From a virus: 64,000 nt of DNA. The position numbers and the translations under genes were made by a program. The DNA lies in IMG/VR virus record IMGVR_UViG_3300032334_002236, positions 1-64,000 of that record; one strand, given 5' to 3'. How positions within the stretch are numbered: the stretch's first letter is position 1; every line of letters starts with the position of its first letter. Below are positions 1 to 64,000 of this stretch, one piece after another. The notes under the pieces were generated by a model, which saw only the letters and a program-made list of their open reading frames with translations, made no database searches and had not been told where the DNA came from.

Positions 1-246
1 ACAGAAGGAACAGATCTCAAGTTCTTCTTCGGTGATGCCAATAGTCACGCTGGCAGCTTTGTATTCCAGAGCGGGGTGTCGGGTGTGATAAAAAACAACT
101 GGGCATGGCCTGTGGCTGTGTTACAGGGTATCCTGGCATTGCAGGGTGACAAGGTCATGCAGTTCAGCGATGATGGCATGTTGAAGGTCATCGTGGATTC
201 AGGCCTTATCGTTTATGAATACTTGTTGCCAGCACAAACAAAGTAA
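1..246 (+). CDS. 3' end of a CDS, possibly a DNA polymerase sliding clamp (partial)
   Basis: The frame is open from the window edge to a TAA at 244-246, giving 81 residues; the start lies outside the window. The end of the protein alternates short beta-strand-like segments (MQFSDDGMLKVIVDSG, then VYEYLLPAQTK). That resembles the last strands of PCNA/gp45-type sliding clamps, which usually end in a Tyr-rich strand followed by a Pro motif. It is a resemblance only, because no diagnostic motif falls in the visible part. dpdA starts 3 nt downstream, so the two are probably co-transcribed. A clamp would fit the replication and nucleotide genes nearby. I am confident it is coding and unsure of the function. 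Confidence 0.5.
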   Translation, partial: TEGTDLKFFFGDANSHAGSFVFQSGVSGVIKNNWAWPVAVLQGILALQGDKVMQFSDDGMLKVIVDSGLIVYEYLLPAQTK

Positions 247-249
247 AAC

Positions 250-1794
250 ATGAAAAATATAGTGGACTTAAAGACCAATCAGGAAGATTATGCTCTATTC
301 TTGCCAGCATTGAGTGGCTTCTATAGCACTTACATCGGCAAGCAACGGTTCAGCGAATACGTTGATCCAGCTCGCATACCCGCAGGCCTGGGAGGCATGG
401 AAGGCCTCAACTTTCTTAACAGCAAGGAAGGTGTCTTCCAGTATCCCTGGTGCTTGTATTCAGCAGGCCATGCCAATCTGGATCTGGGGCAAGACCCCAA
501 GGAAGATATGGTACGTACCCGCGAAGAAGGAAGTTTCATCCTGGGAGACTCGGGAGGGTTTCAGATCGCCAAAGGCGTCTGGGAAGGAGACTGGCGAGCT
601 GGATCAGGTTGCGCTAAAGCACAGAAGAAACGTGTAGATGTGCTAAACTGGATGGAAGAGTATATGGACTATGGCATGGGATTGGATATTCCAGGCTGGG
701 TAGGACGTACTCCTCGTGGTCGTGAAGCCACTAAGATCACCACATACCAAGAGGCGGTGGATGCAAGCAAGTTCAATTTCGAATATTGGATGCGCCACCG
801 CCAACATCGTTGCAAGTTCCTCACAGTGTTGCAGGGAGATAACCATACCCAAGCTGATGAATGGTATGAGGAGATGAAGAAGTATTCAGATCCCAAACAC
901 TTCCCTGTGGACCACTTCAATGGTTGGGCCATGGGGTCACAGAACAAATGTGATCCACACCTGGTACTCAAACGCCTGGTATCACTGATCTATGACGGAT
1001 TATTGGAAACTGGTGTACAGGACTGGATACATTACTTGGGTACTAGCAAGCTGGAATGGGCCATGATGTTCACAGACATCCAACGTGCCATCCGCAAGTA
1101 CCATAATCCCACATTGACCATCAGCTTTGACTGTGCAAGTCCGTTCCTGGCCACAGCTAACGGTCAAGTCTATTATGAGAACCGCTTGAACGATCGTGGC
1201 AAGTGGAGTTACAAGATGAGCAAGTGTGTGGATGACAAGAAGTATGCCACAGACCCCAGAGGCTTCCGTGATGTAGTGATCCAGGACGGTCTGTTTGCAG
1301 ATTTCATCAAGAGTCCCATCATCGACGCTTGTGGTATCAGCGACATCTGCCACTACAAGCCCGGTGATCTCAACAAGATCGGCAAAGAAGGGCGCACCAG
1401 TTGGGATAGCTTCAGTTATGCTCTGCTCATGGGCCATAACATCTTTGCTCACATCAGGGCAGTACAGGACGGCAATGCCAGGTATGATCTGGGTATCGTG
1501 CCAGCCAGCTTGGTTCAAGAAAAATTTGATAGACTTTTCTTTAGAGATGTAGTAGATTCTATATTCAGTGCAGGCAGTCGTGCAGAAGCAGATCGCCATG
1601 TGGAAGAGCATAATCGCTGGTACATGGACATCGTGGGCAGCAGTGCCAACGGTTACTTGGGCAAGAAAGCTGTAAACAGCAGCACAGCTTTCGACAAATG
1701 GTTGGACTATGCTGAAACACAAGTGCAAATAGCTCGTGATGACAGCGGATTGAATGACAGAAAATTGGACAAGTTGGAAAACACACAGGATTAA
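250..1794 (+). CDS. dpdA: Phage DpdA-type tRNA-guanine transglycosylase-like protein (7-deazaguanine insertion into DNA)
   Basis: This 514-aa protein is related to TGT enzymes, which exchange guanine for a 7-deazaguanine base; phage DpdA members do this on DNA. The TGT landmarks appear in order: GDSGGFQ at about residues 99-105 (D100 matches the substrate-binding Asp), a second Asp in GLDIPGW (D146), LQGD at 194-197 (TGT has VQGG), GWAMGS at 225-230 (TGT has GGLAVGE), and SFDCASPF with D294 where TGT has its nucleophile in FDCxxPTR. The C-terminal zinc motif of bacterial tRNA TGTs is not seen, as expected for DpdA. folE, queD and queE on the same strand downstream supply the base precursor, which favours DNA rather than tRNA as substrate. 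The start ATG has only a weak Shine-Dalgarno sequence. Confidence 0.85.
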   Translation: MKNIVDLKTNQEDYALFLPALSGFYSTYIGKQRFSEYVDPARIPAGLGGMEGLNFLNSKEGVFQYPWCLYSAGHANLDLGQDPKEDMVRTREEGSFILGDSGGFQIAKGVWEGDWRAGSGCAKAQKKRVDVLNWMEEYMDYGMGLDIPGWVGRTPRGREATKITTYQEAVDASKFNFEYWMRHRQHRCKFLTVLQGDNHTQADEWYEEMKKYSDPKHFPVDHFNGWAMGSQNKCDPHLVLKRLVSLIYDGLLETGVQDWIHYLGTSKLEWAMMFTDIQRAIRKYHNPTLTISFDCASPFLATANGQVYYENRLNDRGKWSYKMSKCVDDKKYATDPRGFRDVVIQDGLFADFIKSPIIDACGISDICHYKPGDLNKIGKEGRTSWDSFSYALLMGHNIFAHIRAVQDGNARYDLGIVPASLVQEKFDRLFFRDVVDSIFSAGSRAEADRHVEEHNRWYMDIVGSSANGYLGKKAVNSSTAFDKWLDYAETQVQIARDDSGLNDRKLDKLENTQD

Positions 1795-1796
1795 TC

Positions 1797-2138
1797 ATGG
1801 AAAATGATAACGCAGATCTCAGTAAACGAATCTATCTGGAATGTGAATGCACTGATTTCGATCACACAGTGCGCATGAGCTTGTGGGATTGGAACAACTA
1901 TACAGATCCAGAGTGCAGTAATGCACCAGAAATGATCGTGGAATATCATCTAAATAATCACGAAAACTGGTATCAGCGTATATGGAGTGCTGTCAAATAT
2001 GTGTTCAGACAGGAAAACATCGTATATCACGATGTGATGTTGGACTCAGCAAGCGTGGAAAAACTAGACAAGCTGTGCCAGGATTATCAGTTGGCATATG
2101 AAGTATATAAACTAGGAACTACAAAAGATGTCAAATAA
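1797..2138 (+). CDS. Small acidic conserved-type phage protein of unknown function
   Basis: This 113-aa protein begins 2 nt after the dpdA stop. It is acidic and rich in aromatic residues (SLWDWNNY near residue 28, ENWYQRIWSAVKYVF near 60). No signal peptide or membrane segment is visible. It looks like one of the small soluble accessory proteins found in T4-like phage metabolic regions, but I do not recognise a named family. Its end overlaps the next start by 11 nt, so it belongs to the dpdA operon. Confidence 0.8.
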   Translation: MENDNADLSKRIYLECECTDFDHTVRMSLWDWNNYTDPECSNAPEMIVEYHLNNHENWYQRIWSAVKYVFRQENIVYHDVMLDSASVEKLDKLCQDYQLAYEVYKLGTTKDVK

Positions 2139-2652
2139 CGATGTATATGTGACCAGTGCAATGATCAATAAGTTGTCAGAAGTCACAAACAAGCCCATTC
2201 CAGATGCTATCATAGATCCTGTCATGGATCCTATCGATGCCACGCCATACATCCATGAACCATATGGTGACAAGATGGAACGCTATTGCGAGATCTGGAT
2301 CAAGTTCCAGATGGAAGGCATACACAAGTATCCAGCAGCCGCAACTGACCCTGACCTGGCAGATGTCAGCTTCCTGGGGTATCCACATCGCCACATGTTC
2401 CATTTTTGCATTGGCATCGAAGTTTATCACTCAAATCGTGATATCGAATTCATCCAGTTCAAACGCTGGCTGATCAGCTTGTATGGTGGTTCCAACGAAC
2501 CAGTGTTAGAGCTGGATTACAAGAGCTGTGAGATGATCGCAGACGATCTGTATGAACAGATCAATAGCAAATACCCCGGTAGAAATGTCACTATCGAGGT
2601 CAGTGAAGATAATGAAAATGGTTGCAAAGTAACCTACAAAAAGGCAGATTGA
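2128..2652 (+). CDS. Unknown phage protein with possible T-fold (QueD-like) architecture
   Basis: This 174-aa protein overlaps the previous gene by 11 nt. Its second half has the layout of a T-fold enzyme: a His cluster entering a beta strand (PHRHMFHFCIGIEV, residues 86-99), then DIEFIQFKRWL (105-115), where QueD has a DFxxLK motif. A helix follows (SCEMIADDLYEQI, 133-145), where QueD has PTxENLAxxI, and then a strand VTIEVSEDNENG (154-165). Homologous short proteins are, to my recollection, widespread in T4-like phages without an assigned role. The QueD-like reading is inference from motif order. If right, this is a second pterin-type protein in the 7-deazaguanine operon; if not, it is a conserved phage protein of unknown function. 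Confidence 0.5.
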   Translation: MSNNDVYVTSAMINKLSEVTNKPIPDAIIDPVMDPIDATPYIHEPYGDKMERYCEIWIKFQMEGIHKYPAAATDPDLADVSFLGYPHRHMFHFCIGIEVYHSNRDIEFIQFKRWLISLYGGSNEPVLELDYKSCEMIADDLYEQINSKYPGRNVTIEVSEDNENGCKVTYKKAD

Positions 2653-2653
2653 T

Positions 2654-2881
2654 ATGATTAAGAATAAACAAATCAACCGCGTATTCGAAGATCTGGATAC
2701 ATATCGCGCATTCTGTGTGGAATTTGGATTCAAGTTCACAGAAGCCGATCTCTATAAAAGAAACGGACCATATGGGCAATATGAACGATTCCGACGCGGC
2801 GATTATGTGAGAAATAACTGGCAAGCTGATTATGAAGGCTTCGAAGCACAAGCAGCTGATAGCCAGCGCAGACCTCACTGA
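2654..2881 (+). CDS. Small basic/aromatic phage protein of unknown function
   Basis: This 75-aa protein starts 1 nt after the previous stop. Its middle is rich in Tyr, Phe and Arg (AFCVEFGFKF, then GQYERFRRGDYV), and its tail looks disordered. There are no membrane segments or recognisable catalytic motifs. It is the last gene before a 129-bp gap holding a hairpin and a promoter-like element, so it probably ends the dpdA transcription unit. Confidence 0.7.
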   Translation: MIKNKQINRVFEDLDTYRAFCVEFGFKFTEADLYKRNGPYGQYERFRRGDYVRNNWQADYEGFEAQAADSQRRPH

Positions 2882-2930
2882 GGGCATCTTTGCCAAGTGT
2901 ATAACATAGTAGAGCAAACATACCCACAAA

Positions 2931-2958
2931 GACTCAGCAGTGATCACATTGCTGAGTT
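2931..2958. repeat. Inverted repeat / hairpin between the dpdA unit and the sugar genes
   Basis: ACTCAGCA (2932-2939) and TGCTGAGT (2950-2957) form a perfect 8-bp stem. The loop holds the palindrome GTGATCAC (2940-2947). There is no clear T-run after it, so it may be a weak terminator, an RNA-stability element or an operator. Confidence 0.5.
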
Positions 2959-2976
2959 CTCCATTGACCTTAAAAA

Positions 2977-3005
2977 TTGACAAGTGATCAACAATACAGT
3001 AGAGT
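2977..3005 (+). promoter_or_regulatory. Possible sigma70-like promoter for the nucleotidyltransferase-cupin gene
   Basis: A consensus TTGACA lies at 2977-2982, followed after 17 nt by TAGAGT (3000-3005), a poor -10 box. The start codon at 3011 is so close that the transcript would be leaderless or nearly so. It is weaker than the other TTGACA promoters in the window. Confidence 0.35.
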
Positions 3006-3010
3006 ATATC

Positions 3011-3778
3011 ATGAGCAAAAAAATAGTAATCATCACAGGTGGCTTCGATCCCATCCATAGCGGGCACGTGGCCTATATCAATGCAGCCAAGAAACTGGGT
3101 GATGTCCTGGTAGTGGGAGTCAACAGTGACATCTGGCTTAGACGCAAGAAAGGGCAGGAATTCATGCCCTGGAAAGAACGAGCAGCTATCATCGAAGCCA
3201 TGCATGATGTGGATAAAGTCATCGCATTAGACGATTCAGATGGCAGTGCCAATGACGCCATACGTCAGGTCTTGAACATGTATCCAGATGATTACATCAT
3301 CTTTGCCAACGGCGGCGATCGCAATAGCAACAACATTCCTGAACAGGACCAGGACTGGCCCATGCGTGTGGGATTCGAGTTCGGAGTGGGTGGAGAAGAC
3401 AAGAAGAACAGCAGCAGTTGGATCCTGGAGAAATGGAACAAACACAGGACAGAACGCATCTGGGGGCATTATGATGTGCTGGCCGAATATCCTGATGTCA
3501 AGTTGAAAGAACTGGTTGTGGAACCAGGGCGTTGCCTCAGCTACCAGCGTCATTTCCAACGTGCTGAGGTCTGGTTCGTGCGCAGTGGTACAGCCCGCAT
3601 CATCTATGACTTTGGTGACCGTGAATACACAGAAGTGTTGAATGCCGAGTCTGTGTTCGTGATACCACGCAAAGGCTGGCATCAGTTGATCAATCCTGGT
3701 GCTGTGCCATTACACATCATCGAGATACAATATGGCGAAGCATGCCTGGAAGAAGACATCGAGAGAGTAGCACAGTGA
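3011..3778 (+). CDS. Nucleotidyltransferase fused to a mannose-6-phosphate isomerase-type cupin
   Basis: The predicted protein is 255 aa. Residues 1-145 are a cytidylyltransferase-like (RfaE/TagD-type HIGH) domain: the motif GFDPIHSGH is at 11-19 and SSSWILEKW at 134-142 sits where the ISTT motif falls in TagD enzymes. Residues 150-255 closely follow the C-terminal cupin of ManC / type II phosphomannose isomerase: WGHYDVL, LVVEPGRCLSYQRHF, RAEVWFVRSGTA, IPRKGWHQLINPG and IIEIQYGE in the right order. Such fusions prepare activated sugars. The likely product is a nucleotide-activated hexose or mannose-like donor, but the exact substrate cannot be read from the sequence. I chose ATG 3011 because the nucleotidyltransferase fold starts immediately there; an in-frame ATG at 2984 would add nine residues. 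The stop overlaps the GTG of the glycosyltransferase (GTGA), so the two are translationally coupled. Confidence 0.8.
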   Translation: MSKKIVIITGGFDPIHSGHVAYINAAKKLGDVLVVGVNSDIWLRRKKGQEFMPWKERAAIIEAMHDVDKVIALDDSDGSANDAIRQVLNMYPDDYIIFANGGDRNSNNIPEQDQDWPMRVGFEFGVGGEDKKNSSSWILEKWNKHRTERIWGHYDVLAEYPDVKLKELVVEPGRCLSYQRHFQRAEVWFVRSGTARIIYDFGDREYTEVLNAESVFVIPRKGWHQLINPGAVPLHIIEIQYGEACLEEDIERVAQ

Positions 3779-4827
3779 AAACCATCTATATAATCCCTAT
3801 AGAGCCCATCGATCAGAGATATACCAAGCAATGGTATGATAACATCCCCAAGTTGCTGGACGGCAAAGGCTATCAGGTGGTCACAGTGGATGGTGATCAG
3901 CCCCAGACAGGAACCACGACAGGTGCGTTCCTGGATTTTGCTGTGACTAACCAGTACAAAGCTAGCCAGGCGCAACGTGTGGCAGAGATGTTTACTGCTG
4001 GCAAGATCCAAGCTGGCGACAAATTCCTGGTCACAGACGCTTGGAACTTCGTGATCACTGCCATCAGATACATGAGCGACTTGTTGGACATACCGGTAGA
4101 GATACATGGTATCTGGCATGCTGGTGCTTATGATCCCACAGACATCCTGGGTATGAAGATGAGCAAGCCCTGGCCCTGGCATCAGGAACGTGCCTGGTAC
4201 CATGCATGTGATTACAACTATTATGCCACCAATTTCCACCGTCGCATGTTCCTGCACAATCTGGATATTCCAGATGCATTTCACAGCAAGGCCATACGTA
4301 GCGGACAGCCACATGAGTATATCATACCTGAAGTGGAAAAGTATTGCCAGAAGGAACGCAACGGTCGTATCATGTGGCCGCATCGTTTGAACAGCGACAA
4401 GCAACCTGACATCATCCGTGACATTGCTACAGAAATGCCAGTAACTATCACGCAAGGTATGGATCTACCCAAGGACGAATATTATCGCTTGCTGGGTTCA
4501 GCAAGCGTGGTATTCAGTTGCAGCCTACATGAGAACCTGGGTATCAGCCAGATGGAAGGGGTGCTGGCAGGTGCATTGCCCATAGTGCCAGATCGCGCCA
4601 GCTATTCAGAGATGTACCCAGATGTGTTCAAGTATCCTGCAGAGTGGACCAGCAACTGGCACAGCTACAACCAGTATCGTGAATATATGTTGGGATTCAT
4701 CCGTGAGCGAATCGACAACTATGATCGTTATTTGCCAGCCCTGATGGAATGTAAAAACAAATTGATTAGTGACTACTTAAATGCTAATATAATGATCAGT
4801 AAACTTACAGGAAAACACAGTGACTGA
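3775..4827 (+). CDS. GT-B glycosyltransferase resembling tRNA-queuosine mannosyltransferase (DUF3524/GTDC1-like)
   Basis: This 350-aa protein starts at a GTG that overlaps the previous stop by 4 nt. The C-terminal half has a retaining GT4-type EX7E motif (E253 to E261 in HENLGISQME) followed by AGALPIVPDRASYSEMYP. The centre has IMWPHRLNSDKQPD (199-212). From memory, the queuosine-tRNA mannosyltransferase family has very similar blocks: ILWNHRWxxDKNPE, then HEFFGxxxLEA, then a Pro-Asn-Arg-xx-Tyr-Pro-Glu segment. The N-terminal half (VTDAW near 86-90, ATNFHRRMFL near 151-160) also matches the general DUF3524 layout. It sits between dpdA and folE and beside a sugar-activation gene. I therefore infer that it transfers a sugar, perhaps to a 7-deazaguanine base or nucleotide. 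It could instead glycosylate protein or glycan. Confidence 0.7.
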   Translation: MKTIYIIPIEPIDQRYTKQWYDNIPKLLDGKGYQVVTVDGDQPQTGTTTGAFLDFAVTNQYKASQAQRVAEMFTAGKIQAGDKFLVTDAWNFVITAIRYMSDLLDIPVEIHGIWHAGAYDPTDILGMKMSKPWPWHQERAWYHACDYNYYATNFHRRMFLHNLDIPDAFHSKAIRSGQPHEYIIPEVEKYCQKERNGRIMWPHRLNSDKQPDIIRDIATEMPVTITQGMDLPKDEYYRLLGSASVVFSCSLHENLGISQMEGVLAGALPIVPDRASYSEMYPDVFKYPAEWTSNWHSYNQYREYMLGFIRERIDNYDRYLPALMECKNKLISDYLNANIMISKLTGKHSD

Positions 4828-5509
4828 GATAAGCAAAGTTATCAAGAAGCGTTTGGAAGAAGATGGCAAGCGTTACTGGGCTGGTGATAATATCAGCGAG
4901 TATATCAACCCAGAAGAACGCACTGAATTGATTGCAGAACTGCATAAGAAGTTTGATGCGGTGCTGGATAGCTTAGTGATCGATCGTGAGAACGATCCCA
5001 ACAGCAATGACACTGGCCGTAGATTGGCCAAGATGTATGTCAATGAGCTGATGCGAGGTCGCTACTATCCAGCACCGGATGCAACTGCATTTCCCAATGA
5101 AATGGAAGACCGATATGAAGGCATGTTGGTTGTTCGCAGTGAATTACGTAGTGTTTGCAGCCATCATCATCAGCCTGTTACAGGCGTTGCCTACATTGGT
5201 ATTCTTGCAGCAGACAGACTTATCGGTCTCAGCAAGTATACTCGCATTGCTCAGTGGTGTGCCCGTCGTGGTACTCTGCAAGAAGAACTTTGCAATGATA
5301 TTGCAAAACAGATCATGAAGGCCACTGGTAGTGCTGATGTGGGTGTGTATATCCAGGCTACTCACGGATGTTGTGAAAATAGGGGCATAATGGCACACAG
5401 TAGTTTGACACAGACTACTGTGTTAAAGGGCAGCTTCTTTAACGATCCAGGCACCAAGAAAGAATTCTTCGATAATATCAAGTTACAACAGGAGTATGCA
5501 AGCAGATGA
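4820..5509 (+). CDS. folE: GTP cyclohydrolase I
   Basis: This 229-aa protein is of normal length for FolE, which opens GTP to dihydroneopterin triphosphate, the first step towards 7-deazaguanines and folates. Visible signatures are LAKMYVNELMRG (69-80), the zinc and catalytic motif CSHHHQP (C113, H115-H117), IGLSKYTRIAQWCARR (135-150) and HGCCENRG (182-189) carrying the second zinc Cys. The start is the GTG at 4820, overlapping the glycosyltransferase stop by 8 nt. The 3' end (5477-5510) is repeated almost exactly at the end of the next gene. The product feeds QueD and QueE downstream. Cytoplasmic homodecamer by family knowledge. Confidence 0.95.
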   Translation: MTEISKVIKKRLEEDGKRYWAGDNISEYINPEERTELIAELHKKFDAVLDSLVIDRENDPNSNDTGRRLAKMYVNELMRGRYYPAPDATAFPNEMEDRYEGMLVVRSELRSVCSHHHQPVTGVAYIGILAADRLIGLSKYTRIAQWCARRGTLQEELCNDIAKQIMKATGSADVGVYIQATHGCCENRGIMAHSSLTQTTVLKGSFFNDPGTKKEFFDNIKLQQEYASR

Positions 5510-5510
5510 G
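5477..5510 (+). repeat. Direct repeat copy 1 (folE 3' end and translation start of next gene)
   Basis: This 34-nt stretch matches 5950-5983 with 3 mismatches. It carries the last codons of folE (KLQQEYASR), a GGAG ribosome-binding site and the ATGA start/stop junction of the next gene. Confidence 0.85.
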
Positions 5511-5982
5511 ACCATTAGGACATTTGGGTATCGGCATCGGGACCGCAGATTTTGATCTGAATAATCTAGACGAGAAAATATACGATGCTCTTAGTGAACG
5601 AGGCGACACCTTATTACAGGAAACTTTTGAAAATTTTATGGGGAGTCAATTTAAGACCCCTCCTAAAAAAACTTTCAAACAGATAAAAGAGGCATATGAA
5701 TATAGATTAGAACGAAAGACTCATCTGTTGAGACTAGGAGTTCCTAAAGAAATCATGGATCATGAAGACGAAATCGTTGTGAAACTTTACAACGATCTAA
5801 AAAATAAAAACTTTGTTACTTCTAAAGATCCTGCATATACAAAGTATCGCAATGCATATGAAAAAAGATTAGAAGAATGGGAAGATTCTGATATTAAAGA
5901 AAATCTCCTAAATGAAATTTATGCATATAACGAAGCTGAGTACAATAAGATCAAATTACAACCGGAGTATACAAGCAGATGA
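5506..5982 (+). CDS. AT-rich unrecognised ORF inserted between folE and its former neighbour
   Basis: This 158-aa protein overlaps folE by 4 nt (ATGA). I do not recognise a family. It is highly charged and probably helical, with two similar stretches (EAYEYRLERKTH near 62-73 and NAYEKRLEEWED near 116-127) suggesting an internal repeat or coiled coil. Base composition is visibly more AT-rich than the genes on both sides, with many AAA, GAA and AGA codons. Its last residues (IKLQPEYTSR) nearly copy the FolE C-terminus, because the gene is flanked by 34-nt direct repeats. This points to recent acquisition next to folE, with duplication of the junction. The true C-terminus before insertion is unknown. 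Confidence 0.75.
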   Translation: MRPLGHLGIGIGTADFDLNNLDEKIYDALSERGDTLLQETFENFMGSQFKTPPKKTFKQIKEAYEYRLERKTHLLRLGVPKEIMDHEDEIVVKLYNDLKNKNFVTSKDPAYTKYRNAYEKRLEEWEDSDIKENLLNEIYAYNEAEYNKIKLQPEYTSR

Positions 5983-5983
5983 G
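5950..5983 (+). repeat. Direct repeat copy 2 (3' end of inserted ORF and start of next gene)
   Basis: This is the second copy of the 34-nt repeat at 5477-5510, 473 nt downstream. It again provides a GGAG ribosome-binding site and ATGA junction, so the insertion left translation of the downstream gene intact. Confidence 0.85.
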
Positions 5984-6356
5984 CGGACCTTATCAAAATA
6001 CACCACAAGTATCTGATACATTTGTATTTTCAGGCGCCCAGTCAGGTCGCCAACCTGTTAAACTTAGTTGGTTCCAGCGTTGGTTTCTCAAACATAGCCA
6101 ACAAGCCTGGCAACATGGCAATCAAGATCGTAACATGAAAACATCTGCTATTCATGGACAGACTGTTACCCGCGAGCTTAATACCCGTAACAGCGTAGAT
6201 CTCAGTTTGATCCGTGCTGATGGCGGATGGATTGTTCAATTCCAAACTTATGATGACAATCATGATCGTCATAATGTATACCATCATGTAATTCCAGATT
6301 CGGAAGATTTTGGCCCAAGACTCGCAGAGATTGTCACACTGCAATGTATGCGTTAA
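5979..6356 (+). CDS. Small phage protein of unknown function
   Basis: This 125-aa protein overlaps the previous stop by 4 nt and uses the second copy of the repeat as its initiation region. It has an aromatic/basic N-terminal part (KLSWFQRWFLKHSQQAW) and a C-terminal part that looks beta-rich (GGWIVQFQTYDD, then HNVYHHVIPDSEDFG). No catalytic motif is recognised. Before the AT-rich ORF was inserted it was probably directly downstream of folE. Confidence 0.7.
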   Translation: MSGPYQNTPQVSDTFVFSGAQSGRQPVKLSWFQRWFLKHSQQAWQHGNQDRNMKTSAIHGQTVTRELNTRNSVDLSLIRADGGWIVQFQTYDDNHDRHNVYHHVIPDSEDFGPRLAEIVTLQCMR

Positions 6357-6372
6357 CAAAAGGAAAAACACA

Positions 6373-6567
6373 GTGATTAAATTAACAAATGCCACAGCAG
6401 AACATAAAGGTAATCCCATCTATGTGAACCGCCACTGGATCGTGGTTGTGTTTGAATCGCCAGTGGAAGCTGGTGGAAGCCTTCGCACCATCGTATACGG
6501 TGGACCACAGGGAACTAGCTGGGAAGTGGAAGAGTCACCAGCAGAAATACAGCAGTTGATGAAGTGA
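6373..6567 (+). CDS. 64-aa phage protein of unknown function (GTG start)
   Basis: I chose the GTG at 6373 because it follows an AAGGA Shine-Dalgarno sequence (about 6358-6363) and begins right where the compact sequence starts (VIKLTNATAEHKGNPIYVN). The in-frame ATG at 6310 lies inside the previous gene. The protein is short and beta-rich (HWIVVVFESP, RTIVYGG), and its end overlaps the next gene by 4 nt. No function is recognised. Confidence 0.65.
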   Translation: MIKLTNATAEHKGNPIYVNRHWIVVVFESPVEAGGSLRTIVYGGPQGTSWEVEESPAEIQQLMK

Positions 6568-6842
6568 GTAACAACGGCAGAAACCCTGTGGGTATCGATT
6601 ACGATTATTCCACAGGTATGCCATTGACCAGCAATGCTTTCTCCACACAAGGCAGTGCTGGTCAATTCTTGACCAGCAGTTCCAACGGGCTTTTATGGTC
6701 TACACCGTCTCCAAAGTATGGAGACGCTGCTGGTGGTGTTCCTGTAATGGTCCAGGCTGAATTAAGAAAACAGCACCCAGCCTTACAGGAAGCCTGGGAA
6801 AAATATCTCACAATATTACATTTATGCAATGACAAATCTTGA
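6564..6842 (+). CDS. Small phage protein with C-terminal LQEAWE module (paralogue 1)
   Basis: This 92-aa protein has a GTG start overlapping the previous stop (GTGA). The first 50 residues are low-complexity and Ser/Gly-rich, like the linkers used in phage fibre proteins (AGQFLTSSSNGLLWSTPSP). The last 25 residues form an amphipathic helix, HPALQEAWEKYLTIL, that recurs in the next gene. Such short helices sit at the ends of many phage small proteins, in my recollection, without assigned function. Confidence 0.65.
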   Translation: MSNNGRNPVGIDYDYSTGMPLTSNAFSTQGSAGQFLTSSSNGLLWSTPSPKYGDAAGGVPVMVQAELRKQHPALQEAWEKYLTILHLCNDKS

Positions 6843-7038
6843 AAAACGTGCTGGCTTCGATCTATTCAGTTTGGGCAAATGGGCCGGTGATGATTACATC
6901 CGTCCAGACAGTAAATCTGCCATCTTTTGGCAGGTGCCTTTCCATAGCCAGAAAACCCTACAACAACAGAATCCCAGCCTCCAGGAGGCCTGGGAAAATT
7001 ACCTTTGCTTATTGGCCATGACCCATGACAATAAGTAA
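6829..7038 (+). CDS. Small phage protein with C-terminal LQEAWE module (paralogue 2)
   Basis: This 69-aa protein starts at an ATG 14 nt inside the previous gene. The C-terminal helix NPSLQEAWENYLCLL matches the module of the upstream protein, while the N-terminal half differs completely (LFSLGKWAGDDYIRPDSK). The pair looks like a shared docking or oligomerisation helix on different bodies. No enzyme motif is seen. Confidence 0.65.
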   Translation: MTNLEKRAGFDLFSLGKWAGDDYIRPDSKSAIFWQVPFHSQKTLQQQNPSLQEAWENYLCLLAMTHDNK

Positions 7039-7069
7039 TCACATATCGGCGCTCCAGGCTTCATCCCGA

Positions 7070-7098
7070 TTGACAAATTCTGCAGCCTATGCTAACTT
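7070..7098 (+). promoter_or_regulatory. Sigma70-like promoter for queD-queE
   Basis: TTGACA at 7070-7075 is followed after 17 nt by TAACTT at 7093-7098, preceded by TG (7090-7091) as in an extended -10. A Shine-Dalgarno TAGGAGA and ATG 7117 follow. queD and queE therefore have their own promoter, separate from folE. Confidence 0.6.
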
Positions 7099-7116
7099 AA
7101 ACCATAGGAGACCAGC

Positions 7117-7674
7117 ATGACAAAAACCATAAATGAGTCCATGAGAGGGCTGGGAAACAAGATTATCAAACCCTTTCAACCTGTCGTATACAAGTATACC
7201 AGCACTAAAGAATACATCGACGCATTTCCCTGTGCCTATCGTCAGTGGAGAGCAGACAGCCATTGTAATACCATACACGGTTATTCATTCAGCATGAAGT
7301 TCTATTTCGGCACCAACGATCTAGATGTTCGTAACTGGGCAGCAGACTACGGTGGATTAAAAGAACTCAAGAAGATCCTGGAAGAACAGTTTGATCACAC
7401 ACTGCTTGTAGCTGAAGATGATCCAGAGCTAGCAACATTCAAACTGCTACAGGAAAAACACATGGCCAAGCTGACTATCCTGCCCAAGCTGGGCTGTGAA
7501 TCACTGGCAGACATGTTGTACAAATACATCAACACAGTGTACATTCCAGACATGTGGGGACCAGGTGAAGCAGAACGCTTGTGGTGCTATCGTGTGGAAG
7601 TTCGTGAGACGCAGGCTAACATGGCGTTCCGTGAAGGACATCGTGAATGGAACGAAAATCTGGAGGATATGTAA
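7117..7674 (+). CDS. queD: QueD-like 6-carboxy-5,6,7,8-tetrahydropterin synthase
   Basis: This 185-aa T-fold protein would convert dihydroneopterin triphosphate (from FolE) to 6-carboxytetrahydropterin. Visible QueD features are the catalytic Cys motif CNTIHGYSF (C50, H54), the QFDHTLL motif (D93-H94) and GCESLADMLYKYI, where QueD has PTxEN. Oddities: the first zinc His, expected in FxxAHR, is Tyr here (FPCAYRQW, Y41), and the third zinc His (HGH) is also Tyr (HGY, Y56). Only one of the three usual zinc ligands is plainly conserved. It may use other ligands or be a diverged paralogue. The C-terminus is extended and charged. queE follows with no gap. Confidence 0.8.
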   Translation: MTKTINESMRGLGNKIIKPFQPVVYKYTSTKEYIDAFPCAYRQWRADSHCNTIHGYSFSMKFYFGTNDLDVRNWAADYGGLKELKKILEEQFDHTLLVAEDDPELATFKLLQEKHMAKLTILPKLGCESLADMLYKYINTVYIPDMWGPGEAERLWCYRVEVRETQANMAFREGHREWNENLEDM

Positions 7675-8517
7675 GTGTTCGGAAAAAATGAAATCGTAGG
7701 ACAGAAATACTTCAACGATGCTGCTGAAGATCAGCTATTCGTCACTAGCATCTTCTATACACTACAGGGCGAAGGTCCTTATCGTGGTGAACCTGCTGTA
7801 TTCCTCAGACTAGCCAAATGCAATCTGGCTTGCAGTTTCTGTGACACCTACTTCGACGGTGGTGATTGGCTTACGTTCGATGATGTGTATGATCGCATCA
7901 TGGCGGCTGCTGTCAAATACTTTGGTGGCGAGGTACCTGGATGGTTCGACCAAAAGGTGGGATTAGTAATCACAGGTGGTGAACCCATGCTGCAAAAGAA
8001 TCTGGGTGTATTCTTGGAAAAAGTCAAGAACCTGTTTGCCTGGACACAGATTGAAAGCAATGGCACCGTATGGCAGGATATTCCAGCAGAGACTACACTG
8101 GTATGCAGTCCCAAGTGTTCAGAGAAGAACGGGCAACCTGTTAAGTATCTGAAGCCCAATAAAGATGTGATGGATCGTGCAGATTGTCTCAAGTTTGTCA
8201 TGAACGCTGACACTGACAGTCCTTACAGTGAAATCCCAGATTGGGCACATGAGTATGCGGCTGCTGGCAAGAAAGTGTTTATCAGTCCCATGAACATCTA
8301 TAACCACGAGCCACAGAAGAGCAAGCAGATGCGTAGTACCAAGAACGATATCACTATGGAAGAACGCAGTGCAGTTGATGAGGTCATCAGCTTCTGGGAA
8401 GAAGGGTTGTTGAACATGCCCGAGAACCAGAAGAACCACGAGTATGCTGCCCAGTATTGTGCTCGTAACGGATTTGTACTCAACTTGCAGATCCACTTGT
8501 ATGCGAGCCTTGCATGA
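7675..8517 (+). CDS. queE: 7-carboxy-7-deazaguanine synthase (radical SAM)
   Basis: This 280-aa protein uses a GTG start directly after the queD stop, with GGAGG upstream (inside queD). The radical-SAM cluster motif is CNLACSFC (C49, C53, C56; CX3CX2C), preceded by FYTLQGEGPYRG, the typical QueE entry segment. ITGGEP (99-104) is the SAM-binding GGE motif, and IESNGT follows. QueE rearranges 6-carboxytetrahydropterin into CDG using SAM and Mg2+. With FolE and QueD the route from GTP to CDG is complete in this window. The length is somewhat above the usual bacterial 220-250 aa because of an insert around residues 165-235. Confidence 0.93.
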   Translation: MFGKNEIVGQKYFNDAAEDQLFVTSIFYTLQGEGPYRGEPAVFLRLAKCNLACSFCDTYFDGGDWLTFDDVYDRIMAAAVKYFGGEVPGWFDQKVGLVITGGEPMLQKNLGVFLEKVKNLFAWTQIESNGTVWQDIPAETTLVCSPKCSEKNGQPVKYLKPNKDVMDRADCLKFVMNADTDSPYSEIPDWAHEYAAAGKKVFISPMNIYNHEPQKSKQMRSTKNDITMEERSAVDEVISFWEEGLLNMPENQKNHEYAAQYCARNGFVLNLQIHLYASLA

Positions 8518-8741
8518 TCGATGATGACTATGACATCGAAATAACCGTGGAAGAAGCGGAATTCCTGACCCTGAGGTATCTGTATCAACAGAAGCTTCAG
8601 GGCAGGGATGCCATTCCTCGAGCAGAAGTCATGGAATATCTGGGCGTGAAATATGACCAAGAAGATGAAGAAAACATGCTAAAGATCAATGACGACGGCA
8701 TTATCCAATTGAAATCATTGGAAAGGCGTTATCTTAATTAG
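8514..8741 (+). CDS. Acidic 75-aa protein of unknown function
   Basis: The gene overlaps the queE stop by 4 nt (ATGA), so it is co-translated with queE. The protein is acidic and predicted largely helical (ITVEEAEFLTLRYLYQQKL, then PRAEVMEYLGVKYD), with the feel of a small winged-helix or helical adaptor. There is no clear DNA-binding signature. It ends the queD-queE unit; a new promoter starts 4 nt later. Confidence 0.7.
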   Translation: MIDDDYDIEITVEEAEFLTLRYLYQQKLQGRDAIPRAEVMEYLGVKYDQEDEENMLKINDDGIIQLKSLERRYLN

Positions 8742-8744
8742 CTG

Positions 8745-8772
8745 TTGACAAAAGCGATAAATATCGTATACT
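8745..8772 (+). promoter_or_regulatory. Sigma70-like promoter overlapping a late-type GATAAATA element
   Basis: TTGACA (8745-8750), 16-nt spacer and TATACT (8767-8772) form a near-consensus promoter. The spacer contains GATAAATA (8756-8763), the element found before the structural genes. An AGGAGG Shine-Dalgarno sequence and ATG 8798 follow. Confidence 0.75.
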
Positions 8773-8797
8773 GATAATAGGCCAGGAGGGTCATGTC

Positions 8798-9142
8798 ATG
8801 CGTAAACTAGCAGTAGCAATAGCAATCGTCGGGGTTCTAGCATCCAGCACAGTACCAGCTGATGCACAACAACACAATCGCCATCACGGTGGCGGCGGTC
8901 ATCATCATCGCGGTGGTGGCAGTGGATGGGTTGCTCCTGTATTGGGAGGCATGCTGCTAGGCGGAGCAATATATGGTTTATCCCAACAACCCACATATGC
9001 TGCACCTGGGGTATACATAAACCCACAGTTTCGTGAACCCCGCCCTCAATACCGCAGAGAGTGCCAATATGTGCCATCATACGATGTATATGGCAATTAT
9101 TATGGCGAGCGCCTGGAATGCTTCAACGTACCCAACTACTGA
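8798..9142 (+). CDS. Secreted His/Gly-rich small protein
   Basis: This 114-aa protein begins with a clear Sec signal peptide: MRK, a hydrophobic core LAVAIAIVGVLA, and a cleavage site near ADA-QQ at residue 23. The mature part opens with a His/Gly cluster (HHGGGGHHHRGGG) that could bind metal. A short hydrophobic Gly-rich segment (VLGGMLLGGAIYGL) resembles a glycine zipper, and the tail is Tyr/Arg-rich with two Cys. It is probably exported to the periplasm or outer surface of the infected cell. The strong AGGAGG ribosome-binding site and double promoter suggest good expression. I do not recognise a family; it resembles small bacterial periplasmic proteins and may come from a host. Confidence 0.75.
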   Translation: MRKLAVAIAIVGVLASSTVPADAQQHNRHHGGGGHHHRGGGSGWVAPVLGGMLLGGAIYGLSQQPTYAAPGVYINPQFREPRPQYRRECQYVPSYDVYGNYYGERLECFNVPNY

Positions 9143-9149
9143 GGATCAA

Positions 9150-9572
9150 ATGAGTTTTTTCGATCGATTATTTGGCAGCAGGAAGGAACTAAAGATTCCT
9201 GAACAGCCCATGTTTACTTCAACCACGGTTACTGAAACTAAGATCTCTAAACCTCGTAAACCCAGGGCCAAGAAACCCCAGCCTGAACCAGTGGTGGAAA
9301 AACCTGTCCAGCCTGAGGTCAAAGTGATCAAGATGGATTTCGATCCTACTGATCCCAGGCAGGGTAGCATGGAATTGGAATGGAATGACCAATTCATACA
9401 ATTATTGCGCCAACATGGCTATACTGGTGACAGCGAAGAAGCTTTGATAGATGCCTGGTTGAATGACATCTGTCGCAACATCATAGGACAACCTGCTGTG
9501 GGCACTGTGCCAGAATACAGCAGATTCGTTCGTCGCCAGGACCTGGGTGACGGTAAAACAGAAGTAAGTTGA
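9150..9572 (+). CDS. Conserved phage protein of unknown function with Pro/Lys linker
   Basis: This 140-aa protein starts at ATG 9150, with a GAGGA ribosome-binding site right after the previous stop. The N-terminus MSFFDRLFGSRKEL is followed by a disordered Pro/Lys-rich linker (about residues 30-63). A compact C-terminal domain follows (DPTDPRQGSMELEWNDQF, then LLRQHGYTG and ALIDAWLNDICRNI). A domain of this type recurs in T4-like phages from memory, with no known function. The promoter for the next gene begins inside its last codons. Confidence 0.75.
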   Translation: MSFFDRLFGSRKELKIPEQPMFTSTTVTETKISKPRKPRAKKPQPEPVVEKPVQPEVKVIKMDFDPTDPRQGSMELEWNDQFIQLLRQHGYTGDSEEALIDAWLNDICRNIIGQPAVGTVPEYSRFVRRQDLGDGKTEVS

Positions 9573-9596
9573 CATCTTTCCTGAAAGTGTTATAAT
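9569..9596 (+). promoter_or_regulatory. Sigma70-like promoter for the FEN-type nuclease gene
   Basis: TTGACA (9569-9574), 16-nt spacer and a perfect TATAAT (9591-9596). The expected transcription start, about 7 nt downstream, coincides with ATG 9603, so the mRNA would be leaderless. Confidence 0.75.
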
Positions 9597-9602
9597 CATA
9601 TC

Positions 9603-10625
9603 ATGAAATATCTTCTGGTTGACACAGCTAATCTTTTCAGTCGTGCGCGGCACAGTACCCCCCGTGGTGCTGATACCTGGAGCAAACTAGGCCTGGCCTT
9701 GCACATCACTTTCAACGGTATCCTTAAAGCTGACAGGTTGCACAAGCCTGATCATGTGATCTTCTGTCTGGAAGCTCGCAGTTGGCGCAAGGATCATACT
9801 GGCTCATATAAAGCCAATCGCAAAGTAACTCGCGATAAGATGAATACCAAGGAGGCTGAAGAAGATGCAGAGTTTTGGGCTTGCTTTGATGATCTCAGTA
9901 AGTGGCTTAATGAGCGTACCAACGCTACTGTCATTCGTGTGGAACGAGCTGAAGCAGACGATCTTATTGCCCGATGGATTGCACTACATCCAGAAGATCA
10001 GCACACAATCCTTAGCAATGACAGTGACTTCATGCAGCTATTGGCACCAAATGTGGACATCTATAATGGTCTGACCAATCAGCTGATTAACCTCAACGGC
10101 TACTTTGACGATTGGGGCAAGCCTGTAAAGGATAAGAAGACCAAAGAAGTCAAGACAGTACCTGATCCTGAATGGTTGCTGTTTGAGAAGTGCATGCGTG
10201 GTGACACCAGCGACAATGTGTTTAGTGCTTATCCAGGTGTACGTACCAAAGGCACAGCCAAGAAGGTTGGTCTGTTGGAGGCCTTTGCTGACCGTGATAG
10301 CAAAGGTTGGAATTGGAATAACATGATGTTGCAAAAATGGATTGACCATAATGGAGTGGAACATCGTGTGCTAGATCGCTACATGGCTAATCGTGAACTT
10401 ATTGATCTGACTGCCCATCCTGCAGAAATACGTGAGCATATCGATGCACACCTGATGCAGGTTACTAGTAAAGATCATTCCCAGATTGGCACCCAACTGA
10501 TCAAGTTCTGCAGCAAATATGAGCTGGTCAAATTGAGCGAAAACGTGAAACCTCTTGCAGAGATACTCAGCAAGAGTTTGCCTGATTTGCACAAGCACCA
10601 AGAAAAGGATGTGAACAACACATGA
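9603..10625 (+). CDS. 5'-3' exonuclease / flap endonuclease (T4 RNase H-like)
   Basis: This 340-aa protein has FEN/PIN-superfamily acidic residues: D7 in LLVDTANLF, the ERAEADDLIARW motif (E117, D119, D120), LSNDSDF (D140, D142) and RGDTSDNV (D201, D204). The order and length fit T4 RNase H, which removes RNA primers and flaps during lagging-strand synthesis. After GDTSDN the helix-hairpin-helix region is expected; PGVRTKGTAKK fits. The gene lacks a visible Shine-Dalgarno sequence and may be translated from a leaderless transcript. The next gene overlaps the stop by 4 nt. Confidence 0.88.
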   Translation: MKYLLVDTANLFSRARHSTPRGADTWSKLGLALHITFNGILKADRLHKPDHVIFCLEARSWRKDHTGSYKANRKVTRDKMNTKEAEEDAEFWACFDDLSKWLNERTNATVIRVERAEADDLIARWIALHPEDQHTILSNDSDFMQLLAPNVDIYNGLTNQLINLNGYFDDWGKPVKDKKTKEVKTVPDPEWLLFEKCMRGDTSDNVFSAYPGVRTKGTAKKVGLLEAFADRDSKGWNWNNMMLQKWIDHNGVEHRVLDRYMANRELIDLTAHPAEIREHIDAHLMQVTSKDHSQIGTQLIKFCSKYELVKLSENVKPLAEILSKSLPDLHKHQEKDVNNT

Positions 10626-11104
10626 CTATCAAGATCAAACCCATCGTGGAGAATAAATTCTGGATCATCGAGAATGCCCACGGTGAACGCATAGGTACCT
10701 GTGCAGCTAACAAGGATAAGATCAGTTATCGTGTGGGTAACACCAGCGAGGATTTTCCCAGTTTCAGTGACATGGTCAAGGAAAAAAAGGTGGAAGTCAG
10801 TCGCAGATATACCACTCCTAAAACTGCTGATGTATCGCTAGATAAGACTGTTTATGGTTATCCCACCAATCACATACCACATAACCAGATCTGGAATGTA
10901 CAGATGCGGTTGCCCTTGTATACCAAGACAGCCAAGAGCAGCAGCTACCATTGTGCTGGTTATTACATCATCAAGTTCGATCGTACCTGGTGCAAGAGTT
11001 ATACACCCAAACTGATAACCCTACAGCGTTACCCATACCAGGGTCCGTTTGCAGATAAGACAGGACAAACCACAGCATTGAGGACAGCACTTGAGACAAC
11101 CTAG
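10622..11104 (+). CDS. Conserved phage protein of unknown function
   Basis: This 160-aa protein overlaps the nuclease stop by 4 nt (ATGA). It has a distinctive central block, YGYPTNHIPHNQIWNVQM, then LPLYTKTAKSSSYHCAGYY and PKLITLQRYPYQGPF. From memory this block is strongly conserved in T4-like phages, where the gene is unassigned. The basic, aromatic beta-rich pattern would suit nucleic-acid binding, but that is a guess. It probably acts with the nuclease, given translational coupling. Confidence 0.75.
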   Translation: MTIKIKPIVENKFWIIENAHGERIGTCAANKDKISYRVGNTSEDFPSFSDMVKEKKVEVSRRYTTPKTADVSLDKTVYGYPTNHIPHNQIWNVQMRLPLYTKTAKSSSYHCAGYYIIKFDRTWCKSYTPKLITLQRYPYQGPFADKTGQTTALRTALETT

Positions 11105-11312
11105 CACACATCATCTGAGGAAATTCATCGATCTGGCTCGCACTGCCACTGGGCCAGGAAATCGCAACGTGGATAATGAATTGATCCGCGGTGTCCGTGA
11201 TGAACTGATGGAACATATGCTATACAGCACAGAATTGCAAAGGCTGCTGGATAGTTGCAAACAGGACCAGGCATCAGCTGTGACGGTGCAGATCCAAGCT
11301 GAAGATTTCTAA
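11091..11312 (+). CDS. Small helical protein of unknown function (TTG start)
   Basis: This 73-aa protein overlaps the previous gene by 14 nt, starting at TTG 11091. No better start codon with a ribosome-binding site lies nearby, so the exact start is uncertain. The sequence is helical (HHLRKFIDLARTA, ELIRGVRDELMEHML, ELQRLLDSCKQ). No known motif. Confidence 0.55.
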   Translation: MRQPSTHHLRKFIDLARTATGPGNRNVDNELIRGVRDELMEHMLYSTELQRLLDSCKQDQASAVTVQIQAEDF

Positions 11313-11329
11313 TATGTACATATTAACTA

Positions 11330-11337
11330 TATAAATA
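11330..11337 (+). promoter_or_regulatory. T4-type late promoter TATAAATA
   Basis: An exact TATAAATA lies 20 nt before ATG 11358, the same geometry as the GATAAATA elements before minus-strand structural genes. The local 11313-11357 gap is AT-rich and otherwise empty. Confidence 0.6.
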
Positions 11338-11357
11338 ACTAGTCAACGAAACAGATC

Positions 11358-11660
11358 ATGAGCAGGCCCAAACCACAAGTACTCTTAGAAGTACCTAACC
11401 GAATTACTTATAAAGTAGAACAAGTCTTAGCTAGCGATGGCATATGGGCAGTGTACTACGACAGTAAGCCTATTAATCTTAAAACCAGCAGTTTACTGGC
11501 ACAATACCCTGGTCCCAAATATCGCAAGACCAGTTTTTCCAATCCTGGCCATGCTATCAATCTCTGCAAGAAACTCAACAATCAGTTCAAGACGAACAAA
11601 TTTAGTGTGGTATTGTTGAATGCAGGAAACAACGTATTTCCCGTTAAAACCCAGATCTAA
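11358..11660 (+). CDS. Small conserved-type phage protein of unknown function
   Basis: This 100-aa basic protein has a beta-rich N-terminal half (VEQVLASDGIWAVYYDSKPINL) and a conserved-looking middle (GPKYRKTSFSNPGHAINLCKKL). It is preceded by an exact late promoter and may be a late protein, although it sits among early-type genes. Function unknown. Confidence 0.7.
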   Translation: MSRPKPQVLLEVPNRITYKVEQVLASDGIWAVYYDSKPINLKTSSLLAQYPGPKYRKTSFSNPGHAINLCKKLNNQFKTNKFSVVLLNAGNNVFPVKTQI

Positions 11661-12003
11661 ATTGGAATGGACCAGGGAAATATTGTTCCATTATGGCAAT
11701 AACCCCCACATGAACATCACCCGCGACAGCCTATTGATGTTCTGGTACAGTCCTGATCCAGAATCAGGAATGAGATTGACCAGCCTGGGATTGCAGGTAT
11801 TACAGAATACTGAATATAACATATACCATCATGCCCTGGATGCTGATAAGATGAGCAATAAGATACTAGTATTGATGGATCGCAAACACAAATGGCCCTG
11901 GTTTTGGCACAGGAACCAGCTGAAATTAACAGACCAACACCTGAGCGTGTTATTGGAACTCAGCGGTGGTGATCTGGATCATGCCATGAATTCCAGCACT
12001 TGA
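11620..12003 (+). CDS. Unknown phage protein overlapping the previous gene
   Basis: This 127-aa protein begins at ATG 11620, which overlaps the upstream gene by 41 nt. A TTG at 11662, just after the upstream stop, is an alternative start that would remove the overlap and 14 residues; neither has a strong ribosome-binding site. The C-terminal body contains NPHMNITRDSLLMFWYSPD, RLTSLGLQVL and KWPWFWHRNQLKL, a pattern I associate with small conserved T4-like phage proteins of unknown role. The next promoter overlaps its stop codon. Confidence 0.65.
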   Translation: MQETTYFPLKPRSKLEWTREILFHYGNNPHMNITRDSLLMFWYSPDPESGMRLTSLGLQVLQNTEYNIYHHALDADKMSNKILVLMDRKHKWPWFWHRNQLKLTDQHLSVLLELSGGDLDHAMNSST

Positions 12004-12027
12004 CATATTTTAGATCTGTAGTATATT
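12000..12027 (+). promoter_or_regulatory. Sigma70-like promoter
   Basis: TTGACA (12000-12005), 16-nt spacer and TATATT (12022-12027), then AGGGAGA and ATG 12051. The -35 box overlaps the stop of the upstream gene. Confidence 0.7.
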
Positions 12028-12050
12028 GGTCAGGTATCAGGGAGAAAGAT

Positions 12051-12692
12051 ATGGAACATGATCTGAAGATGGTGTTGACTGCTGCTGTAGCAGCACAACG
12101 AATCAATGGCACTTATATACGTCGTGACCAAGGCACAGCAAAATCGCCAGCAAATAGCAACCTGATGTTCCAATTATTGGCACCAGACTCTGAAGAGACT
12201 TACAAGATCTTGCCAGAGGACATCCAGCAGAGCCAGCTGATCATGGAATATCTCAGCCATAAACTCATGGATCTGGTAGCTGGTGATCTGGAAGATTACT
12301 GGAAGAATGCCGTGATGTTGCTGGGACTGGAAAACATCAAGACCACGGATTTCAAAAAATTAGGATTGATAGCTAGCATCCCCACCAGTTATAACAATGC
12401 AGTGGCACGTGACAGCCTGCAAGACCATATGCGCCAATTAGCTGAGACCAGCCGCCATTTTGGTACCGTAGGTGATGCATTTGGTCGCCAGAATGTGGCT
12501 ATCCTGGGTAGTGTATACAGCCGCACCTACAACAAACATTATCATACTGCCATCACCCAGGAAAATAACATGATCCGGTTCCCTGCTAGCGAGAAGCAAG
12601 AAAATGATAGTATAGTGACCATCAGCGGCAAGATCCACAAGCATGGTGACAATAACACTACTGTGCTTCATTACGTGAAAATGCACAAATAA
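12051..12692 (+). CDS. 213-aa phage protein of unknown function
   Basis: I placed the start at ATG 12051 because it follows a promoter and a GGGAGA ribosome-binding site; the longer in-frame TTG at 12000 is the -35 box itself. The N-terminal part is helical (LKMVLTAAVAAQRI). The middle includes ILPEDIQQSQLIMEYLSHKL. The C-terminal part is beta-rich (NVAILGSVYSRTYN, DSIVTISGKIHKHG, TTVLHYVKMHK), possibly an OB-like or other small barrel. It is not recognised by name. It sits between DNA-metabolism genes and moxR. Confidence 0.75.
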   Translation: MEHDLKMVLTAAVAAQRINGTYIRRDQGTAKSPANSNLMFQLLAPDSEETYKILPEDIQQSQLIMEYLSHKLMDLVAGDLEDYWKNAVMLLGLENIKTTDFKKLGLIASIPTSYNNAVARDSLQDHMRQLAETSRHFGTVGDAFGRQNVAILGSVYSRTYNKHYHTAITQENNMIRFPASEKQENDSIVTISGKIHKHGDNNTTVLHYVKMHK

Positions 12693-12695
12693 GTG

Positions 12696-12723
12696 TTGAC
12701 AAAAATCTGATACAGTCTATACT
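12696..12723 (+). promoter_or_regulatory. Sigma70-like promoter for the MoxR ATPase
   Basis: TTGACA (12696-12701), 16-nt spacer and TATACT (12718-12723), identical in both boxes and spacing to the promoter at 8745. ATG 12758 follows after a GGAGAG ribosome-binding site. Confidence 0.75.
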
Positions 12724-12757
12724 GAACATATAGCTAATTTGATGATGGAGAGAAAAA

Positions 12758-13915
12758 ATGGCTAAGAATACAGATTCTGCTTTAACCGAATCCCGCACAG
12801 TAACTATCGAAGCCGCACGTCGCGAAATCGAGATCTGTGCTCGTCTCAAACGCCCTGTGTTTTTGTGGGGACCCCCAGGTATCGGCAAGAGCGAACTCAT
12901 TGCCCAGATCACAGAATCCCTGGGTGGCAAGATGTATGACTTGCGACTGGCTCTCATGGATCCTTCAGATCTCAAGGGTGTGCTTTTCTACAACCCAGCA
13001 GTGGGCAATGCCATGTGGAATGCTCCACCTGATCTGCCTAGCAAAGCTGAAGCTGCTGAATATCCAATGACAGTGTTGTTTTTGGATGAAATGAATTCAG
13101 CTGCTCCTGCTACACAAGCTGCTGCATATCAGCTGGTGCTTAACCGTAAGATCGGCACATATGAGCTGCCAGATAACTGCGTGATCGTTGCCGCAGGTAA
13201 CCGCGACACCGACCGCGGCGTCACATACCGCATGCCCAAGCCGCTGGCCAACCGTTTTGTCCATTTGCAGTTGCGTGTGGATTTCGAGAGCTGGCAAAAC
13301 TGGGCTATCGATAATCATATCCACCCTGATGTGTTAGCTTACATCACCTGCAACAAAGGCGATCTGTTCCAGTTCGATCCTGCTAGCCACAGCGTCAGTT
13401 TTGCTACCCCACGTAGCTGGGTTTTTGTCAGCCAGTTGTTGAGCGAAAATCCCAACGAGACTGAACTCAACGATCTGGTTGCAGGCACAGTGGGCGAAGG
13501 CATCGGTCTCAAATTCGGCGCCCATCGTCGTGTTGCTGCTCAGATGCCCAACCCCAGCCATATCTTGCAGGGTAAGATCAATGAACTCAAGAACAAAGAT
13601 CTGGGTGCCAAATACTCTCTTACTATCAGCCTGTGCTATGAACTTAAAGCCAGCTACGATAACCGTGGTGGCGGCAAGGACAAGAACGGCAACGAGCGTA
13701 TGAAAGAATCAGAAATGAATCTGTGGCACAAAGAAATCGATAATGTGTTGCGCTTCATCTTGGATCACATGGATACCGAATTGCAGGTCATGTTTGTCAG
13801 CATGATCATGAAAAATTACCAACTGCCAATGCGGACCAGCAAGCTGAGCAACTACAGCGAGTTCCACAATAGGAATGGTAACTATATCATCGAAGCTCTT
13901 CGTCCATCTAGCTGA
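12758..13915 (+). CDS. MoxR-family AAA+ ATPase
   Basis: This 385-aa protein carries Walker A GPPGIGKS (38-45), Walker B VLFLDEMN (106-113), sensor-1 region VIVAAGNRD, and an Arg-containing segment PLANRFVHLQL typical of MoxR ATPases. These ATPases act as chaperones together with VWA-domain proteins, inserting metals or remodelling complexes. The expected VWA partner is encoded at 17774-19027 under a similar promoter, but a minus-strand block lies between them. The C-terminal lid region (after about residue 200) includes a Gly/Lys loop (YDNRGGGKDKNGNE). T4-like phages from aquatic sources often carry such a pair, from memory, with unknown role. Confidence 0.88.
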   Translation: MAKNTDSALTESRTVTIEAARREIEICARLKRPVFLWGPPGIGKSELIAQITESLGGKMYDLRLALMDPSDLKGVLFYNPAVGNAMWNAPPDLPSKAEAAEYPMTVLFLDEMNSAAPATQAAAYQLVLNRKIGTYELPDNCVIVAAGNRDTDRGVTYRMPKPLANRFVHLQLRVDFESWQNWAIDNHIHPDVLAYITCNKGDLFQFDPASHSVSFATPRSWVFVSQLLSENPNETELNDLVAGTVGEGIGLKFGAHRRVAAQMPNPSHILQGKINELKNKDLGAKYSLTISLCYELKASYDNRGGGKDKNGNERMKESEMNLWHKEIDNVLRFILDHMDTELQVMFVSMIMKNYQLPMRTSKLSNYSEFHNRNGNYIIEALRPSS

Positions 13916-13919
13916 TAAC

Positions 13920-14033
13920 TGATAGGGCCCATGCTCCATCATCATAGATGGGCCCTATCACTAGCGGAAAGATCTCAGTGCGGGTGAGATCATACAGATG
14001 AGCGGGCTAGGGGGCTGCATCTGTACATTTTTT
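13920..14033 (+). terminator. Three stacked hairpins between convergent genes, ending in an intrinsic terminator
   Basis: Hairpin 1: 13-bp stem 13920-13932 with 13948-13960 (GATAGGGCCCAT and its complement), loop of 15 nt. Hairpin 2: GATCTCA (13971-13977) with TGAGATC (13985-13991). Hairpin 3: TACAGATG (13993-14000) with CATCTGTA (14018-14025), followed by a T-run at 14028-14033, a plus-strand intrinsic terminator. Together they separate moxR from the convergent glycosyltransferase gene. Confidence 0.8.
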
Positions 14034-15123
14034 AACTGAATAGCTTGATGGTATCAGTCTGTTGTGGCTGCAAGGCTTTCCTGTAGAAATCCAGGTTGTC
14101 TTGCAGCCTTTTATCGTTGGGATCCAGTTCCACTGCCTTGGCTCCATATTCCAGAGCTTGTTGGAAATCGCCCACATAGTAACTGCTAAGTGCAGCCAGA
14201 TCCAAGGGCTTGGGTCCCCAGCTGACAGGATCGTTGGTGTACAACGTGGTCTTATTGTTGATGAATAATGCCTGTCTGGCAGCATATTGGCACTCTACCC
14301 ATAGCCCCTGCTTGTGGCAGAAATCAGCCAGATCCACCCAGGCATCTCTGCCATGTGGATACACTGCTGACGCTTCACGATATTGCTTGTGAGCTTCTGA
14401 CAACCTGTCCTGCCCTTCCAGGCATTGTGCTAACTTACGACGGATGTAATCCTGCTCGTAGTCAGTGTATCGCTCTGCCCAGCTGAGGCATTTCTTCCAT
14501 GCTTCTTCTGCTTCCACCCAACGCCCATTGAAGTTTAATTCACGGGCATAATAGAAGGCATTGCGCTGGCAGTAGGGATCTTCTTTCACAGCACATTCCA
14601 ACAGTTGCATGTAATTGCCGCGGCTCTTGGTGGGATCTGGATGATGTTTGACCAAAAGCTCTGTGGTGAAGGCATATTTTTCCGGGGCACGTGGATCTGA
14701 TTCCACGTATTCATGGCAAGGGTAATTCCAAACGAAACCAAACCTGGCGTGTATCTTGCTGGTATTGAATATCAGGTTATTGCTCCAGTCATACAGATAG
14801 CTGAGACGGGTGGTATCTGCCTCCCAGGCATCTTCCACTATCTTGCGCCAGCCTGGTGTCATGACTTCATCCAGGTCGATGCTGACACATATGTCCACAT
14901 CTTCCGGAACTAGTCCCAGTGCGATGTTCCTGGCGATGTCGAACCTCCAGGGTTTGACCCTGATGTCGTGTACTATGGCGCCACAATCCCTGGCGGTTTG
15001 GGCGGTGTTGTCTGTGCTTCCAGTGTCACAGATGATGACCATGTCGGCATCTGTACAGCTTTCGCAGAATCTCTTGACGAAATGTTCTTCGTTCTTGCTG
15101 ATGGCGTATACTGCTATTTTCAT
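14032..15123 (-). CDS. GT2-family glycosyltransferase with TPR repeats
   Basis: This 363-aa protein starts like GT-A family 2 enzymes: MKIAVYAISKNEEHFV, then ICDTGSTDNT (32-41) and a DxD-like metal motif in SIDLDEV (about 85-91). After about residue 180 there are repeated helix pairs of TPR type (FYYARELNFNGRWVEAEEAW, ALSSYYVGDFQQALEYGAKA). The fold suggests transfer of a sugar to a protein or glycan. Its neighbour on the same strand is a tail fibre, so fibre or capsid glycosylation is possible, as is modification of host surface sugars. An in-frame fusion of GT2 and TPR is common in bacteria and phages. Confidence 0.85.
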   Translation of the reverse strand: MKIAVYAISKNEEHFVKRFCESCTDADMVIICDTGSTDNTAQTARDCGAIVHDIRVKPWRFDIARNIALGLVPEDVDICVSIDLDEVMTPGWRKIVEDAWEADTTRLSYLYDWSNNLIFNTSKIHARFGFVWNYPCHEYVESDPRAPEKYAFTTELLVKHHPDPTKSRGNYMQLLECAVKEDPYCQRNAFYYARELNFNGRWVEAEEAWKKCLSWAERYTDYEQDYIRRKLAQCLEGQDRLSEAHKQYREASAVYPHGRDAWVDLADFCHKQGLWVECQYAARQALFINNKTTLYTNDPVSWGPKPLDLAALSSYYVGDFQQALEYGAKAVELDPNDKRLQDNLDFYRKALQPQQTDTIKLFS

Positions 15124-15186
15124 GTGGATATTTAAGTCCAGAAAATCAGCAGGTATGATTTTTTGAATTAAACATCATTGCCAGGT

Positions 15187-17679
15187 TCATTCTGTGGCAA
15201 CACCCACACTATTGGATCCTTTGTTTATCACATTGGTTATACATGCAACATACTTGTTTGACTGAACATTTGCCGTACTTGTTCCAATTAAATTTACTCC
15301 ATAGACCAACCAGTGGAAAGTATTAGCTACTACCACCCCATGGGCACCTCCGCCAAAATGGACACCTGTTCCTTTACGATTTGCAGCATTTGCACCCAGG
15401 CCATAGAATGAATTATTGGTTATGTTTACACCATGAGCACTGTTTGCAGAGGCATATGAAAATACGATTCCATAATGATTTAACGGGCAATAAAAACTAT
15501 TGTTGGAAATATTGATGGTGGGAAATGGGTATGCTATCAGTATCTGATCAGCAGTGGTATTAAAATTACATGCTACCACAGCTAACTGGGCTGGGCCATC
15601 ACTGCCGTTGGTGCCACTGGTGTCAGGTGATACATAGATCCCAGTTGCGCCATTAACGAAATTTGATTGTACGACCGACACACCTTGTATGTAATTGTCA
15701 TATTCGATTCCTATGGCTATGTTCTGGAAATCACAGCAGGAGAAATTATAAACGATACCAAACTTGAACGATCCGGCACGATATCCATCTAGATGTACAC
15801 CAGTTCCCCCAGACACAAGATTGCTTCCAGTGAAGTTACATCCGATGAAATTGATATTGCACCAACCACGTACATATATGCCTTTTCCCCAATAATTGGC
15901 AAAAGCATTATCACTTCCTCTAAAACTAACACTATAAAAATCACTGGAGTCAAGGTAAAGCCCTTGGACAGTATTTGTCAGTGTGATTCCTGTAAAAGCA
16001 CCAGTAGAGCTATTTGTAGTGATAGCCAAGTTGGCAAAGTGAATATAATGGTTACCAGAATTTGCAAATACATTAAAACCATTACAACCATTGAATTGAA
16101 CTGTCGATACACCAGATCCTGCACCTATGATAGTGAGCGAATAACCACCTGATGCTGGGTAATTTATCGTAATGGTAGCATTTAATATTCCAATTCCTGG
16201 CGGGAAGTAGATAGCACCACCAGTGCTTGGAAGGCTTGCGATCGCGTTATTAACAGCAGTGACGTTAGTAGCTGCACTTGTGGATAACCCATCTGCTTTA
16301 TATCCAAATGAGGACACATCTACATAAAACGGTGCTTGGAAAACAGCCGCAGCAACACCGTTGCCTGTATAGACATAACCTTTGGGTCCAGTAACTGATG
16401 ATCCACTGCCACCTGATCCTGCAGGACCAGTAGGACCAGCAACACCAGTAGCACCGGCAACGCCAGTGGGTCCAGCTGAACCTGCTCCACCGCCGCCGCC
16501 TCCAGCAGGTCCGGTAGGACCAGCAAGTCCAGTTGGACCAGCGATTCCGATTGCACCAGCTGCGCCAGCAGCACCAGTAGGACCAGCAGCACCAGCACCA
16601 CCACCAGATCCAAATGTTTGTCCTACCAGGTATCCACCGAAATAATTCCTATTGGGATAACTGGTCTGCAGAAGGCTATCGATATCAACGTCTGCACTCC
16701 ATCCCAGATATACTGTCAGCGTATCATTCACTGCCAGATCTATGGTCACATGGGTGGATACAGTCTCGTGTGCGTCTCGCAGGGTACCTGGATCGGTTAA
16801 TCCTACTACACCACCTTTGTAGTTTTCCACGATAGTAGCACCATTTTTCTGTACGGTGACACCATAATAACCGCCTTCCACCATGATGAATTGCAATCCG
16901 GAATACAGATGGTACTTGCCTGCAGTGGTTACTGTGAATATGCCAGTGGCCTGGTTATAATCGATATTTTGTTTGGTTATCTGGTTGTTCCATTTGATCA
17001 GGCTAAAACCGTTTGCACCTGTTCCCATGACGGTATCAGCACCGCCTGATGTACCAAAAGTATAATGGAAAACAATACCGTCATTGGTGAGGATAGAAGC
17101 AGATCCAGCAGGGCCAGCAGGGCCAGCAACGCCAGCAGGGCCAGTGGGGCCAGCAACACCACCACCTGTGCCGCCACCACTACTGCCGGCAGGACCAGCA
17201 GGACCAGCAGGACCAGTAGCACCTGTGACGCCAGCACCGCTAGAAACAATGCTGCCCAGGAATGGTAAACCATTCCATGGTGTGGTACCATCGCCTATCT
17301 TCATCTGCAAAGGGCTGCTGTCGGTTACGACACCCAGTTCCCCAGCAGCTAATATGGTATTAAACCCTGCCCAATCAACAGCAGCACCACGACGCATCTG
17401 CATCTGGAAATTAGTGCTGGCTGGTGTTCCTCCGTCAGGAACCACGGTTGCAGTGTTATTGTTGGACGATATCACTCCAGCAGCAGCCGCTTTGGTGGAA
17501 AAGTCATTGTTACTGACATTGGTGAGGTCGCTGCGGGCTAGCTCTGTGCCACCAGGAGTGTGATTGTCATGCACTCTCAGGGTGTTGTGATCGTTATTGA
17601 CGGTGATCTCGCCCGGTACACCTGTGAAAGCGTCATTCTCTGCTTTAGTCCCTTGGCGAAACTTAACTCTTTGGTTCAT
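15187..17679 (-). CDS. Tail fibre: collagen-like, C1q-like and pectate-lyase-type beta-helix domains
   Basis: This 830-aa protein has a mosaic layout. Residues 1-45 and 90-140 are two short fibre N-terminal modules (RVKFRQGTKAENDAF and MQMRRGAAVDWAGF, each followed by a GDGTTPW-like turn). Collagen-like Gly-X-Y runs follow at about 145-195 and 360-440. Between them (about 205-350) is a beta sandwich of C1q type (AGKYHLYSGLQFIM). From about 453 to the end is a right-handed beta-helix beginning VDVSSFGYKADG, as in pectate-lyase-like phage depolymerases. I prefer ATG 17679 over 17703: it has an AGGA ribosome-binding site and sits 24 nt after a late-type element. The beta-helix may bind or cleave host polysaccharide, but no catalytic residues are assigned. 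Confidence 0.85.
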   Translation of the reverse strand: MNQRVKFRQGTKAENDAFTGVPGEITVNNDHNTLRVHDNHTPGGTELARSDLTNVSNNDFSTKAAAAGVISSNNNTATVVPDGGTPASTNFQMQMRRGAAVDWAGFNTILAAGELGVVTDSSPLQMKIGDGTTPWNGLPFLGSIVSSGAGVTGATGPAGPAGPAGSSGGGTGGGVAGPTGPAGVAGPAGPAGSASILTNDGIVFHYTFGTSGGADTVMGTGANGFSLIKWNNQITKQNIDYNQATGIFTVTTAGKYHLYSGLQFIMVEGGYYGVTVQKNGATIVENYKGGVVGLTDPGTLRDAHETVSTHVTIDLAVNDTLTVYLGWSADVDIDSLLQTSYPNRNYFGGYLVGQTFGSGGGAGAAGPTGAAGAAGAIGIAGPTGLAGPTGPAGGGGGGAGSAGPTGVAGATGVAGPTGPAGSGGSGSSVTGPKGYVYTGNGVAAAVFQAPFYVDVSSFGYKADGLSTSAATNVTAVNNAIASLPSTGGAIYFPPGIGILNATITINYPASGGYSLTIIGAGSGVSTVQFNGCNGFNVFANSGNHYIHFANLAITTNSSTGAFTGITLTNTVQGLYLDSSDFYSVSFRGSDNAFANYWGKGIYVRGWCNINFIGCNFTGSNLVSGGTGVHLDGYRAGSFKFGIVYNFSCCDFQNIAIGIEYDNYIQGVSVVQSNFVNGATGIYVSPDTSGTNGSDGPAQLAVVACNFNTTADQILIAYPFPTINISNNSFYCPLNHYGIVFSYASANSAHGVNITNNSFYGLGANAANRKGTGVHFGGGAHGVVVANTFHWLVYGVNLIGTSTANVQSNKYVACITNVINKGSNSVGVATE

Positions 17680-17702
17680 GATTACTGGATCCTGCTGTAT
17701 CA

Positions 17703-17710
17703 TATTTAGT
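17703..17710 (-). promoter_or_regulatory. Late-type promoter element ACTAAATA
   Basis: On the minus strand this reads ACTAAATA, close to the GATAAATA used elsewhere, 24 nt before the preferred fibre start at 17679. Confidence 0.4.
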
Positions 17711-17725
17711 AGGTTTATTATAGGG

Positions 17726-17753
17726 TTGACAAATCGTCGTCATATGTTATTAT
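17726..17753 (+). promoter_or_regulatory. Sigma70-like promoter for the VWA gene
   Basis: TTGACA (17726-17731), 16-nt spacer and TATTAT (17748-17753), then AGGAGG and ATG 17774. It is divergent from the tail-fibre promoter 16 nt away. Confidence 0.72.
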
Positions 17754-17773
17754 TAAAAATATAGGAGGACTAG

Positions 17774-19027
17774 ATGGCAAAATCTCGTAAAAAACACAAG
17801 ACTTTACCTGACAATATGTTGTCAGATACTATCGATAAAGTAGCTGATGAGCAAGCTCGTCAATCCATCCTCCGTGCCCGTATCGCTATGGTGCTACGAC
17901 ACGGCATGTTCGGTCAATTAGCCATGCGTTTGAAACTAGTAAATGCCGACAGCTGGTGCATGACTGCTGCTACCGACGGACGTCATTTCTTCTATAACAG
18001 CAAATTCATCAACATGTTAGATACGCAACAGAACATCTTCCTGTTCTGTCATGAATTACTCCACTGTGCTTACGACCACATGGAACGTGGCAAAAACAAA
18101 CACCAGACCATAGCAAACATTGCCATGGATTATGTAGTGAATGCCGATTGCATCAAATACAAGATGGGCAATAGGATCACCGTGGTGGATGTGTTGTACG
18201 ATAAAAAATATGAAGATTGGAGCTTCGAACAGGTCTATGACGATCTGATGAAGAATGCCAAAGTGATCAACATGGATGATCTGGCTGACATGTTGTTGGA
18301 CGAACATCTGGATGGCAGCAAGGAGGGAGACAAAGATAAAGACGGCAAAGGTCGTCCCAAATTGTCAGATGTTGAAAAACAAGCTATCCGTGACGAATTC
18401 AAAGAAGCCATGCTGAGTGCTGCACAAGCAACAGGTGCCGGAAATACTCCTGCTAATATCTCACGCATGATCAAAGAGCTTACTGCTCCCAAGATCAACT
18501 GGCGTGAACTGATCACCCAACAGATCCAGAGCACTATCAAACACGATTACACCTACGTGACACCCAACAAGAAGATGTTCAGCTCGGGCTTTGTGTTGCC
18601 CAGCATGAAAAGAGACGAGACCATCGATGTTTGTGTTGCTATCGATACATCAGGTAGTATCGGTGACAAACAACTGGACCAGTTCTTTAGCGAAGTCAAC
18701 GGCATCATGAACAGCTATGATGATTTTAACATCAAAGTCTGGTGTTTCGATACCAGTGTGCATAATCCACAAGATTACGACACTGGCAACAGCCACGAGC
18801 TCTTGGATTATAAACCCAAAGGATTCGGTGGTACTGACTTCGATTCCAACTGGCAATGGATGAAAGAAGAAAATATTGAACCCAAACTGTTGATCGTGTT
18901 CACTGACGGTGAACCCTATGGCAGCTGGGGTGACGAAAACTATTGCGACACCGTATGGATCATCCACAACAAACACCGCAAAGATATCGAACCGCCGTTC
19001 GGTATACATGCATTCTACGAAGAATAA
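17774..19027 (+). CDS. VWA-domain protein with HExxH metallopeptidase-like domain (MoxR partner)
   Basis: This 417-aa protein has an N-terminal putative metallopeptidase domain with HELLHCAYDH (H93, E94, H97) and a C-terminal VWA domain whose MIDAS motif DTSGSIG is at 291-297. A charged Lys/Asp linker (about 180-200) lies between them. The architecture matches the DUF2201 family, whose members pair with MoxR ATPases. The matching ATPase is 3.8 kb upstream on the same strand. Conserved metal ligands in both domains suggest it is functional. The role in phages is unknown; host protein remodelling or virion assembly are both possible. Confidence 0.87.
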   Translation: MAKSRKKHKTLPDNMLSDTIDKVADEQARQSILRARIAMVLRHGMFGQLAMRLKLVNADSWCMTAATDGRHFFYNSKFINMLDTQQNIFLFCHELLHCAYDHMERGKNKHQTIANIAMDYVVNADCIKYKMGNRITVVDVLYDKKYEDWSFEQVYDDLMKNAKVINMDDLADMLLDEHLDGSKEGDKDKDGKGRPKLSDVEKQAIRDEFKEAMLSAAQATGAGNTPANISRMIKELTAPKINWRELITQQIQSTIKHDYTYVTPNKKMFSSGFVLPSMKRDETIDVCVAIDTSGSIGDKQLDQFFSEVNGIMNSYDDFNIKVWCFDTSVHNPQDYDTGNSHELLDYKPKGFGGTDFDSNWQWMKEENIEPKLLIVFTDGEPYGSWGDENYCDTVWIIHNKHRKDIEPPFGIHAFYEE

Positions 19028-19084
19028 TTTTTTTTACTGCGCCACTTACCAATGTAAATACCTTATAACTTCCCGGAGGAAAAA

Positions 19085-19303
19085 ATGACTGATACAGAAA
19101 ACAAGACAACTGAAGCACCAAGTGTGGGATTAGCAGACATCGGATTCCTGCTCCAAGTGGTAGAAATCTGCAGCAAGCGCGGTGCGTTCAATGCAGACGA
19201 GATGACCCAAGTGGGCACAGTATACGATAAAGTCAAAGCATTCTTGGCTGCAAATGCACCACCCAAACCAGATGCTGATAAAGAAGAAGGCGGTGTTCAA
19301 TGA
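19085..19303 (+). CDS. 72-aa phage protein of unknown function
   Basis: It has a strong GGAGGA ribosome-binding site right before ATG 19085. The protein has a helical core (LADIGFLLQVVEICSKRGAF, then MTQVGTVYDKVKAFLAAN) between disordered charged ends. Small helical proteins like this recur next to the following gene in T4-like phages, from memory. Its end overlaps the next start by 4 nt. Confidence 0.75.
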   Translation: MTDTENKTTEAPSVGLADIGFLLQVVEICSKRGAFNADEMTQVGTVYDKVKAFLAANAPPKPDADKEEGGVQ

Positions 19304-19923
19304 CCTTTTTCAAACACGTGGGTTCAGTGAATAGCAAGAAGGTCATTATCATCCAGCGCCAGTTGCCTAATGAAGAGCACATGGCTGCTGTGATCTATAG
19401 TGACATCATGCCTGCCAAATATCATGATGATGTCATGAAACTTTTGGAAAGCGAAGAAGGCCAACACAGCTATGAATTCAAAGACATCCTGCAACGTCGC
19501 ATGATGGGCAGCGGCGAAAACATGCTGAATGCACTGGCTAACGAAGGTTATCTGAAAAAAGTTCCTGCACAAAACGTCATGGTCACACCCAACAGCAAGA
19601 GTTCAGTACGCCTGGACGAGCTCAACAGCTTGCTTAACATGGCAGGCAAAGGCGACGAAGCTGTGAAGAAATTGGATGCATTGGATGCCAAACAAGGCAT
19701 GGGCAATGGCATGGCTCCTGTGATCGAAGATAGCCCAGCTATCAACGTCAGCGACATGGGTATCACGCCAGTAGCACCTGTGGCAACTGGTATAGATCAG
19801 ACTGCTCTGATGATGGAAATGATGAAGACCATGCAGAGCATGCAACAACAGATCAATAATCTCAACGGCGATAAACCTGCTGTTAAAAAGACTACCAAAT
19901 CCAAGAATACTGCAAGTGCCTGA
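19300..19923 (+). CDS. 207-aa phage protein of unknown function
   Basis: It is coupled to the previous gene by an ATGA overlap. The N-terminal domain (about 1-85) is compact (KKVIIIQRQLPNEEHMAAVI, then LPAKYHDDVMKLLES-like helices). A Met-rich helical stretch (MMMEMMKTMQSMQQQINNL, about 175-193) looks like a coiled coil, and the Lys-rich C-terminus may bind nucleic acid. No named family recognised. Confidence 0.72.
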   Translation: MTFFKHVGSVNSKKVIIIQRQLPNEEHMAAVIYSDIMPAKYHDDVMKLLESEEGQHSYEFKDILQRRMMGSGENMLNALANEGYLKKVPAQNVMVTPNSKSSVRLDELNSLLNMAGKGDEAVKKLDALDAKQGMGNGMAPVIEDSPAINVSDMGITPVAPVATGIDQTALMMEMMKTMQSMQQQINNLNGDKPAVKKTTKSKNTASA

Positions 19924-20227
19924 ACCCAGTTTCAGTGATGACTTTCTAAACAAATGGGAACATTTGATCAACGACATTGAGATAACAGACGTACCACTTC
20001 GTTTCATCAGCGAAGTGGTCGTTTTTTTCCACAACGGTGATCAGATGGAATTTAACATAGAAGAAATGTTACAGAACACTTTTCCAGTGGCACACATAGA
20101 AGAAGAGATAGAGACATTCCTCAGCGAGAATGACAGATACATCGATAATGTGGATTTCCACATAAACATCCCAGCAGTAGCTACAGAAATCGAAACAAAA
20201 ACCAACAAGTTATTGGATAAAGCATGA
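19916..20227 (+). CDS. 103-aa acidic phage protein (GTG start), containing an internal terminator-like hairpin
   Basis: The GTG start at 19916 overlaps the previous stop by 8 nt. The protein is acidic, with alternating beta and helical segments (VPLRFISEVVVFFHNGDQ, then EEIETFLSENDRYIDNVDFH). The codons for LRFISEVVVFF form a 9-bp hairpin followed by seven T residues. No function is recognised. Its stop overlaps thyX by 4 nt. Confidence 0.72.
   Translation: MPEPSFSDDFLNKWEHLINDIEITDVPLRFISEVVVFFHNGDQMEFNIEEMLQNTFPVAHIEEEIETFLSENDRYIDNVDFHINIPAVATEIETKTNKLLDKA
19993..20028 (+). terminator. Intrinsic terminator-like hairpin inside a coding region
   Basis: ACCACTTCG (19993-20001) and CGAAGTGGT (20011-20019) form a perfect 9-bp stem with a 9-nt loop. 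After CG comes T7 (20022-20028). It lies about 80 nt inside the gene at 19916 and upstream of thyX. Confidence 0.6.
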
Positions 20228-20883
20228 GCACCAGTAAGATAGTAGCAATGACCAATCCCGTGGATACTGACCTCAGTATAGATCAATTCGTGGCATATGT
20301 GGCCAGGGTCAGTAATCCCAGCAACCAGAATAACACCTTGACAGCTGATAAGTTACTCAAGTATCTGGTCAAACACAAGCACTGGAGCCCTTTCGAGATG
20401 GTGCATGTGGTCATGGAGATCGATACCACACGTGACATTGCTCGCCAGATCCTGCGACACCGCAGTTTCAGTTTCCAGGAGTTCAGCCAACGCTATGCTG
20501 ATCCCACGAGCGACCTGGGGTTCAGTATGCGCGATGCCAGGCTACAGGACATGAAAAATCGTCAGAATAGTATCCAAGTTGAAGATCCAGAACTACAGCG
20601 TGAATGGGAAAATAAGCAAAACAAGATGATCGGCAGTGCCAAGGAAGCATACTTATGGGCTGTTAACAATGGCATTGCCAAAGAACAAGCCCGTGCAGTA
20701 TTGCCTGAAGGGTTGACCAATAGCCGTCTGTACATGGCTGGTAGCCTGCGTAGCTGGATACACTATTGCGAGCTCAGGATGGCCAATGGCACACAGCTGG
20801 AGCACCAGCAAGTGGCTAAAGATTGCTGGGCAGATATCTGCCAGAGATTTCCCAGCCTGGCTGATATCATCACATCAGGGTGA
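20224..20883 (+). CDS. thyX: Flavin-dependent thymidylate synthase
   Basis: This 219-aa protein carries the ThyX signature RHRSFSFQEFSQRY (78-91; RHRxxSxxExSxRY) and downstream active-site residues in ARAVLPEGLTNSRLYMAGSLRSW. ThyX makes dTMP from dUMP using FAD and methylene-tetrahydrofolate, supplying phage DNA synthesis. Its 3' end overlaps the end of the convergent fibre gene by 9 bp, marking the switch from the plus-strand metabolic half to the minus-strand structural half. Confidence 0.95.
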   Translation: MSTSKIVAMTNPVDTDLSIDQFVAYVARVSNPSNQNNTLTADKLLKYLVKHKHWSPFEMVHVVMEIDTTRDIARQILRHRSFSFQEFSQRYADPTSDLGFSMRDARLQDMKNRQNSIQVEDPELQREWENKQNKMIGSAKEAYLWAVNNGIAKEQARAVLPEGLTNSRLYMAGSLRSWIHYCELRMANGTQLEHQQVAKDCWADICQRFPSLADIITSG

Positions 20884-22059
20884 AATCTTCATGATGTAAC
20901 ATAGTGCATGGGTAGCAGGTAACAACTGCCCCCCAGAGCCTACTGTGTTAACCTGATAAGGATTAGTCTGGGTATTAACCGCATAAGAACCAGCTGCACC
21001 AATCACCACCCTATCCATGAGATTGGGTGTATTATTATGCCCATCGCACAGTGTCCAACCTGGTGGAATAGTAGTTGCACTACCATACCATAATATGATG
21101 CTGCCATATGGCAATATGGTATGCACATACTTGGCTGTGGCCAACAGATTGTTATTGTCTAGAATCTGCGGAGTGGGTGCTTCTGGATACCCAGTGAACA
21201 CCGGGGTATCGATAGGTGCAAGAGTGGTTAATTGGCTGTTTATGGCAGCAATTCCACTGGTGCTATTGGCCACGAACTGTGTGGTTGCTATCTGATTGCT
21301 AGTGTCACCATCGGCAGGGGTCAATGATGTGGAAGGTTGTGTGAGATTCACAGTAGTTATGCTCATCGTGGTGTTATTGAGCTGGCTGGCCAAGTTGGCT
21401 GTGTTTGCAAACAAGGCAGCACTTAACTTTGTTAACTGGCTGGTCAATGAACCGTTCTTATCGCTCATGCTGCCTATGACATTATTGTATCCAGTGTACA
21501 CATTGCTCACTGCATTGATGGGAGTCTGTAAGCGGAAATCCTGGTCCTTGCTTGTGACTGATACTGTGACACCTGCCAGGTAACCCATCAACACATTATG
21601 GCTGACGCTGTTGTTATCCAGCACAGTTTCCTGGTAATAACCACTCTTGCCTAGCCTGGGATCGTTGTCTGGCCCCACAGTGAACCATCCTGTGTAATCC
21701 ACTGTCACGTCGCCGGTGTAGATCTTGTATTTGTAATTGGCAGTATCAACCCATTGGTCGCCAATGGCAGGATTAGCAGGAGTAGTATTTCCCACAGTCA
21801 TGCCACGCACTGGTTTGAAATTGGTGCCATCATAGAATTTCAGTAAGCTGATACCTGTGTCATACCAGATCTGACCACGTACTGGACTGGCAGGACTGCT
21901 AGCACCACTGAAATTACTCAGTAGGCTGACCAGGTCCTGGGCTATAACTTGCCCATAGTTGGCCACATTCTTTCCAACCAGTCCCAGGCTGGTGGTTGTG
22001 TCCACCTGGCCTGGGTATACTGTGATAGTGGTGTTATCTATGTTTACTGTATAACTCAT
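20875..22059 (-). CDS. Tail fibre with N-terminal GQLWYDT module and tail-collar domain
   Basis: This 394-aa protein begins with the fibre module shared by three other genes here (LGLVGKNVANYGQVIAQDL, then SPVRGQIWYDTG, residues about 25-75). The middle is low-complexity and helical. The C-terminus is a phage tail-collar domain: YGSIILWYGSATTIPPGWTL at about 317-336, followed by CDG and LPATHALCYIMKI. Collar domains sit at receptor-binding tips of short tail fibres. It follows the 2827-aa fibre by 15 nt, with GGAAGGA before its ATG, and is the last gene of the late block. Confidence 0.85.
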   Translation of the reverse strand: MSYTVNIDNTTITVYPGQVDTTTSLGLVGKNVANYGQVIAQDLVSLLSNFSGASSPASPVRGQIWYDTGISLLKFYDGTNFKPVRGMTVGNTTPANPAIGDQWVDTANYKYKIYTGDVTVDYTGWFTVGPDNDPRLGKSGYYQETVLDNNSVSHNVLMGYLAGVTVSVTSKDQDFRLQTPINAVSNVYTGYNNVIGSMSDKNGSLTSQLTKLSAALFANTANLASQLNNTTMSITTVNLTQPSTSLTPADGDTSNQIATTQFVANSTSGIAAINSQLTTLAPIDTPVFTGYPEAPTPQILDNNNLLATAKYVHTILPYGSIILWYGSATTIPPGWTLCDGHNNTPNLMDRVVIGAAGSYAVNTQTNPYQVNTVGSGGQLLPATHALCYIMKISP

Positions 22060-22074
22060 TTATTCCTTCCATTA

Positions 22075-30558
<8,484 letters not shown>

Positions 30559-30570
30559 AAGATATTTCCT

Positions 30571-30585
30571 TGGATAAATTATCCA
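30571..30585. repeat. Palindrome in the leader of the giant fibre gene
   Basis: TGGATAA and TTATCCA flank a single central A, giving a 15-nt perfect inverted repeat between the late-type element and the ribosome-binding site. It could be an operator or a small RNA hairpin near the ribosome-binding site. Confidence 0.4.
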
Positions 30586-30586
30586 T

Positions 30587-30594
30587 TATTTATT
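30587..30594 (-). promoter_or_regulatory. Late-type promoter element AATAAATA
   Basis: Reads AATAAATA on the minus strand, 29 nt before the start of the giant collagen fibre gene at 30558. Confidence 0.5.
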
Positions 30595-30620
30595 AGATGT
30601 CGCAGCCATAGGTCTTATTG

Positions 30621-32618
30621 TTATTGCTGGGATTTCAATTGATCTACTTGGGCTTGCAGCTCTTGGATGGCTGCAACCAACAGCGGAATCACATCTGTGT
30701 AGCTGAGACCCAGTGGTTCTGCAGGATCAGCTGGCACTGTGACGGCTTGTGGAAATACCTTCAACACATCCTGTGCTATGAGGAAACTGCGGCTGATACC
30801 TGGTTCATCCTGGGTGTATCTGCCGGTCATGGCTCGTAATCCAGCCACTTTTTCAGTGGCATCTGTGATGGGTAACAGATCTGCCTTGATGCGTTCATCG
30901 CTGTTTGCGGTCCAACTGGTTTGTCCGTTGCTGATATACACGCCCAGGTTGGCATTGTTCAAGATACTGAAGTTGCTGTAGGTGTTATAAGGACCCACAC
31001 CCCAATATGCACCCACATTTGCTCGGCTATGTCTCAAGAATAGCTGTTGGTTAGGTGCTTCCACCTGCACTGATTGGATCACAGGTGCAAATTTGTTGCT
31101 AGAGCCTACTACGAAATTACCATCGCTGTCTATTTTAGCTGCCTGATACATGTCATTTTCAGATGGTCCACTGCGTGTGGCAAAGGCCAGATAACCATAA
31201 TAATTACCAAGTTCATCCTCGTTACCAGCATAGATATCAGCCATGGTGCCAGTGGCACCACTGTCATCATTGCTGCGACTGAATCGCACACCAACTGCTG
31301 CTGTACCTTGACCAGCACCATATATCCAGGGGTTGTTCCAATTCTGTGCGATGGCTAATCCAGCCACGTTAGCTGACTGGATGGTTAATTTATTCACCGG
31401 CTGGGTGGTATTGATACCCACCTTGCCATCATAATTTATAGTAACTTGTTCGCCCAGGTTGGTAGCCAACTGCATGCCACCAGTGGAATTATCAAATCTT
31501 ATATGGGCTGAATTTTGTTTACCGATAATTAAACTGTTTTCTAAACCTATATTCAGATTGCCCAGGAAGAAAGCAGCATCACCGTCCTGCGTGGCATAAA
31601 AGTATTCATATTGTTCCAGCCTGGGAGTGATAAACAAGCTGTTGACAGTATCGAAAACACTGAAACTGTATCCTGGACCATTGGCACCGAAATCCTGGAA
31701 CACGCTCAATGCTGCCGTGTCACGGAAATTTTGTCCTATGGTGACACGGCCAGGCATGTTGATGTTGGCTCCCTGGGCACTGAAACTGGTGTAGTTGGCT
31801 CCGCTATCCCTGGTTATGATACTGATGTTGGCATTGTTGATGCTGTTGCTGATCACCAGGTTATTGCTTTGCATGTTCATACGTACCTGGTTGAAAGCAC
31901 CCATGTTGATGCCCAGGTTATTTGTGACACTGAGGCTGCCTCTGGTGCCAGTGTTGATATCAGTACGCATGTAGTTGTTGCTGTATAATCCACCCAGCCT
32001 GAAACTATCGCTTACCTGTCCTGTGAGACGGTTATTTGTGACAAAATTTTGATTGACCAGGTTGAGTCCTGGTGCGATCCTGCTGAACCCACCTATGCTG
32101 TTCTGTGGAATGAATTCCTGGTCAGCACTGAGTATGGCATATCTGGTGTTATCGATGTTGAAACTCAACACATGATGGTTGGAACCCATTACGTCTCTGA
32201 TGGTCTCAGCATTAGTGCCATTGGCACCACCGCTGCCCACTGTGAACCAGGTAGCTCCTATCCAGATACGAACCTGTGGATTACCCAGGTTTCCAGTGTC
32301 TAACCACATGTCCCCCACATTGGGAGCAAGTGGACTGATGCTACTGGTGTAACAGCTGGTCACATTCTTGAAACGCTGTCCATTATAAACATTCAACTGG
32401 TTGGTGGTAGTGTTGTACCATAATTGACCAGTTATGGGTCTCACAGGTGCGGTGCTGTTGGCAAAATTTTCCAATAACGACAGGAAATTCTGATCGATCA
32501 ATCCACCGTAATTCTGTATGTTCCTGCCCACGAATGTCAGGTTAGTGCTGTTGTCTAGTTTACCATCTAGCACTACTATGGGGTTCTGTCCGTTGTTAGG
32601 GGTGAGTGTATAGCTCAT
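30621..32618 (-). CDS. Tail fibre with C-terminal S74 intramolecular chaperone domain
   Basis: This 665-aa protein has the shared N-terminal module (LTFVGRNIQNYGGLIDQNF, then RPITGQLWYNTT, residues about 27-70). A long beta-rich shaft follows, with repeated short turns (INTTQPVNKLTIQ). The C-terminus from about 571 is a peptidase-S74/endosialidase chaperone: NSDERIKADLLPI, then LRAMTGRYTQ and FLIAQDVLKVFPQAV. Such domains trimerise the fibre, then cut themselves off at the Ser-Asp-Glu segment. A short coiled coil (VAAIQELQAQVDQLK) ends the protein, as is usual. The mature fibre would end near residue 570. Confidence 0.87.
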   Translation of the reverse strand: MSYTLTPNNGQNPIVVLDGKLDNSTNLTFVGRNIQNYGGLIDQNFLSLLENFANSTAPVRPITGQLWYNTTTNQLNVYNGQRFKNVTSCYTSSISPLAPNVGDMWLDTGNLGNPQVRIWIGATWFTVGSGGANGTNAETIRDVMGSNHHVLSFNIDNTRYAILSADQEFIPQNSIGGFSRIAPGLNLVNQNFVTNNRLTGQVSDSFRLGGLYSNNYMRTDINTGTRGSLSVTNNLGINMGAFNQVRMNMQSNNLVISNSINNANISIITRDSGANYTSFSAQGANINMPGRVTIGQNFRDTAALSVFQDFGANGPGYSFSVFDTVNSLFITPRLEQYEYFYATQDGDAAFFLGNLNIGLENSLIIGKQNSAHIRFDNSTGGMQLATNLGEQVTINYDGKVGINTTQPVNKLTIQSANVAGLAIAQNWNNPWIYGAGQGTAAVGVRFSRSNDDSGATGTMADIYAGNEDELGNYYGYLAFATRSGPSENDMYQAAKIDSDGNFVVGSSNKFAPVIQSVQVEAPNQQLFLRHSRANVGAYWGVGPYNTYSNFSILNNANLGVYISNGQTSWTANSDERIKADLLPITDATEKVAGLRAMTGRYTQDEPGISRSFLIAQDVLKVFPQAVTVPADPAEPLGLSYTDVIPLLVAAIQELQAQVDQLKSQQ

Positions 32619-32635
32619 GATTACTCCGCAGCTGA

Positions 32636-32643
32636 TATTTATC
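32636..32643 (-). promoter_or_regulatory. Late promoter element GATAAATA
   Basis: Reads GATAAATA on the minus strand, 18 nt before the start at 32618; a CGGAG ribosome-binding site follows. Confidence 0.6.
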
Positions 32644-33655
32644 AGACGGTGATATAAGTGATGCCTGCCCGAACATGGGTATTTGCTGTGGTACTCACAG
32701 CATACAGCGATACCAGATCAGCTAACAAATCAGTGCTCAGTGAGAGTAGTGATCCGCCTGCTATCACTTCACTATATACCACCAGGTTACTGATTATGCC
32801 GTTATGTGTCAGCAATACTTCCATGGAATGCGAATTAGATGCGGTAAATGCAGATATCACATATTTGGCTGTCCTGTATTGGACATGATCAAAGCTGTCC
32901 AATGTTACGATACTGGTTCCCACAGTGGTTGGTGCTCCGTCATATAATATGGAGTTATTGATCAGTGTGGTATTGGCAGTTATCTGCATGACAGGTGTAT
33001 TATTTGCCAGGATCAGATTAATCTGGCCTTGGCCCTGATTATCGTAGACTGCTTGCACATGGATACTATTATTGACGATTTCCGTGACAACAGAACTGAC
33101 ACCAAACACCCGTGCTTCCACGATATCAGTATCAAGTGGTACCTCACTCTGGAAACTCAACACGTTGCCGCTGACTGTGTAACTGCGCCCTGGTATCTGT
33201 GCCACACCGTTAACATGCACCAATGTGCCCTGTGTGTTGCTATTCTGTGTGAGATAAAAATTACCAGTGACATTATCACCTGTGAACACATCGCTGGTCA
33301 CATAACTGTTACTGATGGTACCGCCACTGGTGCCGCTGCCCACTGCTTGCCATGCAGATCCAGTGTATACTTCCAGGCTACTGCTGACAGTGTTGAATCT
33401 GATCTGGCCGCTTACTGCTGTGGGTGGATATGTGTTGTTGCCATTGGGCGCAACCAGGCTCGTGGTGGCTACGATGGTGTTGGCATTGATGATGCCACGC
33501 ACATCCAGATCAAATCTGGGCATGACAGTGTTGATGCCCAGCCTGCGATTACTGACATCGAAATATGCCAGATTGCTGTCGATAACCAGATCCACACCAT
33601 TGCGGATCAGGTTGTCCCGGAGCATGGAACCAGCTACTTTACCCAGAATTGCCAT
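32642..33655 (-). CDS. Tail fibre / structural protein with beta modules
   Basis: This 337-aa protein opens with AILGKVAGSMLRDNLIRNGV, a segment I recall from T4-like fibre-region proteins. A module VSGQIRFNTVSSSLEVYTGS (about 81-100) follows, then a beta unit DVFTGDNVTGNFYLTQ to VPLDTDIVEARVFG (about 119-187) that recurs in the next gene upstream and in the giant baseplate-region protein. The C-terminal 130 residues look like another beta-sandwich (TAKYVISAFTASNSHSMEVL). It is probably a virion fibre or adaptor. AAGGTGAG is the ribosome-binding site. Confidence 0.75.
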   Translation of the reverse strand: MAILGKVAGSMLRDNLIRNGVDLVIDSNLAYFDVSNRRLGINTVMPRFDLDVRGIINANTIVATTSLVAPNGNNTYPPTAVSGQIRFNTVSSSLEVYTGSAWQAVGSGTSGGTISNSYVTSDVFTGDNVTGNFYLTQNSNTQGTLVHVNGVAQIPGRSYTVSGNVLSFQSEVPLDTDIVEARVFGVSSVVTEIVNNSIHVQAVYDNQGQGQINLILANNTPVMQITANTTLINNSILYDGAPTTVGTSIVTLDSFDHVQYRTAKYVISAFTASNSHSMEVLLTHNGIISNLVVYSEVIAGGSLLSLSTDLLADLVSLYAVSTTANTHVRAGITYITV

Positions 33656-33674
33656 CTATCTCACCTTGATAAGG

Positions 33675-33682
33675 TATTTAAC
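33675..33682 (-). promoter_or_regulatory. Late-type promoter element GTTAAATA
   Basis: Reads GTTAAATA on the minus strand, 20 nt before the start at 33655. One base off GATAAATA. Confidence 0.45.
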
Positions 33683-33687
33683 AATGC

Positions 33688-34101
33688 TCAGGATACATAA
33701 GCATCTGTGCTGGCAAAGTTATGGAATATCACTACAGTTTGCCCAGCAGGTGGTGGATTAAGGAAAGTTATAGTGGCATTGCTTAATGTGAAAGCATCAT
33801 CTGGATTCTGATGCACGTTACCCACGAATACCAGGACGCTGCGGCTGCTTACAGGAATCTGGCTCAATGTATACTGTGTCTGTGATCCGTTACCAGTAAA
33901 TGTGTCCTTGGTGATGGATACCTGGCCAGTGATAGCCAAAACCAACCAGGAATTGTAATAGATCTCGAAACGCTCAGTATCTGAATTGAATCTGATCTGA
34001 CCATTCACAGGTGCAACTGGTCTACTGGCAGTATTACCCACAGGTAACTGTATGGCTGTACTTCCGGTCTTGATCTGATCGTTTTTAAGATATCTGGCCA
34101 T
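33688..34101 (-). CDS. Small structural protein with fibre beta module
   Basis: This 137-aa protein has an N-terminal segment (ARYLKNDQIKTGSTAIQLP), a module VNGQIRFNSDTERFEIYYNS like the GQLWY unit of the fibres, and then a beta unit (DTFTGNGSQTQYTLSQIP to PAGQTVVIFHNF) shared with the 337-aa protein. It is probably a fibre adaptor. Its start overlaps the upstream stop (TAATG), so it is coupled to the 102-aa protein. Confidence 0.75.
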   Translation of the reverse strand: MARYLKNDQIKTGSTAIQLPVGNTASRPVAPVNGQIRFNSDTERFEIYYNSWLVLAITGQVSITKDTFTGNGSQTQYTLSQIPVSSRSVLVFVGNVHQNPDDAFTLSNATITFLNPPPAGQTVVIFHNFASTDAYVS

Positions 34102-34409
34102 TAGAGTCCAATATACCCCACTGTGCTATTGATCACGCTGTTGGCATTGGCACTGGCATAAACTGCATCGCCGTTGCTTAGGATGATTTTTTCTTTGTCT
34201 ACCACCAGTGTATCGCTGGTGCTTATGCTGTAATTTTTGTATACGATGGTAGTATTGTCTGGACTACCACCATTGGGCACCAGATACATATTGATGGTGT
34301 GGTTAACACTATCAGTGTTACAAAAATACATAAGTGTCACCACAGTCTGCCCAGTGCTGGTATAGATGGCAGTGGGACTGGTGGTTAGTGTGTTATTGAC
34401 TATGGCCAT
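34101..34409 (-). CDS. 102-aa predicted virion protein
   Basis: The sequence is beta-rich throughout (TVVTLMYFCNTDSVNHTINM, then DTLVVDKEKIILSNGDAVYA), similar to small beta-sandwich tail or capsid accessory proteins in phage fibre regions. AGGAAC precedes its start. It lies between fibre genes in the late operon. No specific role can be assigned. Confidence 0.7.
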   Translation of the reverse strand: MAIVNNTLTTSPTAIYTSTGQTVVTLMYFCNTDSVNHTINMYLVPNGGSPDNTTIVYKNYSISTSDTLVVDKEKIILSNGDAVYASANANSVINSTVGYIGL

Positions 34410-34417
34410 GTTTGTTC

Positions 34418-35185
34418 CTAACTAAAAATCAAAGCCAAAACAGTGGCTTTACTCTTGCTTATCAATTCATCTTGTGTGCTGGTATTTACGAAGTATAGGC
34501 CTGTGCCGCCGCTGCCTGGAGCATTAGCATACAATGTGACTTTACCACTGGCACTTGCTGGCTGGGCTGAGTAAGACATCTGTACAGGACTGCCAACTTG
34601 GAGCGGGCCTGTGAAATTAGTGATGCTGTTGGTGGTTAAACGCAGATTTCCCACAAAGAAGATACCAGATCCCGCATTATATTTCAGCACACTGTCGCCC
34701 AGGAAACTGGTGCCGTTGCTGTATTGTACGCTCTGGGCTGAACCACCAGGTTGTGATGACGGCAAGCTCTGCAGATATCCTTTGGTCACTACATCGTCAC
34801 TATTGACAGGTGTTGCTGCCCTGATGGCACTGAGGTTACTTCCCAAGAGTCCTTCGAATCTGCTGCTTACTTCACTATATTGCCATATGGCATTGGCACT
34901 GGTTCCGCGGCTGATTATGATGCCACTGTTACTCTGTGTGATACCTGCACCGGTTTCTCCGCTGTTCAATGTCATGAACAAGTTTCCGGATGTGCTGTTG
35001 GTAGTGGTCACACTCACAGTATTTCCCAATACCAACAGGTTACCATGGATGGTAGTCAATCCACTGTAGATATCCAACTTGTTATTGGTGATGCTTGTAT
35101 TTCCCAGCACATTGAAATTACCGTGTATGGACACGGTATTACTATAGATGTCATAATTTCCACTAAATCTTCTGATACTGTCCAT
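34418..35185 (-). CDS. 255-aa fibre-like structural protein
   Basis: The N-terminal part has short repeating turns (GNYDIYSNTVSIHGNFNVLG, then LTTIHGNLLVLGNTVSV) typical of a beta-helical fibre shaft. The middle has VNSDDVVTKGYLQSL, the common tail-fibre segment DDVVTKGYxD. The C-terminus (LYANAPGSGGTGLYFVNTST) resembles a fibre tip adaptor. It follows its own late element by 19 nt. Confidence 0.75.
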   Translation of the reverse strand: MDSIRRFSGNYDIYSNTVSIHGNFNVLGNTSITNNKLDIYSGLTTIHGNLLVLGNTVSVTTTNSTSGNLFMTLNSGETGAGITQSNSGIIISRGTSANAIWQYSEVSSRFEGLLGSNLSAIRAATPVNSDDVVTKGYLQSLPSSQPGGSAQSVQYSNGTSFLGDSVLKYNAGSGIFFVGNLRLTTNSITNFTGPLQVGSPVQMSYSAQPASASGKVTLYANAPGSGGTGLYFVNTSTQDELISKSKATVLALIFS

Positions 35186-35203
35186 TGTGTGTTCCGGCTA
35201 GAT

Positions 35204-35211
35204 TATTTATC
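35204..35211 (-). promoter_or_regulatory. Late promoter element GATAAATA
   Basis: Reads GATAAATA on the minus strand, 19 nt before the start at 35185 and just downstream of a terminator. Confidence 0.6.
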
Positions 35212-35228
35212 TGATGGAAAAAACTCAG

Positions 35229-35252
35229 AAAAATAGCGGCCGGAGCCGCTAT
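35229..35252 (-). terminator. Intrinsic terminator after the 272-aa structural gene
   Basis: On the minus strand an 8-bp GC-rich stem (ATAGCGGC with GCCGCTAT, 35233-35252, loop TCCG) runs into a T-run at 35229-35233 and another T stretch after it. It lies directly after the stop at 35261. Confidence 0.85.
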
Positions 35253-35260
35253 CTGTTTGT

Positions 35261-36079
35261 TTAAGCCTGTGGCAGTCTTACTGTAGTAGCAGTAGGATTG
35301 CTGAAGGTGTAAGCATATTTGTTGCCTGCAAAATCACGAGCAAACTTGTTGTCCAAACGAGCGACATATGCTGTTACAAACATGTCACGAGTGCTGTTTG
35401 ACACAGCTTGGCTACTGAAGCTGATGCTGGCATTAGCTAGTCCATTGGCAATAGTCACGTTCGTGACAACCACGTTGCCATTCAAACCAGTGTTATTGAT
35501 GACCTGTATTTCAGGATCTGATGTGGTAACTGGACCACTGATGACACCAGCTACGTTACCCACTGCATAAGTGACATAAGCACTGGTAGCAGGGCTACCA
35601 TTTTGCTTGAGATTAGCACTAAGCAGAACGGCCTTGTCCATGGTGATGCTCATTTCACCAGGTGACAATTCTTGGGGCAACTTGTTGACCAGCTTGCAAA
35701 CCTGTGCACCATAAGCACTGCCAGTTGTAGTCAATGCACTGTTCTGTGCGATGCAAGTGAAGATATCACCAGCAACTGCATCTTTAGGGCCACCAAGTGC
35801 TGCCCAATCAGTAGTACCTACGGTTTTGACCACATAGGCGTTGCCATTAGTCAAAGCCTCATCTTGGATGGTATTAGTTGTATCAGCAACTAAAAACTTG
35901 CTGCGGCCACGAGCACGTAGCAAGCTGCCGTTAGCTTGTGTGCCATTCTGTACCACATTGACTTGAGCTTGGATCTGGCTACCAGTGATGGTTGCGAGAC
36001 CACCTGTGCCACCGATTACGTTTAGCGCATCAGCATACAGGTTCACTGTTGCTGATTTCTGAATCTTAAATTTTGCCAT
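35261..36079 (-). CDS. Predicted abundant virion structural protein
   Basis: This 272-aa protein contains RGRSKFLVADTTNTIQD, a repeat-like central segment (TVGTTDWAALGGPKDAVAGD) and a C-terminal FARDFAGNKYAYTFS, which I recall in structural proteins of T4-like marine phages. It is the only gene in the late block with its own late promoter, a strong AGGAGA ribosome-binding site and a strong terminator. That suggests an independent, highly expressed transcript, as for a capsid decoration, neck or whisker protein. The exact role is not known from sequence. Confidence 0.7.
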   Translation of the reverse strand: MAKFKIQKSATVNLYADALNVIGGTGGLATITGSQIQAQVNVVQNGTQANGSLLRARGRSKFLVADTTNTIQDEALTNGNAYVVKTVGTTDWAALGGPKDAVAGDIFTCIAQNSALTTTGSAYGAQVCKLVNKLPQELSPGEMSITMDKAVLLSANLKQNGSPATSAYVTYAVGNVAGVISGPVTTSDPEIQVINNTGLNGNVVVTNVTIANGLANASISFSSQAVSNSTRDMFVTAYVARLDNKFARDFAGNKYAYTFSNPTATTVRLPQA

Positions 36080-36143
36080 TTTATTCTCCTGTTGCGACGT
36101 TCTAGGTCATCGGCTGGCTGACCGAAGTCTATCAACGACTATC

Positions 36144-36151
36144 TATTTATC
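36144..36151 (-). promoter_or_regulatory. Late promoter element GATAAATA
   Basis: Reads GATAAATA on the minus strand, 65 nt before the start at 36079, giving a longer leader than the others. Confidence 0.55.
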
Positions 36152-38009
36152 AGTTTATCTGGCTATATGCATTAATGCGAGTGACCCAATGCCAGTTTAC
36201 CAGGTTTACTACCAAGGTACTGCGTGTCTTTGCATAAAGCACGTCGATATTCCATAATTTGATCTCTATGGGACCAGATGCACCAGCTTTCACTTGCAGG
36301 GGGCTAACCAGGCTATCCTGGCCGCTTATCTGCAAGAAATTCTTATCGCCACCAGAGAATCCGGAATTAACCACCCTGTATTTGTTGCTGCCAGCATCAT
36401 TGATGGTTACTAGACCGCTATAATTCTCATTGGTGGTGATCTCGGTGAATTGCATCCATATGGTGGCACTGTAAAAATCAAATGGATCGGTTATGGTCAG
36501 CACAGTATGTGCGGTATATGCTGCTTCACCTGAGGGGAACTCCACTGCTGTGGTATATGGCACAGTATTGATTCCATTGACAACACTAGCAGCAACTGGA
36601 GCATCTATCCACTGAGCGATGGTACCGTTGGTACCTAATACTTTGTTGGCTTTGTTAGTCTGATCAGGCAATACTGCTGGTGTCAACCAGGCTAATTTGT
36701 TGTTGTTGCCCAGGCCCAATACAGCACCTGGTGATCCGCCACCCACGCTTATGGTGTTAGCTAGACCCAGATCCACATTGCCTCTCACTGTGAGCAGTTG
36801 CATGTTAGGCAAAGCCGTGATGAGATATTGGACAGGGTCAGTGACAAACCTGGCTTGTATGGCCTGTTGGCTATAGATGCTGCTGTTGGCGCTACCGTTG
36901 ATATTACCTGAGATGGTGCTAGTTACAGCTAGCCCAGTGAGTGTACCCAGGCTGGTGATGTTTGGTTGTGCTGGGGTCAGGATGTTTCCTGATATTGCTT
37001 GTGTCTGTAGTGTACCTGTGACCAACGTACCCACAGTGGCAGTACCAGTTACAGTGATGCTGCTCAGGTTACCTAAACTGGTTATGTTAGGTTGTGGTCC
37101 TGGCCCCAATACGCCGTTAAGGATAGCAGCAGTGACATTGCCTGCCGTGATAGCACCTGTGACATCCAATGATGTCAATGTGCCCAGGCTGTTTATGTAA
37201 GGCTGGTTATTGGTAAGGATCAGTCCATTGATGCCTTTGCTGGCACTAAGCACATTAGCACCAAAATTATTATTGACTTGGAAATTATCAGCCACTAGAC
37301 TGGTAAAGCTGCCAGGATAACGCAATCCACTTTGGTTAATAGGACCAGTGATATTACCAAAAAAGTCCTGTGCTGTGACTCTGACAGCTGTGACTTGTGT
37401 AAAGGCAGCTACATTTGGCACACGATTACCTATGACGCCATTGAAATAACCTGATATGTCAGGTGATTTTATGCTTGTGGCAGTGACACTGGTAAATGCA
37501 CCAGTATTAGGGGCAGTTAGTCCTATGGGACCAGTATAATTTCCACTGGTGCTGTTATTAGCAATGACATTACCTATCTGAGCTTTGTTATAGATGAAGC
37601 TGTCTGTTACGATCAGATTCTTGATCACTGCATTCACAGCACTGAGATTGATCACTGACAAGTTTGCTATCACTGCACTGTTAGCAGTCATGGCATCAGT
37701 AACCAGATTGGTATTGGTGCTATTCTGGCCAACTATCACGAATCCCGGCTTGCCATTAGCACCGCCGTTACTAGTCCAGACGTACAATGTTTGCTTAGTT
37801 TTACTAAACCAAAGTTGCCCCACTAAAGGATTTTGGGGTGGGATCGTGTTGGCATAATTTTCCAGCTGACGTATGCTGTTTCCAGCAAAAACAGTGGCAT
37901 AATCAGCATAACCTTTGCCTACCAGCGTGGTACTGTAGGTTGTGTTCAATGTACCGTCAGTTACTGTTACTAATGGTGTTCCGTCAGTGAGATTAACGCT
38001 ATAGGTCAT
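36150..38009 (-). CDS. Tail fibre with shared N-terminal module and NITSLGTLT repeats
   Basis: This 619-aa protein has the shared fibre module (TTLVGKGYADYATVFAGNS, then QNPLVGQLWFSKT, residues about 27-72). A shaft of repeats follows, built around PNITSLGTLTGLAVT-like units (INSLGTLTSLDVTGAITAGN, PNITSLGNLSSITVTGTATV), which match LGTLTSLTVTG repeats known from phage fibre shafts. The C-terminal 120 residues form a beta-rich domain (SATIWMQFTEITTNENYSG) possibly involved in binding. A late element lies just upstream of its start. Confidence 0.82.
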   Translation of the reverse strand: MTYSVNLTDGTPLVTVTDGTLNTTYSTTLVGKGYADYATVFAGNSIRQLENYANTIPPQNPLVGQLWFSKTKQTLYVWTSNGGANGKPGFVIVGQNSTNTNLVTDAMTANSAVIANLSVINLSAVNAVIKNLIVTDSFIYNKAQIGNVIANNSTSGNYTGPIGLTAPNTGAFTSVTATSIKSPDISGYFNGVIGNRVPNVAAFTQVTAVRVTAQDFFGNITGPINQSGLRYPGSFTSLVADNFQVNNNFGANVLSASKGINGLILTNNQPYINSLGTLTSLDVTGAITAGNVTAAILNGVLGPGPQPNITSLGNLSSITVTGTATVGTLVTGTLQTQAISGNILTPAQPNITSLGTLTGLAVTSTISGNINGSANSSIYSQQAIQARFVTDPVQYLITALPNMQLLTVRGNVDLGLANTISVGGGSPGAVLGLGNNNKLAWLTPAVLPDQTNKANKVLGTNGTIAQWIDAPVAASVVNGINTVPYTTAVEFPSGEAAYTAHTVLTITDPFDFYSATIWMQFTEITTNENYSGLVTINDAGSNKYRVVNSGFSGGDKNFLQISGQDSLVSPLQVKAGASGPIEIKLWNIDVLYAKTRSTLVVNLVNWHWVTRINAYSQIN

Positions 38010-38024
38010 GTTCTTGCCTCAGAG

Positions 38025-38032
38025 TATTTATC
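38025..38032 (-). promoter_or_regulatory. Late promoter element GATAAATA
   Basis: Reads GATAAATA on the minus strand, 16 nt before the start at 38009. Confidence 0.6.
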
Positions 38033-38037
38033 GGCTG

Positions 38038-38973
38038 TTAGCCCACGAGCCTGATGCTAAATCCACTGTTGCTGTCATTTATATGAGCATTGCTACTGGC
38101 ACTGATCATGAATTGCAATACATCGCCAGCAAAACAGTTGAGGAATCCCCTGATGCTCAGTTGTTGTTGGGTGCTTGTGGAATGTTTGTTCTCTGCGATG
38201 AGACCAGTATAATCCTGGTTCTGCCACCACATTACCCGGTGTCGATCATAACCTGTGGCGCCGCCCAGTGTCTGGACATATCCATGCACCTCATATGTGC
38301 CGTCCACAGGGCATTGGAACACCCCGCCACCAGGAGTGCTGAGCCAATATCCACCATTATTCACAGGCACATAGACTGCATCATATGTGCTGGGCACATC
38401 GATTCCTGATCCTGAAAAATATCCGGTACCAAATGTGTTCACACGATAATTGGCACACACACAAGCATTGTATGGAAAATTGATCTGGCCCTGGTAATTG
38501 GTTTTAAGCACCGTGGTGCCCTGTACTTGCAGATCAAATTCCTTGGCTTCGGCACGTAGTTGCCCAGGATTGCTCAAGATAGGACCGATCACTGTGAAAG
38601 CGTTATTGTAGTATACGCTCAACTGTAGATTGTTGGTATCCCACCATAGATCGCCATTGTTTACCAGCAAAGGTTTATTGTCTGATTGGATCATGCCAGT
38701 GAGCGATTGCCAATAAGCCTGCGTGGGTGTTACCCTGTAAACTTTTATGTTCTGGCTGTTGAGATCATACCATAGCTGCCCTTGTACAGGATAGTTAGGA
38801 GCACTGGTATGTGCGAAATTTTCCAACAGGTATACCAGGTTCTGATCGAATATCTCACCATAAGCTGGATAATTCTTTCCCACTAATACCAGGCTGGTGC
38901 TTTTCTCATCTAGTGTGCCGTCAGCTATGTTCACGAGTGGATCTGTGTTGCTACGTTTGATATAATAGGTCAT
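38038..38973 (-). CDS. Tail fibre with C-terminal C1q-like domain
   Basis: This 311-aa protein has the shared N-terminal module in its clearest form (LVLVGKNYPAYGEIFDQNL, then NYPVQGQLWYDLN, residues about 28-72). The middle segment is NKPLLVNNGDLWWDTNN. The C-terminal part from about residue 175 is a jelly-roll of C1q/TNF type (GVFQCPVDGTYEVHGYVQTL, then GFLNCFAGDVLQFMISAS), a typical trimeric receptor-binding tip. Its ATG overlaps the stop of the previous gene (ATGA). Confidence 0.82.
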   Translation of the reverse strand: MTYYIKRSNTDPLVNIADGTLDEKSTSLVLVGKNYPAYGEIFDQNLVYLLENFAHTSAPNYPVQGQLWYDLNSQNIKVYRVTPTQAYWQSLTGMIQSDNKPLLVNNGDLWWDTNNLQLSVYYNNAFTVIGPILSNPGQLRAEAKEFDLQVQGTTVLKTNYQGQINFPYNACVCANYRVNTFGTGYFSGSGIDVPSTYDAVYVPVNNGGYWLSTPGGGVFQCPVDGTYEVHGYVQTLGGATGYDRHRVMWWQNQDYTGLIAENKHSTSTQQQLSIRGFLNCFAGDVLQFMISASSNAHINDSNSGFSIRLVG

Positions 38974-39599
38974 GCTGAAACACCCAAGTTGGTCAAGCTC
39001 TGGATCCTGATGGTATAATCCACTTGTATCTGCCTGTTGAGGCTCTTCTGTATGGGATGGAATATCACATGTGTTAATAGCATACCTGGATTGGCTGTGA
39101 TGCCGTAATCATCAGTGGTGGTGCCAGCATAGCTTTTTATGCCCATCTCATCAAAAACATAAGTGTCATTTACCAGATAACTGTTGTCGAAAGCCAACTG
39201 ATCACTGGGCTCACCGTAATCCAACACACAACTGATGAACAGATCAGTGTACACTTGCCCAGGAGTATGTCTCACCTGTATGTTGTTGCGTGTGGCATCA
39301 GTATTACTGCTCTGGTATTGGTTAACGATCTTTTTATAAGTCTGGTTATACAAGCTGCTGTTGCTGCCTTTGGTGTTGGTGGGCAGATATGTTATCACGC
39401 CAGTGTTGTCTATACTGGTACCACCATTTCCAAATACCATCTCACTGACAAAACCTTGCCCGCCATTCACGAGGCTTTGGGCAATGGCCAGACTGAAGTT
39501 TTCATAATGTATGGCATTGTGATCGTGATAAAAAATGGTGCCATCTGTGGGACTCCAGATCTTAACGTCGCCGGTTATTTGCAGTGGCAAGTGGTTCAT
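38970..39599 (-). CDS. 209-aa structural protein of unknown role
   Basis: The protein is beta-rich, with an opening segment LPLQITGDVKIWSPTDGTIF and later FDEMGIKSYAGTTTDDYG, a layout like tail-fibre adaptor or baseplate proteins. It is coupled by ATGA overlaps to genes on both sides and lies just after the giant baseplate-region protein, where T4-like phages keep small baseplate and fibre-attachment proteins. No homologue named with confidence. Confidence 0.7.
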   Translation of the reverse strand: MNHLPLQITGDVKIWSPTDGTIFYHDHNAIHYENFSLAIAQSLVNGGQGFVSEMVFGNGGTSIDNTGVITYLPTNTKGSNSSLYNQTYKKIVNQYQSSNTDATRNNIQVRHTPGQVYTDLFISCVLDYGEPSDQLAFDNSYLVNDTYVFDEMGIKSYAGTTTDDYGITANPGMLLTHVIFHPIQKSLNRQIQVDYTIRIQSLTNLGVSA

Positions 39600-39751
39600 G
39601 CGCGGGTTTCCAGTAATATTTGTCCTGATTCACCATCAGTTATCTTGAGGAACCCTTGTAACAGGATGCCACTGGATTCTTCTGGCAGATCTTCAACAAC
39701 ATTCTGTTGTTGTGGTGTATTATTTATCTGTGATTCCTGCTGCGAATCCAT
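39596..39751 (-). CDS. 51-aa small protein between the giant and the 209-aa gene
   Basis: The minus strand from 39751 reads an ATG directly overlapping the giant gene's stop (TAATG) and runs to a TGA overlapping the next gene's ATG (ATGA). The product begins MDSQQESQINNTPQQQNVVE and continues with a compact segment, SGILLQGFLKITDGESGQIL. The perfect packing on both sides and lack of any gap argue that it is real. The Gln-rich N-terminus looks disordered. A GATAAATA lies inside it and may start transcription of the downstream genes. Confidence 0.75.
   Translation of the reverse strand: MDSQQESQINNTPQQQNVVEDLPEESSGILLQGFLKITDGESGQILLETRA
39721..39728 (-). promoter_or_regulatory. Late-type element GATAAATA inside the 51-aa gene
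   Basis: Reads GATAAATA on the minus strand, 122 nt before the start at 39599. It could be an internal late promoter or simply coding sequence (QINN codons). Confidence 0.35.
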
Positions 39752-42700
39752 TATGCGCTCCTGATATATCTGGCTTGTATACTGTCCGATTCATGCAGTG
39801 TCTGACCAGGTTTGATCCATAGATGACCTTGTCTCAATTTCTGCCCATTGGCTACAGTGACCAACTGTCCGGCCTTGTTAGTTATCACCACATCTATCAG
39901 CTGTGTAAAGATGCTGAAACCTGGTGTGCCAGTCAATGTGATTCCTGTGGCATCATTACCCGTATCAGCAGCAATCACGCCAGTGAAGGCAGTGAGTGCA
40001 TTTATGGATGTGACTATCCTTGATCTATTAGTGGCAGTATTTGTTGTCAACAACAGGTTGACTATGGTGCCATTTATCAAGATCTGGGTGCTGGTACTGG
40101 CCGAGGGTGCAGTCATGGCACTACCAGGCACAACGGTAATTGCACTGAGTGGACTGGTACCTTGCTGGAGACCAGTATATCCCAGATCAGCACCGTTGCT
40201 GTCAGTAAATCCACCACTTATATCCACAACTATATCCTGGCCTATCAGATCACTCAGTTTGATGCCAGTGGTATCACTGCCACTGTCTATGGCTGTGACC
40301 CCGGTGATGCTGCTGACAGCATTTATGGCATTGGTTATCTTGCTGCGATTAGCTGTGATATTGGTTGTGAGATAGCCTATGCTTATGTCCTGCCCATCTA
40401 TCCTGATGCTGCCAGTTATCTCAGTACGCGGTGCAAGCATGCTGGTTCCAGCAACAACATTCACAGCAGCAAATGATCCCAATGTCAATCCCAACCATGT
40501 GGCATCTATGCCTTCAGTCAATAATTCTGTCTCTGTGCTCTGTGGTATGTTCATCATGTCGCTGGCATCTTGAAGTATGCTGAAAGTGTCATGCCTATCT
40601 GCTGCTCCAGTTCCAGCCGTGCCCCTTCTGAGTAATCCCAAGCGGCTGTTGGCCAGATCCTTGACTCCATATGTTATGCGTTCACCGTTGACAAACACCA
40701 CACCAGGTTTGTTCACACTGGGATCACTGTCTGCCAACCTGCTGAGATCTGCCACATATATCCACTCATCCGCCTGATACAGATCTTGTGTGAGATAGGT
40801 CATATGGTCCTGTTTGATCACCTGGTATGTGGTGGTATCAGTGAGATCCTTGAATATCCTGAACTTGCTCCAACGGTTGCGGTTGGCACTGCCGAATGCT
40901 CTAACCACGATGATGTCAGCATCAGCAATATATTGATCGAATATGATCCTGTTCTTGCCTATCAGGCGATAATCCAGATATGGCATCTGTAACATGCCGT
41001 TGATGGTTATCATCACTGCACCTGGATCTTCTATATCCACAGGCAACACGAATGGCAAGTCGGTCCTGATCTGGGATAACTCGTTATCGAAAGGACTGTC
41101 ATCCAGGATATCGCCATCGAACCCTGCGTTAACATTGACATATGTGCCCATGTTATTTCCAGTGTACACCCAGGTCTTGAGATCTATCATGTCGTGGTTT
41201 GTCAGTGTTAACACATGCACACGATCAGTGTCATGTAATCCCAAGCTGGGATCGATAGTCACTGAGTTGGTGCTGTGTATGCGATAATCGCTGTAACTGC
41301 TGTCACTGATTATGATCTGGCTACCTGGTAACGGAGTCACATTGAATTGTATCTGGGGCCATTGGCCTGCCACACGTACTACCTGATATTCTATGCGATT
41401 CTTCATGGTAATACCATCTACTACCACGACAATGTCGCTGTCCCGTATCAGATTGAGATTGGAAACATATCTAAGCTGGCTGAGACTGAATTTGCTGGTC
41501 ATGCCATTGGCAGTATAATAAGCCTGGCTGCTGGGTGTCAGATAGGTGTTGTTTACTCTCACGATGGTATGTACTATGGCTGGTTCTTCCTGCAATACCG
41601 GATCAGCCAATACCAGGTTGTAATTGACTGGAGCGCCTGCTGATGTGGAATAAGTGTATTCGTTTATACGAGCATAGCTACGCAGTCCGTTATCATAACC
41701 ATAGCTGTGCAATGATATCTCATCATTCAGCTTGGGCTTATGTGCCAATGTGACCAACACACCATTATCAGTCTTACTCAGGGTAAAGTCAGTATAATGA
41801 TCTTGTTGTATGCGCACATACACCTGTTTGCAATCGACCAGGCTGACATCTGGCAGCAGGAATGTCCTGGTGACGCCGTCACTGATATATCTGGCATTGC
41901 TGCTCTGTGCAAATCCCGTGCTACCCCAGATATTGATCTGCAGAGTAAGGCCAGCAACTGCTGGATTAGTCAATATGACATTCTTTCCTGACAGATCCAA
42001 TGTGTAATCCAGATCCAGGTCAAGTGGTCCATATTTTTCCACCGCCACCCAGACAAACTCGCTGCCTGCCTGAGGCAGTGAAACATCGCTCCAACTGTAA
42101 ACTTGTTGGATACCATCTGACACATACGCCACCTGGCGTATCTCAGGATTGATATAATGTGTGAGCATATCTGTGGCGCTGGTAGTCACTGTTATGTCCA
42201 GTGTATCCATCAATCTGCCTGGCAACAATTCTTCAGGTGCTGGCACATTATTGGCATCCACGAATTGGCCGCCTTCAGTGATGATATCTTCTGGCCTGAT
42301 ACCCAGCATCTGGTCTGTGAATTGGCTGGTATAGATGGTATCTATGGCTTGTGGACCACGTATGATATCCAATCCCAGTTCATCACGATATACAGGATCA
42401 TATGGAGCCTGATCATAAGCTGGCTGGTCATATCCGCTTGCCTGATCGAATCCTGGTCCTATCACTTGCACACCAGCATGCTTGATACCGGCCATCAGTT
42501 GGCTGAGATCACGACCAGCTTTGCCTGGACCAGTCTGGTAATAACTCCAGATACGGTCAGCAGCATTGTCCAACCAATTGCCTGCATAAGGTCTCAATTT
42601 AGCAGCATCGAAATCGTTGCCACTGACAAAACTTTCAGTAACCACATAGGCCACTGGTCCAGTATGATCCCACAGGCTGTCACGATAGATCACCACATCT

Positions 42701-45700
42701 TCCTTGTTGTAACTGGTGTCAGGTGTCCATATCCTTATTATCATCAGTCTGAAGTTCAGCATGTTGAACCGGTTGTTGCTGACATGGTCCACCACACACC
42801 TGAATGCTGGATCGATGTAACTCACCACCTGATCCAATTTGTAACTGGTATCAGGTTTCCAATCTTGTACCTGATTGCTGTAGGTATATCTGTCGAATTT
42901 CAGCTGGGTCTTGATGTTCCTGGCCAGGCCCAATCCCAGGTGTACCGCAGCAACAGCAGGCGTGTCATTTATGCCAGTGATGGTCACTGATGCTTGTGTA
43001 TATCCTTTACCAGGATCGGTCACTGTGATCTTAGTGATCACACCGTTAACCACGGTTGCTTTGGCCTTGGCACCAGTACCATTGCCATATATCTTGACGC
43101 TCACTGTGCTGGCAATATATCCTGTTCCAGTGTGTATCATACGAACACGCTCTGCACCATAAGCATGGTTATTGAGCCAAGGTGCATACACTGTACGGGC
43201 CAATGCTACCTGATCTATCTGGTTGTTAAGTTGTGGACTACGATACCTGCTGGCATCTATATTGTAATAAGGCTGCAGATCAAAATCCGTTATGTCCAGT
43301 TGAGCCACGTCTGGATTTTGCATGTTGTCGTATCTGGCCACATATTTTTTCAGATACACATGGAAAGGTTTGATCTCCTGGAAGAACTCGCTTATGCTGT
43401 TTTGTATATCTGGCAGGAACACTGGAAGTTGGTCCAGTTTTCTCACTCTCTGATACATGTCCACCAGGCTGGTTTTCATGACCCAATCTGCATCCAGGGT
43501 CTGGCTCAGTTGCAGGTTCATCAGGCTACGCATGATGGATTTGAGATCAGTACGGAATTCCTGGGTCATCAGATGTTCTATCACAGCTTGGAATATCACG
43601 CTTACTTCTTTATTGCAATCTTTGCCATAACTGGTGCTGTCCAAACTGCTGCCGTCCAGGCCCAGACCATTCTGGCTGTTATCCCATAGGTTGTCGCTGA
43701 ATGACACAGTGGCACCTTGTTGAGCCAACAATGTCAGACCGTTGCCAGTTACCAGGCACATCTTCCAACCACCAGCATCACTATTACGGATGTATATGAC
43801 ATCCCCTAATGCCAATGGTAGGTTGTTGATCTCACCTTCATTATCGATGTTGTAATTGGTCTTGGTATCCTGTGTATATTCAGGACTATACCAATCAGTA
43901 CTGGTCCAATACTTCCTGACATCATAGGTCTGTACTCTCACCAGGTACCAATAAAATTTATTCTGTGGATCTTTTCTCAGTTCCCTGATGCTCCATCCAC
44001 CAGACACATCTGAATCTTGGCTTACAAGTACCTTGGCACCCAAGGTGTATAATCTCTGATCCAGGTAACCCAATTCTGTCAGATCCTGGACGCTTGTGAC
44101 ATAATGGCTGCTGTCTGGCACTGGATCATGGCGACCCAGAGCAGCCAAGAAGCTGGGCCTGATCAACGTGATGCAGACATTCTTACAGAATTCATTCAGT
44201 TGTAAGAAATAACTCTGGCGTGCCTGGTATAGATCACCAAACACTGTCTGCCTGGGTCTCACACTGGTGCCGTATCGTTGTTTTTCCGGCAATCTGGTGT
44301 CAGGCACAGGCCTGTCCTGATCGTCTTGCCCAGATAGGCTGTGGCGTATCTTGTCATAGATTTCTTGGTTAGTTCCCAGATCGCTGCCATCGTCGAACAC
44401 CGCCCATTCACTGTGAGTGACACTTGTATCTGACTCACTTGTGCGTAATATCAGGCTGGTGTCTGAACCTATCAGGCCCTGGCAATTATATAATCCCAAC
44501 AAGTTTGTGTCAAGCACACTGATATACGCCTGATCCTGCTGTCTGGGACTGGCTAATATCTGTTCCATCTCTATGGTGCTGACGTCGTTGAGATTGCTAT
44601 TTCTCACCCAGAAATAATAACGCACCTGTGCTGCACCAGTGATATTGTCCACGATGGTGCGGGTACTGTACACATCTGTCTGTACATACAAGGGCTTGGT
44701 TTTACCATTGGCTGTGGAAAATTCCAGTGGCGGAACATCAGATTCTATCCACTGATAGATGCTGATGCTGCTGTTGGGGAAAGCATTGTTCCAGGTATTC
44801 AGTTTGAAGATGATGTCACCCTGATCCTGATCCATCAATTTGATGTTATTGGTATCCCACCAAGTTTGTCCCACTTGTTGGTATCCCCAACTGCTTCTTT
44901 GATCTGTATTAAAAGTCAGTCTGTTGGGCGCATTGGTATAAACTGCTGGATCGGTATTACTGATGTAATTTAGTTTGCTGGCCACTGTGGGAGCAAATTT
45001 GCTATGCAAAGGATCCAGCACTATCAGATCTTGCATCTTGGTACGGGTATTACGATCATAAAGATAAGCATGCGTGATACGGCTGCTGTCATATTCTGCA
45101 CCTTTGCGTCGCAATGTCTTCCATACACGTTCAGCAACGGGATTCTTGTAGATGTATAATGTGCCCTGTGGTTGGTCGTTGACATTGCCACTGGGGCTGC
45201 CGATGGCTAACCAATTTTCACTGATAGCTACACCTGTGCCAAATTTGCTCTGTGTGGACAGATCTTTATGGCTCAATGTGCTTGCGTACACATATTTGTC
45301 TGGTCTGTCAGTGTCGCCAGGTCCCTGCAATTCATATAGATAGGCTGTGCCACTACGATAGGTCTTGTCTTTGAGGTCCACTAATGTGCGATTATCGAAT
45401 GTCAATGCACCATTATCGAATGTTGTTATCTTATAGTTGTCACTTACGCTAGTTCCCACCAGCAGCAGTTGCCCATCAGGACTCAATGTTATCCTTTCTC
45501 CGAATTTTTCTGTGTCCTGGGTCAACGGGCTCAGTATAAGCTGGCTATGGTTCCAGGAACTCATGCCCAACAGAGACAACACATCTGTCAATCCATTACG
45601 TAGGCGCATGATAGCTGGAGGTGCTGCTATTATTTGTATCTTGCTGGATACCAGAGCAGCAGATATTCCCAGTATACCAGCATTGTTTATGGTATCCAGG

Positions 45701-48700
45701 ATATCCTGTGTGCTGCCAGTGGCAAATCTCAACAGATGATCATTTATATACAAACAACTGTTGGCTGGTATCACCGGTAATACCACATTGCTGGTCACCT
45801 GATTGTACTTGAGATGTGTATCCAGGTAACGGAAGATAGCGCCATTCCTGTTGTTGGTATAGCGATATCCAGGAGCACCCACCACCAATTCAGCACCGGT
45901 CTGGTCTAATTTTACTTCTTGACCGAATTCCAAGGAATCATTCACCAGAGCAGGCAATACGTTTGCTGTACTGATCAGCCTGGAGTATTCAACACTTATC
46001 TGAGCACCAGCATCCACAGGTTGTGACAGTACCACTATCTGGTAACTGATGTTGCAACTGTTGAAATTATAGGGATTGGGATCAGTGTACAACACCACAT
46101 TGCTGATGTCACGATCAGTACACAATTTCAAGGTGTCCTTGTCCACATATTGCACATAGTATGCAGTGTTGTTGACAAAATTTGCAGGCACTGGACCACT
46201 GATCTGTACTTGATCCTGATCTGCCATGCCATGATCCAATACGGTCAATACTGCTTGCCCGTCGATCTCTATGATCCTCTGTATGACTAAACTTTGCCTG
46301 CCCAGCATATAATCTGTTCTTATCTGCTGATCCACTGTTATAACAGGATCCATGTAATAGGGTTCGCCAGTGGATATGGTATTAGTATTGTTTTGGCCCA
46401 GGACATCTATGTGGAATTTGGTCTGTGATGCAGTAGCTTTTACTATTCTGACCTCACGTTCCAGTATCTCTACTGTTCCATAGCCACCATAACTCTTGTG
46501 TCCCACAGCTATACGCCTACCTGTGGCATCTGTGCTGATGCTCGATCCCCAATCACTACTGTTGGTACCCTCGTATGCTCCCACCAGTTTATAGTAATCT
46601 CTATAATGGATGGTTATCACACTGTCAAGATCTGGAGCTACTGTGAAAAAGATGTTGTCTGGATTGGGACTTAGTGTATAATCCAGGTTGGGTATCTGCA
46701 CTACCTGATCTATCATCACAGTAACATCATTGGCTTGCAACAGTTTTGTCTGTGCAGCACTGGGGAAAGCATATTCCTGGCTGGTGCTATCACCTGTATA
46801 ACTGACGCTACCAGATATCACAGTGGTGTAACGGAAGCTGTAAAGCTGCCCATTGACGCTATCTGTCACATACAGCCAATTGCCATCCTTGCTGACAGTC
46901 ATACCAGCCATATCACCATCAGTGAATGCATAATAGATTATCTGTTTGATGCTGATTTCACGATCCACGATTTCAGCCACGTGTACTATTCCCCGGCCAG
47001 CACAAGTGCCTGAGATGCACACCCGATCTTGATCACTGATACTGATTTCTTTACCGAAATCACTTATGGCTGCATTTGCAGGATTGAGCCTGGATGTCTG
47101 GTTCCAGTTGTTACTGGTATCCAATGTGTACAGATAAACTGCACCTGTTGAACCTCTGCCCGGACTGTTGACCACGCTGTAATTTTGTCTGCTGTTGATC
47201 ACCACCCGCTCACCGTAACGGTCCACCGGGTGGGTGTATATGGGACTGATCATCTTGTCGAATTGCCAGCTGTCTGTGTTCTGTAACACGCTGTAATCTT
47301 TAGGATCATGATCGATGTAAACTATGTCTCCATTCTTCCAACCACGGGCTGGTTGGAAATCTCCGAAACTAAATTTATCGGTGAATCTGACATTTACCAG
47401 TTTATACACCAGTGAACGGATGGTCTGTGTTCCTATGCTGATGTTGTTCTTGACGTTTACTGTGAAGTATGCCCCTGCCACTGCTTTAATGGTGTAGAAT
47501 CCTGCCAGATCCACCTGGTTATTGGTGTTATTCAACACAGTACTGTGCAACATGATCACATCTAATACCTGGAATCCATGGGCAATATCTGTGGTGAATG
47601 TCAGTTCGTTAGGTGCAGTCTGGGAACAGTTTGTCACATAGATGCGATCAGTGAGAGTGACACGATAGGTGGCCCATTGACCAGCATTGTCGTTAGCCAC
47701 CCATACCAGGCTTCCTTCACCCAATAAGCTGTTGATACTGTCTATCTGATCTATCTTCTGTATGTTGAATACTGTGGCGCTGACTTCACTGCTACGCACC
47801 GGCCCTGTATCACCTAATATCTGTGGTTTGGCAACACCTGCAAATATATTCTTGTCATATTCATATGGACATTGTATCAGATCAGTTTGACGATAATTGT
47901 TGGCTCCTGGCAGATCTTGATCAGTGGCATCTTGGAAAGCCAGAGCATACTGGTTATTGATGCTGCTGATTCCTGCCAGATCCAGTTCGAACAGTTGTTG
48001 TTGTTGTGTATTACCGAATCTGTCCAGGCGTACTGCAAACAATTCCTGGATCTCTATACTAGTATCCAGGCTCTCATTCTGTGCGCGGATGAATGCCTGC
48101 ACCACTGCCTGGCTGCCTTTCTGTTTCAGCATGCCCAGATAGAATTTGTGTTGGCTGACCACATCCAATCCCAGAGCATTGAGATATCTTCTCTTGCTGA
48201 AACCAGTGGCATGCCTGCCATACATGTCTGCCAATGCGTTGACATTCTGCTTGTCCACGTCATAGAATCCCAGGAATTGGCTGGCATCGTATGCTGGATT
48301 GGGTATCAACTGATGTTGCAGCAGGTCACCTGAAATCTCATACCATAGACCGTGGTTGAATTTACCAGCACCAGGTGTGAAGTTCTTGGCAGTGTAATAA
48401 TGGTTCTTGTGGAAGGTCACGTCGCCGCGATAATAATCAGTGTAACTTTGCCAATTTTCCACAGGCCTGACATTTATCAGATATCCTGGTGCATAAAGGC
48501 TGCCGTTCCAATCCTGTGTCTTATTGCCTTGTATCTTGATCCTGCTCTGGCGATTGCCCATGACAGGATCAAATATCACATCATTGAAAACTGTGCGGTT
48601 GTCCAGCACCAAAGCATGTTCATATTGTACCACGCTCAGGTCCAACAGGTGTATGCCTTTGTTCTGGGATCTGGTCTGGATATGGAAATCGTTGCCATCA

Positions 48701-51700
48701 CGGTATATGCGATAGTCGCTGCTCTTGAGCGTCCTGCCATCGCTGTCTACCAGCCTGGTATAATCGCTGCGATTGCTCAGTGTTTCCACAGCACCATAAT
48801 CGCTGTGGAATTTCAAGGATACACCAGCAGGTGTCACACTGATCACCACGTCCTGACCCCAGTGCTGTTGGTTCCAGAACAGGAACTCTTTCACAGCTAG
48901 TGTCCAATTACTCACAGTCTGTTGATCGTCTAATATATCATCGAATTGGAATCCCTGTTGTGCAAGATAATGTCCATACCCCATGAGGAAGTTCACAACA
49001 GCCTGTTTGTTGGCCAATATCTGTCCATAAGGCATGCTGATGACGTTTGTGCTGAATTTTTCGTAGATCAGTATGCTGTCTGTTCCCACAGTCAGGGTGT
49101 AGGAATTATTAGTATCCAACACAGGAGTCAGCAGGAAGTAGGGCTTAACGGTATCGAATCCGTATATCTTATAAGTGTCTCCTATCCGTACTATGGTCAC
49201 TGCGCTGTAGATGGCACGGGCAATCACACTGCTCTTGCTGAAAACCACATGATAATTTTCATTAGGGATCATTATGCTGTTGTTGGTGGTCTGTGGGCTG
49301 ACCTGATCTGCCAACAATATCAGCTGCTGTTTGTCTGTATAACCAGCCAGTTTGTACACCAGATTGATCTGGCTGTTTTCCACGAAATCATACCAGGTGT
49401 GTTGCAGTTGCTGGTTGCGTGACAGAATGAAATCTCTGACCCACACGTTAGTTCCAGCATGGAAATCTGTGCTGTCACTCAGCTTGTGATTCCATTCACG
49501 TGTATTGGTCTGTTTATCCACTAATTGTCCGGTCAACACATCACGGATCTGGTCTCTGGTATTGAACCTGAGGCTGGCATATTCGGCAGGGCGAGCTAAT
49601 GCACAAGCTATCTGTATGGCAAAAGGATAATAGCTGCTGCGCCTCCAGGAATTCTCAGCAGGTGCCCAGTCGCCCACTTTCCAATCATTAGTGGTACTGA
49701 AATCCTGATAATTCTTTACCAGGAAACTGTCAGGGCTTAACAAGTTGCCATGTGAATCCACAGGGATTATCTGGCTAAGTCCTGGCCTGCTGTATCTGAC
49801 ATCTAACCTGGCCTGGCCAGGATTGCTGCCCCTGATGAATCCCATCTCCAGATCCATCCACATTGTCATGTTGGCATTGGTATATGGAGCTGAGCCATAA
49901 GCTGCTGTCCACCAATCAGGCATGTCGGCAAAGCCCAACATCTGCCAGGGCTTGTGGTGTGGTTGATCAGTATCATAGAAATATTGATAGATGCCACGCC
50001 AATGCCCTGGCACCTGCTCACTGTATATGACATCACGGCCACTATTATAATTAATGGTGAAGGCATCATAACCTGTGCCAGTGTTTTCAAAGATGTCGAT
50101 GGCAAACTGCCCGCTCCATTCCAACAGGCTCTGACCGATGAATTTGTTCCATTCGGTCATGGTATAATCAGTCTTACGGAAAGCGCCAGGCTTCATGCTA
50201 TTGATGCCAGTGTTCTCATCATCCCTGTAAAATGTCTGGCAATTATTGTATACCCTACGCTCATATTCCATGAGGATGTTATCGCGATAATCACCATATG
50301 CTGGAGTGATGCTGCCATCATGTCCTATGATCACCTGGATGGGTGTGGTATAGGTGTTGTCAGTTTCTATCACAGGCATGCTCAGCGGATACAATCCCAG
50401 CTTGCTGGGTGTGGCAGGTATCACATTCGCCTGTGTTGATGCATATTCCAGGATGGTTATGGTATCATTGAGGAATATGGCCAGGTCATTGCTGAGTGTC
50501 AATGTGTAACCCTGTACTGTATAATCTTTGCCACGCAGCAACAATATGTTATTGCGATAGGCCAGTATGGATGTGTAATTGCTTTCCTGTAGATCATAAT
50601 TCTGGTTAAGATTATATGACCTGTATCCCAAGTTGATCACAGGATACTGGTTGGAGTAATCAGGCAGTCCATGGGCTGCCATGTCAGTGTGATAATAAGG
50701 ATCGGTAGGTTTAGCATCCTGCGATAATGTGGCTAATACCAGATCCAAACACTGCCTGATATTGGAGGTATCAGCAAAATTGGTATTATTGATCTGATCA
50801 TGTAGATTGATCATGAACTGGCCATATGCTGTCATGTTTTGCCGTATGGCACTGATAATATTGCAATCCGGATTGAGGCTTAATGTGGTATGTGCCCACA
50901 TTCCAGCACTATGTTGCAATAGTTTACCAGGAACACCAGTGAGATCGATGTCACGGCTATTGTTTATACCAGATGCTTCGCCTGAAAACTCCATGCTATT
51001 GCTGGATATTTCTATCAGATGGTTTCTCATCTGTCCCAATGTGACATCTGTTATCAGTTCGTTCTTATTGTTCACACCCAGATTAACTGGTATCTCATAA
51101 GTGGCATAAGTGTCTCCAGCTATGCCTGCGATCATCACTGTCAAACGATCACCTACTGATAAGTCTTGATGCAGGTGTAGGGTGACATATTTGTCTTGTA
51201 CGATTATGTCATAACTGTTTTTATCCATGAGGCGGGCATTGACCCGTATCTTGGCATCTATCAATCGTCCACTCTCTTCATAAGTGGTCTTGAATATGAA
51301 GTCATTCACACGAACAATGTTAACATCTACGCTGTATACTACTTTTTGTCTGCTGCGTTCCCTGACCCGATCCCAGCCTGTGAGATACTTTATTCTGCTG
51401 TCAGGATCGATGCTGGCAGCATATCCTGTGCGGATGTGTCGTTGTGTGTTCTTGCTGTCTTGGGTGTAGTTGAACACATCTGTGTGGTAATAATTGGTGA
51501 AAACTATGTCACCTATGTTACCGATGTTCTGATATTTTAATGGTATTCCCAACACCTTATCTGATGTGCCAGTTGCATCAGCATAGCCAAACAAGCGGCT
51601 GCCTTTGAAATTGGTGCCCAGATATTTCTGGTTGTGCCCAAAGCTGTCAGTCTGCTTGTCAACTATCTCGAACAACGGGGGCTGTGGTATTCCCAACTTC

Positions 51701-54171
51701 TGTTGGCTGCGTTGCCATTCTCCCTGGTGATAGTGATACACCACGCCTTGGTTCTCGATGCCACTGTCAACTACAACTACATCACCTTCTGTAGCAGTGC
51801 CCACAGGTGTGAGTGTTATCTGGCTGGCTTCATTAGTGAATGTGTAACTGGTACCAGCTGGCACATCAGTGGTGACACTGTTGCTCAGGTATATCTGGTT
51901 GCGATCGTGATCGATCACGACCACAGTACATCCTGGTACTAGCCCTGGTCCTGTGACCAGATCACCCACACGTATGGTACTAACATTTCCAAGTTGTAGC
52001 ACACGGGTATCAGCAGGTATGAAGCTCAATGCCTGGAAGTTGCTGTTACGGAAGCTCTGCGCCAGCACATTTTTAACTTGATAGATGGTTTTTCTTATTT
52101 CTGGTCTAGTATCTGTGGCAAATATGATCTTGATGCCATCCACTAATAGTATGCCATCACAGTTGTATTGACCGAAATAAACCTGTTCTGCAGCCAACAC
52201 ATCACCAGTGAGTTCTTTGCTCAAGGTGATCTGTTTATTCTGTACATCTACCTTGGTAACCCTGGTGTCTGTATGGATGTTTACCCCAGTGATCAATTGG
52301 TTTACAGCCACACCTGATATATCACCTAATGTTAAAACATTAGTGCCAACAGCAGCATCCAGTATGGTCTGGTGGAAGAAGAATTCGCTCTGTAAGCTGA
52401 GGTTGTTCAGTCCCAGTACCTGATTGAAAGCATCAGTCGTGGTCTGATCGTAGATGTTTACAGTGGTCAGGAACTTCTGTCCATGATCAAATAACTGGAT
52501 GTCTGGAACAAATTCCACTATGGGACGCTGTGCTTGGAAATTGGGGTTCAACACCAGTTGCTTTCCGGTTATGGAAGCCACATAATCCAATATGCTGCGA
52601 TGGAACCAACGATTATTACGGCTCCAGGCATTGCGATCCCTGCTGCCACGGCTGATGGTGATGTAGTCTGGAATCACAGGATTATTCTGGCTGCTGTCGT
52701 ATCCACTGGTGTCATAAGGATCAAAATCATATTCACCACCCAGATAATAATTGAATAATTCAGGTGTGACAAATTCCTTCCATGGCATCAGTCGGCAACC
52801 ATGACTGAGATTTTCCACCACATATACCTGTCCATTATATTCAGGAGGATTGACGTTTCCACCAAAGGTCACTTTCAATCCATTACTGAATCGGATTCCA
52901 TTGGGACTGGTATATTCTGTGGAACCCAGGATGTCACTGATGTTAAGCACACTGTTGGGATCTGGATCCAGCAACCTGATCTCACCCACGAAATCAGGAT
53001 TGCTGCTGTCTTGGTAATACAGCTTGTCCATGAGTGCAGTAAGAGTGGGAAATTTCTGTAGTGTGTCAAGCAGATCCCGGTATACCCATATGTGTCCATA
53101 GGTGTTGCCTTCTGTGACAAACACACGCCGGTTCCTGTCCAGGTCGCTGACATAAACCAATTGGATGATGTTGTTGGTGTCCACGCTGACTTGCCACACA
53201 CCCAGTTGTTGTTCCAGCGGTATATGAGCAGGCCAACCTGCTGTATTATTGATTATGATATTCCTGCTACCAGTGGTGTTTAACCTGGTGCCATCAAGAT
53301 CTTTATTTTTCAGAAAATTAGCAAATAAATTGCCTTGCAATTCATTATAAGGCAGATCGGTTATCACATCCACTGTGACGGTAGAAATGGGCATGTTATA
53401 TAATCTATCTTGTGCATCTCTCAGAGGCACACCAAAGCTGATCACACCGTTGTCAGTGCCATTATTGACCACACCCAGTATCTGCCTGCTATCGATATTG
53501 TGTTGATATTGTGTATGCCCTGACAGTCCAGGTTCTGTCTGTATCCAGAACTTATATCCAGGTTGATCCACATGGAAATTATAAATGCGGCCACGCACTA
53601 GATATAATACAGGGTTCACGTTTTCCACTTCAGCAAAAACATAACCTGTTTGTGTCTGCTGCGGGCTGGTCTTCCTGCTGATGTGGTAATCACTCACAGC
53701 ATCGTCTGTGACGTTGGCGTTCACTTCCACTGCGGCAGGTCCTGATGGAACCCAATAATATTGGCGATAGTTCACCAATTTGTCCAGTTCTGTGAAACTG
53801 TTGTAATTGTAATATTCCTGTCCGAACAACCTGGCGTGATCATTGATCACGCTGCCATCATTGCCGCATTGATTCAGCATATCCACATAGTTGTAGACAT
53901 TACCATCCACTATCAGGTCGCTGTTGTTCTGTTTGTTGCGCACTCGCAATCCAGGTTCCAGCTGATAGAATTGGCTGTAAGAATCAGACTCAGTGATGTA
54001 GCTGTCATTGACCCGGAAATTATTACTCAGATCTTTCTGTCCCACATAACCATAGATGGGTTTTAATGAAGGTTCCTGTATCAACTGATCCACAGTGGCA
54101 TTGAGGAATTTTTCATTCGTATTTGTCTGGAAAATATTTGGTAAGAACTTTTTAGTGCTGCGTTTTGCCAT
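39751..54171 (-). CDS. Giant 4806-aa baseplate-region structural protein with FG-GAP-like propeller repeats
   Basis: It occupies the position of T4 gene 7, directly after gp6, and is more than four times the length of T4 gp7. The N-terminus (KFLPNIFQTNTNEKFLNATV) resembles proteins at this locus in other T4-like phages, from memory. Between about 2310 and 3000 are at least five FG-GAP-type blade motifs (RYGERVVINS, DFGKEISIS, WGSSISTDATGRRIAVGH, EFGQEVKLDQTGAELVVGAP, KFGERITLSPDGQLLLVG, KFGTGVAISENWLAIGS), suggesting a beta-propeller. Several beta modules of the kind NGMLQMPYLDYRLIGKN recur. Near the C-terminus (about 4580-4750) are two tandem units resembling flagellin-hook IN repeats. It probably forms the outer baseplate wedge or a tail-fibre scaffold. 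Exact function is inferred from position only. Confidence 0.75.
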   Translation of the reverse strand: MAKRSTKKFLPNIFQTNTNEKFLNATVDQLIQEPSLKPIYGYVGQKDLSNNFRVNDSYITESDSYSQFYQLEPGLRVRNKQNNSDLIVDGNVYNYVDMLNQCGNDGSVINDHARLFGQEYYNYNSFTELDKLVNYRQYYWVPSGPAAVEVNANVTDDAVSDYHISRKTSPQQTQTGYVFAEVENVNPVLYLVRGRIYNFHVDQPGYKFWIQTEPGLSGHTQYQHNIDSRQILGVVNNGTDNGVISFGVPLRDAQDRLYNMPISTVTVDVITDLPYNELQGNLFANFLKNKDLDGTRLNTTGSRNIIINNTAGWPAHIPLEQQLGVWQVSVDTNNIIQLVYVSDLDRNRRVFVTEGNTYGHIWVYRDLLDTLQKFPTLTALMDKLYYQDSSNPDFVGEIRLLDPDPNSVLNISDILGSTEYTSPNGIRFSNGLKVTFGGNVNPPEYNGQVYVVENLSHGCRLMPWKEFVTPELFNYYLGGEYDFDPYDTSGYDSSQNNPVIPDYITISRGSRDRNAWSRNNRWFHRSILDYVASITGKQLVLNPNFQAQRPIVEFVPDIQLFDHGQKFLTTVNIYDQTTTDAFNQVLGLNNLSLQSEFFFHQTILDAAVGTNVLTLGDISGVAVNQLITGVNIHTDTRVTKVDVQNKQITLSKELTGDVLAAEQVYFGQYNCDGILLVDGIKIIFATDTRPEIRKTIYQVKNVLAQSFRNSNFQALSFIPADTRVLQLGNVSTIRVGDLVTGPGLVPGCTVVVIDHDRNQIYLSNSVTTDVPAGTSYTFTNEASQITLTPVGTATEGDVVVVDSGIENQGVVYHYHQGEWQRSQQKLGIPQPPLFEIVDKQTDSFGHNQKYLGTNFKGSRLFGYADATGTSDKVLGIPLKYQNIGNIGDIVFTNYYHTDVFNYTQDSKNTQRHIRTGYAASIDPDSRIKYLTGWDRVRERSRQKVVYSVDVNIVRVNDFIFKTTYEESGRLIDAKIRVNARLMDKNSYDIIVQDKYVTLHLHQDLSVGDRLTVMIAGIAGDTYATYEIPVNLGVNNKNELITDVTLGQMRNHLIEISSNSMEFSGEASGINNSRDIDLTGVPGKLLQHSAGMWAHTTLSLNPDCNIISAIRQNMTAYGQFMINLHDQINNTNFADTSNIRQCLDLVLATLSQDAKPTDPYYHTDMAAHGLPDYSNQYPVINLGYRSYNLNQNYDLQESNYTSILAYRNNILLLRGKDYTVQGYTLTLSNDLAIFLNDTITILEYASTQANVIPATPSKLGLYPLSMPVIETDNTYTTPIQVIIGHDGSITPAYGDYRDNILMEYERRVYNNCQTFYRDDENTGINSMKPGAFRKTDYTMTEWNKFIGQSLLEWSGQFAIDIFENTGTGYDAFTINYNSGRDVIYSEQVPGHWRGIYQYFYDTDQPHHKPWQMLGFADMPDWWTAAYGSAPYTNANMTMWMDLEMGFIRGSNPGQARLDVRYSRPGLSQIIPVDSHGNLLSPDSFLVKNYQDFSTTNDWKVGDWAPAENSWRRSSYYPFAIQIACALARPAEYASLRFNTRDQIRDVLTGQLVDKQTNTREWNHKLSDSTDFHAGTNVWVRDFILSRNQQLQHTWYDFVENSQINLVYKLAGYTDKQQLILLADQVSPQTTNNSIMIPNENYHVVFSKSSVIARAIYSAVTIVRIGDTYKIYGFDTVKPYFLLTPVLDTNNSYTLTVGTDSILIYEKFSTNVISMPYGQILANKQAVVNFLMGYGHYLAQQGFQFDDILDDQQTVSNWTLAVKEFLFWNQQHWGQDVVISVTPAGVSLKFHSDYGAVETLSNRSDYTRLVDSDGRTLKSSDYRIYRDGNDFHIQTRSQNKGIHLLDLSVVQYEHALVLDNRTVFNDVIFDPVMGNRQSRIKIQGNKTQDWNGSLYAPGYLINVRPVENWQSYTDYYRGDVTFHKNHYYTAKNFTPGAGKFNHGLWYEISGDLLQHQLIPNPAYDASQFLGFYDVDKQNVNALADMYGRHATGFSKRRYLNALGLDVVSQHKFYLGMLKQKGSQAVVQAFIRAQNESLDTSIEIQELFAVRLDRFGNTQQQQLFELDLAGISSINNQYALAFQDATDQDLPGANNYRQTDLIQCPYEYDKNIFAGVAKPQILGDTGPVRSSEVSATVFNIQKIDQIDSINSLLGEGSLVWVANDNAGQWATYRVTLTDRIYVTNCSQTAPNELTFTTDIAHGFQVLDVIMLHSTVLNNTNNQVDLAGFYTIKAVAGAYFTVNVKNNISIGTQTIRSLVYKLVNVRFTDKFSFGDFQPARGWKNGDIVYIDHDPKDYSVLQNTDSWQFDKMISPIYTHPVDRYGERVVINSRQNYSVVNSPGRGSTGAVYLYTLDTSNNWNQTSRLNPANAAISDFGKEISISDQDRVCISGTCAGRGIVHVAEIVDREISIKQIIYYAFTDGDMAGMTVSKDGNWLYVTDSVNGQLYSFRYTTVISGSVSYTGDSTSQEYAFPSAAQTKLLQANDVTVMIDQVVQIPNLDYTLSPNPDNIFFTVAPDLDSVITIHYRDYYKLVGAYEGTNSSDWGSSISTDATGRRIAVGHKSYGGYGTVEILEREVRIVKATASQTKFHIDVLGQNNTNTISTGEPYYMDPVITVDQQIRTDYMLGRQSLVIQRIIEIDGQAVLTVLDHGMADQDQVQISGPVPANFVNNTAYYVQYVDKDTLKLCTDRDISNVVLYTDPNPYNFNSCNISYQIVVLSQPVDAGAQISVEYSRLISTANVLPALVNDSLEFGQEVKLDQTGAELVVGAPGYRYTNNRNGAIFRYLDTHLKYNQVTSNVVLPVIPANSCLYINDHLLRFATGSTQDILDTINNAGILGISAALVSSKIQIIAAPPAIMRLRNGLTDVLSLLGMSSWNHSQLILSPLTQDTEKFGERITLSPDGQLLLVGTSVSDNYKITTFDNGALTFDNRTLVDLKDKTYRSGTAYLYELQGPGDTDRPDKYVYASTLSHKDLSTQSKFGTGVAISENWLAIGSPSGNVNDQPQGTLYIYKNPVAERVWKTLRRKGAEYDSSRITHAYLYDRNTRTKMQDLIVLDPLHSKFAPTVASKLNYISNTDPAVYTNAPNRLTFNTDQRSSWGYQQVGQTWWDTNNIKLMDQDQGDIIFKLNTWNNAFPNSSISIYQWIESDVPPLEFSTANGKTKPLYVQTDVYSTRTIVDNITGAAQVRYYFWVRNSNLNDVSTIEMEQILASPRQQDQAYISVLDTNLLGLYNCQGLIGSDTSLILRTSESDTSVTHSEWAVFDDGSDLGTNQEIYDKIRHSLSGQDDQDRPVPDTRLPEKQRYGTSVRPRQTVFGDLYQARQSYFLQLNEFCKNVCITLIRPSFLAALGRHDPVPDSSHYVTSVQDLTELGYLDQRLYTLGAKVLVSQDSDVSGGWSIRELRKDPQNKFYWYLVRVQTYDVRKYWTSTDWYSPEYTQDTKTNYNIDNEGEINNLPLALGDVIYIRNSDAGGWKMCLVTGNGLTLLAQQGATVSFSDNLWDNSQNGLGLDGSSLDSTSYGKDCNKEVSVIFQAVIEHLMTQEFRTDLKSIMRSLMNLQLSQTLDADWVMKTSLVDMYQRVRKLDQLPVFLPDIQNSISEFFQEIKPFHVYLKKYVARYDNMQNPDVAQLDITDFDLQPYYNIDASRYRSPQLNNQIDQVALARTVYAPWLNNHAYGAERVRMIHTGTGYIASTVSVKIYGNGTGAKAKATVVNGVITKITVTDPGKGYTQASVTITGINDTPAVAAVHLGLGLARNIKTQLKFDRYTYSNQVQDWKPDTSYKLDQVVSYIDPAFRCVVDHVSNNRFNMLNFRLMIIRIWTPDTSYNKEDVVIYRDSLWDHTGPVAYVVTESFVSGNDFDAAKLRPYAGNWLDNAADRIWSYYQTGPGKAGRDLSQLMAGIKHAGVQVIGPGFDQASGYDQPAYDQAPYDPVYRDELGLDIIRGPQAIDTIYTSQFTDQMLGIRPEDIITEGGQFVDANNVPAPEELLPGRLMDTLDITVTTSATDMLTHYINPEIRQVAYVSDGIQQVYSWSDVSLPQAGSEFVWVAVEKYGPLDLDLDYTLDLSGKNVILTNPAVAGLTLQINIWGSTGFAQSSNARYISDGVTRTFLLPDVSLVDCKQVYVRIQQDHYTDFTLSKTDNGVLVTLAHKPKLNDEISLHSYGYDNGLRSYARINEYTYSTSAGAPVNYNLVLADPVLQEEPAIVHTIVRVNNTYLTPSSQAYYTANGMTSKFSLSQLRYVSNLNLIRDSDIVVVVDGITMKNRIEYQVVRVAGQWPQIQFNVTPLPGSQIIISDSSYSDYRIHSTNSVTIDPSLGLHDTDRVHVLTLTNHDMIDLKTWVYTGNNMGTYVNVNAGFDGDILDDSPFDNELSQIRTDLPFVLPVDIEDPGAVMITINGMLQMPYLDYRLIGKNRIIFDQYIADADIIVVRAFGSANRNRWSKFRIFKDLTDTTTYQVIKQDHMTYLTQDLYQADEWIYVADLSRLADSDPSVNKPGVVFVNGERITYGVKDLANSRLGLLRRGTAGTGAADRHDTFSILQDASDMMNIPQSTETELLTEGIDATWLGLTLGSFAAVNVVAGTSMLAPRTEITGSIRIDGQDISIGYLTTNITANRSKITNAINAVSSITGVTAIDSGSDTTGIKLSDLIGQDIVVDISGGFTDSNGADLGYTGLQQGTSPLSAITVVPGSAMTAPSASTSTQILINGTIVNLLLTTNTATNRSRIVTSINALTAFTGVIAADTGNDATGITLTGTPGFSIFTQLIDVVITNKAGQLVTVANGQKLRQGHLWIKPGQTLHESDSIQARYIRSA

Positions 54172-54185
54172 TATTTTTTACCTGA

Positions 54186-57100
54186 TCATCTCTGGTTAGT
54201 TAAAGCTAGGCCAGCATTGTTGATGCCACTCAACACACCGGTGGTTATTTCAATATTATCCACAGTGGCAGCACTAAGGAATATCTCATTGGGTAGACAT
54301 CTGATTTCATACAAGCTGCCGAAAACACTGTTGGTGTCTTGTGGTGCGATTATTATGCTGTTGAGCAAACCGGGCAATTTGCTGTGCAGATAGGCACTGA
54401 GTTCGGAAAAATAAAATGTCTCGCCGAAATCCCAGTTTTCCAGAGCAAAATAATCCTGTATGTGATCCACTATACGGCTCTTCAATTCGTTGTCACTGAT
54501 GCTGGTGTTGGTGTTCTTGACAACATAGAATTTAGCTTGTAGACTTAACATAGCTCTGTTGCCAAACAATAACTTATATCTGCCAGGATTGATCACCAGT
54601 TCGTCTGATATCATCTTGTTACGGAACAACCCACCATAGCTGTTGTTCAGTGTCACACTATCCAGCTCAGCTGGACGCATCTGTGTGTTTGTCTGATCTG
54701 CCACATAATTCCTGTACTGCTCGTCATAACTCCGGGTGATGATGAACATGTCAATCAAGTTACTTGTGGCAGGATCCAATCTGCGATCATTGTTGGCATT
54801 ATGTTGGTATTGGAAATTTATCAGTTGCCTTCCAGCAAAAACCAAGTATTGGCTGGTTACATCTCTGACTGCAGGAACATTGTTGGCTGATACTATCTGA
54901 TAAAATTTACGGTCAGTGACAGCATAGAACAATTTACCGATAGGGAATCCGTTCCTGGCCAACTGTATCTGGTTAAACGTGCTGTAATTGCTGGCATTGA
55001 TCACTTCACCAGTGTCCAATAATTGATAACGAACCAAGCTATCACTGTCAGTATAACTCTTGTAAAACACTGTGGTATTGGAGACCACTTTGCGGAATAT
55101 GTCTGGATCACTAGGCAATGTATCATTTGCACGGTTAGCATATGTGACCATTATACGGCTGCTGTCACTAAATCCGTCATTTTCCCTGATGTTATCGCTT
55201 ATCCTCAGGTCCACAGTTGCAGCCAATCCCATGTTGTTGGCCAACACCCTGATGTTGTCATACATCAGCTTGTTAGTGCTGCTGTCGAATACTGGTACCG
55301 GATTGATATTGAGGAAGCTGATCTGTTTCTTGCTGCCAAAAACCATTTCACATACACGATATGTCATGGTGTAACGGTTGCCGTCTGTCTGGAATAACAC
55401 CATCCAGCTGCTGTCCAAATTAGTACCCAGTGTATTGATATCGTAATCGCCAGTGACGCTGACATTGTCTATGCTGATTATGGTCCAAGGATCTTTGAAT
55501 CCACTAGTGAAACTGCGGTTGTATACCAGTGCAAATTCCTGATGGTTGAATATCAGGTTGATGATGGTGTTGGCAGTGATGTTCTGCATGGTGGTGGACC
55601 AGGGAGCATATACCTTGGCTACTATCGCACCAGTGGGAATATTGTCCAACAGTGTGATAGCACCTATCCTACGTCCAGCAACATAACTCACCTGCGTGCC
55701 ATCTCCCACCACGTTACGGACGCCTGTCCAGAATTCCATGCGGTCGGTGGTTATGGCTGGCGTGCCAGCTATCAGCACATTGTCCTTATCGAAATAATAA
55801 CCAGCAGGCGCACGTATCAACACCAGGCTGTTGGGCAACAGATATTGAGTGTTGCTGGTGCTGAATTCTGCCACTGTCTGGCTCACACCCACGTTGTTGA
55901 CAAAATATCCAGTGCAACTGCTGTTGTCATTGGTAGTACGCTGCCAGAACAGGTAGGGTTGATCCAGCAATCCGCCTATGTTGGTATAAAATGATATGCT
56001 GTTGTAGTTTTCATAATAGAACTGGCGCATGCCATCGCTTGCGATGCTGTTCAGCAATAACTTGTTGTAGACATCCACCACTTCATTGCGATTGGTAAAC
56101 ACAAAGTCCTGTGTCTTGTTCTTCTGGTCCTTGTAGAATACGCCGTCATCTGCAAACAAGTTGGTGCTGCTGTAGTTTCCCGTGGGGTCATTGATCTCGA
56201 TACCACGGCTGCTGCCGATACTGAAACGGTTGACTGCTTTGCTCTTGACTATGTCGCTGTATTGTGTGTAAGGAAAGCTGTTGTAATCTTCACCATTGAC
56301 CATGCGGTCCTGGCTGTAGAATGCCTGTGGTGCTTTGTTTTTTATCTCTGCCATGGAATCTGCCCGGCTGGCATTACTGACAGTGTATTGCAGGCTGGCC
56401 AGTATGCTCAATGTTTCCACACGGTTACTCTTGCTGACATAGGGTATGGTTATCAGTATACGGCTCATGTTACTGGGGCTTATGCGGTATGTGGTTCCAT
56501 TACTGACACGATAGTATAACCTATATGTACCATATGGAATGTTACCGAATGTGCCATCACTGAACACCAGATCTATCTGATCGTTCATCCTGCTATTGAC
56601 ACTATAGATGTTCCTGACACCTTTGGCCAGGTCGCTATAGATGGCGCTGCTGTTATACAAGCTGGGTACCTTGGTCCATAGGTCAGCAACGGTGCCATTC
56701 TGCAGATCATAGAACCAGATGTCTTCATTGTTGATGTTGTCGCTGTTTACATTGATCAGCCTATTGGGGATCTTATCCGAGATAGTCAAATCATTGTTGA
56801 GCAGGGTCCCCTGTTTGAAATACAGGAAATAACCAGTATTACTGCTGCCATAACCTTTACCATCATCCTGATGTATCAGACCGAATTGGCCACGTGTGCC
56901 AGGGTCCTGCTCAGTTATCAGATCGCTGGTAGCGATGTTGGCACCAACTATCTCGAAAGGACTGCTGTTGGTATCCAGGTTAGCAGTGAAGCTGAATACC
57001 GGTAAGATGCTATTGGGGGTAATGATGTTATATTGTTGGGTGAGTATGTTGCTGATATATTTGCTGGCATAGGGTCTGCCCACACGTCCTGATCCCTGAG

Positions 57101-57587
57101 TAGCATTCAATATCTGATTGAACTGGTTCTGCCAGTTCTGGTTTCCGCTGTCATCCCAGTTTACATATACATCATTTATGTTGTTGCCATTGATATCAGT
57201 CATGTTCTCAGTGGTACTGATAGCTGATATCTTTAACAACCCGCTTGCGCTCTTGTTACGATTGGGTGAATAACCCAGTTGTTTGATCAGTTTAAGCACA
57301 CTGTCACTACGGGTAGCAGTATCCAGGAAATTCTCACGAGCATTGAGATCGGTGCGGAAAGCCAATGCTTGTGCATTGAAAGCAATCAGATCCAATAATG
57401 CCACAAACTCTGAACTTTCTATGAAGTCATTGAAATCCTCTGCGTAATAAGTGCGGATGTAATCCACCATTACCTTGCGCATGGTTTCGAAATCATAACT
57501 CTGGAAATTGGCATCACTGAAGGTGGTGTACAGCGTCTTCCAATCTTGCAAAGCGAATAGATTATTTTGTCTGGTGTTACTGGCCAT
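54186..57587 (-). CDS. Baseplate wedge protein gp6-like
   Basis: This 1133-aa protein begins NNLFALQDWKTLYTTFSDAN, then YIRTYYAEDFNDFIESSEFV and LLDLIAFNAQALAFRTDLNA, the well-known N-terminal helical region of T4 gp6 and J-like baseplate proteins. T4 gp6 is about 660 aa, so this member is much longer, with extra beta-rich domains in the second half. gp6 forms the hexameric ring that ties the baseplate wedges together. It follows gp25 as in many T4-like phages. A late element lies 19 nt before its start. Confidence 0.9.
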   Translation of the reverse strand: MASNTRQNNLFALQDWKTLYTTFSDANFQSYDFETMRKVMVDYIRTYYAEDFNDFIESSEFVALLDLIAFNAQALAFRTDLNARENFLDTATRSDSVLKLIKQLGYSPNRNKSASGLLKISAISTTENMTDINGNNINDVYVNWDDSGNQNWQNQFNQILNATQGSGRVGRPYASKYISNILTQQYNIITPNSILPVFSFTANLDTNSSPFEIVGANIATSDLITEQDPGTRGQFGLIHQDDGKGYGSSNTGYFLYFKQGTLLNNDLTISDKIPNRLINVNSDNINNEDIWFYDLQNGTVADLWTKVPSLYNSSAIYSDLAKGVRNIYSVNSRMNDQIDLVFSDGTFGNIPYGTYRLYYRVSNGTTYRISPSNMSRILITIPYVSKSNRVETLSILASLQYTVSNASRADSMAEIKNKAPQAFYSQDRMVNGEDYNSFPYTQYSDIVKSKAVNRFSIGSSRGIEINDPTGNYSSTNLFADDGVFYKDQKNKTQDFVFTNRNEVVDVYNKLLLNSIASDGMRQFYYENYNSISFYTNIGGLLDQPYLFWQRTTNDNSSCTGYFVNNVGVSQTVAEFSTSNTQYLLPNSLVLIRAPAGYYFDKDNVLIAGTPAITTDRMEFWTGVRNVVGDGTQVSYVAGRRIGAITLLDNIPTGAIVAKVYAPWSTTMQNITANTIINLIFNHQEFALVYNRSFTSGFKDPWTIISIDNVSVTGDYDINTLGTNLDSSWMVLFQTDGNRYTMTYRVCEMVFGSKKQISFLNINPVPVFDSSTNKLMYDNIRVLANNMGLAATVDLRISDNIRENDGFSDSSRIMVTYANRANDTLPSDPDIFRKVVSNTTVFYKSYTDSDSLVRYQLLDTGEVINASNYSTFNQIQLARNGFPIGKLFYAVTDRKFYQIVSANNVPAVRDVTSQYLVFAGRQLINFQYQHNANNDRRLDPATSNLIDMFIITRSYDEQYRNYVADQTNTQMRPAELDSVTLNNSYGGLFRNKMISDELVINPGRYKLLFGNRAMLSLQAKFYVVKNTNTSISDNELKSRIVDHIQDYFALENWDFGETFYFSELSAYLHSKLPGLLNSIIIAPQDTNSVFGSLYEIRCLPNEIFLSAATVDNIEITTGVLSGINNAGLALTNQR

Positions 57588-57605
57588 GTATTTGCTCTTT
57601 TGATC

Positions 57606-57613
57606 TATTTATC
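57606..57613 (-). promoter_or_regulatory. Late promoter element GATAAATA
   Basis: Reads GATAAATA on the minus strand, 19 nt before the gp6 start at 57587, with AAGAG as ribosome-binding site between them. Confidence 0.6.
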
Positions 57614-57633
57614 GGCTATGAAATACACAGATA

Positions 57634-58020
57634 TTATAGCAGGAATAATCGCTGAGCTTGGCTATCGAATTTTATCTGTAATGTGGTGATCTGGTCGGTA
57701 TTATTGAAAGCCAGGGTGCATACCACTATCAGTCCATGACCATCAGGGCTTTCCTGCAAGGTAGCACCGCTGATCACGTTTAATCTGGGATCATTACTGA
57801 TGATGTTCTGTATGTTTGTCAGTATCTCGTCCTTCAAACCTATGGTCAATGGTTCGAACAACCTGTCCCAGATAATGCATCCAAACTCGGGATTCATCAG
57901 TTTTTCACCACGACGTATGTTGAAATTATTCAACAGATCCTGGATGATCAGATCGTTATCTGCGATCCTAAAAGGTCCGAAATCCCTGTTTACTGTGCTA
58001 TAACCGCGATACAATACCAT
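57634..58020 (-). CDS. Baseplate wedge protein gp25-like
   Basis: This 128-aa protein matches the GPW/gp25 family: it includes LLNNFNIRRGEKLMNPEFGC and IIWDRLFEPLT, then LKDEILTNIQNIISNDPRL, the usual sheath-initiator pattern. gp25 forms the inner core of each wedge and starts tail sheath assembly. The length is normal (T4 gp25 is 132 aa). It is encoded directly upstream of gp6, a conserved pairing. Confidence 0.92.
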   Translation of the reverse strand: MVLYRGYSTVNRDFGPFRIADNDLIIQDLLNNFNIRRGEKLMNPEFGCIIWDRLFEPLTIGLKDEILTNIQNIISNDPRLNVISGATLQESPDGHGLIVVCTLAFNNTDQITTLQIKFDSQAQRLFLL

Positions 58021-58032
58021 GTGGTTATTTAC

Positions 58033-59247
58033 CTACTTTCTGAACACAGGTTTACTGAACACACTGCGGCCCAACGTGACACTGCCAGTGCCTGGCAGCA
58101 CATATCCACCACCGATAGGTGTTTTCCTGGTCTTGGTTTTTCCCAGGTTCTTCTGTGCCAGAGCCTGTTGGTTTATGTTATTCTGATATATCTCTCCAGA
58201 CTGGCTCATGTAGGCATCAGCAGTCATCTGGGTACGCAGTGCGATGTCATTGTTTTGTATCAGTGCTGCATCAGTATCTCTCTGGCTATAAGGTTCCGTG
58301 CCCGTTTGGCTATTGATCACTGATGTCTTATTTGTACCAGTCAATTGGCTGTTGATAGCCATACGCTGTTCTACCAATCCCTGCCGTTGGAATTTTGTAT
58401 TCTGTATCTGATCATTAAGAACTTGTTTCTTGTATGCATCAGTGGTCCTGACATATTCCGATGTGAGCGATGTTATCTGATCATCTAACAGGCTTATCTG
58501 CTTGTTTACCTGCTGGCGTTTCAGTTGGCTTGTGCCCTGGTTGCTGTCATATAATTGTGCTGTGCTATAAGCCACAGTGCCGCTCTGATTATTCTGTTTG
58601 GTTGTCAGGTGTTCCAGCATGTCTTTCTGGTTCCAATAAGATTTTATGTTCATGTCATCTGGTAATCTGGGAGGTGACTGTGCCAGATCTTGTATCTTTT
58701 CCTGCAACAAGCTGCTGGCTCCAGATGACAGCAGATCACTTGTGGGATTAACGAATCCCTTGTCGCCGTTTATTCCAGCGCCATTCTGCCAGGCATATTT
58801 TCGTGGCTGTACCAGATTGGTGAATTTCTCAGCGGTCATATTCAAAGCCAGCGCACAACCACGCAACTGGCTGTCCACATTGAACAACGAACCATCATTC
58901 AACAGGCTGATGAAATTACTGACCCAACACAACAGCGTCAGTGGATCTTTGAGATCAGGAACCTGTTGCGGTTCTATCCCTGTATTGTCTGCCATATATC
59001 TGCTGACCAATGCCACTTGCAGGGCATTTATATCTGTTATCCTCAAGTAATAGGCACACAGTTTTTCACTGGTATTATTACCCAGTTGTGCTGCATCAAT
59101 GAACAATGTAGCCAGGGCTGCTATGCCCTGTTCGGCTCTGAGATAAACTGCATAGCCCCCATTGGTGCCTGATGCATATTTGTCATTTGCATTGTACAGC
59201 AAGTTGCCTGGATTGTTGAGGTTAATACTAAGTGTCTTGTCTGCCAT
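58033..59247 (-). CDS. Virion protein with N-terminal peptidoglycan-degrading-type domain
   Basis: This 404-aa protein starts with LNNPGNLLYNANDKYASG, then GGYAVYLRAEQGIAALATLF. This is close to the NNPGN...GFAVF...GxxA pattern of phage transglycosylase-like (structural lysin) domains, and the domain extends to about residue 130. The remainder is helical and Gln/Asn-rich (KRQQVNKQISLLDDQITSLT), like a tail-tube or spike-associated linker. It sits directly beside the gp5-like spike, which lacks a lysozyme domain here, so it may supply cell-wall cleavage during injection. The catalytic Glu cannot be assigned with confidence. Confidence 0.65.
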   Translation of the reverse strand: MADKTLSINLNNPGNLLYNANDKYASGTNGGYAVYLRAEQGIAALATLFIDAAQLGNNTSEKLCAYYLRITDINALQVALVSRYMADNTGIEPQQVPDLKDPLTLLCWVSNFISLLNDGSLFNVDSQLRGCALALNMTAEKFTNLVQPRKYAWQNGAGINGDKGFVNPTSDLLSSGASSLLQEKIQDLAQSPPRLPDDMNIKSYWNQKDMLEHLTTKQNNQSGTVAYSTAQLYDSNQGTSQLKRQQVNKQISLLDDQITSLTSEYVRTTDAYKKQVLNDQIQNTKFQRQGLVEQRMAINSQLTGTNKTSVINSQTGTEPYSQRDTDAALIQNNDIALRTQMTADAYMSQSGEIYQNNINQQALAQKNLGKTKTRKTPIGGGYVLPGTGSVTLGRSVFSKPVFRK

Positions 59248-59248
59248 A

Positions 59249-60865
59249 TTATACCACCATTATGATTCCAGTTCCAGTTCCCAGTGTGCCGCCACCAGCG
59301 ATGCCTGTGCCGCTGGGTGAAATAGTTCCCTGGTTATTGGTAGTGAGTCCAGTGATGAAACCAGGATCGTTAGTGTTGGCACCAGTGATGATACCAGTAT
59401 TGGTATTAGTATTAGTATTGGTATTAGTATTAGTATTGGTATTAGTATTGGTGCTACTGCTGGATTGTTGCAATTGGTTTAAGTTTGCCATGCCACCACC
59501 AAAATTGTTCTGTGCGCTATATGAATTAGTACTAATGGGGGTACTGCCAGCTGAACCTTCGAAACCTTCATTGGGATTGAAACTATAATCAGCTGGACCA
59601 CCACCGTTGTCCAGATGGTAGGGCCAGGGTTCGTGCCTGGGCATGTAGATGGGTAATTTGGCAACAGGTGCTGGTTCAGCATCTTGCTCTCCGCCACTGT
59701 TGATCAAGACCAATGCACCAACGATGACCACGACACCATGTCCATAGATGTTTATCATGTCTGCACTGTTAAGCCATACTTCACCGCCTTTGAGATGTAA
59801 TCCTGCTTCTGCGGTGATCTTGGTGTTCTCATGGCTCAGGCTGGTGATCTGGTTGCTTTCGCTGCGTATGTACTGGCGGCTTTCTATATCGATGGTGTCT
59901 GCTTTGAGACGGAAGCTGCGACCCACATCTATGAACATGTCTCGCATGGCTGTGATCTTGATGTCGCGTTGGCTGTACACATACACGTCACCTTCCTTGT
60001 CTATCTCCACCCAGGCTTTGCCGTTGTGATTGATGATATAGATGAACTCCTTGTCCTCCTCATCATGCATGAGGATGGTGTGTCCAGCAGTGCTGCGCAA
60101 TCTCAGCCTGCGATTTTCACCTTCTATGTTACCGTCATCCATGACGAAGGTGTGGCCACCCTTGCGCTCAGGATAATAGATCTTGAGAGTGCCATGTTTA
60201 TCATCGTAGGGCTCTATCACTGGGTCTCGGTCCACAGGCATACCTGGTGTACTGATACCGAACACCCTGCTGGGGCTTTCACGGAATGCAGTGCTGGTAC
60301 CAGGATTACGATGATCATCCTGATCTATACCCTGTTTCTTATAAGCCTTTTGCTGATAATCCAGAGGAGTCTGTGCCTTTGTATAGAAATTGGTGTAAGC
60401 ATCAGGACTCTGCTCCTTGTCATTCCATTCTTTCACAGGATCTTTACCGCCCACGATGTCATGGCTTATGCCAGGCATCATGTGCATGCTGGGCCAGTCT
60501 GGCACACAACCTATCCAATAACCCCTGCTGGGATCACCGTTGACAAATATGCACATGACGTTCACACCCACATCAGGGCTAGCGAACCATAAACCGCTGC
60601 TCTGTGGTTCAGTTTTCCTGCTGTCGAATGGCGGTGTCACTGTGTAAAAAGGACTGAGATAATCCACAGTCTTCCAGGAAGCATCGTCCGCAGGATCGCC
60701 ACCTAGTTCTGGTATGTAAACCTGGACACGACCGCTACGTTTGCGATCCACATTGGCTTTGACTGAACCGATATAGGGTCCAGGACTGATGCGAATGCCA
60801 TCTGCGCTTTCATGAACGGTGTGACCTAAGGGTTTTTTACTGTCGGTAATATCTAGATTAGGCAT
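59249..60865 (-). CDS. gp5-like baseplate hub spike (OB-fold plus beta-helix)
   Basis: This 538-aa protein has an OB-fold near residues 30-120 (GPYIGSVKANVDRKRSGRVQ, then VYIPELGG and NVMCIFVNGDPSRGYWIG), as in T4 gp5 and VgrG. The segment HTFVMDDGNIEGENRRLRLR and the following repeated strands (AGHTILMHDEEDKEFIYIIN, DVYVYSQRDIKITAMRDMFI) form the beta-helical spike region. The T4 gp5 lysozyme domain is missing. The C-terminal 100 residues are low-complexity, including a run of alternating Asn-Thr encoded by a hexanucleotide repeat (59394-59452). It forms the membrane-piercing trimer of the baseplate. Confidence 0.88.
   Translation of the reverse strand: MPNLDITDSKKPLGHTVHESADGIRISPGPYIGSVKANVDRKRSGRVQVYIPELGGDPADDASWKTVDYLSPFYTVTPPFDSRKTEPQSSGLWFASPDVGVNVMCIFVNGDPSRGYWIGCVPDWPSMHMMPGISHDIVGGKDPVKEWNDKEQSPDAYTNFYTKAQTPLDYQQKAYKKQGIDQDDHRNPGTSTAFRESPSRVFGISTPGMPVDRDPVIEPYDDKHGTLKIYYPERKGGHTFVMDDGNIEGENRRLRLRSTAGHTILMHDEEDKEFIYIINHNGKAWVEIDKEGDVYVYSQRDIKITAMRDMFIDVGRSFRLKADTIDIESRQYIRSESNQITSLSHENTKITAEAGLHLKGGEVWLNSADMINIYGHGVVVIVGALVLINSGGEQDAEPAPVAKLPIYMPRHEPWPYHLDNGGGPADYSFNPNEGFEGSAGSTPISTNSYSAQNNFGGGMANLNQLQQSSSSTNTNTNTNTNTNTNTNTNTGIITGANTNDPGFITGLTTNNQGTISPSGTGIAGGGTLGTGTGIIMVV
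59394..59452. repeat. Hexanucleotide microsatellite in the spike gene
   Basis: About nine consecutive six-base units of ATTAGT or ATTGGT type, encoding alternating Thr-Asn on the minus strand. Such a tract can gain or lose units during replication without changing frame. Confidence 0.9.
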
Positions 60866-60880
60866 ATCTGGTTTCCATCT

Positions 60881-62761
60881 TTACATAGGTGAATTTTGAT
60901 TGAATTGTCCAAAGTCGGGCAAGGATACCTTGCCTGTGTTACCAGCGTTACCACCTGTGGTACCTGTAGCATCAGTTATATTACTATCTCTTTTGCCAGT
61001 CTGGCTACCAGCGTTGCCACCTGTGGTTCCAGTGGCATCAGTTATATTACTATCTCTTTGCCCGGACTGCTGGGTCTTCTGCGTGGTGGTATCATCCTGG
61101 TTTGTGTTGCGTATCATGCGTAATAACTGCGTAAAGCTGCCGTTGCGGAAACTGGACTTGACACTGATGATCTTATAAACACCTTGTATGAAGCTGGCGT
61201 CACCTACGTCAAATAATCCGTCGTCCTGATAATCGGTTTTAGGAGCGCGGCTGCGGATAAAAACGAATTGATCACTACTGGTAAAATCTATTGTATCTTT
61301 CAAGTTGATATTGTTGCCGCTGACAAAGTCTGGATCTCCCACTATCTGTATCTCCAATGTGACCATGTCCACATTATGATCATACACATATTGCATGATG
61401 TCGTCCACACTCATGCGAGCGATATTATCGGTCATGGGTCCAGTGTTCTGGCGATTGGCCAACCCACGTGCAGGAATCATCTTCCTGTCCAGTTGCAAGG
61501 GATTCTTTGTTGTGCCATTGATGTCTGGTTCTTCTGGTTGTTGGCCTTCCTTGATGGGACCGATGGTGTTACTGTCCTGGGCATTATAGTTGGCATGTGA
61601 TGCATTCCTGGCTGTCCAGAATGCTGTCTTGAAATCCATGTCTAGTCTCAGTATGTCCCGGTTAAGACCAGTATACAGGTAATCATAGACTCGCACACAG
61701 TCATCTATGGTGACTTTTTTAGTGGTTATGTGCGGTGGACTGATGCCTTTGACAGGATAGGTCACCACTTTATAGGTGAATACTTTCTGCCAGTCATTGC
61801 GTTTCCTGTCCCACTTAACGAACTGGGTGTCCACATTGATCTTCCACAATGTCATTTCTTTGCCGCCCACCTGGTCTTTCATGTAACTGCTATAGCCGAT
61901 GATGGTGTTGATGAAATCGGTGATCTTGGTACCTGATGCCACACGGAATACGTTGTTTTTTATCTCCAGCGGCAGGAATCCTTTCTGCATCTGCTGCCAA
62001 GCTCCAGCATTCTTGGCATCTGGCACACTGAATGTCTGGAACTGTTTGCGGTTATCAGTAGATACTTTGGCGCCTGCTATCTCACCGGGCAGCTCTATAA
62101 GATAAGTGTTAGCCTGTTCCACTTTCTGTAATTTGGTTTGCATCTCTTGTTCGGCCAGGTTCAGAGTGTCTTTGAGGCTCTTGACCATTTGCGAGTTGGG
62201 ACCTGACAATATGTGTTGTACGGTGGTACCTTGCAATTCCAAGCCGAACGGTATGAGATTTTCTGCTGGATTAAGTGCATAATGGCTTGTGGGGATAGCT
62301 CTACAACTATAGACGCTGCTGCCATTGAGTATCTTCATCTGGACGCCAGTCATGGTAAATGGTACCACTTTACTAGTGATCACACCAGTGGGGTTGCCAT
62401 CATCTGTATATCCCAGCCACTGGATCTTCATGGCGAAAAAACAACTGTTCCACTGGGCGCCAGGGTTAAGCCTAGCATGTGTCTTTAATATCTGTGCAAG
62501 GAATCGATTAGTGTAGGGTTCAGTGACATCGAATGTGAAATTGACCACATCTGTGTTCCTACCCCTGGCAGTGAGACCCACCAAGCTGCTCATCTCCAAG
62601 TTATCGATATGCAGGTCCAAAGGAAAATCCGCACTGCGGTTGCCGCCCACACCGCTGTCAGCTATGAGCAACTCTGAGCCTTGCAGTTCATTAGCCTTAC
62701 AGGCCCACATCTCTAACCTGTAAGCATAGTTGACATAGTTGTGTAATGTATTAGTGGCCAT
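60881..62761 (-). CDS. Predicted baseplate hub protein (gp27-like position)
   Basis: This 626-aa protein precedes the gp5-like spike, where the hub subunit is expected. It is beta-rich, with VVNFTFDVTEPYTNRFLAQI, FFAMKIQWLGYTDDGN and IQGVYKIISVKSSFRNGSFT; that last segment looks like the end of hub or tail-tube proteins. A helical part (SLKDTLNLAEQEMQTKLQKV) lies near residue 195. The C-terminus contains two copies of RDSNITDATGTTGGNAG, a 66-bp tandem duplication. Assignment to gp27 rests on position and general pattern. Confidence 0.65.
   Translation of the reverse strand: MATNTLHNYVNYAYRLEMWACKANELQGSELLIADSGVGGNRSADFPLDLHIDNLEMSSLVGLTARGRNTDVVNFTFDVTEPYTNRFLAQILKTHARLNPGAQWNSCFFAMKIQWLGYTDDGNPTGVITSKVVPFTMTGVQMKILNGSSVYSCRAIPTSHYALNPAENLIPFGLELQGTTVQHILSGPNSQMVKSLKDTLNLAEQEMQTKLQKVEQANTYLIELPGEIAGAKVSTDNRKQFQTFSVPDAKNAGAWQQMQKGFLPLEIKNNVFRVASGTKITDFINTIIGYSSYMKDQVGGKEMTLWKINVDTQFVKWDRKRNDWQKVFTYKVVTYPVKGISPPHITTKKVTIDDCVRVYDYLYTGLNRDILRLDMDFKTAFWTARNASHANYNAQDSNTIGPIKEGQQPEEPDINGTTKNPLQLDRKMIPARGLANRQNTGPMTDNIARMSVDDIMQYVYDHNVDMVTLEIQIVGDPDFVSGNNINLKDTIDFTSSDQFVFIRSRAPKTDYQDDGLFDVGDASFIQGVYKIISVKSSFRNGSFTQLLRMIRNTNQDDTTTQKTQQSGQRDSNITDATGTTGGNAGSQTGKRDSNITDATGTTGGNAGNTGKVSLPDFGQFNQNSPM
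60941..61060. repeat. 66-bp-period tandem duplication at the hub gene 3' end
   Basis: The 54-nt segments 60941-60994 and 61007-61060 match with few mismatches and encode RDSNITDATGTTGGNAG twice. The intervening bases encode a short linker. Confidence 0.85.
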
Positions 62762-62764
62762 GCA

Positions 62765-63067
62765 TCAACCTCCCAGCGCGGTACGAAGATATTTGCCTTG
62801 GGGCAGGTATATGACAGTGCCAGCATTGTGATCCCAGATGGGATCCTTTATGATATCAGGATTACGTACTGAAAACACCCACCATAGCCCACTGGTACCA
62901 TACAGATCATAAGCCATGAGATCTGGTCTCAGATCATAAGTGGGGCTGATGGCTATCAGGACGTCATCTGCTCTCGCAGGCACATCCCTCATGGTCATGA
63001 TGTCCAGGAAACGATTCTGTAACAGGGCGGTGGTGTAATAAGGACTGCTGATGCTGTACTCTACCAT
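62765..63067 (-). CDS. Baseplate wedge protein gp53-like
   Basis: This 100-aa protein includes AISPTYDLRPDLMAYDLYGT and GLWWVFSVRNPDIIKDPIWD, the pattern of gp53-type wedge proteins with a LysM-like fold (RPDxxAxxxYGxxxxWWxxxxxN). gp53 joins neighbouring baseplate wedges. It is shorter than T4 gp53 (196 aa). Its ATG overlaps the previous stop by 1 nt, so it is coupled to the upstream baseplate gene. Confidence 0.8.
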   Translation of the reverse strand: MVEYSISSPYYTTALLQNRFLDIMTMRDVPARADDVLIAISPTYDLRPDLMAYDLYGTSGLWWVFSVRNPDIIKDPIWDHNAGTVIYLPQGKYLRTALGG

Positions 63068-64000
63068 TAGATGAATCCTTGTCCTATCAGACCACCTTGT
63101 GCTAATTTTTCCAAGCTGTAGCTGTTGGTTATCTTATTTCTGCTGTATACTGGCATCATGCTGGCACTGATGGAGCACAGCGTGGGCACACGCTGATGGT
63201 TGCCTCCCACAGTGCAACTGATATAATCCACATCTGCAGGTAGTGTCATCTCATAGTTAGTCACAACCACCGGCACGTTCTCAAAAACCACTGGGCCATG
63301 GCCCGTGAGGAAGAATATAGGTGGCGGTGTGCCGCGCAGGCTGTCCTGACCATAAAACATCTTGGTGCTCATCCTGAGGAACCAGATCACGCCAGCCACA
63401 TATGCAGCACTAGCTTCGCTACTAGCTGAGAATTCACCAGTGACGTTGATGGATTCCACGCTGCTGTTCTGATAACTGACAACACCATAAGGAGTATGGG
63501 TCAGTTTTTGTACGTCATAGGTGGCACGATGGCTGCTGGTAACCGTTGGAGTATAAGGCCATAGTATGCCACCAGTGGCAGCAAGAGCACTGGCCACACC
63601 TTTGGTGAACTTGCCAGTGTTATCTTTGAGATATACACGATCATCTATGTTACCATATCTGCGATCCAGGTTGGCATTATTATCCACTAGTTTCTGATAA
63701 GGATCAGCACCATTAGGTAACCCGCTGTTGACCAGGCGTTGCTGCTTGAGGTCGCGGTTGGGTTCCAACTGGCTGCTGGTGCCCTGGATATAATCGGTAT
63801 TAGTGGTGGTGTATATGACGCTGGTGCTGCTGGCCTGGCTTCCACTAGCAGATATCTTGGCTAATGTCTGGGTGGCATAATTCTGAGCTGGTAATTTATA
63901 ACCACTGAATCCAGGAAGCTGCCCCTGTGTGTTATAATTGCTCAACGATGCGGTACCAGCAGGTCGTGTGCCAGTGTAACTGCTTTGGCGTTGGGAGCCG
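63067..64000 (-). CDS. Baseplate/tail structural protein (5' end beyond the window)
   Basis: The frame stays open to the right edge of the window, adding GSQRQSSYTGTRPAGTASL before the first candidate start at TTG 63945. The gene therefore almost certainly continues outside. The visible part has SVESINVTGEFSASSEASAA, PPPIFFLTGHGPVVFENVPV, then LPADVDYISCTVGGNHQRVP and SASMMPVYSR. That series resembles baseplate or tail-tube-associated proteins of myoviruses, in my recollection. The N-terminus is Ser/Thr/Gln-rich. Its position before gp53 supports a baseplate role. Confidence 0.7.
   Translation of the reverse strand, partial: GSQRQSSYTGTRPAGTASLSNYNTQGQLPGFSGYKLPAQNYATQTLAKISASGSQASSTSVIYTTTNTDYIQGTSSQLEPNRDLKQQRLVNSGLPNGADPYQKLVDNNANLDRRYGNIDDRVYLKDNTGKFTKGVASALAATGGILWPYTPTVTSSHRATYDVQKLTHTPYGVVSYQNSSVESINVTGEFSASSEASAAYVAGVIWFLRMSTKMFYGQDSLRGTPPPIFFLTGHGPVVFENVPVVVTNYEMTLPADVDYISCTVGGNHQRVPTLCSISASMMPVYSRNKITNSYSLEKLAQGGLIGQGFI

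Follow-up and report, generated by a model that had tools for sequence, protein, structure and literature searches.

The window analysed here, a stretch of 64,000 nucleotides, is taken from the IMG/VR record IMGVR_UViG_3300032334_002236, which in its entirety comprises 86.9 kb and is itself a partial piece of a genome. At its left end, an open reading frame truncated by the contig start (76 to 246, plus strand) codes for the C-terminal piece of a protein that by eye resembles the end of PA5oct gp170 and a sliding clamp, and a family of this gp170 or clamp-like kind precedes dpdA by a median of 0.74 kb in 79 of 80 related loci. It is followed on the same strand by dpdA (250 to 1794), coding for a divergent TGT-fold protein of 514 amino acids and predicted DNA guanine transglycosylase; by a gene for a small protein (1797 to 2138) matching PHROG 12660 (annotated as virion structural, E = 2.7e-11) and present in 4 of the 80 related loci; by a gene for a QueD-fold (T-fold) protein (2128 to 2652), a predicted substitute for QueC acting on 7-carboxy-7-deazaguanine (CDG); and by a gene for a small conserved protein of unassigned function (2654 to 2881), the family of which occurs in 38 of the 80 loci. 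Further downstream, likewise on the plus strand, lie genes coding for a fusion of an HldE/TagD-like nucleotidyltransferase with a cupin of the mannose-6-phosphate isomerase type (3011 to 3778), a group-1 (GT4-like) glycosyltransferase (3742 to 4827), the GTP cyclohydrolase I FolE (4820 to 5509), a QueD of the 6-carboxytetrahydropterin synthase family and of the C..IHGY type (7117 to 7674), and QueE, a radical SAM protein of the 7-carboxy-7-deazaguanine synthase family (7675 to 8517). As stated in a preliminary description of this DNA, dpdA, folE, queD and queE form a cluster on a single strand, all four being complete open reading frames. The nucleotidyltransferase-cupin fusion, the glycosyltransferase and the second QueD-fold protein, all within positions 250 to 8517, were not part of that description, nor was the absence of queC.

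The DpdA-like protein itself had no match in Pfam, PHROGs or NCBIfam (E 0.1), in the PDB (E 1) or in PADLOC, and searches with its family gave chance-level matches only, none of them to TGT, so that its assignment is based on the predicted structure and not on sequence searches. Its AF2 model (pLDDT 82.6, pTM 0.84) aligns with the TGT of T. maritima with a Z score of 20.4 over 308 residues, and the best nine rows of a Foldseek search were all TGT (best E = 3.6e-6). The TGT landmarks pointed out in the preliminary description, GDSGGFQ (residues 99 to 105) and D294 inside SFDCASPF, proved to be highly conserved: residues D100 to Q105 and D294 are invariant in all 29 aligned DpdA sequences, including the window member, and GDSGGFQ together with [FY]D.ASPF was found in 80 of 80 related loci. 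We take D294 to be the nucleophile, on the assumption that the motif residues match the catalytic residues of TGT enzymes. A grouping with the tRNA TGT enzymes, by which the preliminary description could have been refuted, was addressed in part: PF01702 matched neither the 29 family members nor any protein of 11 records at E 0.1, which places DpdA far from the tRNA TGTs, and the tree was built from DpdA relatives without any tRNA TGT. In this tree, which has several long branches, the DpdA2 proteins of ACP17, X1, BUCT-ZZ01 and nt-1 separate with 100/100 support, and the window DpdA falls outside of them in a separate clade. Profile comparison by hhalign gave a weak link to DpdA2 (54%, E = 1.3e-4) and a probability of 1% for DpdA1 of phage 9g, the latter against the single 9g sequence. 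The window DpdA is a member of a divergent group nearest to unnamed proteins of bacterial islands and, weakly, to DpdA2. In 79 of the 80 loci dpdA lies downstream of a gene for a B-family DNA polymerase. The fold, the invariant motif, the genomic partners and the conservation lend good support to the earlier proposal of a deazaguanine that this phage synthesises for insertion into its own genome, and it is very probable that DNA is the substrate into which the window DpdA places such a base.

The genes for the synthesis of the base are encoded within 7 kb of dpdA, and FolE was found in 24 of 32 related loci with 9 kb of sequence. Pfam and PHROGs agree on FolE (GTP_cyclohydroI, 8.9e-38; GTP cyclohydrolase, 8.1e-43), QueD (PTPS, 1.4e-16; QueD-like, 4.4e-36) and QueE (Radical_SAM, 4.9e-7; QueE-like, 1.1e-51), and the NCBIfam matches are concordant but under their curated cut-offs. 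The window QueE is 64% identical to that of Phosso and 44% to that of ACP17; it also has a weak PADLOC match to viperin (9.6e-7), as expected of a radical SAM protein. With respect to QueC, PF06508 had no match in the partial 86.9 kb record, while nt-1 and 9g were positive in the same search; since the record is a piece of a genome, QueC could lie elsewhere in it or be supplied by the host. The HGY-type QueD at 7117 was considered as a replacement for QueC and rejected, because the same type is found in the QueC phages R26L, Pan1, Motura, MiCath and R7M, the C..IHGY type being common to QueC phages and phages with the QueD-fold gene. As the record has no QueC match, and the cluster has a glycosyltransferase and a QueD-fold protein of a kind that takes the place of QueC across phages, the preQ0-type base of the preliminary description appears doubtful; a QueC-independent product, either 7-deazaguanine or some other derivative, is the likelier end of the pathway, and it is probably glycosylated.

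The AF2 model of the QueD-fold protein has a mean pLDDT of 75.1 and a pTM of 0.61, with residue blocks from position 51 on reaching 72 to 94, and its best Foldseek rows are PTPS/QueD proteins (E = 1.0e-4 to 1.4e-4; E. coli QueD, 1.4e-4). The protein has three conserved histidines (H66, H87 and H89) and no cysteine ahead of the HxH motif. It matches PHROG 17812, to which no function is assigned (1.1e-31), and Pfam and PDB profile searches with its family gave no meaningful match. Regarding it as the ordinary QueD of these phages was ruled out: a separate QueD/PTPS was found in 24 of 25 isolate records, and a PF01242 QueD is also present in 10 of the 11 records with the QueD-fold gene, which is therefore not simply the missing QueD. 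A homologue is encoded by Cellulophaga phage phiST (6.4e-24), for which Cui et al. in 2023 reportedly described a dDG pathway with a predicted CDG decarboxylase, DpdL. Presumably, though we are uncertain on this point, DpdL has a QueD-like T-fold, and the gene at 2128 to 2652 may code for DpdL.

The relation of this gene to QueC was examined in 26 isolate records. Ten of the 11 records with the QueD-fold gene came from its tblastn list (21 records, one per phage kind), phiST being included as well on account of a published study; the QueC group was drawn from the QueE and DpdA2 match lists, where some names already showed QueC, with 9g and nt-1 included as phages named in a paper and Vibrio phage 2.275.O taken from the DpdA match list. 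Among the 11, nine had no QueC match of any kind, X1 had one below the cut-off, and D479 had a partial one over the cut-off (6e-9), whereas all other 15 records had QueC over the cut-off (partial in Marzo), with the QueD-fold gene and the glycosyltransferase both absent. QueC thus occurs in 15/15 versus 1/11 records by the curated cut-off and, as Marzo and D479 both have partial matches of similar strength, in 14/15 versus 0/11 when counting near full-length matches only; values of Fisher's test computed on 25 records (2e-7 and 3e-6) are indicative only, because phages are not independent draws. In phage 2.275.O, a DpdA of the window type occurs together with QueC and an annotated QueF, and the QueD-fold and glycosyltransferase genes are missing, negatives which rest on alignments that did match other records. 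The glycosyltransferase is present in five of the 11 phages with the QueD-fold gene. The gene set recurs in isolates that are distant relatives of one another. In PA5oct, the genes for DpdA, glycosyltransferase and QueD-fold protein are adjacent, with QueE a few genes further; the order is DpdA2-GT-QueD-fold-QueE in ACP17, GT-DpdA2-QueD-fold-QueE in X1, DpdA2-QueD-fold-GT in BUCT-ZZ01, and QueD-fold-GT-FolE-QueE in Phosso, where dpdA is found at another place. Laboratory hosts stated in the records of isolates with the module are P. aeruginosa PAO1 and Synechococcus elongatus PCC 7942.

The same association is found in environmental sequences. Among the related IMG/VR contigs whose sequence covers 6 kb from the start of dpdA (47 contigs, which collapse to 37 groups at 99%, 30 at 95% and 22 at 90% DpdA identity), a member of the glycosyltransferase family is present in all 47 and one of the QueD-fold family in 46, the available sequence of the single exception, L011, beginning at dpdA. 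Conversely, 63 loci seeded on the glycosyltransferase (44 distinct sequences, with some contigs recurring across the three seeded sets) had DpdA within flanks of 7 kb in 55 cases, 46 of the window type and nine of the DpdA2 type, and none had a match to the nt-1 QueC within these flanks. Eight loci lacked DpdA by profile; in six (L181, L188, L208, L209, L210 and L232) the glycosyltransferase starts at most 1.9 kb from the left sequence edge, L238 has an open reading frame with, by eye, a DpdA1-like LDSGAHSWY motif and no NCBIfam match, and L217 combines the glycosyltransferase with FolE and, by eye, a phosphoribosyltransferase, with no DpdA in the available sequence. In the set seeded on the QueD-fold gene, 4 of 80 loci were without DpdA, and there the gene starts at positions 319 to 994 of the available sequence. 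The glycosyltransferase accompanies the QueD-fold gene beside three kinds of DpdA, two recognised by profile and the third, in L238, by eye. One record with a window-type DpdA, the QueD-fold gene and the glycosyltransferase (G004, the record of L059) has a partial QueC-family match (1.1e-6) over the first 74 positions.

The glycosyltransferase is assigned through its family, of which 21 of 25 aligned members match Pfam Glycos_transf_1 (E up to 0.1, with 1.6e-8 as the best value); taken singly, the protein of the window had no Pfam match at E 0.1, and a PDB profile search of the family gave no meaningful match. The 25 members matched 11 Pfam families at E 0.1, and none of these was a family of T4-type DNA glucosyltransferases. 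The protein carries an E264-x7-E272 motif. Its residue 12 aligns with Met in 86% of the aligned rows, and its true start is probably a GTG near 3775. The neighbouring fusion protein, whose open reading frame opens at GTG 2984 with ATG 3011 by eye the likelier start, matches Pfam CTP_transf_like (7.6e-14) and MannoseP_isomer (2.6e-25) as well as, under its cut-off, TIGR02199 (2.8e-20), and is predicted to make an NDP-sugar donor. In the ten loci closest to the window (L002 to L011), the upstream sugar-nucleotide genes of other relatives were not seen, and the nucleotidyltransferase was present in four.

Going by their families, FolE, QueD and QueE would convert GTP to CDG. The QueD-fold protein would then take CDG in place of QueC and most likely decarboxylate it to 7-deazaguanine, a role suggested by the near-exclusion with QueC, by the fold and by the presence of the gene in phiST. 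DpdA, as its observed fold and motif suggest, would exchange guanine in the phage DNA for 7-deazaguanine, and the glycosyltransferase, given its observed association with these genes, might attach a sugar, either once the deazaguanine has entered the DNA or while the base is still free, for example at the exocyclic 2-amino group or at C7; this sugar would perhaps be NDP-linked by the nucleotidyltransferase-cupin protein. DNA altered in this way would withstand restriction enzymes and other defences that read DNA. That the base is QueC-independent is likely. That it bears a sugar is somewhat less than an even proposition, and it counts against the sugar that decarboxylation of CDG would leave a base without a 7-substituent as a handle, as do the sugar-nucleotide genes not seen in the loci closest to the window. 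Taken as a whole, a QueC-independent deazaguanine in phage DNA to which the glycosyltransferase adds a sugar is a reading that we would accept nearly as readily as reject.

Alternatively, the QueC-independent base, be it 7-deazaguanine or 7-carboxy-7-deazaguanine, might remain without a sugar, with the glycosyltransferase and the nucleotidyltransferase serving a surface glycan or another target. Six of the 11 QueD-fold phages indeed lack the glycosyltransferase, and clusters of nucleotidyltransferase, cupin and glycosyltransferase genes in cyanophages have been ascribed to capsule or LPS in the relevant passages of PMC7824862. However, the gene accompanies the QueD-fold gene beside three DpdA kinds and is missing from all 15 QueC phages; it thus tracks the branch of the base pathway, for which a surface-glycan gene would have no reason, and we consider this alternative rather unlikely. 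More improbable still is a conventional modification at the preQ0 level, in which QueC would come from the host or the unsequenced part of the phage and DpdA would insert preQ0 or a derivative. A set made up of FolE, QueD, QueE and DpdA is usual for it, the record is partial, and some phages could depend on host-made preQ0, as considered in PMC6884629; yet the QueC counts among the QueD-fold isolates argue against it, as does 2.275.O, in which the window-type DpdA is paired with QueC in the absence of both other genes.

Two further alternatives concern the targets of the enzymes. The glycosyltransferase might decorate a modified pyrimidine in the phage DNA independently of DpdA, in analogy to the T4-like phage DNA glycosyltransferases acting on hydroxymethyl- or hydroxycytosine (PMC13390438). 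However, the sole pyrimidine gene among the scanned window proteins, a subset of the open reading frames, is ThyX (20224 to 20883), and the Pfam families matched by the glycosyltransferase members include none of the T4 type, making this very unlikely. Least probable of all, and hardly to be expected, is that the TGT-fold protein acts on tRNA and raises queuosine in the tRNA of the host: the TGT fold would fit, and FolE, QueD and QueE serve queuosine synthesis, too, but the lack of any PF01702 match, the weak profile link to DpdA2 and the DNA polymerase gene upstream of dpdA speak against it.

Several known systems come close to the one proposed here. The phage DpdA2 systems, as outlined for Vibrio phage nt-1 in PMC6884629, are likewise found in large phages and pair a TGT-like enzyme with genes for FolE, QueD and QueE, but nt-1 has QueC, lacks the QueD-fold gene and the glycosyltransferase, and has a DpdA of another clade. 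For PA5oct, a deazaguanine system was predicted by Iyer et al. 2021 (PMC7824862), the pertinent passages of which draw no link between glycosyltransferase and base; it shares with the window the DpdA type (32% identical), the glycosyltransferase and QueD-fold genes in a row, a nearby QueE and a capsid protein that is 68% identical. Phage phiST has annotated FolE, QueD and QueE, a homologue of the 2128 to 2652 gene and no QueC match, but its DpdA-like protein is small and belongs to another type, and a glycosyltransferase of the window family is absent. In eukaryotic tRNA, QTMAN and QTGAL form mannosyl- and galactosyl-queuosine, with the sugar on the cyclopentenediol of queuosine; like the proposed enzyme they act on a deazaguanine in nucleic acid, a likeness in role. 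In the huimycin pathway of Kutzneria albida, according to PMC7439116, homologues of FolE, QueD and QueE make the base, and a glycosyltransferase is assigned to tag the 2-amino group of the 7-deazaguanine-derived base with a sugar; huimycin is, however, a small-molecule antibiotic made via preQ0 with no involvement of DNA, and huiG resembles the window enzyme in role. The T4 DNA glucosyltransferases (PMC13216743) add sugars to phage DNA bases after replication. Unlike the enzyme proposed here, they target hydroxymethylcytosine, and they belong to Pfam families not matched by the 25 members.

To our knowledge, the deazaguanine modifications of phages carry small 7-substituents, and the glycosylated bases of phages are pyrimidines. 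Among the literature matches listed, judged by titles and abstract openings, none described a deazaguanine with a sugar in DNA; subscription papers and preprints are thinly covered there, and this is therefore weak evidence of absence. The window DpdA is of a kind that none of the models tried from Pfam, NCBIfam, PHROGs and PADLOC detects, and the near-exclusion of QueC and the QueD-fold gene allows the base of a given phage to be predicted from its gene content. Since isolates with the conserved set of DpdA, QueD-fold protein and glycosyltransferase infect laboratory hosts, the presence of a purine with a sugar in DNA can be tested directly. Tentatively, and with more doubt than confidence, we suggest that at least five distinct phage lineages may carry a glycosylated, QueC-independent 7-deazaguanine in their DNA, made by various types of DpdA together with a dedicated glycosyltransferase, a hypermodified purine which would parallel the glycosylated pyrimidines of T4-like phages.

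The virus record is 86,913 bases long, the window being its first 64 kb, and because its major-capsid-type protein resembles those of Vibrio phage 2.275.O and the PA5oct-like Pseudomonas phages (68-69% identity, the best among 2,496 records), it is likely to represent part of a larger myovirus genome. A run of plus-strand genes extends from the start of dpdA at position 250 to the end of queE at position 8517. The one-strand cluster of DpdA-like, FolE, QueD and QueE genes recognised in the preliminary description was borne out, as all four are plus-strand open reading frames, FolE (4820-5509), QueD (7117-7674) and QueE (7675-8517) match Pfam and PHROGs families as well as, below its cut-offs, NCBIfam, and the DpdA-like protein has a predicted TGT (tRNA-guanine transglycosylase) fold. 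Two genes within the same limits had been overlooked, however, coding for a QueD-fold protein (2128-2652) and a glycosyltransferase (GT, 3742-4827). Elsewhere in the window, a MoxR-like AAA ATPase (12758-13915) and a DUF2201/VWA protein (17774-19027), often coupled as a pair, flank two minus-strand genes, and the minus-strand gene at 14032-15123 codes for TPR repeats after a family-2 glycosyltransferase domain.

Sequence searches with the DpdA-like protein (250-1794) gave no informative match. With an AlphaFold2 model built from a 29-sequence alignment (pLDDT 82.6, pTM 0.84), the best nine Foldseek matches are all TGTs (top E 3.6e-6), as are all 50 matches listed by VIA-align (best Z 20.4, 308 residues, rmsd 4.4, 15% identity), and GDSGGFQ (residues 99-105) and D294 are unchanged in 29/29 aligned sequences. 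The earlier proposal that the phage makes a deazaguanine and inserts it into its own genome is sound, the predicted role of DpdA being to exchange guanine for the deazaguanine in DNA. By tblastn, this DpdA type was found in 13 phage records, namely 11 PA5oct-like Pseudomonas phages (32%), Sinorhizobium phage Phosso (28%) and Vibrio phage 2.275.O; of the IMG/VR loci carrying it, 80 of 99 were kept. Its profile aligns with a bacterial-island protein group (hhalign 100%, E 9e-83) and weakly with DpdA2 (54%, E 1e-4), and shows no link to the DpdA of 9g (1%, against a single sequence) or to the small DpdA-like proteins of Ahp1, D479, RHph_I1_18, MA9V-3 and phiST (11%). The name DpdA2 is given to gene YP_008125322 of phage nt-1 in the excerpted text of PMC6884629, and was extended to the ACP17 protein via its match to that gene. 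In a 51-row tree with many long branches, the DpdA2 proteins of ACP17, X1, BUCT-ZZ01 and nt-1 form their own clade, and the Phosso DpdA adjoins the bacterial-island proteins.

The bacterial relatives of DpdA occur in isolates of Limnohabitans, Polynucleobacter, Sphingobium, Sphingopyxis and Sphingomonas and in MAGs such as Roseovarius (loci L247, L248, L251-L255, L258 and L259), where they are adjoined by a partner protein of 500-590 aa from two homologous groups; by eye, several have genes of a recombinase or of a phage nearby. Nothing in the DNA of loci L247-L260 is matched by the profiles of FolE, QueD, QueE, QueC, the GT or the QueD-fold family, and two DpdA/partner pairs had zero matches in PADLOC and NCBIfam. 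The two genes possibly represent a new two-gene island for DNA base exchange.

Among the IMG/VR loci with 6 kb from the dpdA start (n = 47, collapsing to 37, 30 or 22 groups at 99, 95 or 90% DpdA identity), the GT family is present in 47 and the QueD-fold family in 46, L011 being the sole exception. In 39 of these 47 loci, the first 6 kb from the dpdA start also encode an uncharacterised family of 130-175 aa (cluster 5, e.g. L075:11917-12444), whose ACP17 member gp122 (L086:10326-10724) immediately precedes DpdA2; this family belongs with the module. FolE, a sugar epimerase and a phosphoribosyltransferase are found in 24, 24 and 20 loci, respectively, of the 32 with 9 kb, the domains of neighbour families having been read from one representative each. 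The phosphoribosyltransferase (cluster 16, e.g. L060:16197-16745, L093:3456-3917 and L264:28218-28646), annotated as xanthine-guanine phosphoribosyltransferase in BUCT-ZZ01 and as phosphoribosyl transferase in phiST, could recycle the guanine freed by base exchange. The QueE of cluster 18 (19 loci, e.g. L050:19723-20619) has, unlike the window QueE, a long insertion within the CxxxC...C cluster motif.

Since a nucleotidyltransferase, a phosphomannomutase-like HAD protein and a UDP-glucose/GDP-mannose dehydrogenase-like protein are encoded in 57, 55 and 53, respectively, of the 70 loci with 6 kb upstream, most relatives have sugar-nucleotide genes around dpdA. The nearest relatives of the window (L002-L011) differ: these upstream genes were not seen there, the nucleotidyltransferase is found in 4/10 loci, and in L011 the dehydrogenase-like gene follows the GT. 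In isolates the gene set recurs with two DpdA types, as gp168-gp167-gp166 in PA5oct (QueE being gp162), as gp123-gp126 in ACP17 and likewise in X1 and BUCT-ZZ01; in Phosso the GT cluster lies about 170 kb from dpdA. Conversely, the flanks of 63 GT-seeded viral loci contain DpdA in 55 (46 of the window type, nine DpdA2), the QueD-fold gene in 55, FolE in 53, QueE in 34 and QueD in 25, and QueC, searched with a one-sequence profile, in none.

For the 2128-2652 protein Pfam gives nothing meaningful. Its core is predicted to adopt a T-fold, which among solved structures is matched best by PTPS/QueD enzymes (E 1.4e-4 for E. coli QueD), with a QueF-like archaeosine synthase ranking lower; in a 34-sequence alignment of the family, H66, H87 and H89 are kept and the Cys before HxH is missing. 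Because a conventional QueD, found in 24/25 isolate records, co-occurs in 10/11 of those having the QueD-fold gene, the protein appears to be an additional enzyme, which would share with QueC the QueE product 7-carboxy-7-deazaguanine (CDG) as substrate. Cui et al. in 2023 reportedly found 7-deazaguanine itself in phiST and named a predicted CDG decarboxylase DpdL. As phiST has the QueD-fold gene and no QueC match, this gene is a candidate for DpdL, and its product would decarboxylate CDG.

Whole-record searches sorted the isolate phages into 11 with the QueD-fold gene (PA5oct, Phosso, ACP17, X1, RHph_I1_18, Ahp1, Bakedbeans, BUCT-ZZ01, D479, MA9V-3 and phiST) and 15 with QueC over cut-off (9g, nt-1, R26L, Pan1, R5C, Motura, KVP40, R7M, MiCath, ART, S0112, PaMx25, pf16, 2.275.O and, partial at 4e-9, Marzo). 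QueC was unmatched in 9/11 of the former, exceeding the cut-off in D479 alone (partial, 6e-9) and remaining below it in X1, and the QueD-fold gene was absent from 15/15 of the latter. Of four metagenomic records of relatives, only that of locus L059 shows a short QueC-family match (1.1e-6, first 74 positions). The GT is present in 5/11 QueD-fold phages versus 0/15 QueC phages. Most instructive is 2.275.O, where QueC, an annotated QueF and a transporter-like gene accompany a DpdA of the window type (E 1e-71) and the record has neither the QueD-fold gene nor the GT. The GT thus tracks the QueC-less branch rather than the DpdA type. As the window record is partial, the absence of queC weighs less there than in full isolate records. 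With QueC unmatched in this 86.9 kb record and the QueD-fold gene in the cluster, the base of the window phage is nevertheless probably not the preQ0 named in the preliminary description. According to the excerpted text of Hutinet et al. (PMC6884629), CDG could be the base carried by a phage in which QueC alone is missing.

What was observed comprises the fold, the motif, the gene families, the conservation and the near-exclusion of QueC and the QueD-fold gene; the exchange of the base in DNA, the decarboxylation, the transfer of a sugar by the GT, the order of these steps and the identity of the sugar are inferences. With an E limit of 0.1, Glycos_transf_1 matches 21/25 members of the GT family (1.6e-8 at best), the window GT itself not being among them. 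A precedent is huimycin, in which, as far as the excerpt of PMC7439116 goes, a sugar is transferred to a 7-deazaguanine and placed on the 2-amino group. Against a sugar step, plain 7-deazaguanine lacks an evident 7-substituent to serve as a handle, and the GT is missing from 6/11 QueD-fold phages. The gene between the QueD-fold gene and the GT codes for a nucleotidyltransferase joined to a cupin of the mannose-6-phosphate-isomerase type, and, also against a sugar step, the excerpted text of Iyer et al. (PMC7824862) assigns cyanophage nucleotidyltransferase-cupin-GT clusters to surface glycans; the same text predicts a deazaguanine system for PA5oct. A second GT-like protein of BUCT-ZZ01, recognised by eye (L093:5373-6716) directly before DpdA2, could add a second sugar. 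Within this cluster, the conserved GT is the feature of greater interest.

Follow-up and report, generated by a model that had tools for sequence, protein, structure and literature searches.

Could a phage that is predicted to exchange guanine in its DNA for a 7-deazaguanine also attach a sugar to that base? The question is raised by the window, a 64-kb stretch of an 86.9-kb virus record. T-even phages glucosylate hydroxymethylcytosine in DNA, and a first-pass annotation of the window proposed that this phage activates a sugar and attaches it to a 7-deazaguanine by a similar logic. The proposal was drawn from two coupled genes placed between dpdA and folE.

Layout of the locus

The genes that bear on the question all lie on the + strand:

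250-1794, +, dpdA-like DNA-guanine transglycosylase of a divergent subfamily (motifs and profile-profile match to DpdA2)
1797-2138, +, ORF between dpdA and folE
2128-2652, +, QueD-fold (T-fold) paralogue, distinct from queD (phrog_17812, unknown function; AlphaFold2 and Foldseek)
2654-2881, +, small ORF between dpdA and folE
3014-3778, +, nucleotidyltransferase-cupin, proposed sugar-donor supply (ATG start; PF01467, PF01050)
3775-4827, +, GT-B glycosyltransferase (GT) of the GT4 kind, QTMAN-like, proposed 7-deazaguanine DNA glycosyltransferase (GTG start; motifs, fold, hhalign, co-occurrence)
4820-5509, +, folE, GTP cyclohydrolase I (PF01227 E 8.9e-38; phrog_2197 E 8.1e-43)
7117-7674, +, queD, 6-carboxytetrahydropterin synthase, phage type (PF01242 E 1.4e-16; phrog_2389 E 4.4e-36)
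7675-8517, +, queE, 7-carboxy-7-deazaguanine synthase (phrog_2076 E 1.1e-51; Radical_SAM E 4.9e-7)

The two coupled genes are both open, and the GT start overlaps the stop of the nucleotidyltransferase-cupin gene by 4 bases. The motifs first read in their products (GFDPIHSGH and HENLGISQME) are present. The pair does lie between dpdA and folE but not alone, as three further ORFs (1797-2138, 2128-2652 and 2654-2881) are found there too. Small ORFs also sit between folE, which ends at 5509, and queD, which begins at 7117. By sequence reading, the remainder of the window resembles a myovirus: its - strand carries baseplate-like and tail-like genes. Neither tRNAs nor Rfam elements were found in the window.

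The glycosyltransferase and its relation to QTMAN

As a single sequence, the GT returns nothing useful from Pfam, NCBIfam or solved structures; the useful signal comes from profiles and structure. The GT4 model PF00534 is matched by 36 of 44 aligned relatives (best E 3.9e-5). The EX7E motif HENLGISQME and the block HR.N.DKQP are conserved in the family. R204, K209, E253 and E261 are invariant, and from general knowledge of GT4 enzymes we take them to be donor-site and EX7E residues. The AlphaFold2 model, built from 41 alignment rows, has a pLDDT of 91 and a pTM of 0.88. In Foldseek it is a GT-B fold of the GT4 kind, matching BshA, MshA, SenB, glycogen synthase and tetrahydrobiopterin glucosyltransferase.

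The DUF3524/GTDC1 family (QTMAN) is the tRNA queuosine mannosyltransferase, found in animals too, and its acceptor is the cyclopentenediol hydroxyl of queuosine. Twelve bacterial QTMAN proteins picked with PF12038 and 29 GT4 controls picked with PF00534 from five genomes were each singly aligned to the phage GT profile. All 12 QTMAN proteins align at 95-98% (E 3e-8 to 5e-13), whereas 28 of the 29 controls reach 72.5% or less. The remaining control, at 96.8%, proves to be a QTMAN protein too, identical in length, E-value and alignment to the QTMAN of that genome. When profile is set against profile (hhalign), the GT and QTMAN families match at 98.4% (E 8e-15), with the 181 aligned columns lying in the catalytic half. 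The blocks HR...DK.P, (A/S)LHxxxG(I/L)xxxE and P.R.(S/A)Y.E are common to both.

On these comparisons the kinship of the GT to DUF3524/QTMAN is real, and the GT does not match generic GT4 families alone, since DUF3524/QTMAN ranks above the generic controls. The resemblance proposed in the first-pass annotation holds for the catalytic half. No such kinship is detected for the N-terminal half, by which Pfam defines QTMAN: PF12038 (QTMAN_N) is unmatched in the source record, in the window GT and in 44 members of the GT family, although the model itself does detect proteins in 22 of the 299 genomes searched in one phylum. The GT is termed QTMAN-like for this sequence kinship, and the term does not imply QTMAN identity or activity.

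Linkage of the glycosyltransferase to DpdA and deazaguanine genes

The GT scan recovered its best 80 viral loci at 52-73% identity. Pooled with scans by other members of the cluster, it gives 204 loci with distinct GTs. Conservation on that scale, in over 200 distinct loci, is far beyond chance. Among the 111 loci with full flanks (at least 6 kb upstream and at least 4 kb downstream), DpdA or DpdA2 is present in 108, the QueD-fold paralogue in 103, folE in 92, queE in 61 and the cupin in 27. The co-occurrence with dpdA, whose check in relatives the first-pass annotation called for, is thus borne out. The linkage also holds in reverse: the GT is present in 30 of 30 full-flank loci found with DpdA, and 41 of the 42 loci recovered through the QueD-fold paralogue have it. 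In 193 of 194 pairings, GT and DpdA share a strand. Each scan covers the closest 80 relatives, and this near-obligate linkage holds for relatives down to approximately 50% identity, plus the distant cases named below.

The three exceptions among the 111 loci are Phosso, L346 and phage PhiXhv. Phosso has a DpdA homologue elsewhere in its genome, away from the GT, and the L346 exception is a partial match. The GT homologue of Xanthomonas phage PhiXhv (23%) has no que genes nearby. In a control scan with the nucleotidyltransferase-cupin, DpdA is present in 3 of the 80 best loci, and exactly those three carry the GT.

Gene order varies between carriers. In the PA5oct/Paride group of Pseudomonas phages, the DpdA gene abuts the GT gene, and the QueD paralogue and QueE come next. 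The row in ACP17 is queD, folE, DpdA2, GT, QueD paralogue and queE, and in Xanthomonas phage X1 it is folE, GT (26% identity), DpdA2, QueD paralogue and queE. Synechococcus phage BUCT-ZZ01 carries queE, queD, folE, a second GT4, DpdA2, QueD paralogue and GT (99.0%, E 6e-18). The GTDB genomes contain 22 GT loci, 20 of them with DpdA. In Azospirillum, Devosia and Shimia, GT and DpdA have a Vut_1 transporter gene directly upstream in place of que genes; Vut_1 is presumably the family of the queuosine-precursor transporter YhhQ. No GT carrier was found among the plasmids in PLSDB. Carriers in culture include P. aeruginosa phages (PA5oct, Paride, MIJ3 and others) and phages of Acidovorax, Xanthomonas and Synechococcus. 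In cultured phages, the genes of the cluster are mostly annotated as hypothetical proteins.

Together with the profile kinship to QTMAN, the two-way linkage of GT and DpdA supports the proposal that a phage glycosylates a 7-deazaguanine. That the DNA carries a sugar-linked 7-deazaguanine is highly probable, if the route in which the base is glycosylated before insertion is counted too. The activity predicted for the GT itself, transfer of the sugar to the 7-deazaguanine once it stands in DNA, is likely.

Two classes of DpdA and the order of steps

The window DpdA has no Pfam, PHROG or NCBIfam match, and PF01702 is unmatched. Its GDSGGFQ, D146 and FDCASPF..ANGQ are conserved in 23 homologues, and the residues of the TGT-type catalytic motif (D100 SGG Q105, D146 and D294) are invariant in its family. 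Aligned directly to TGT by hhalign, it gives a weak match of 13%, in which SFDCASP..ANGQ is paired with the TGT nucleophile block MFDCVMP..RTGQ. The profile of its family matches that of DpdA2 at 99.3% (E 1.8e-20), and DpdA2 in turn matches bacterial TGT at 96% (E 4.9e-9). Homology to DpdA/TGT is thus reached by way of DpdA2, and base exchange in DNA is a predicted activity. The DpdA2 of ACP17 matches Vibrio phage nt-1 (E 8e-38).

The DpdA proteins paired with the GT fall into two classes with non-overlapping match lists. Because of the loci in the PA5oct/Paride group, ACP17, X1, BUCT-ZZ01 and GTDB genomes, one GT family is common to two unlike DpdA classes. This bears on whether the sugar is added before insertion, with the GT acting on a free base or nucleotide and DpdA inserting the finished product, much as eukaryotic TGT inserts queuine. 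Such an order would fit the window's DpdA subfamily, which is found only with the GT in full-flank loci (30/30), as expected for an unusual base. It would also fit the Foldseek match to tetrahydrobiopterin glucosyltransferase, whose substrate is a free pterin. It is nonetheless unlikely, as the same GT family occurs with two very different DpdA classes, and in Vibrio phage nt-1 one of these, DpdA2, goes with dPreQ0, a base without a sugar (PMC6884629). Transfer after insertion is the preferred order.

The QueD-fold paralogue

The product of 2128-2652 was overlooked in the first-pass annotation, yet it is the best-conserved partner that the GT has. Pfam and PDB profile searches with it give chance matches only, and its sequence-profile match to QueD is weak (71%). 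In the AlphaFold2 model the core pLDDT is mostly 90 or higher, and the top Foldseek matches are E. coli QueD (4ntk) and other PTPS (prob 1.00, TM by target approximately 0.70). His66, His87, His89 and Glu160 are invariant. By analogy with QueD, these would be residues of the kind that T-fold enzymes use to hold zinc and a guanine-like ring. In Cellulophaga phage phiST, the paralogue lies beside folE, queD and queE without a GT nearby, which places its action before the sugar step or outside it. A 2023 paper on phage deazaguanines reportedly proposes a CDG decarboxylase, and the paralogue might be that enzyme.

Pathway genes and the predicted base

In the 14 related viral records tested, FolE is present in 14 and QueD in 13. 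The queD is of a phage type in which HGY replaces HGH, as in 62 of 76 family members. QueF has no match above the cut-off in 14 viral records, and its one sub-threshold match lies inside a FolE gene. QueC was not found in the source record, which may be a fragment, or in 19 of 20 related records, including the complete phages Phosso, PAC2 and ACP17; there is one weak match. Since QueC and QueF are essentially missing in the relatives, the phage-encoded route ends at 7-carboxy-7-deazaguanine (CDG), although a host QueC could still act.

Phage DNA bases of the 7-deazaguanine type that are known with DpdA or DpdA2 are dPreQ0, dPreQ1, dG+ and dADG (PMC6884629). The clusters described there are like the present one in joining FolE, QueD and QueE with a DpdA-type transglycosylase. 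They differ in that QueC and QueF are lacking here and a QueD-fold paralogue and a GT are added; words starting with "glycosyl" are absent from the text of that paper. Vibrio phage nt-1 has DpdA2 and QueC, and dPreQ0 was found in its DNA (PMC6884629). This phage is not among the matches listed for the GT or the QueD paralogue, and the sugar step would therefore go with the route that lacks QueC.

QueA and the TGT family (PF01702) have no match in 14 records, three complete phages among them. Without QueA, these phages cannot make queuosine, and with it QTMAN's own acceptor. This is a counterpoint to the proposal, in that the acceptor chemistry must differ from that of QTMAN. Like QTMAN, the phage GT is of the GT4 kind and tied to a 7-deazaguanine; unlike QTMAN, it is linked to DpdA and phage DNA and not to tRNA, and has no cyclopentenediol acceptor.

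The same genes weigh on the reading in which the GT is a phage queuosine mannosyltransferase that alters host or phage tRNA. The profile kinship to QTMAN would agree with this, as would the fact that the bacterial GT carriers have their own TGT. It is very unlikely, given that the GT travels with DpdA or DpdA2 and not with tRNA queuosine genes, that neither QueA nor PF01702 is matched in those 14 records, and that the GT lacks the PF12038 N-domain.

Sugar genes beside the glycosyltransferase

The product of 3014-3778 is a HIGH-type nucleotidyltransferase (residues ~1-115; PF01467 E 7.6e-14) fused to a ManC-type cupin (~143-254; PF01050 MannoseP_isomer E 2.6e-25). TIGR02199, for the heptose-1-P adenylyltransferase domain (E 2.8e-20), and TIGR01479, GMP_PMI (E 7.2e-23), match below their cut-offs. 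The cupin was first read as following ManC motif by motif. Like the ManC C-terminal cupin, it conserves Q.H..R.E.W and WH, and the first His, the Glu and the last His (H180, E185 and H223) are invariant. Unlike ManC, it is fused to a HIGH-type nucleotidyltransferase nearest to heptose-1-phosphate adenylyltransferase, and the second metal His of HxH is not kept, being Gln182 here and variable in the family.

Many GT loci do without the nucleotidyltransferase-cupin, so that it counts as optional; the cupin is present in 39 of 203 GT loci. The fusion was rejected as the core of the system, as dpdA is missing beside 77 of the 80 relatives nearest to it in the collection. In 62 of these 80 loci, a different putative glycosyltransferase is nearby, in UvsX/UvsY regions. 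On a tree of 100 fusions, the label "beside GT" needs 11 changes (26 in shuffles), at least five of them forced by well-supported branches, with the bootstrap unsettled. These changes indicate repeated recruitment of the fusion beside the GT. The claim that the phage activates mannose itself is therefore much weaker than that of 7-deazaguanine glycosylation.

The other sugar genes differ from one locus to the next. GT loci, but 0 of 77 control loci, contain a sugar aminotransferase (40/203), a further protein read from its sequence as cupin-like, with no Pfam match (29/203), or a sulfotransferase (25/203; weak Pfam match). The nucleotide-sugar epimerase is not enriched (64/203 against 18/77, P 0.19), as the control loci carry sugar genes too. 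None of the sugar genes looked for is present in 74 of 203 GT loci, a point against the proposal. The ManC-type cupin and the epimerase are mutually exclusive, with one locus containing both against approximately 12 expected (P 2e-6, uncorrected for shared ancestry). Because these genes vary, different sugars are expected in different phages, and the sugar probably does differ between them. Mannose in this phage is one candidate only, and a rather doubtful one.

A further reading gives the GT and the nucleotidyltransferase-cupin another target, either a virion protein or a sugar on the host surface, with their place beside dpdA an accident of layout. It is very unlikely: phages do carry such genes, and the nucleotidyltransferase-cupin mostly lies elsewhere, by another putative glycosyltransferase and UvsX/UvsY, but an accident fails to explain the two-way, near-obligate linkage across hosts and bacterial genomes or the strand shared with DpdA.

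Proposed pathway and its implications

In the proposed pathway, FolE, QueD and QueE would convert GTP to CDG. As there is no QueC, the base would be CDG or the product that the QueD-fold paralogue makes from it, unless the host supplies later steps. DpdA would exchange guanine in DNA for this 7-deazaguanine, and the QTMAN-like GT4 enzyme would then move a sugar from a nucleotide sugar onto the inserted base, with DNA and not the free base as the acceptor. The sugar could be joined at the carboxylate, at carbon 7 itself or at a group introduced by the QueD paralogue. The donor would be supplied by the host or by a local sugar module, here the nucleotidyltransferase-cupin. The likeness to T-even glucosylation of hydroxymethylcytosine is in the proposed logic alone, where the base is made first and the sugar is placed on the modified DNA base. 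Here the base is different and arrives by base exchange and not by dNTP synthesis, and the sugar genes vary between loci. The GT is of the GT4 kind by its Foldseek list.

A broader reading, for which the chances are about even, is a widespread class in which CDG or the QueD-paralogue product carries a sugar in DNA and the sugar is swapped through exchangeable gene modules. The modules would be the ManC-type cupin with or without the nucleotidyltransferase, an epimerase with the sugar aminotransferase, or an epimerase with the second cupin, sometimes with the sulfotransferase. If true, this would give a diverse set of glycosylated guanines.

The literature covered, which did not extend to the 2023 phage-deazaguanine paper, yielded no experiment on such a base, and in the passages found in papers on MIJ3, Callisto and Paride neither restriction tests nor nucleoside analyses of the phage DNA are reported. 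To our knowledge, a sugar on a modified guanine in phage DNA has not been reported, and the glycosylated phage bases that we know of are pyrimidines. If the proposal is true, DNA chemistry would gain a new branch in the sugar-bearing 7-deazaguanine, and viral DNA would be connected with the enzymes that glycosylate queuosine in tRNA. Since the genes occur in phages that are in culture, the proposal is open to direct test. It would also predict new routes of escape from restriction, the role we infer for the sugar, and new targets for type IV restriction.

Gene content of the glycosyltransferase loci

A protein of approximately 175 residues without a Pfam match is encoded near the QTMAN-like glycosyltransferase in 102 of 203 related loci and in none of the 77 control loci, in which the nucleotidyltransferase-cupin lies away from dpdA. 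A phosphoribosyltransferase gene (PF00156) follows a similar pattern (85/203 versus 0/77 loci) and could serve to recycle the guanine freed by DpdA. Examples are as follows, with coordinates inside each locus.

L330:6769-7293, approximately 175-residue protein (101 further glycosyltransferase loci)
L099:14166-14708, phosphoribosyltransferase
L082:14330-14764, phosphoribosyltransferase (PAC2)

A second GT4-type glycosyltransferase is encoded in several, though few, of these clusters and may add a second sugar.

L400:4364-5707, Synechococcus phage BUCT-ZZ01
L016:9158-10519
L098:15082-16374
L344:12284-13477

Related genes in other contexts

A distant homologue of the glycosyltransferase (23%) is present in Xanthomonas phage PhiXhv-15 (L085:7749-8852). 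It adjoins a glutamine-fructose-6-phosphate aminotransferase gene and a GlcNAc-malate deacetylase-like gene, and no que genes are found near it. This locus possibly encodes an amino-sugar modification of a different kind. Nucleotidyltransferase-cupin fusions are widespread in phages beside UvsX and UvsY (loci L245-L324), and in 62 of these 80 loci a putative glycosyltransferase with weak similarity to DUF6716 is close to the fusion. These loci perhaps represent another glycosylation system, acting on DNA or the surface. The window also contains the following genes.

14035-15123, minus strand, GT2-type glycosyltransferase with TPR repeats, near structural genes
22078-30558, minus strand, ORF of 2827 codons, among tail/baseplate-like genes
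39754-54171, minus strand, ORF of 4806 codons, among tail/baseplate-like genes

QueD and its paralogue

In 62 of 76 queD-family proteins from related loci, HGY replaces the HGH of canonical QueD. This phage-type QueD (window copy 7117-7674, plus strand) retains the (F)DH block. The QueD-fold paralogue (window 2128-2652, plus strand) retains HxH and, by eye, is missing the (F)DH block. The two proteins may be complementary subunits of a single enzyme.
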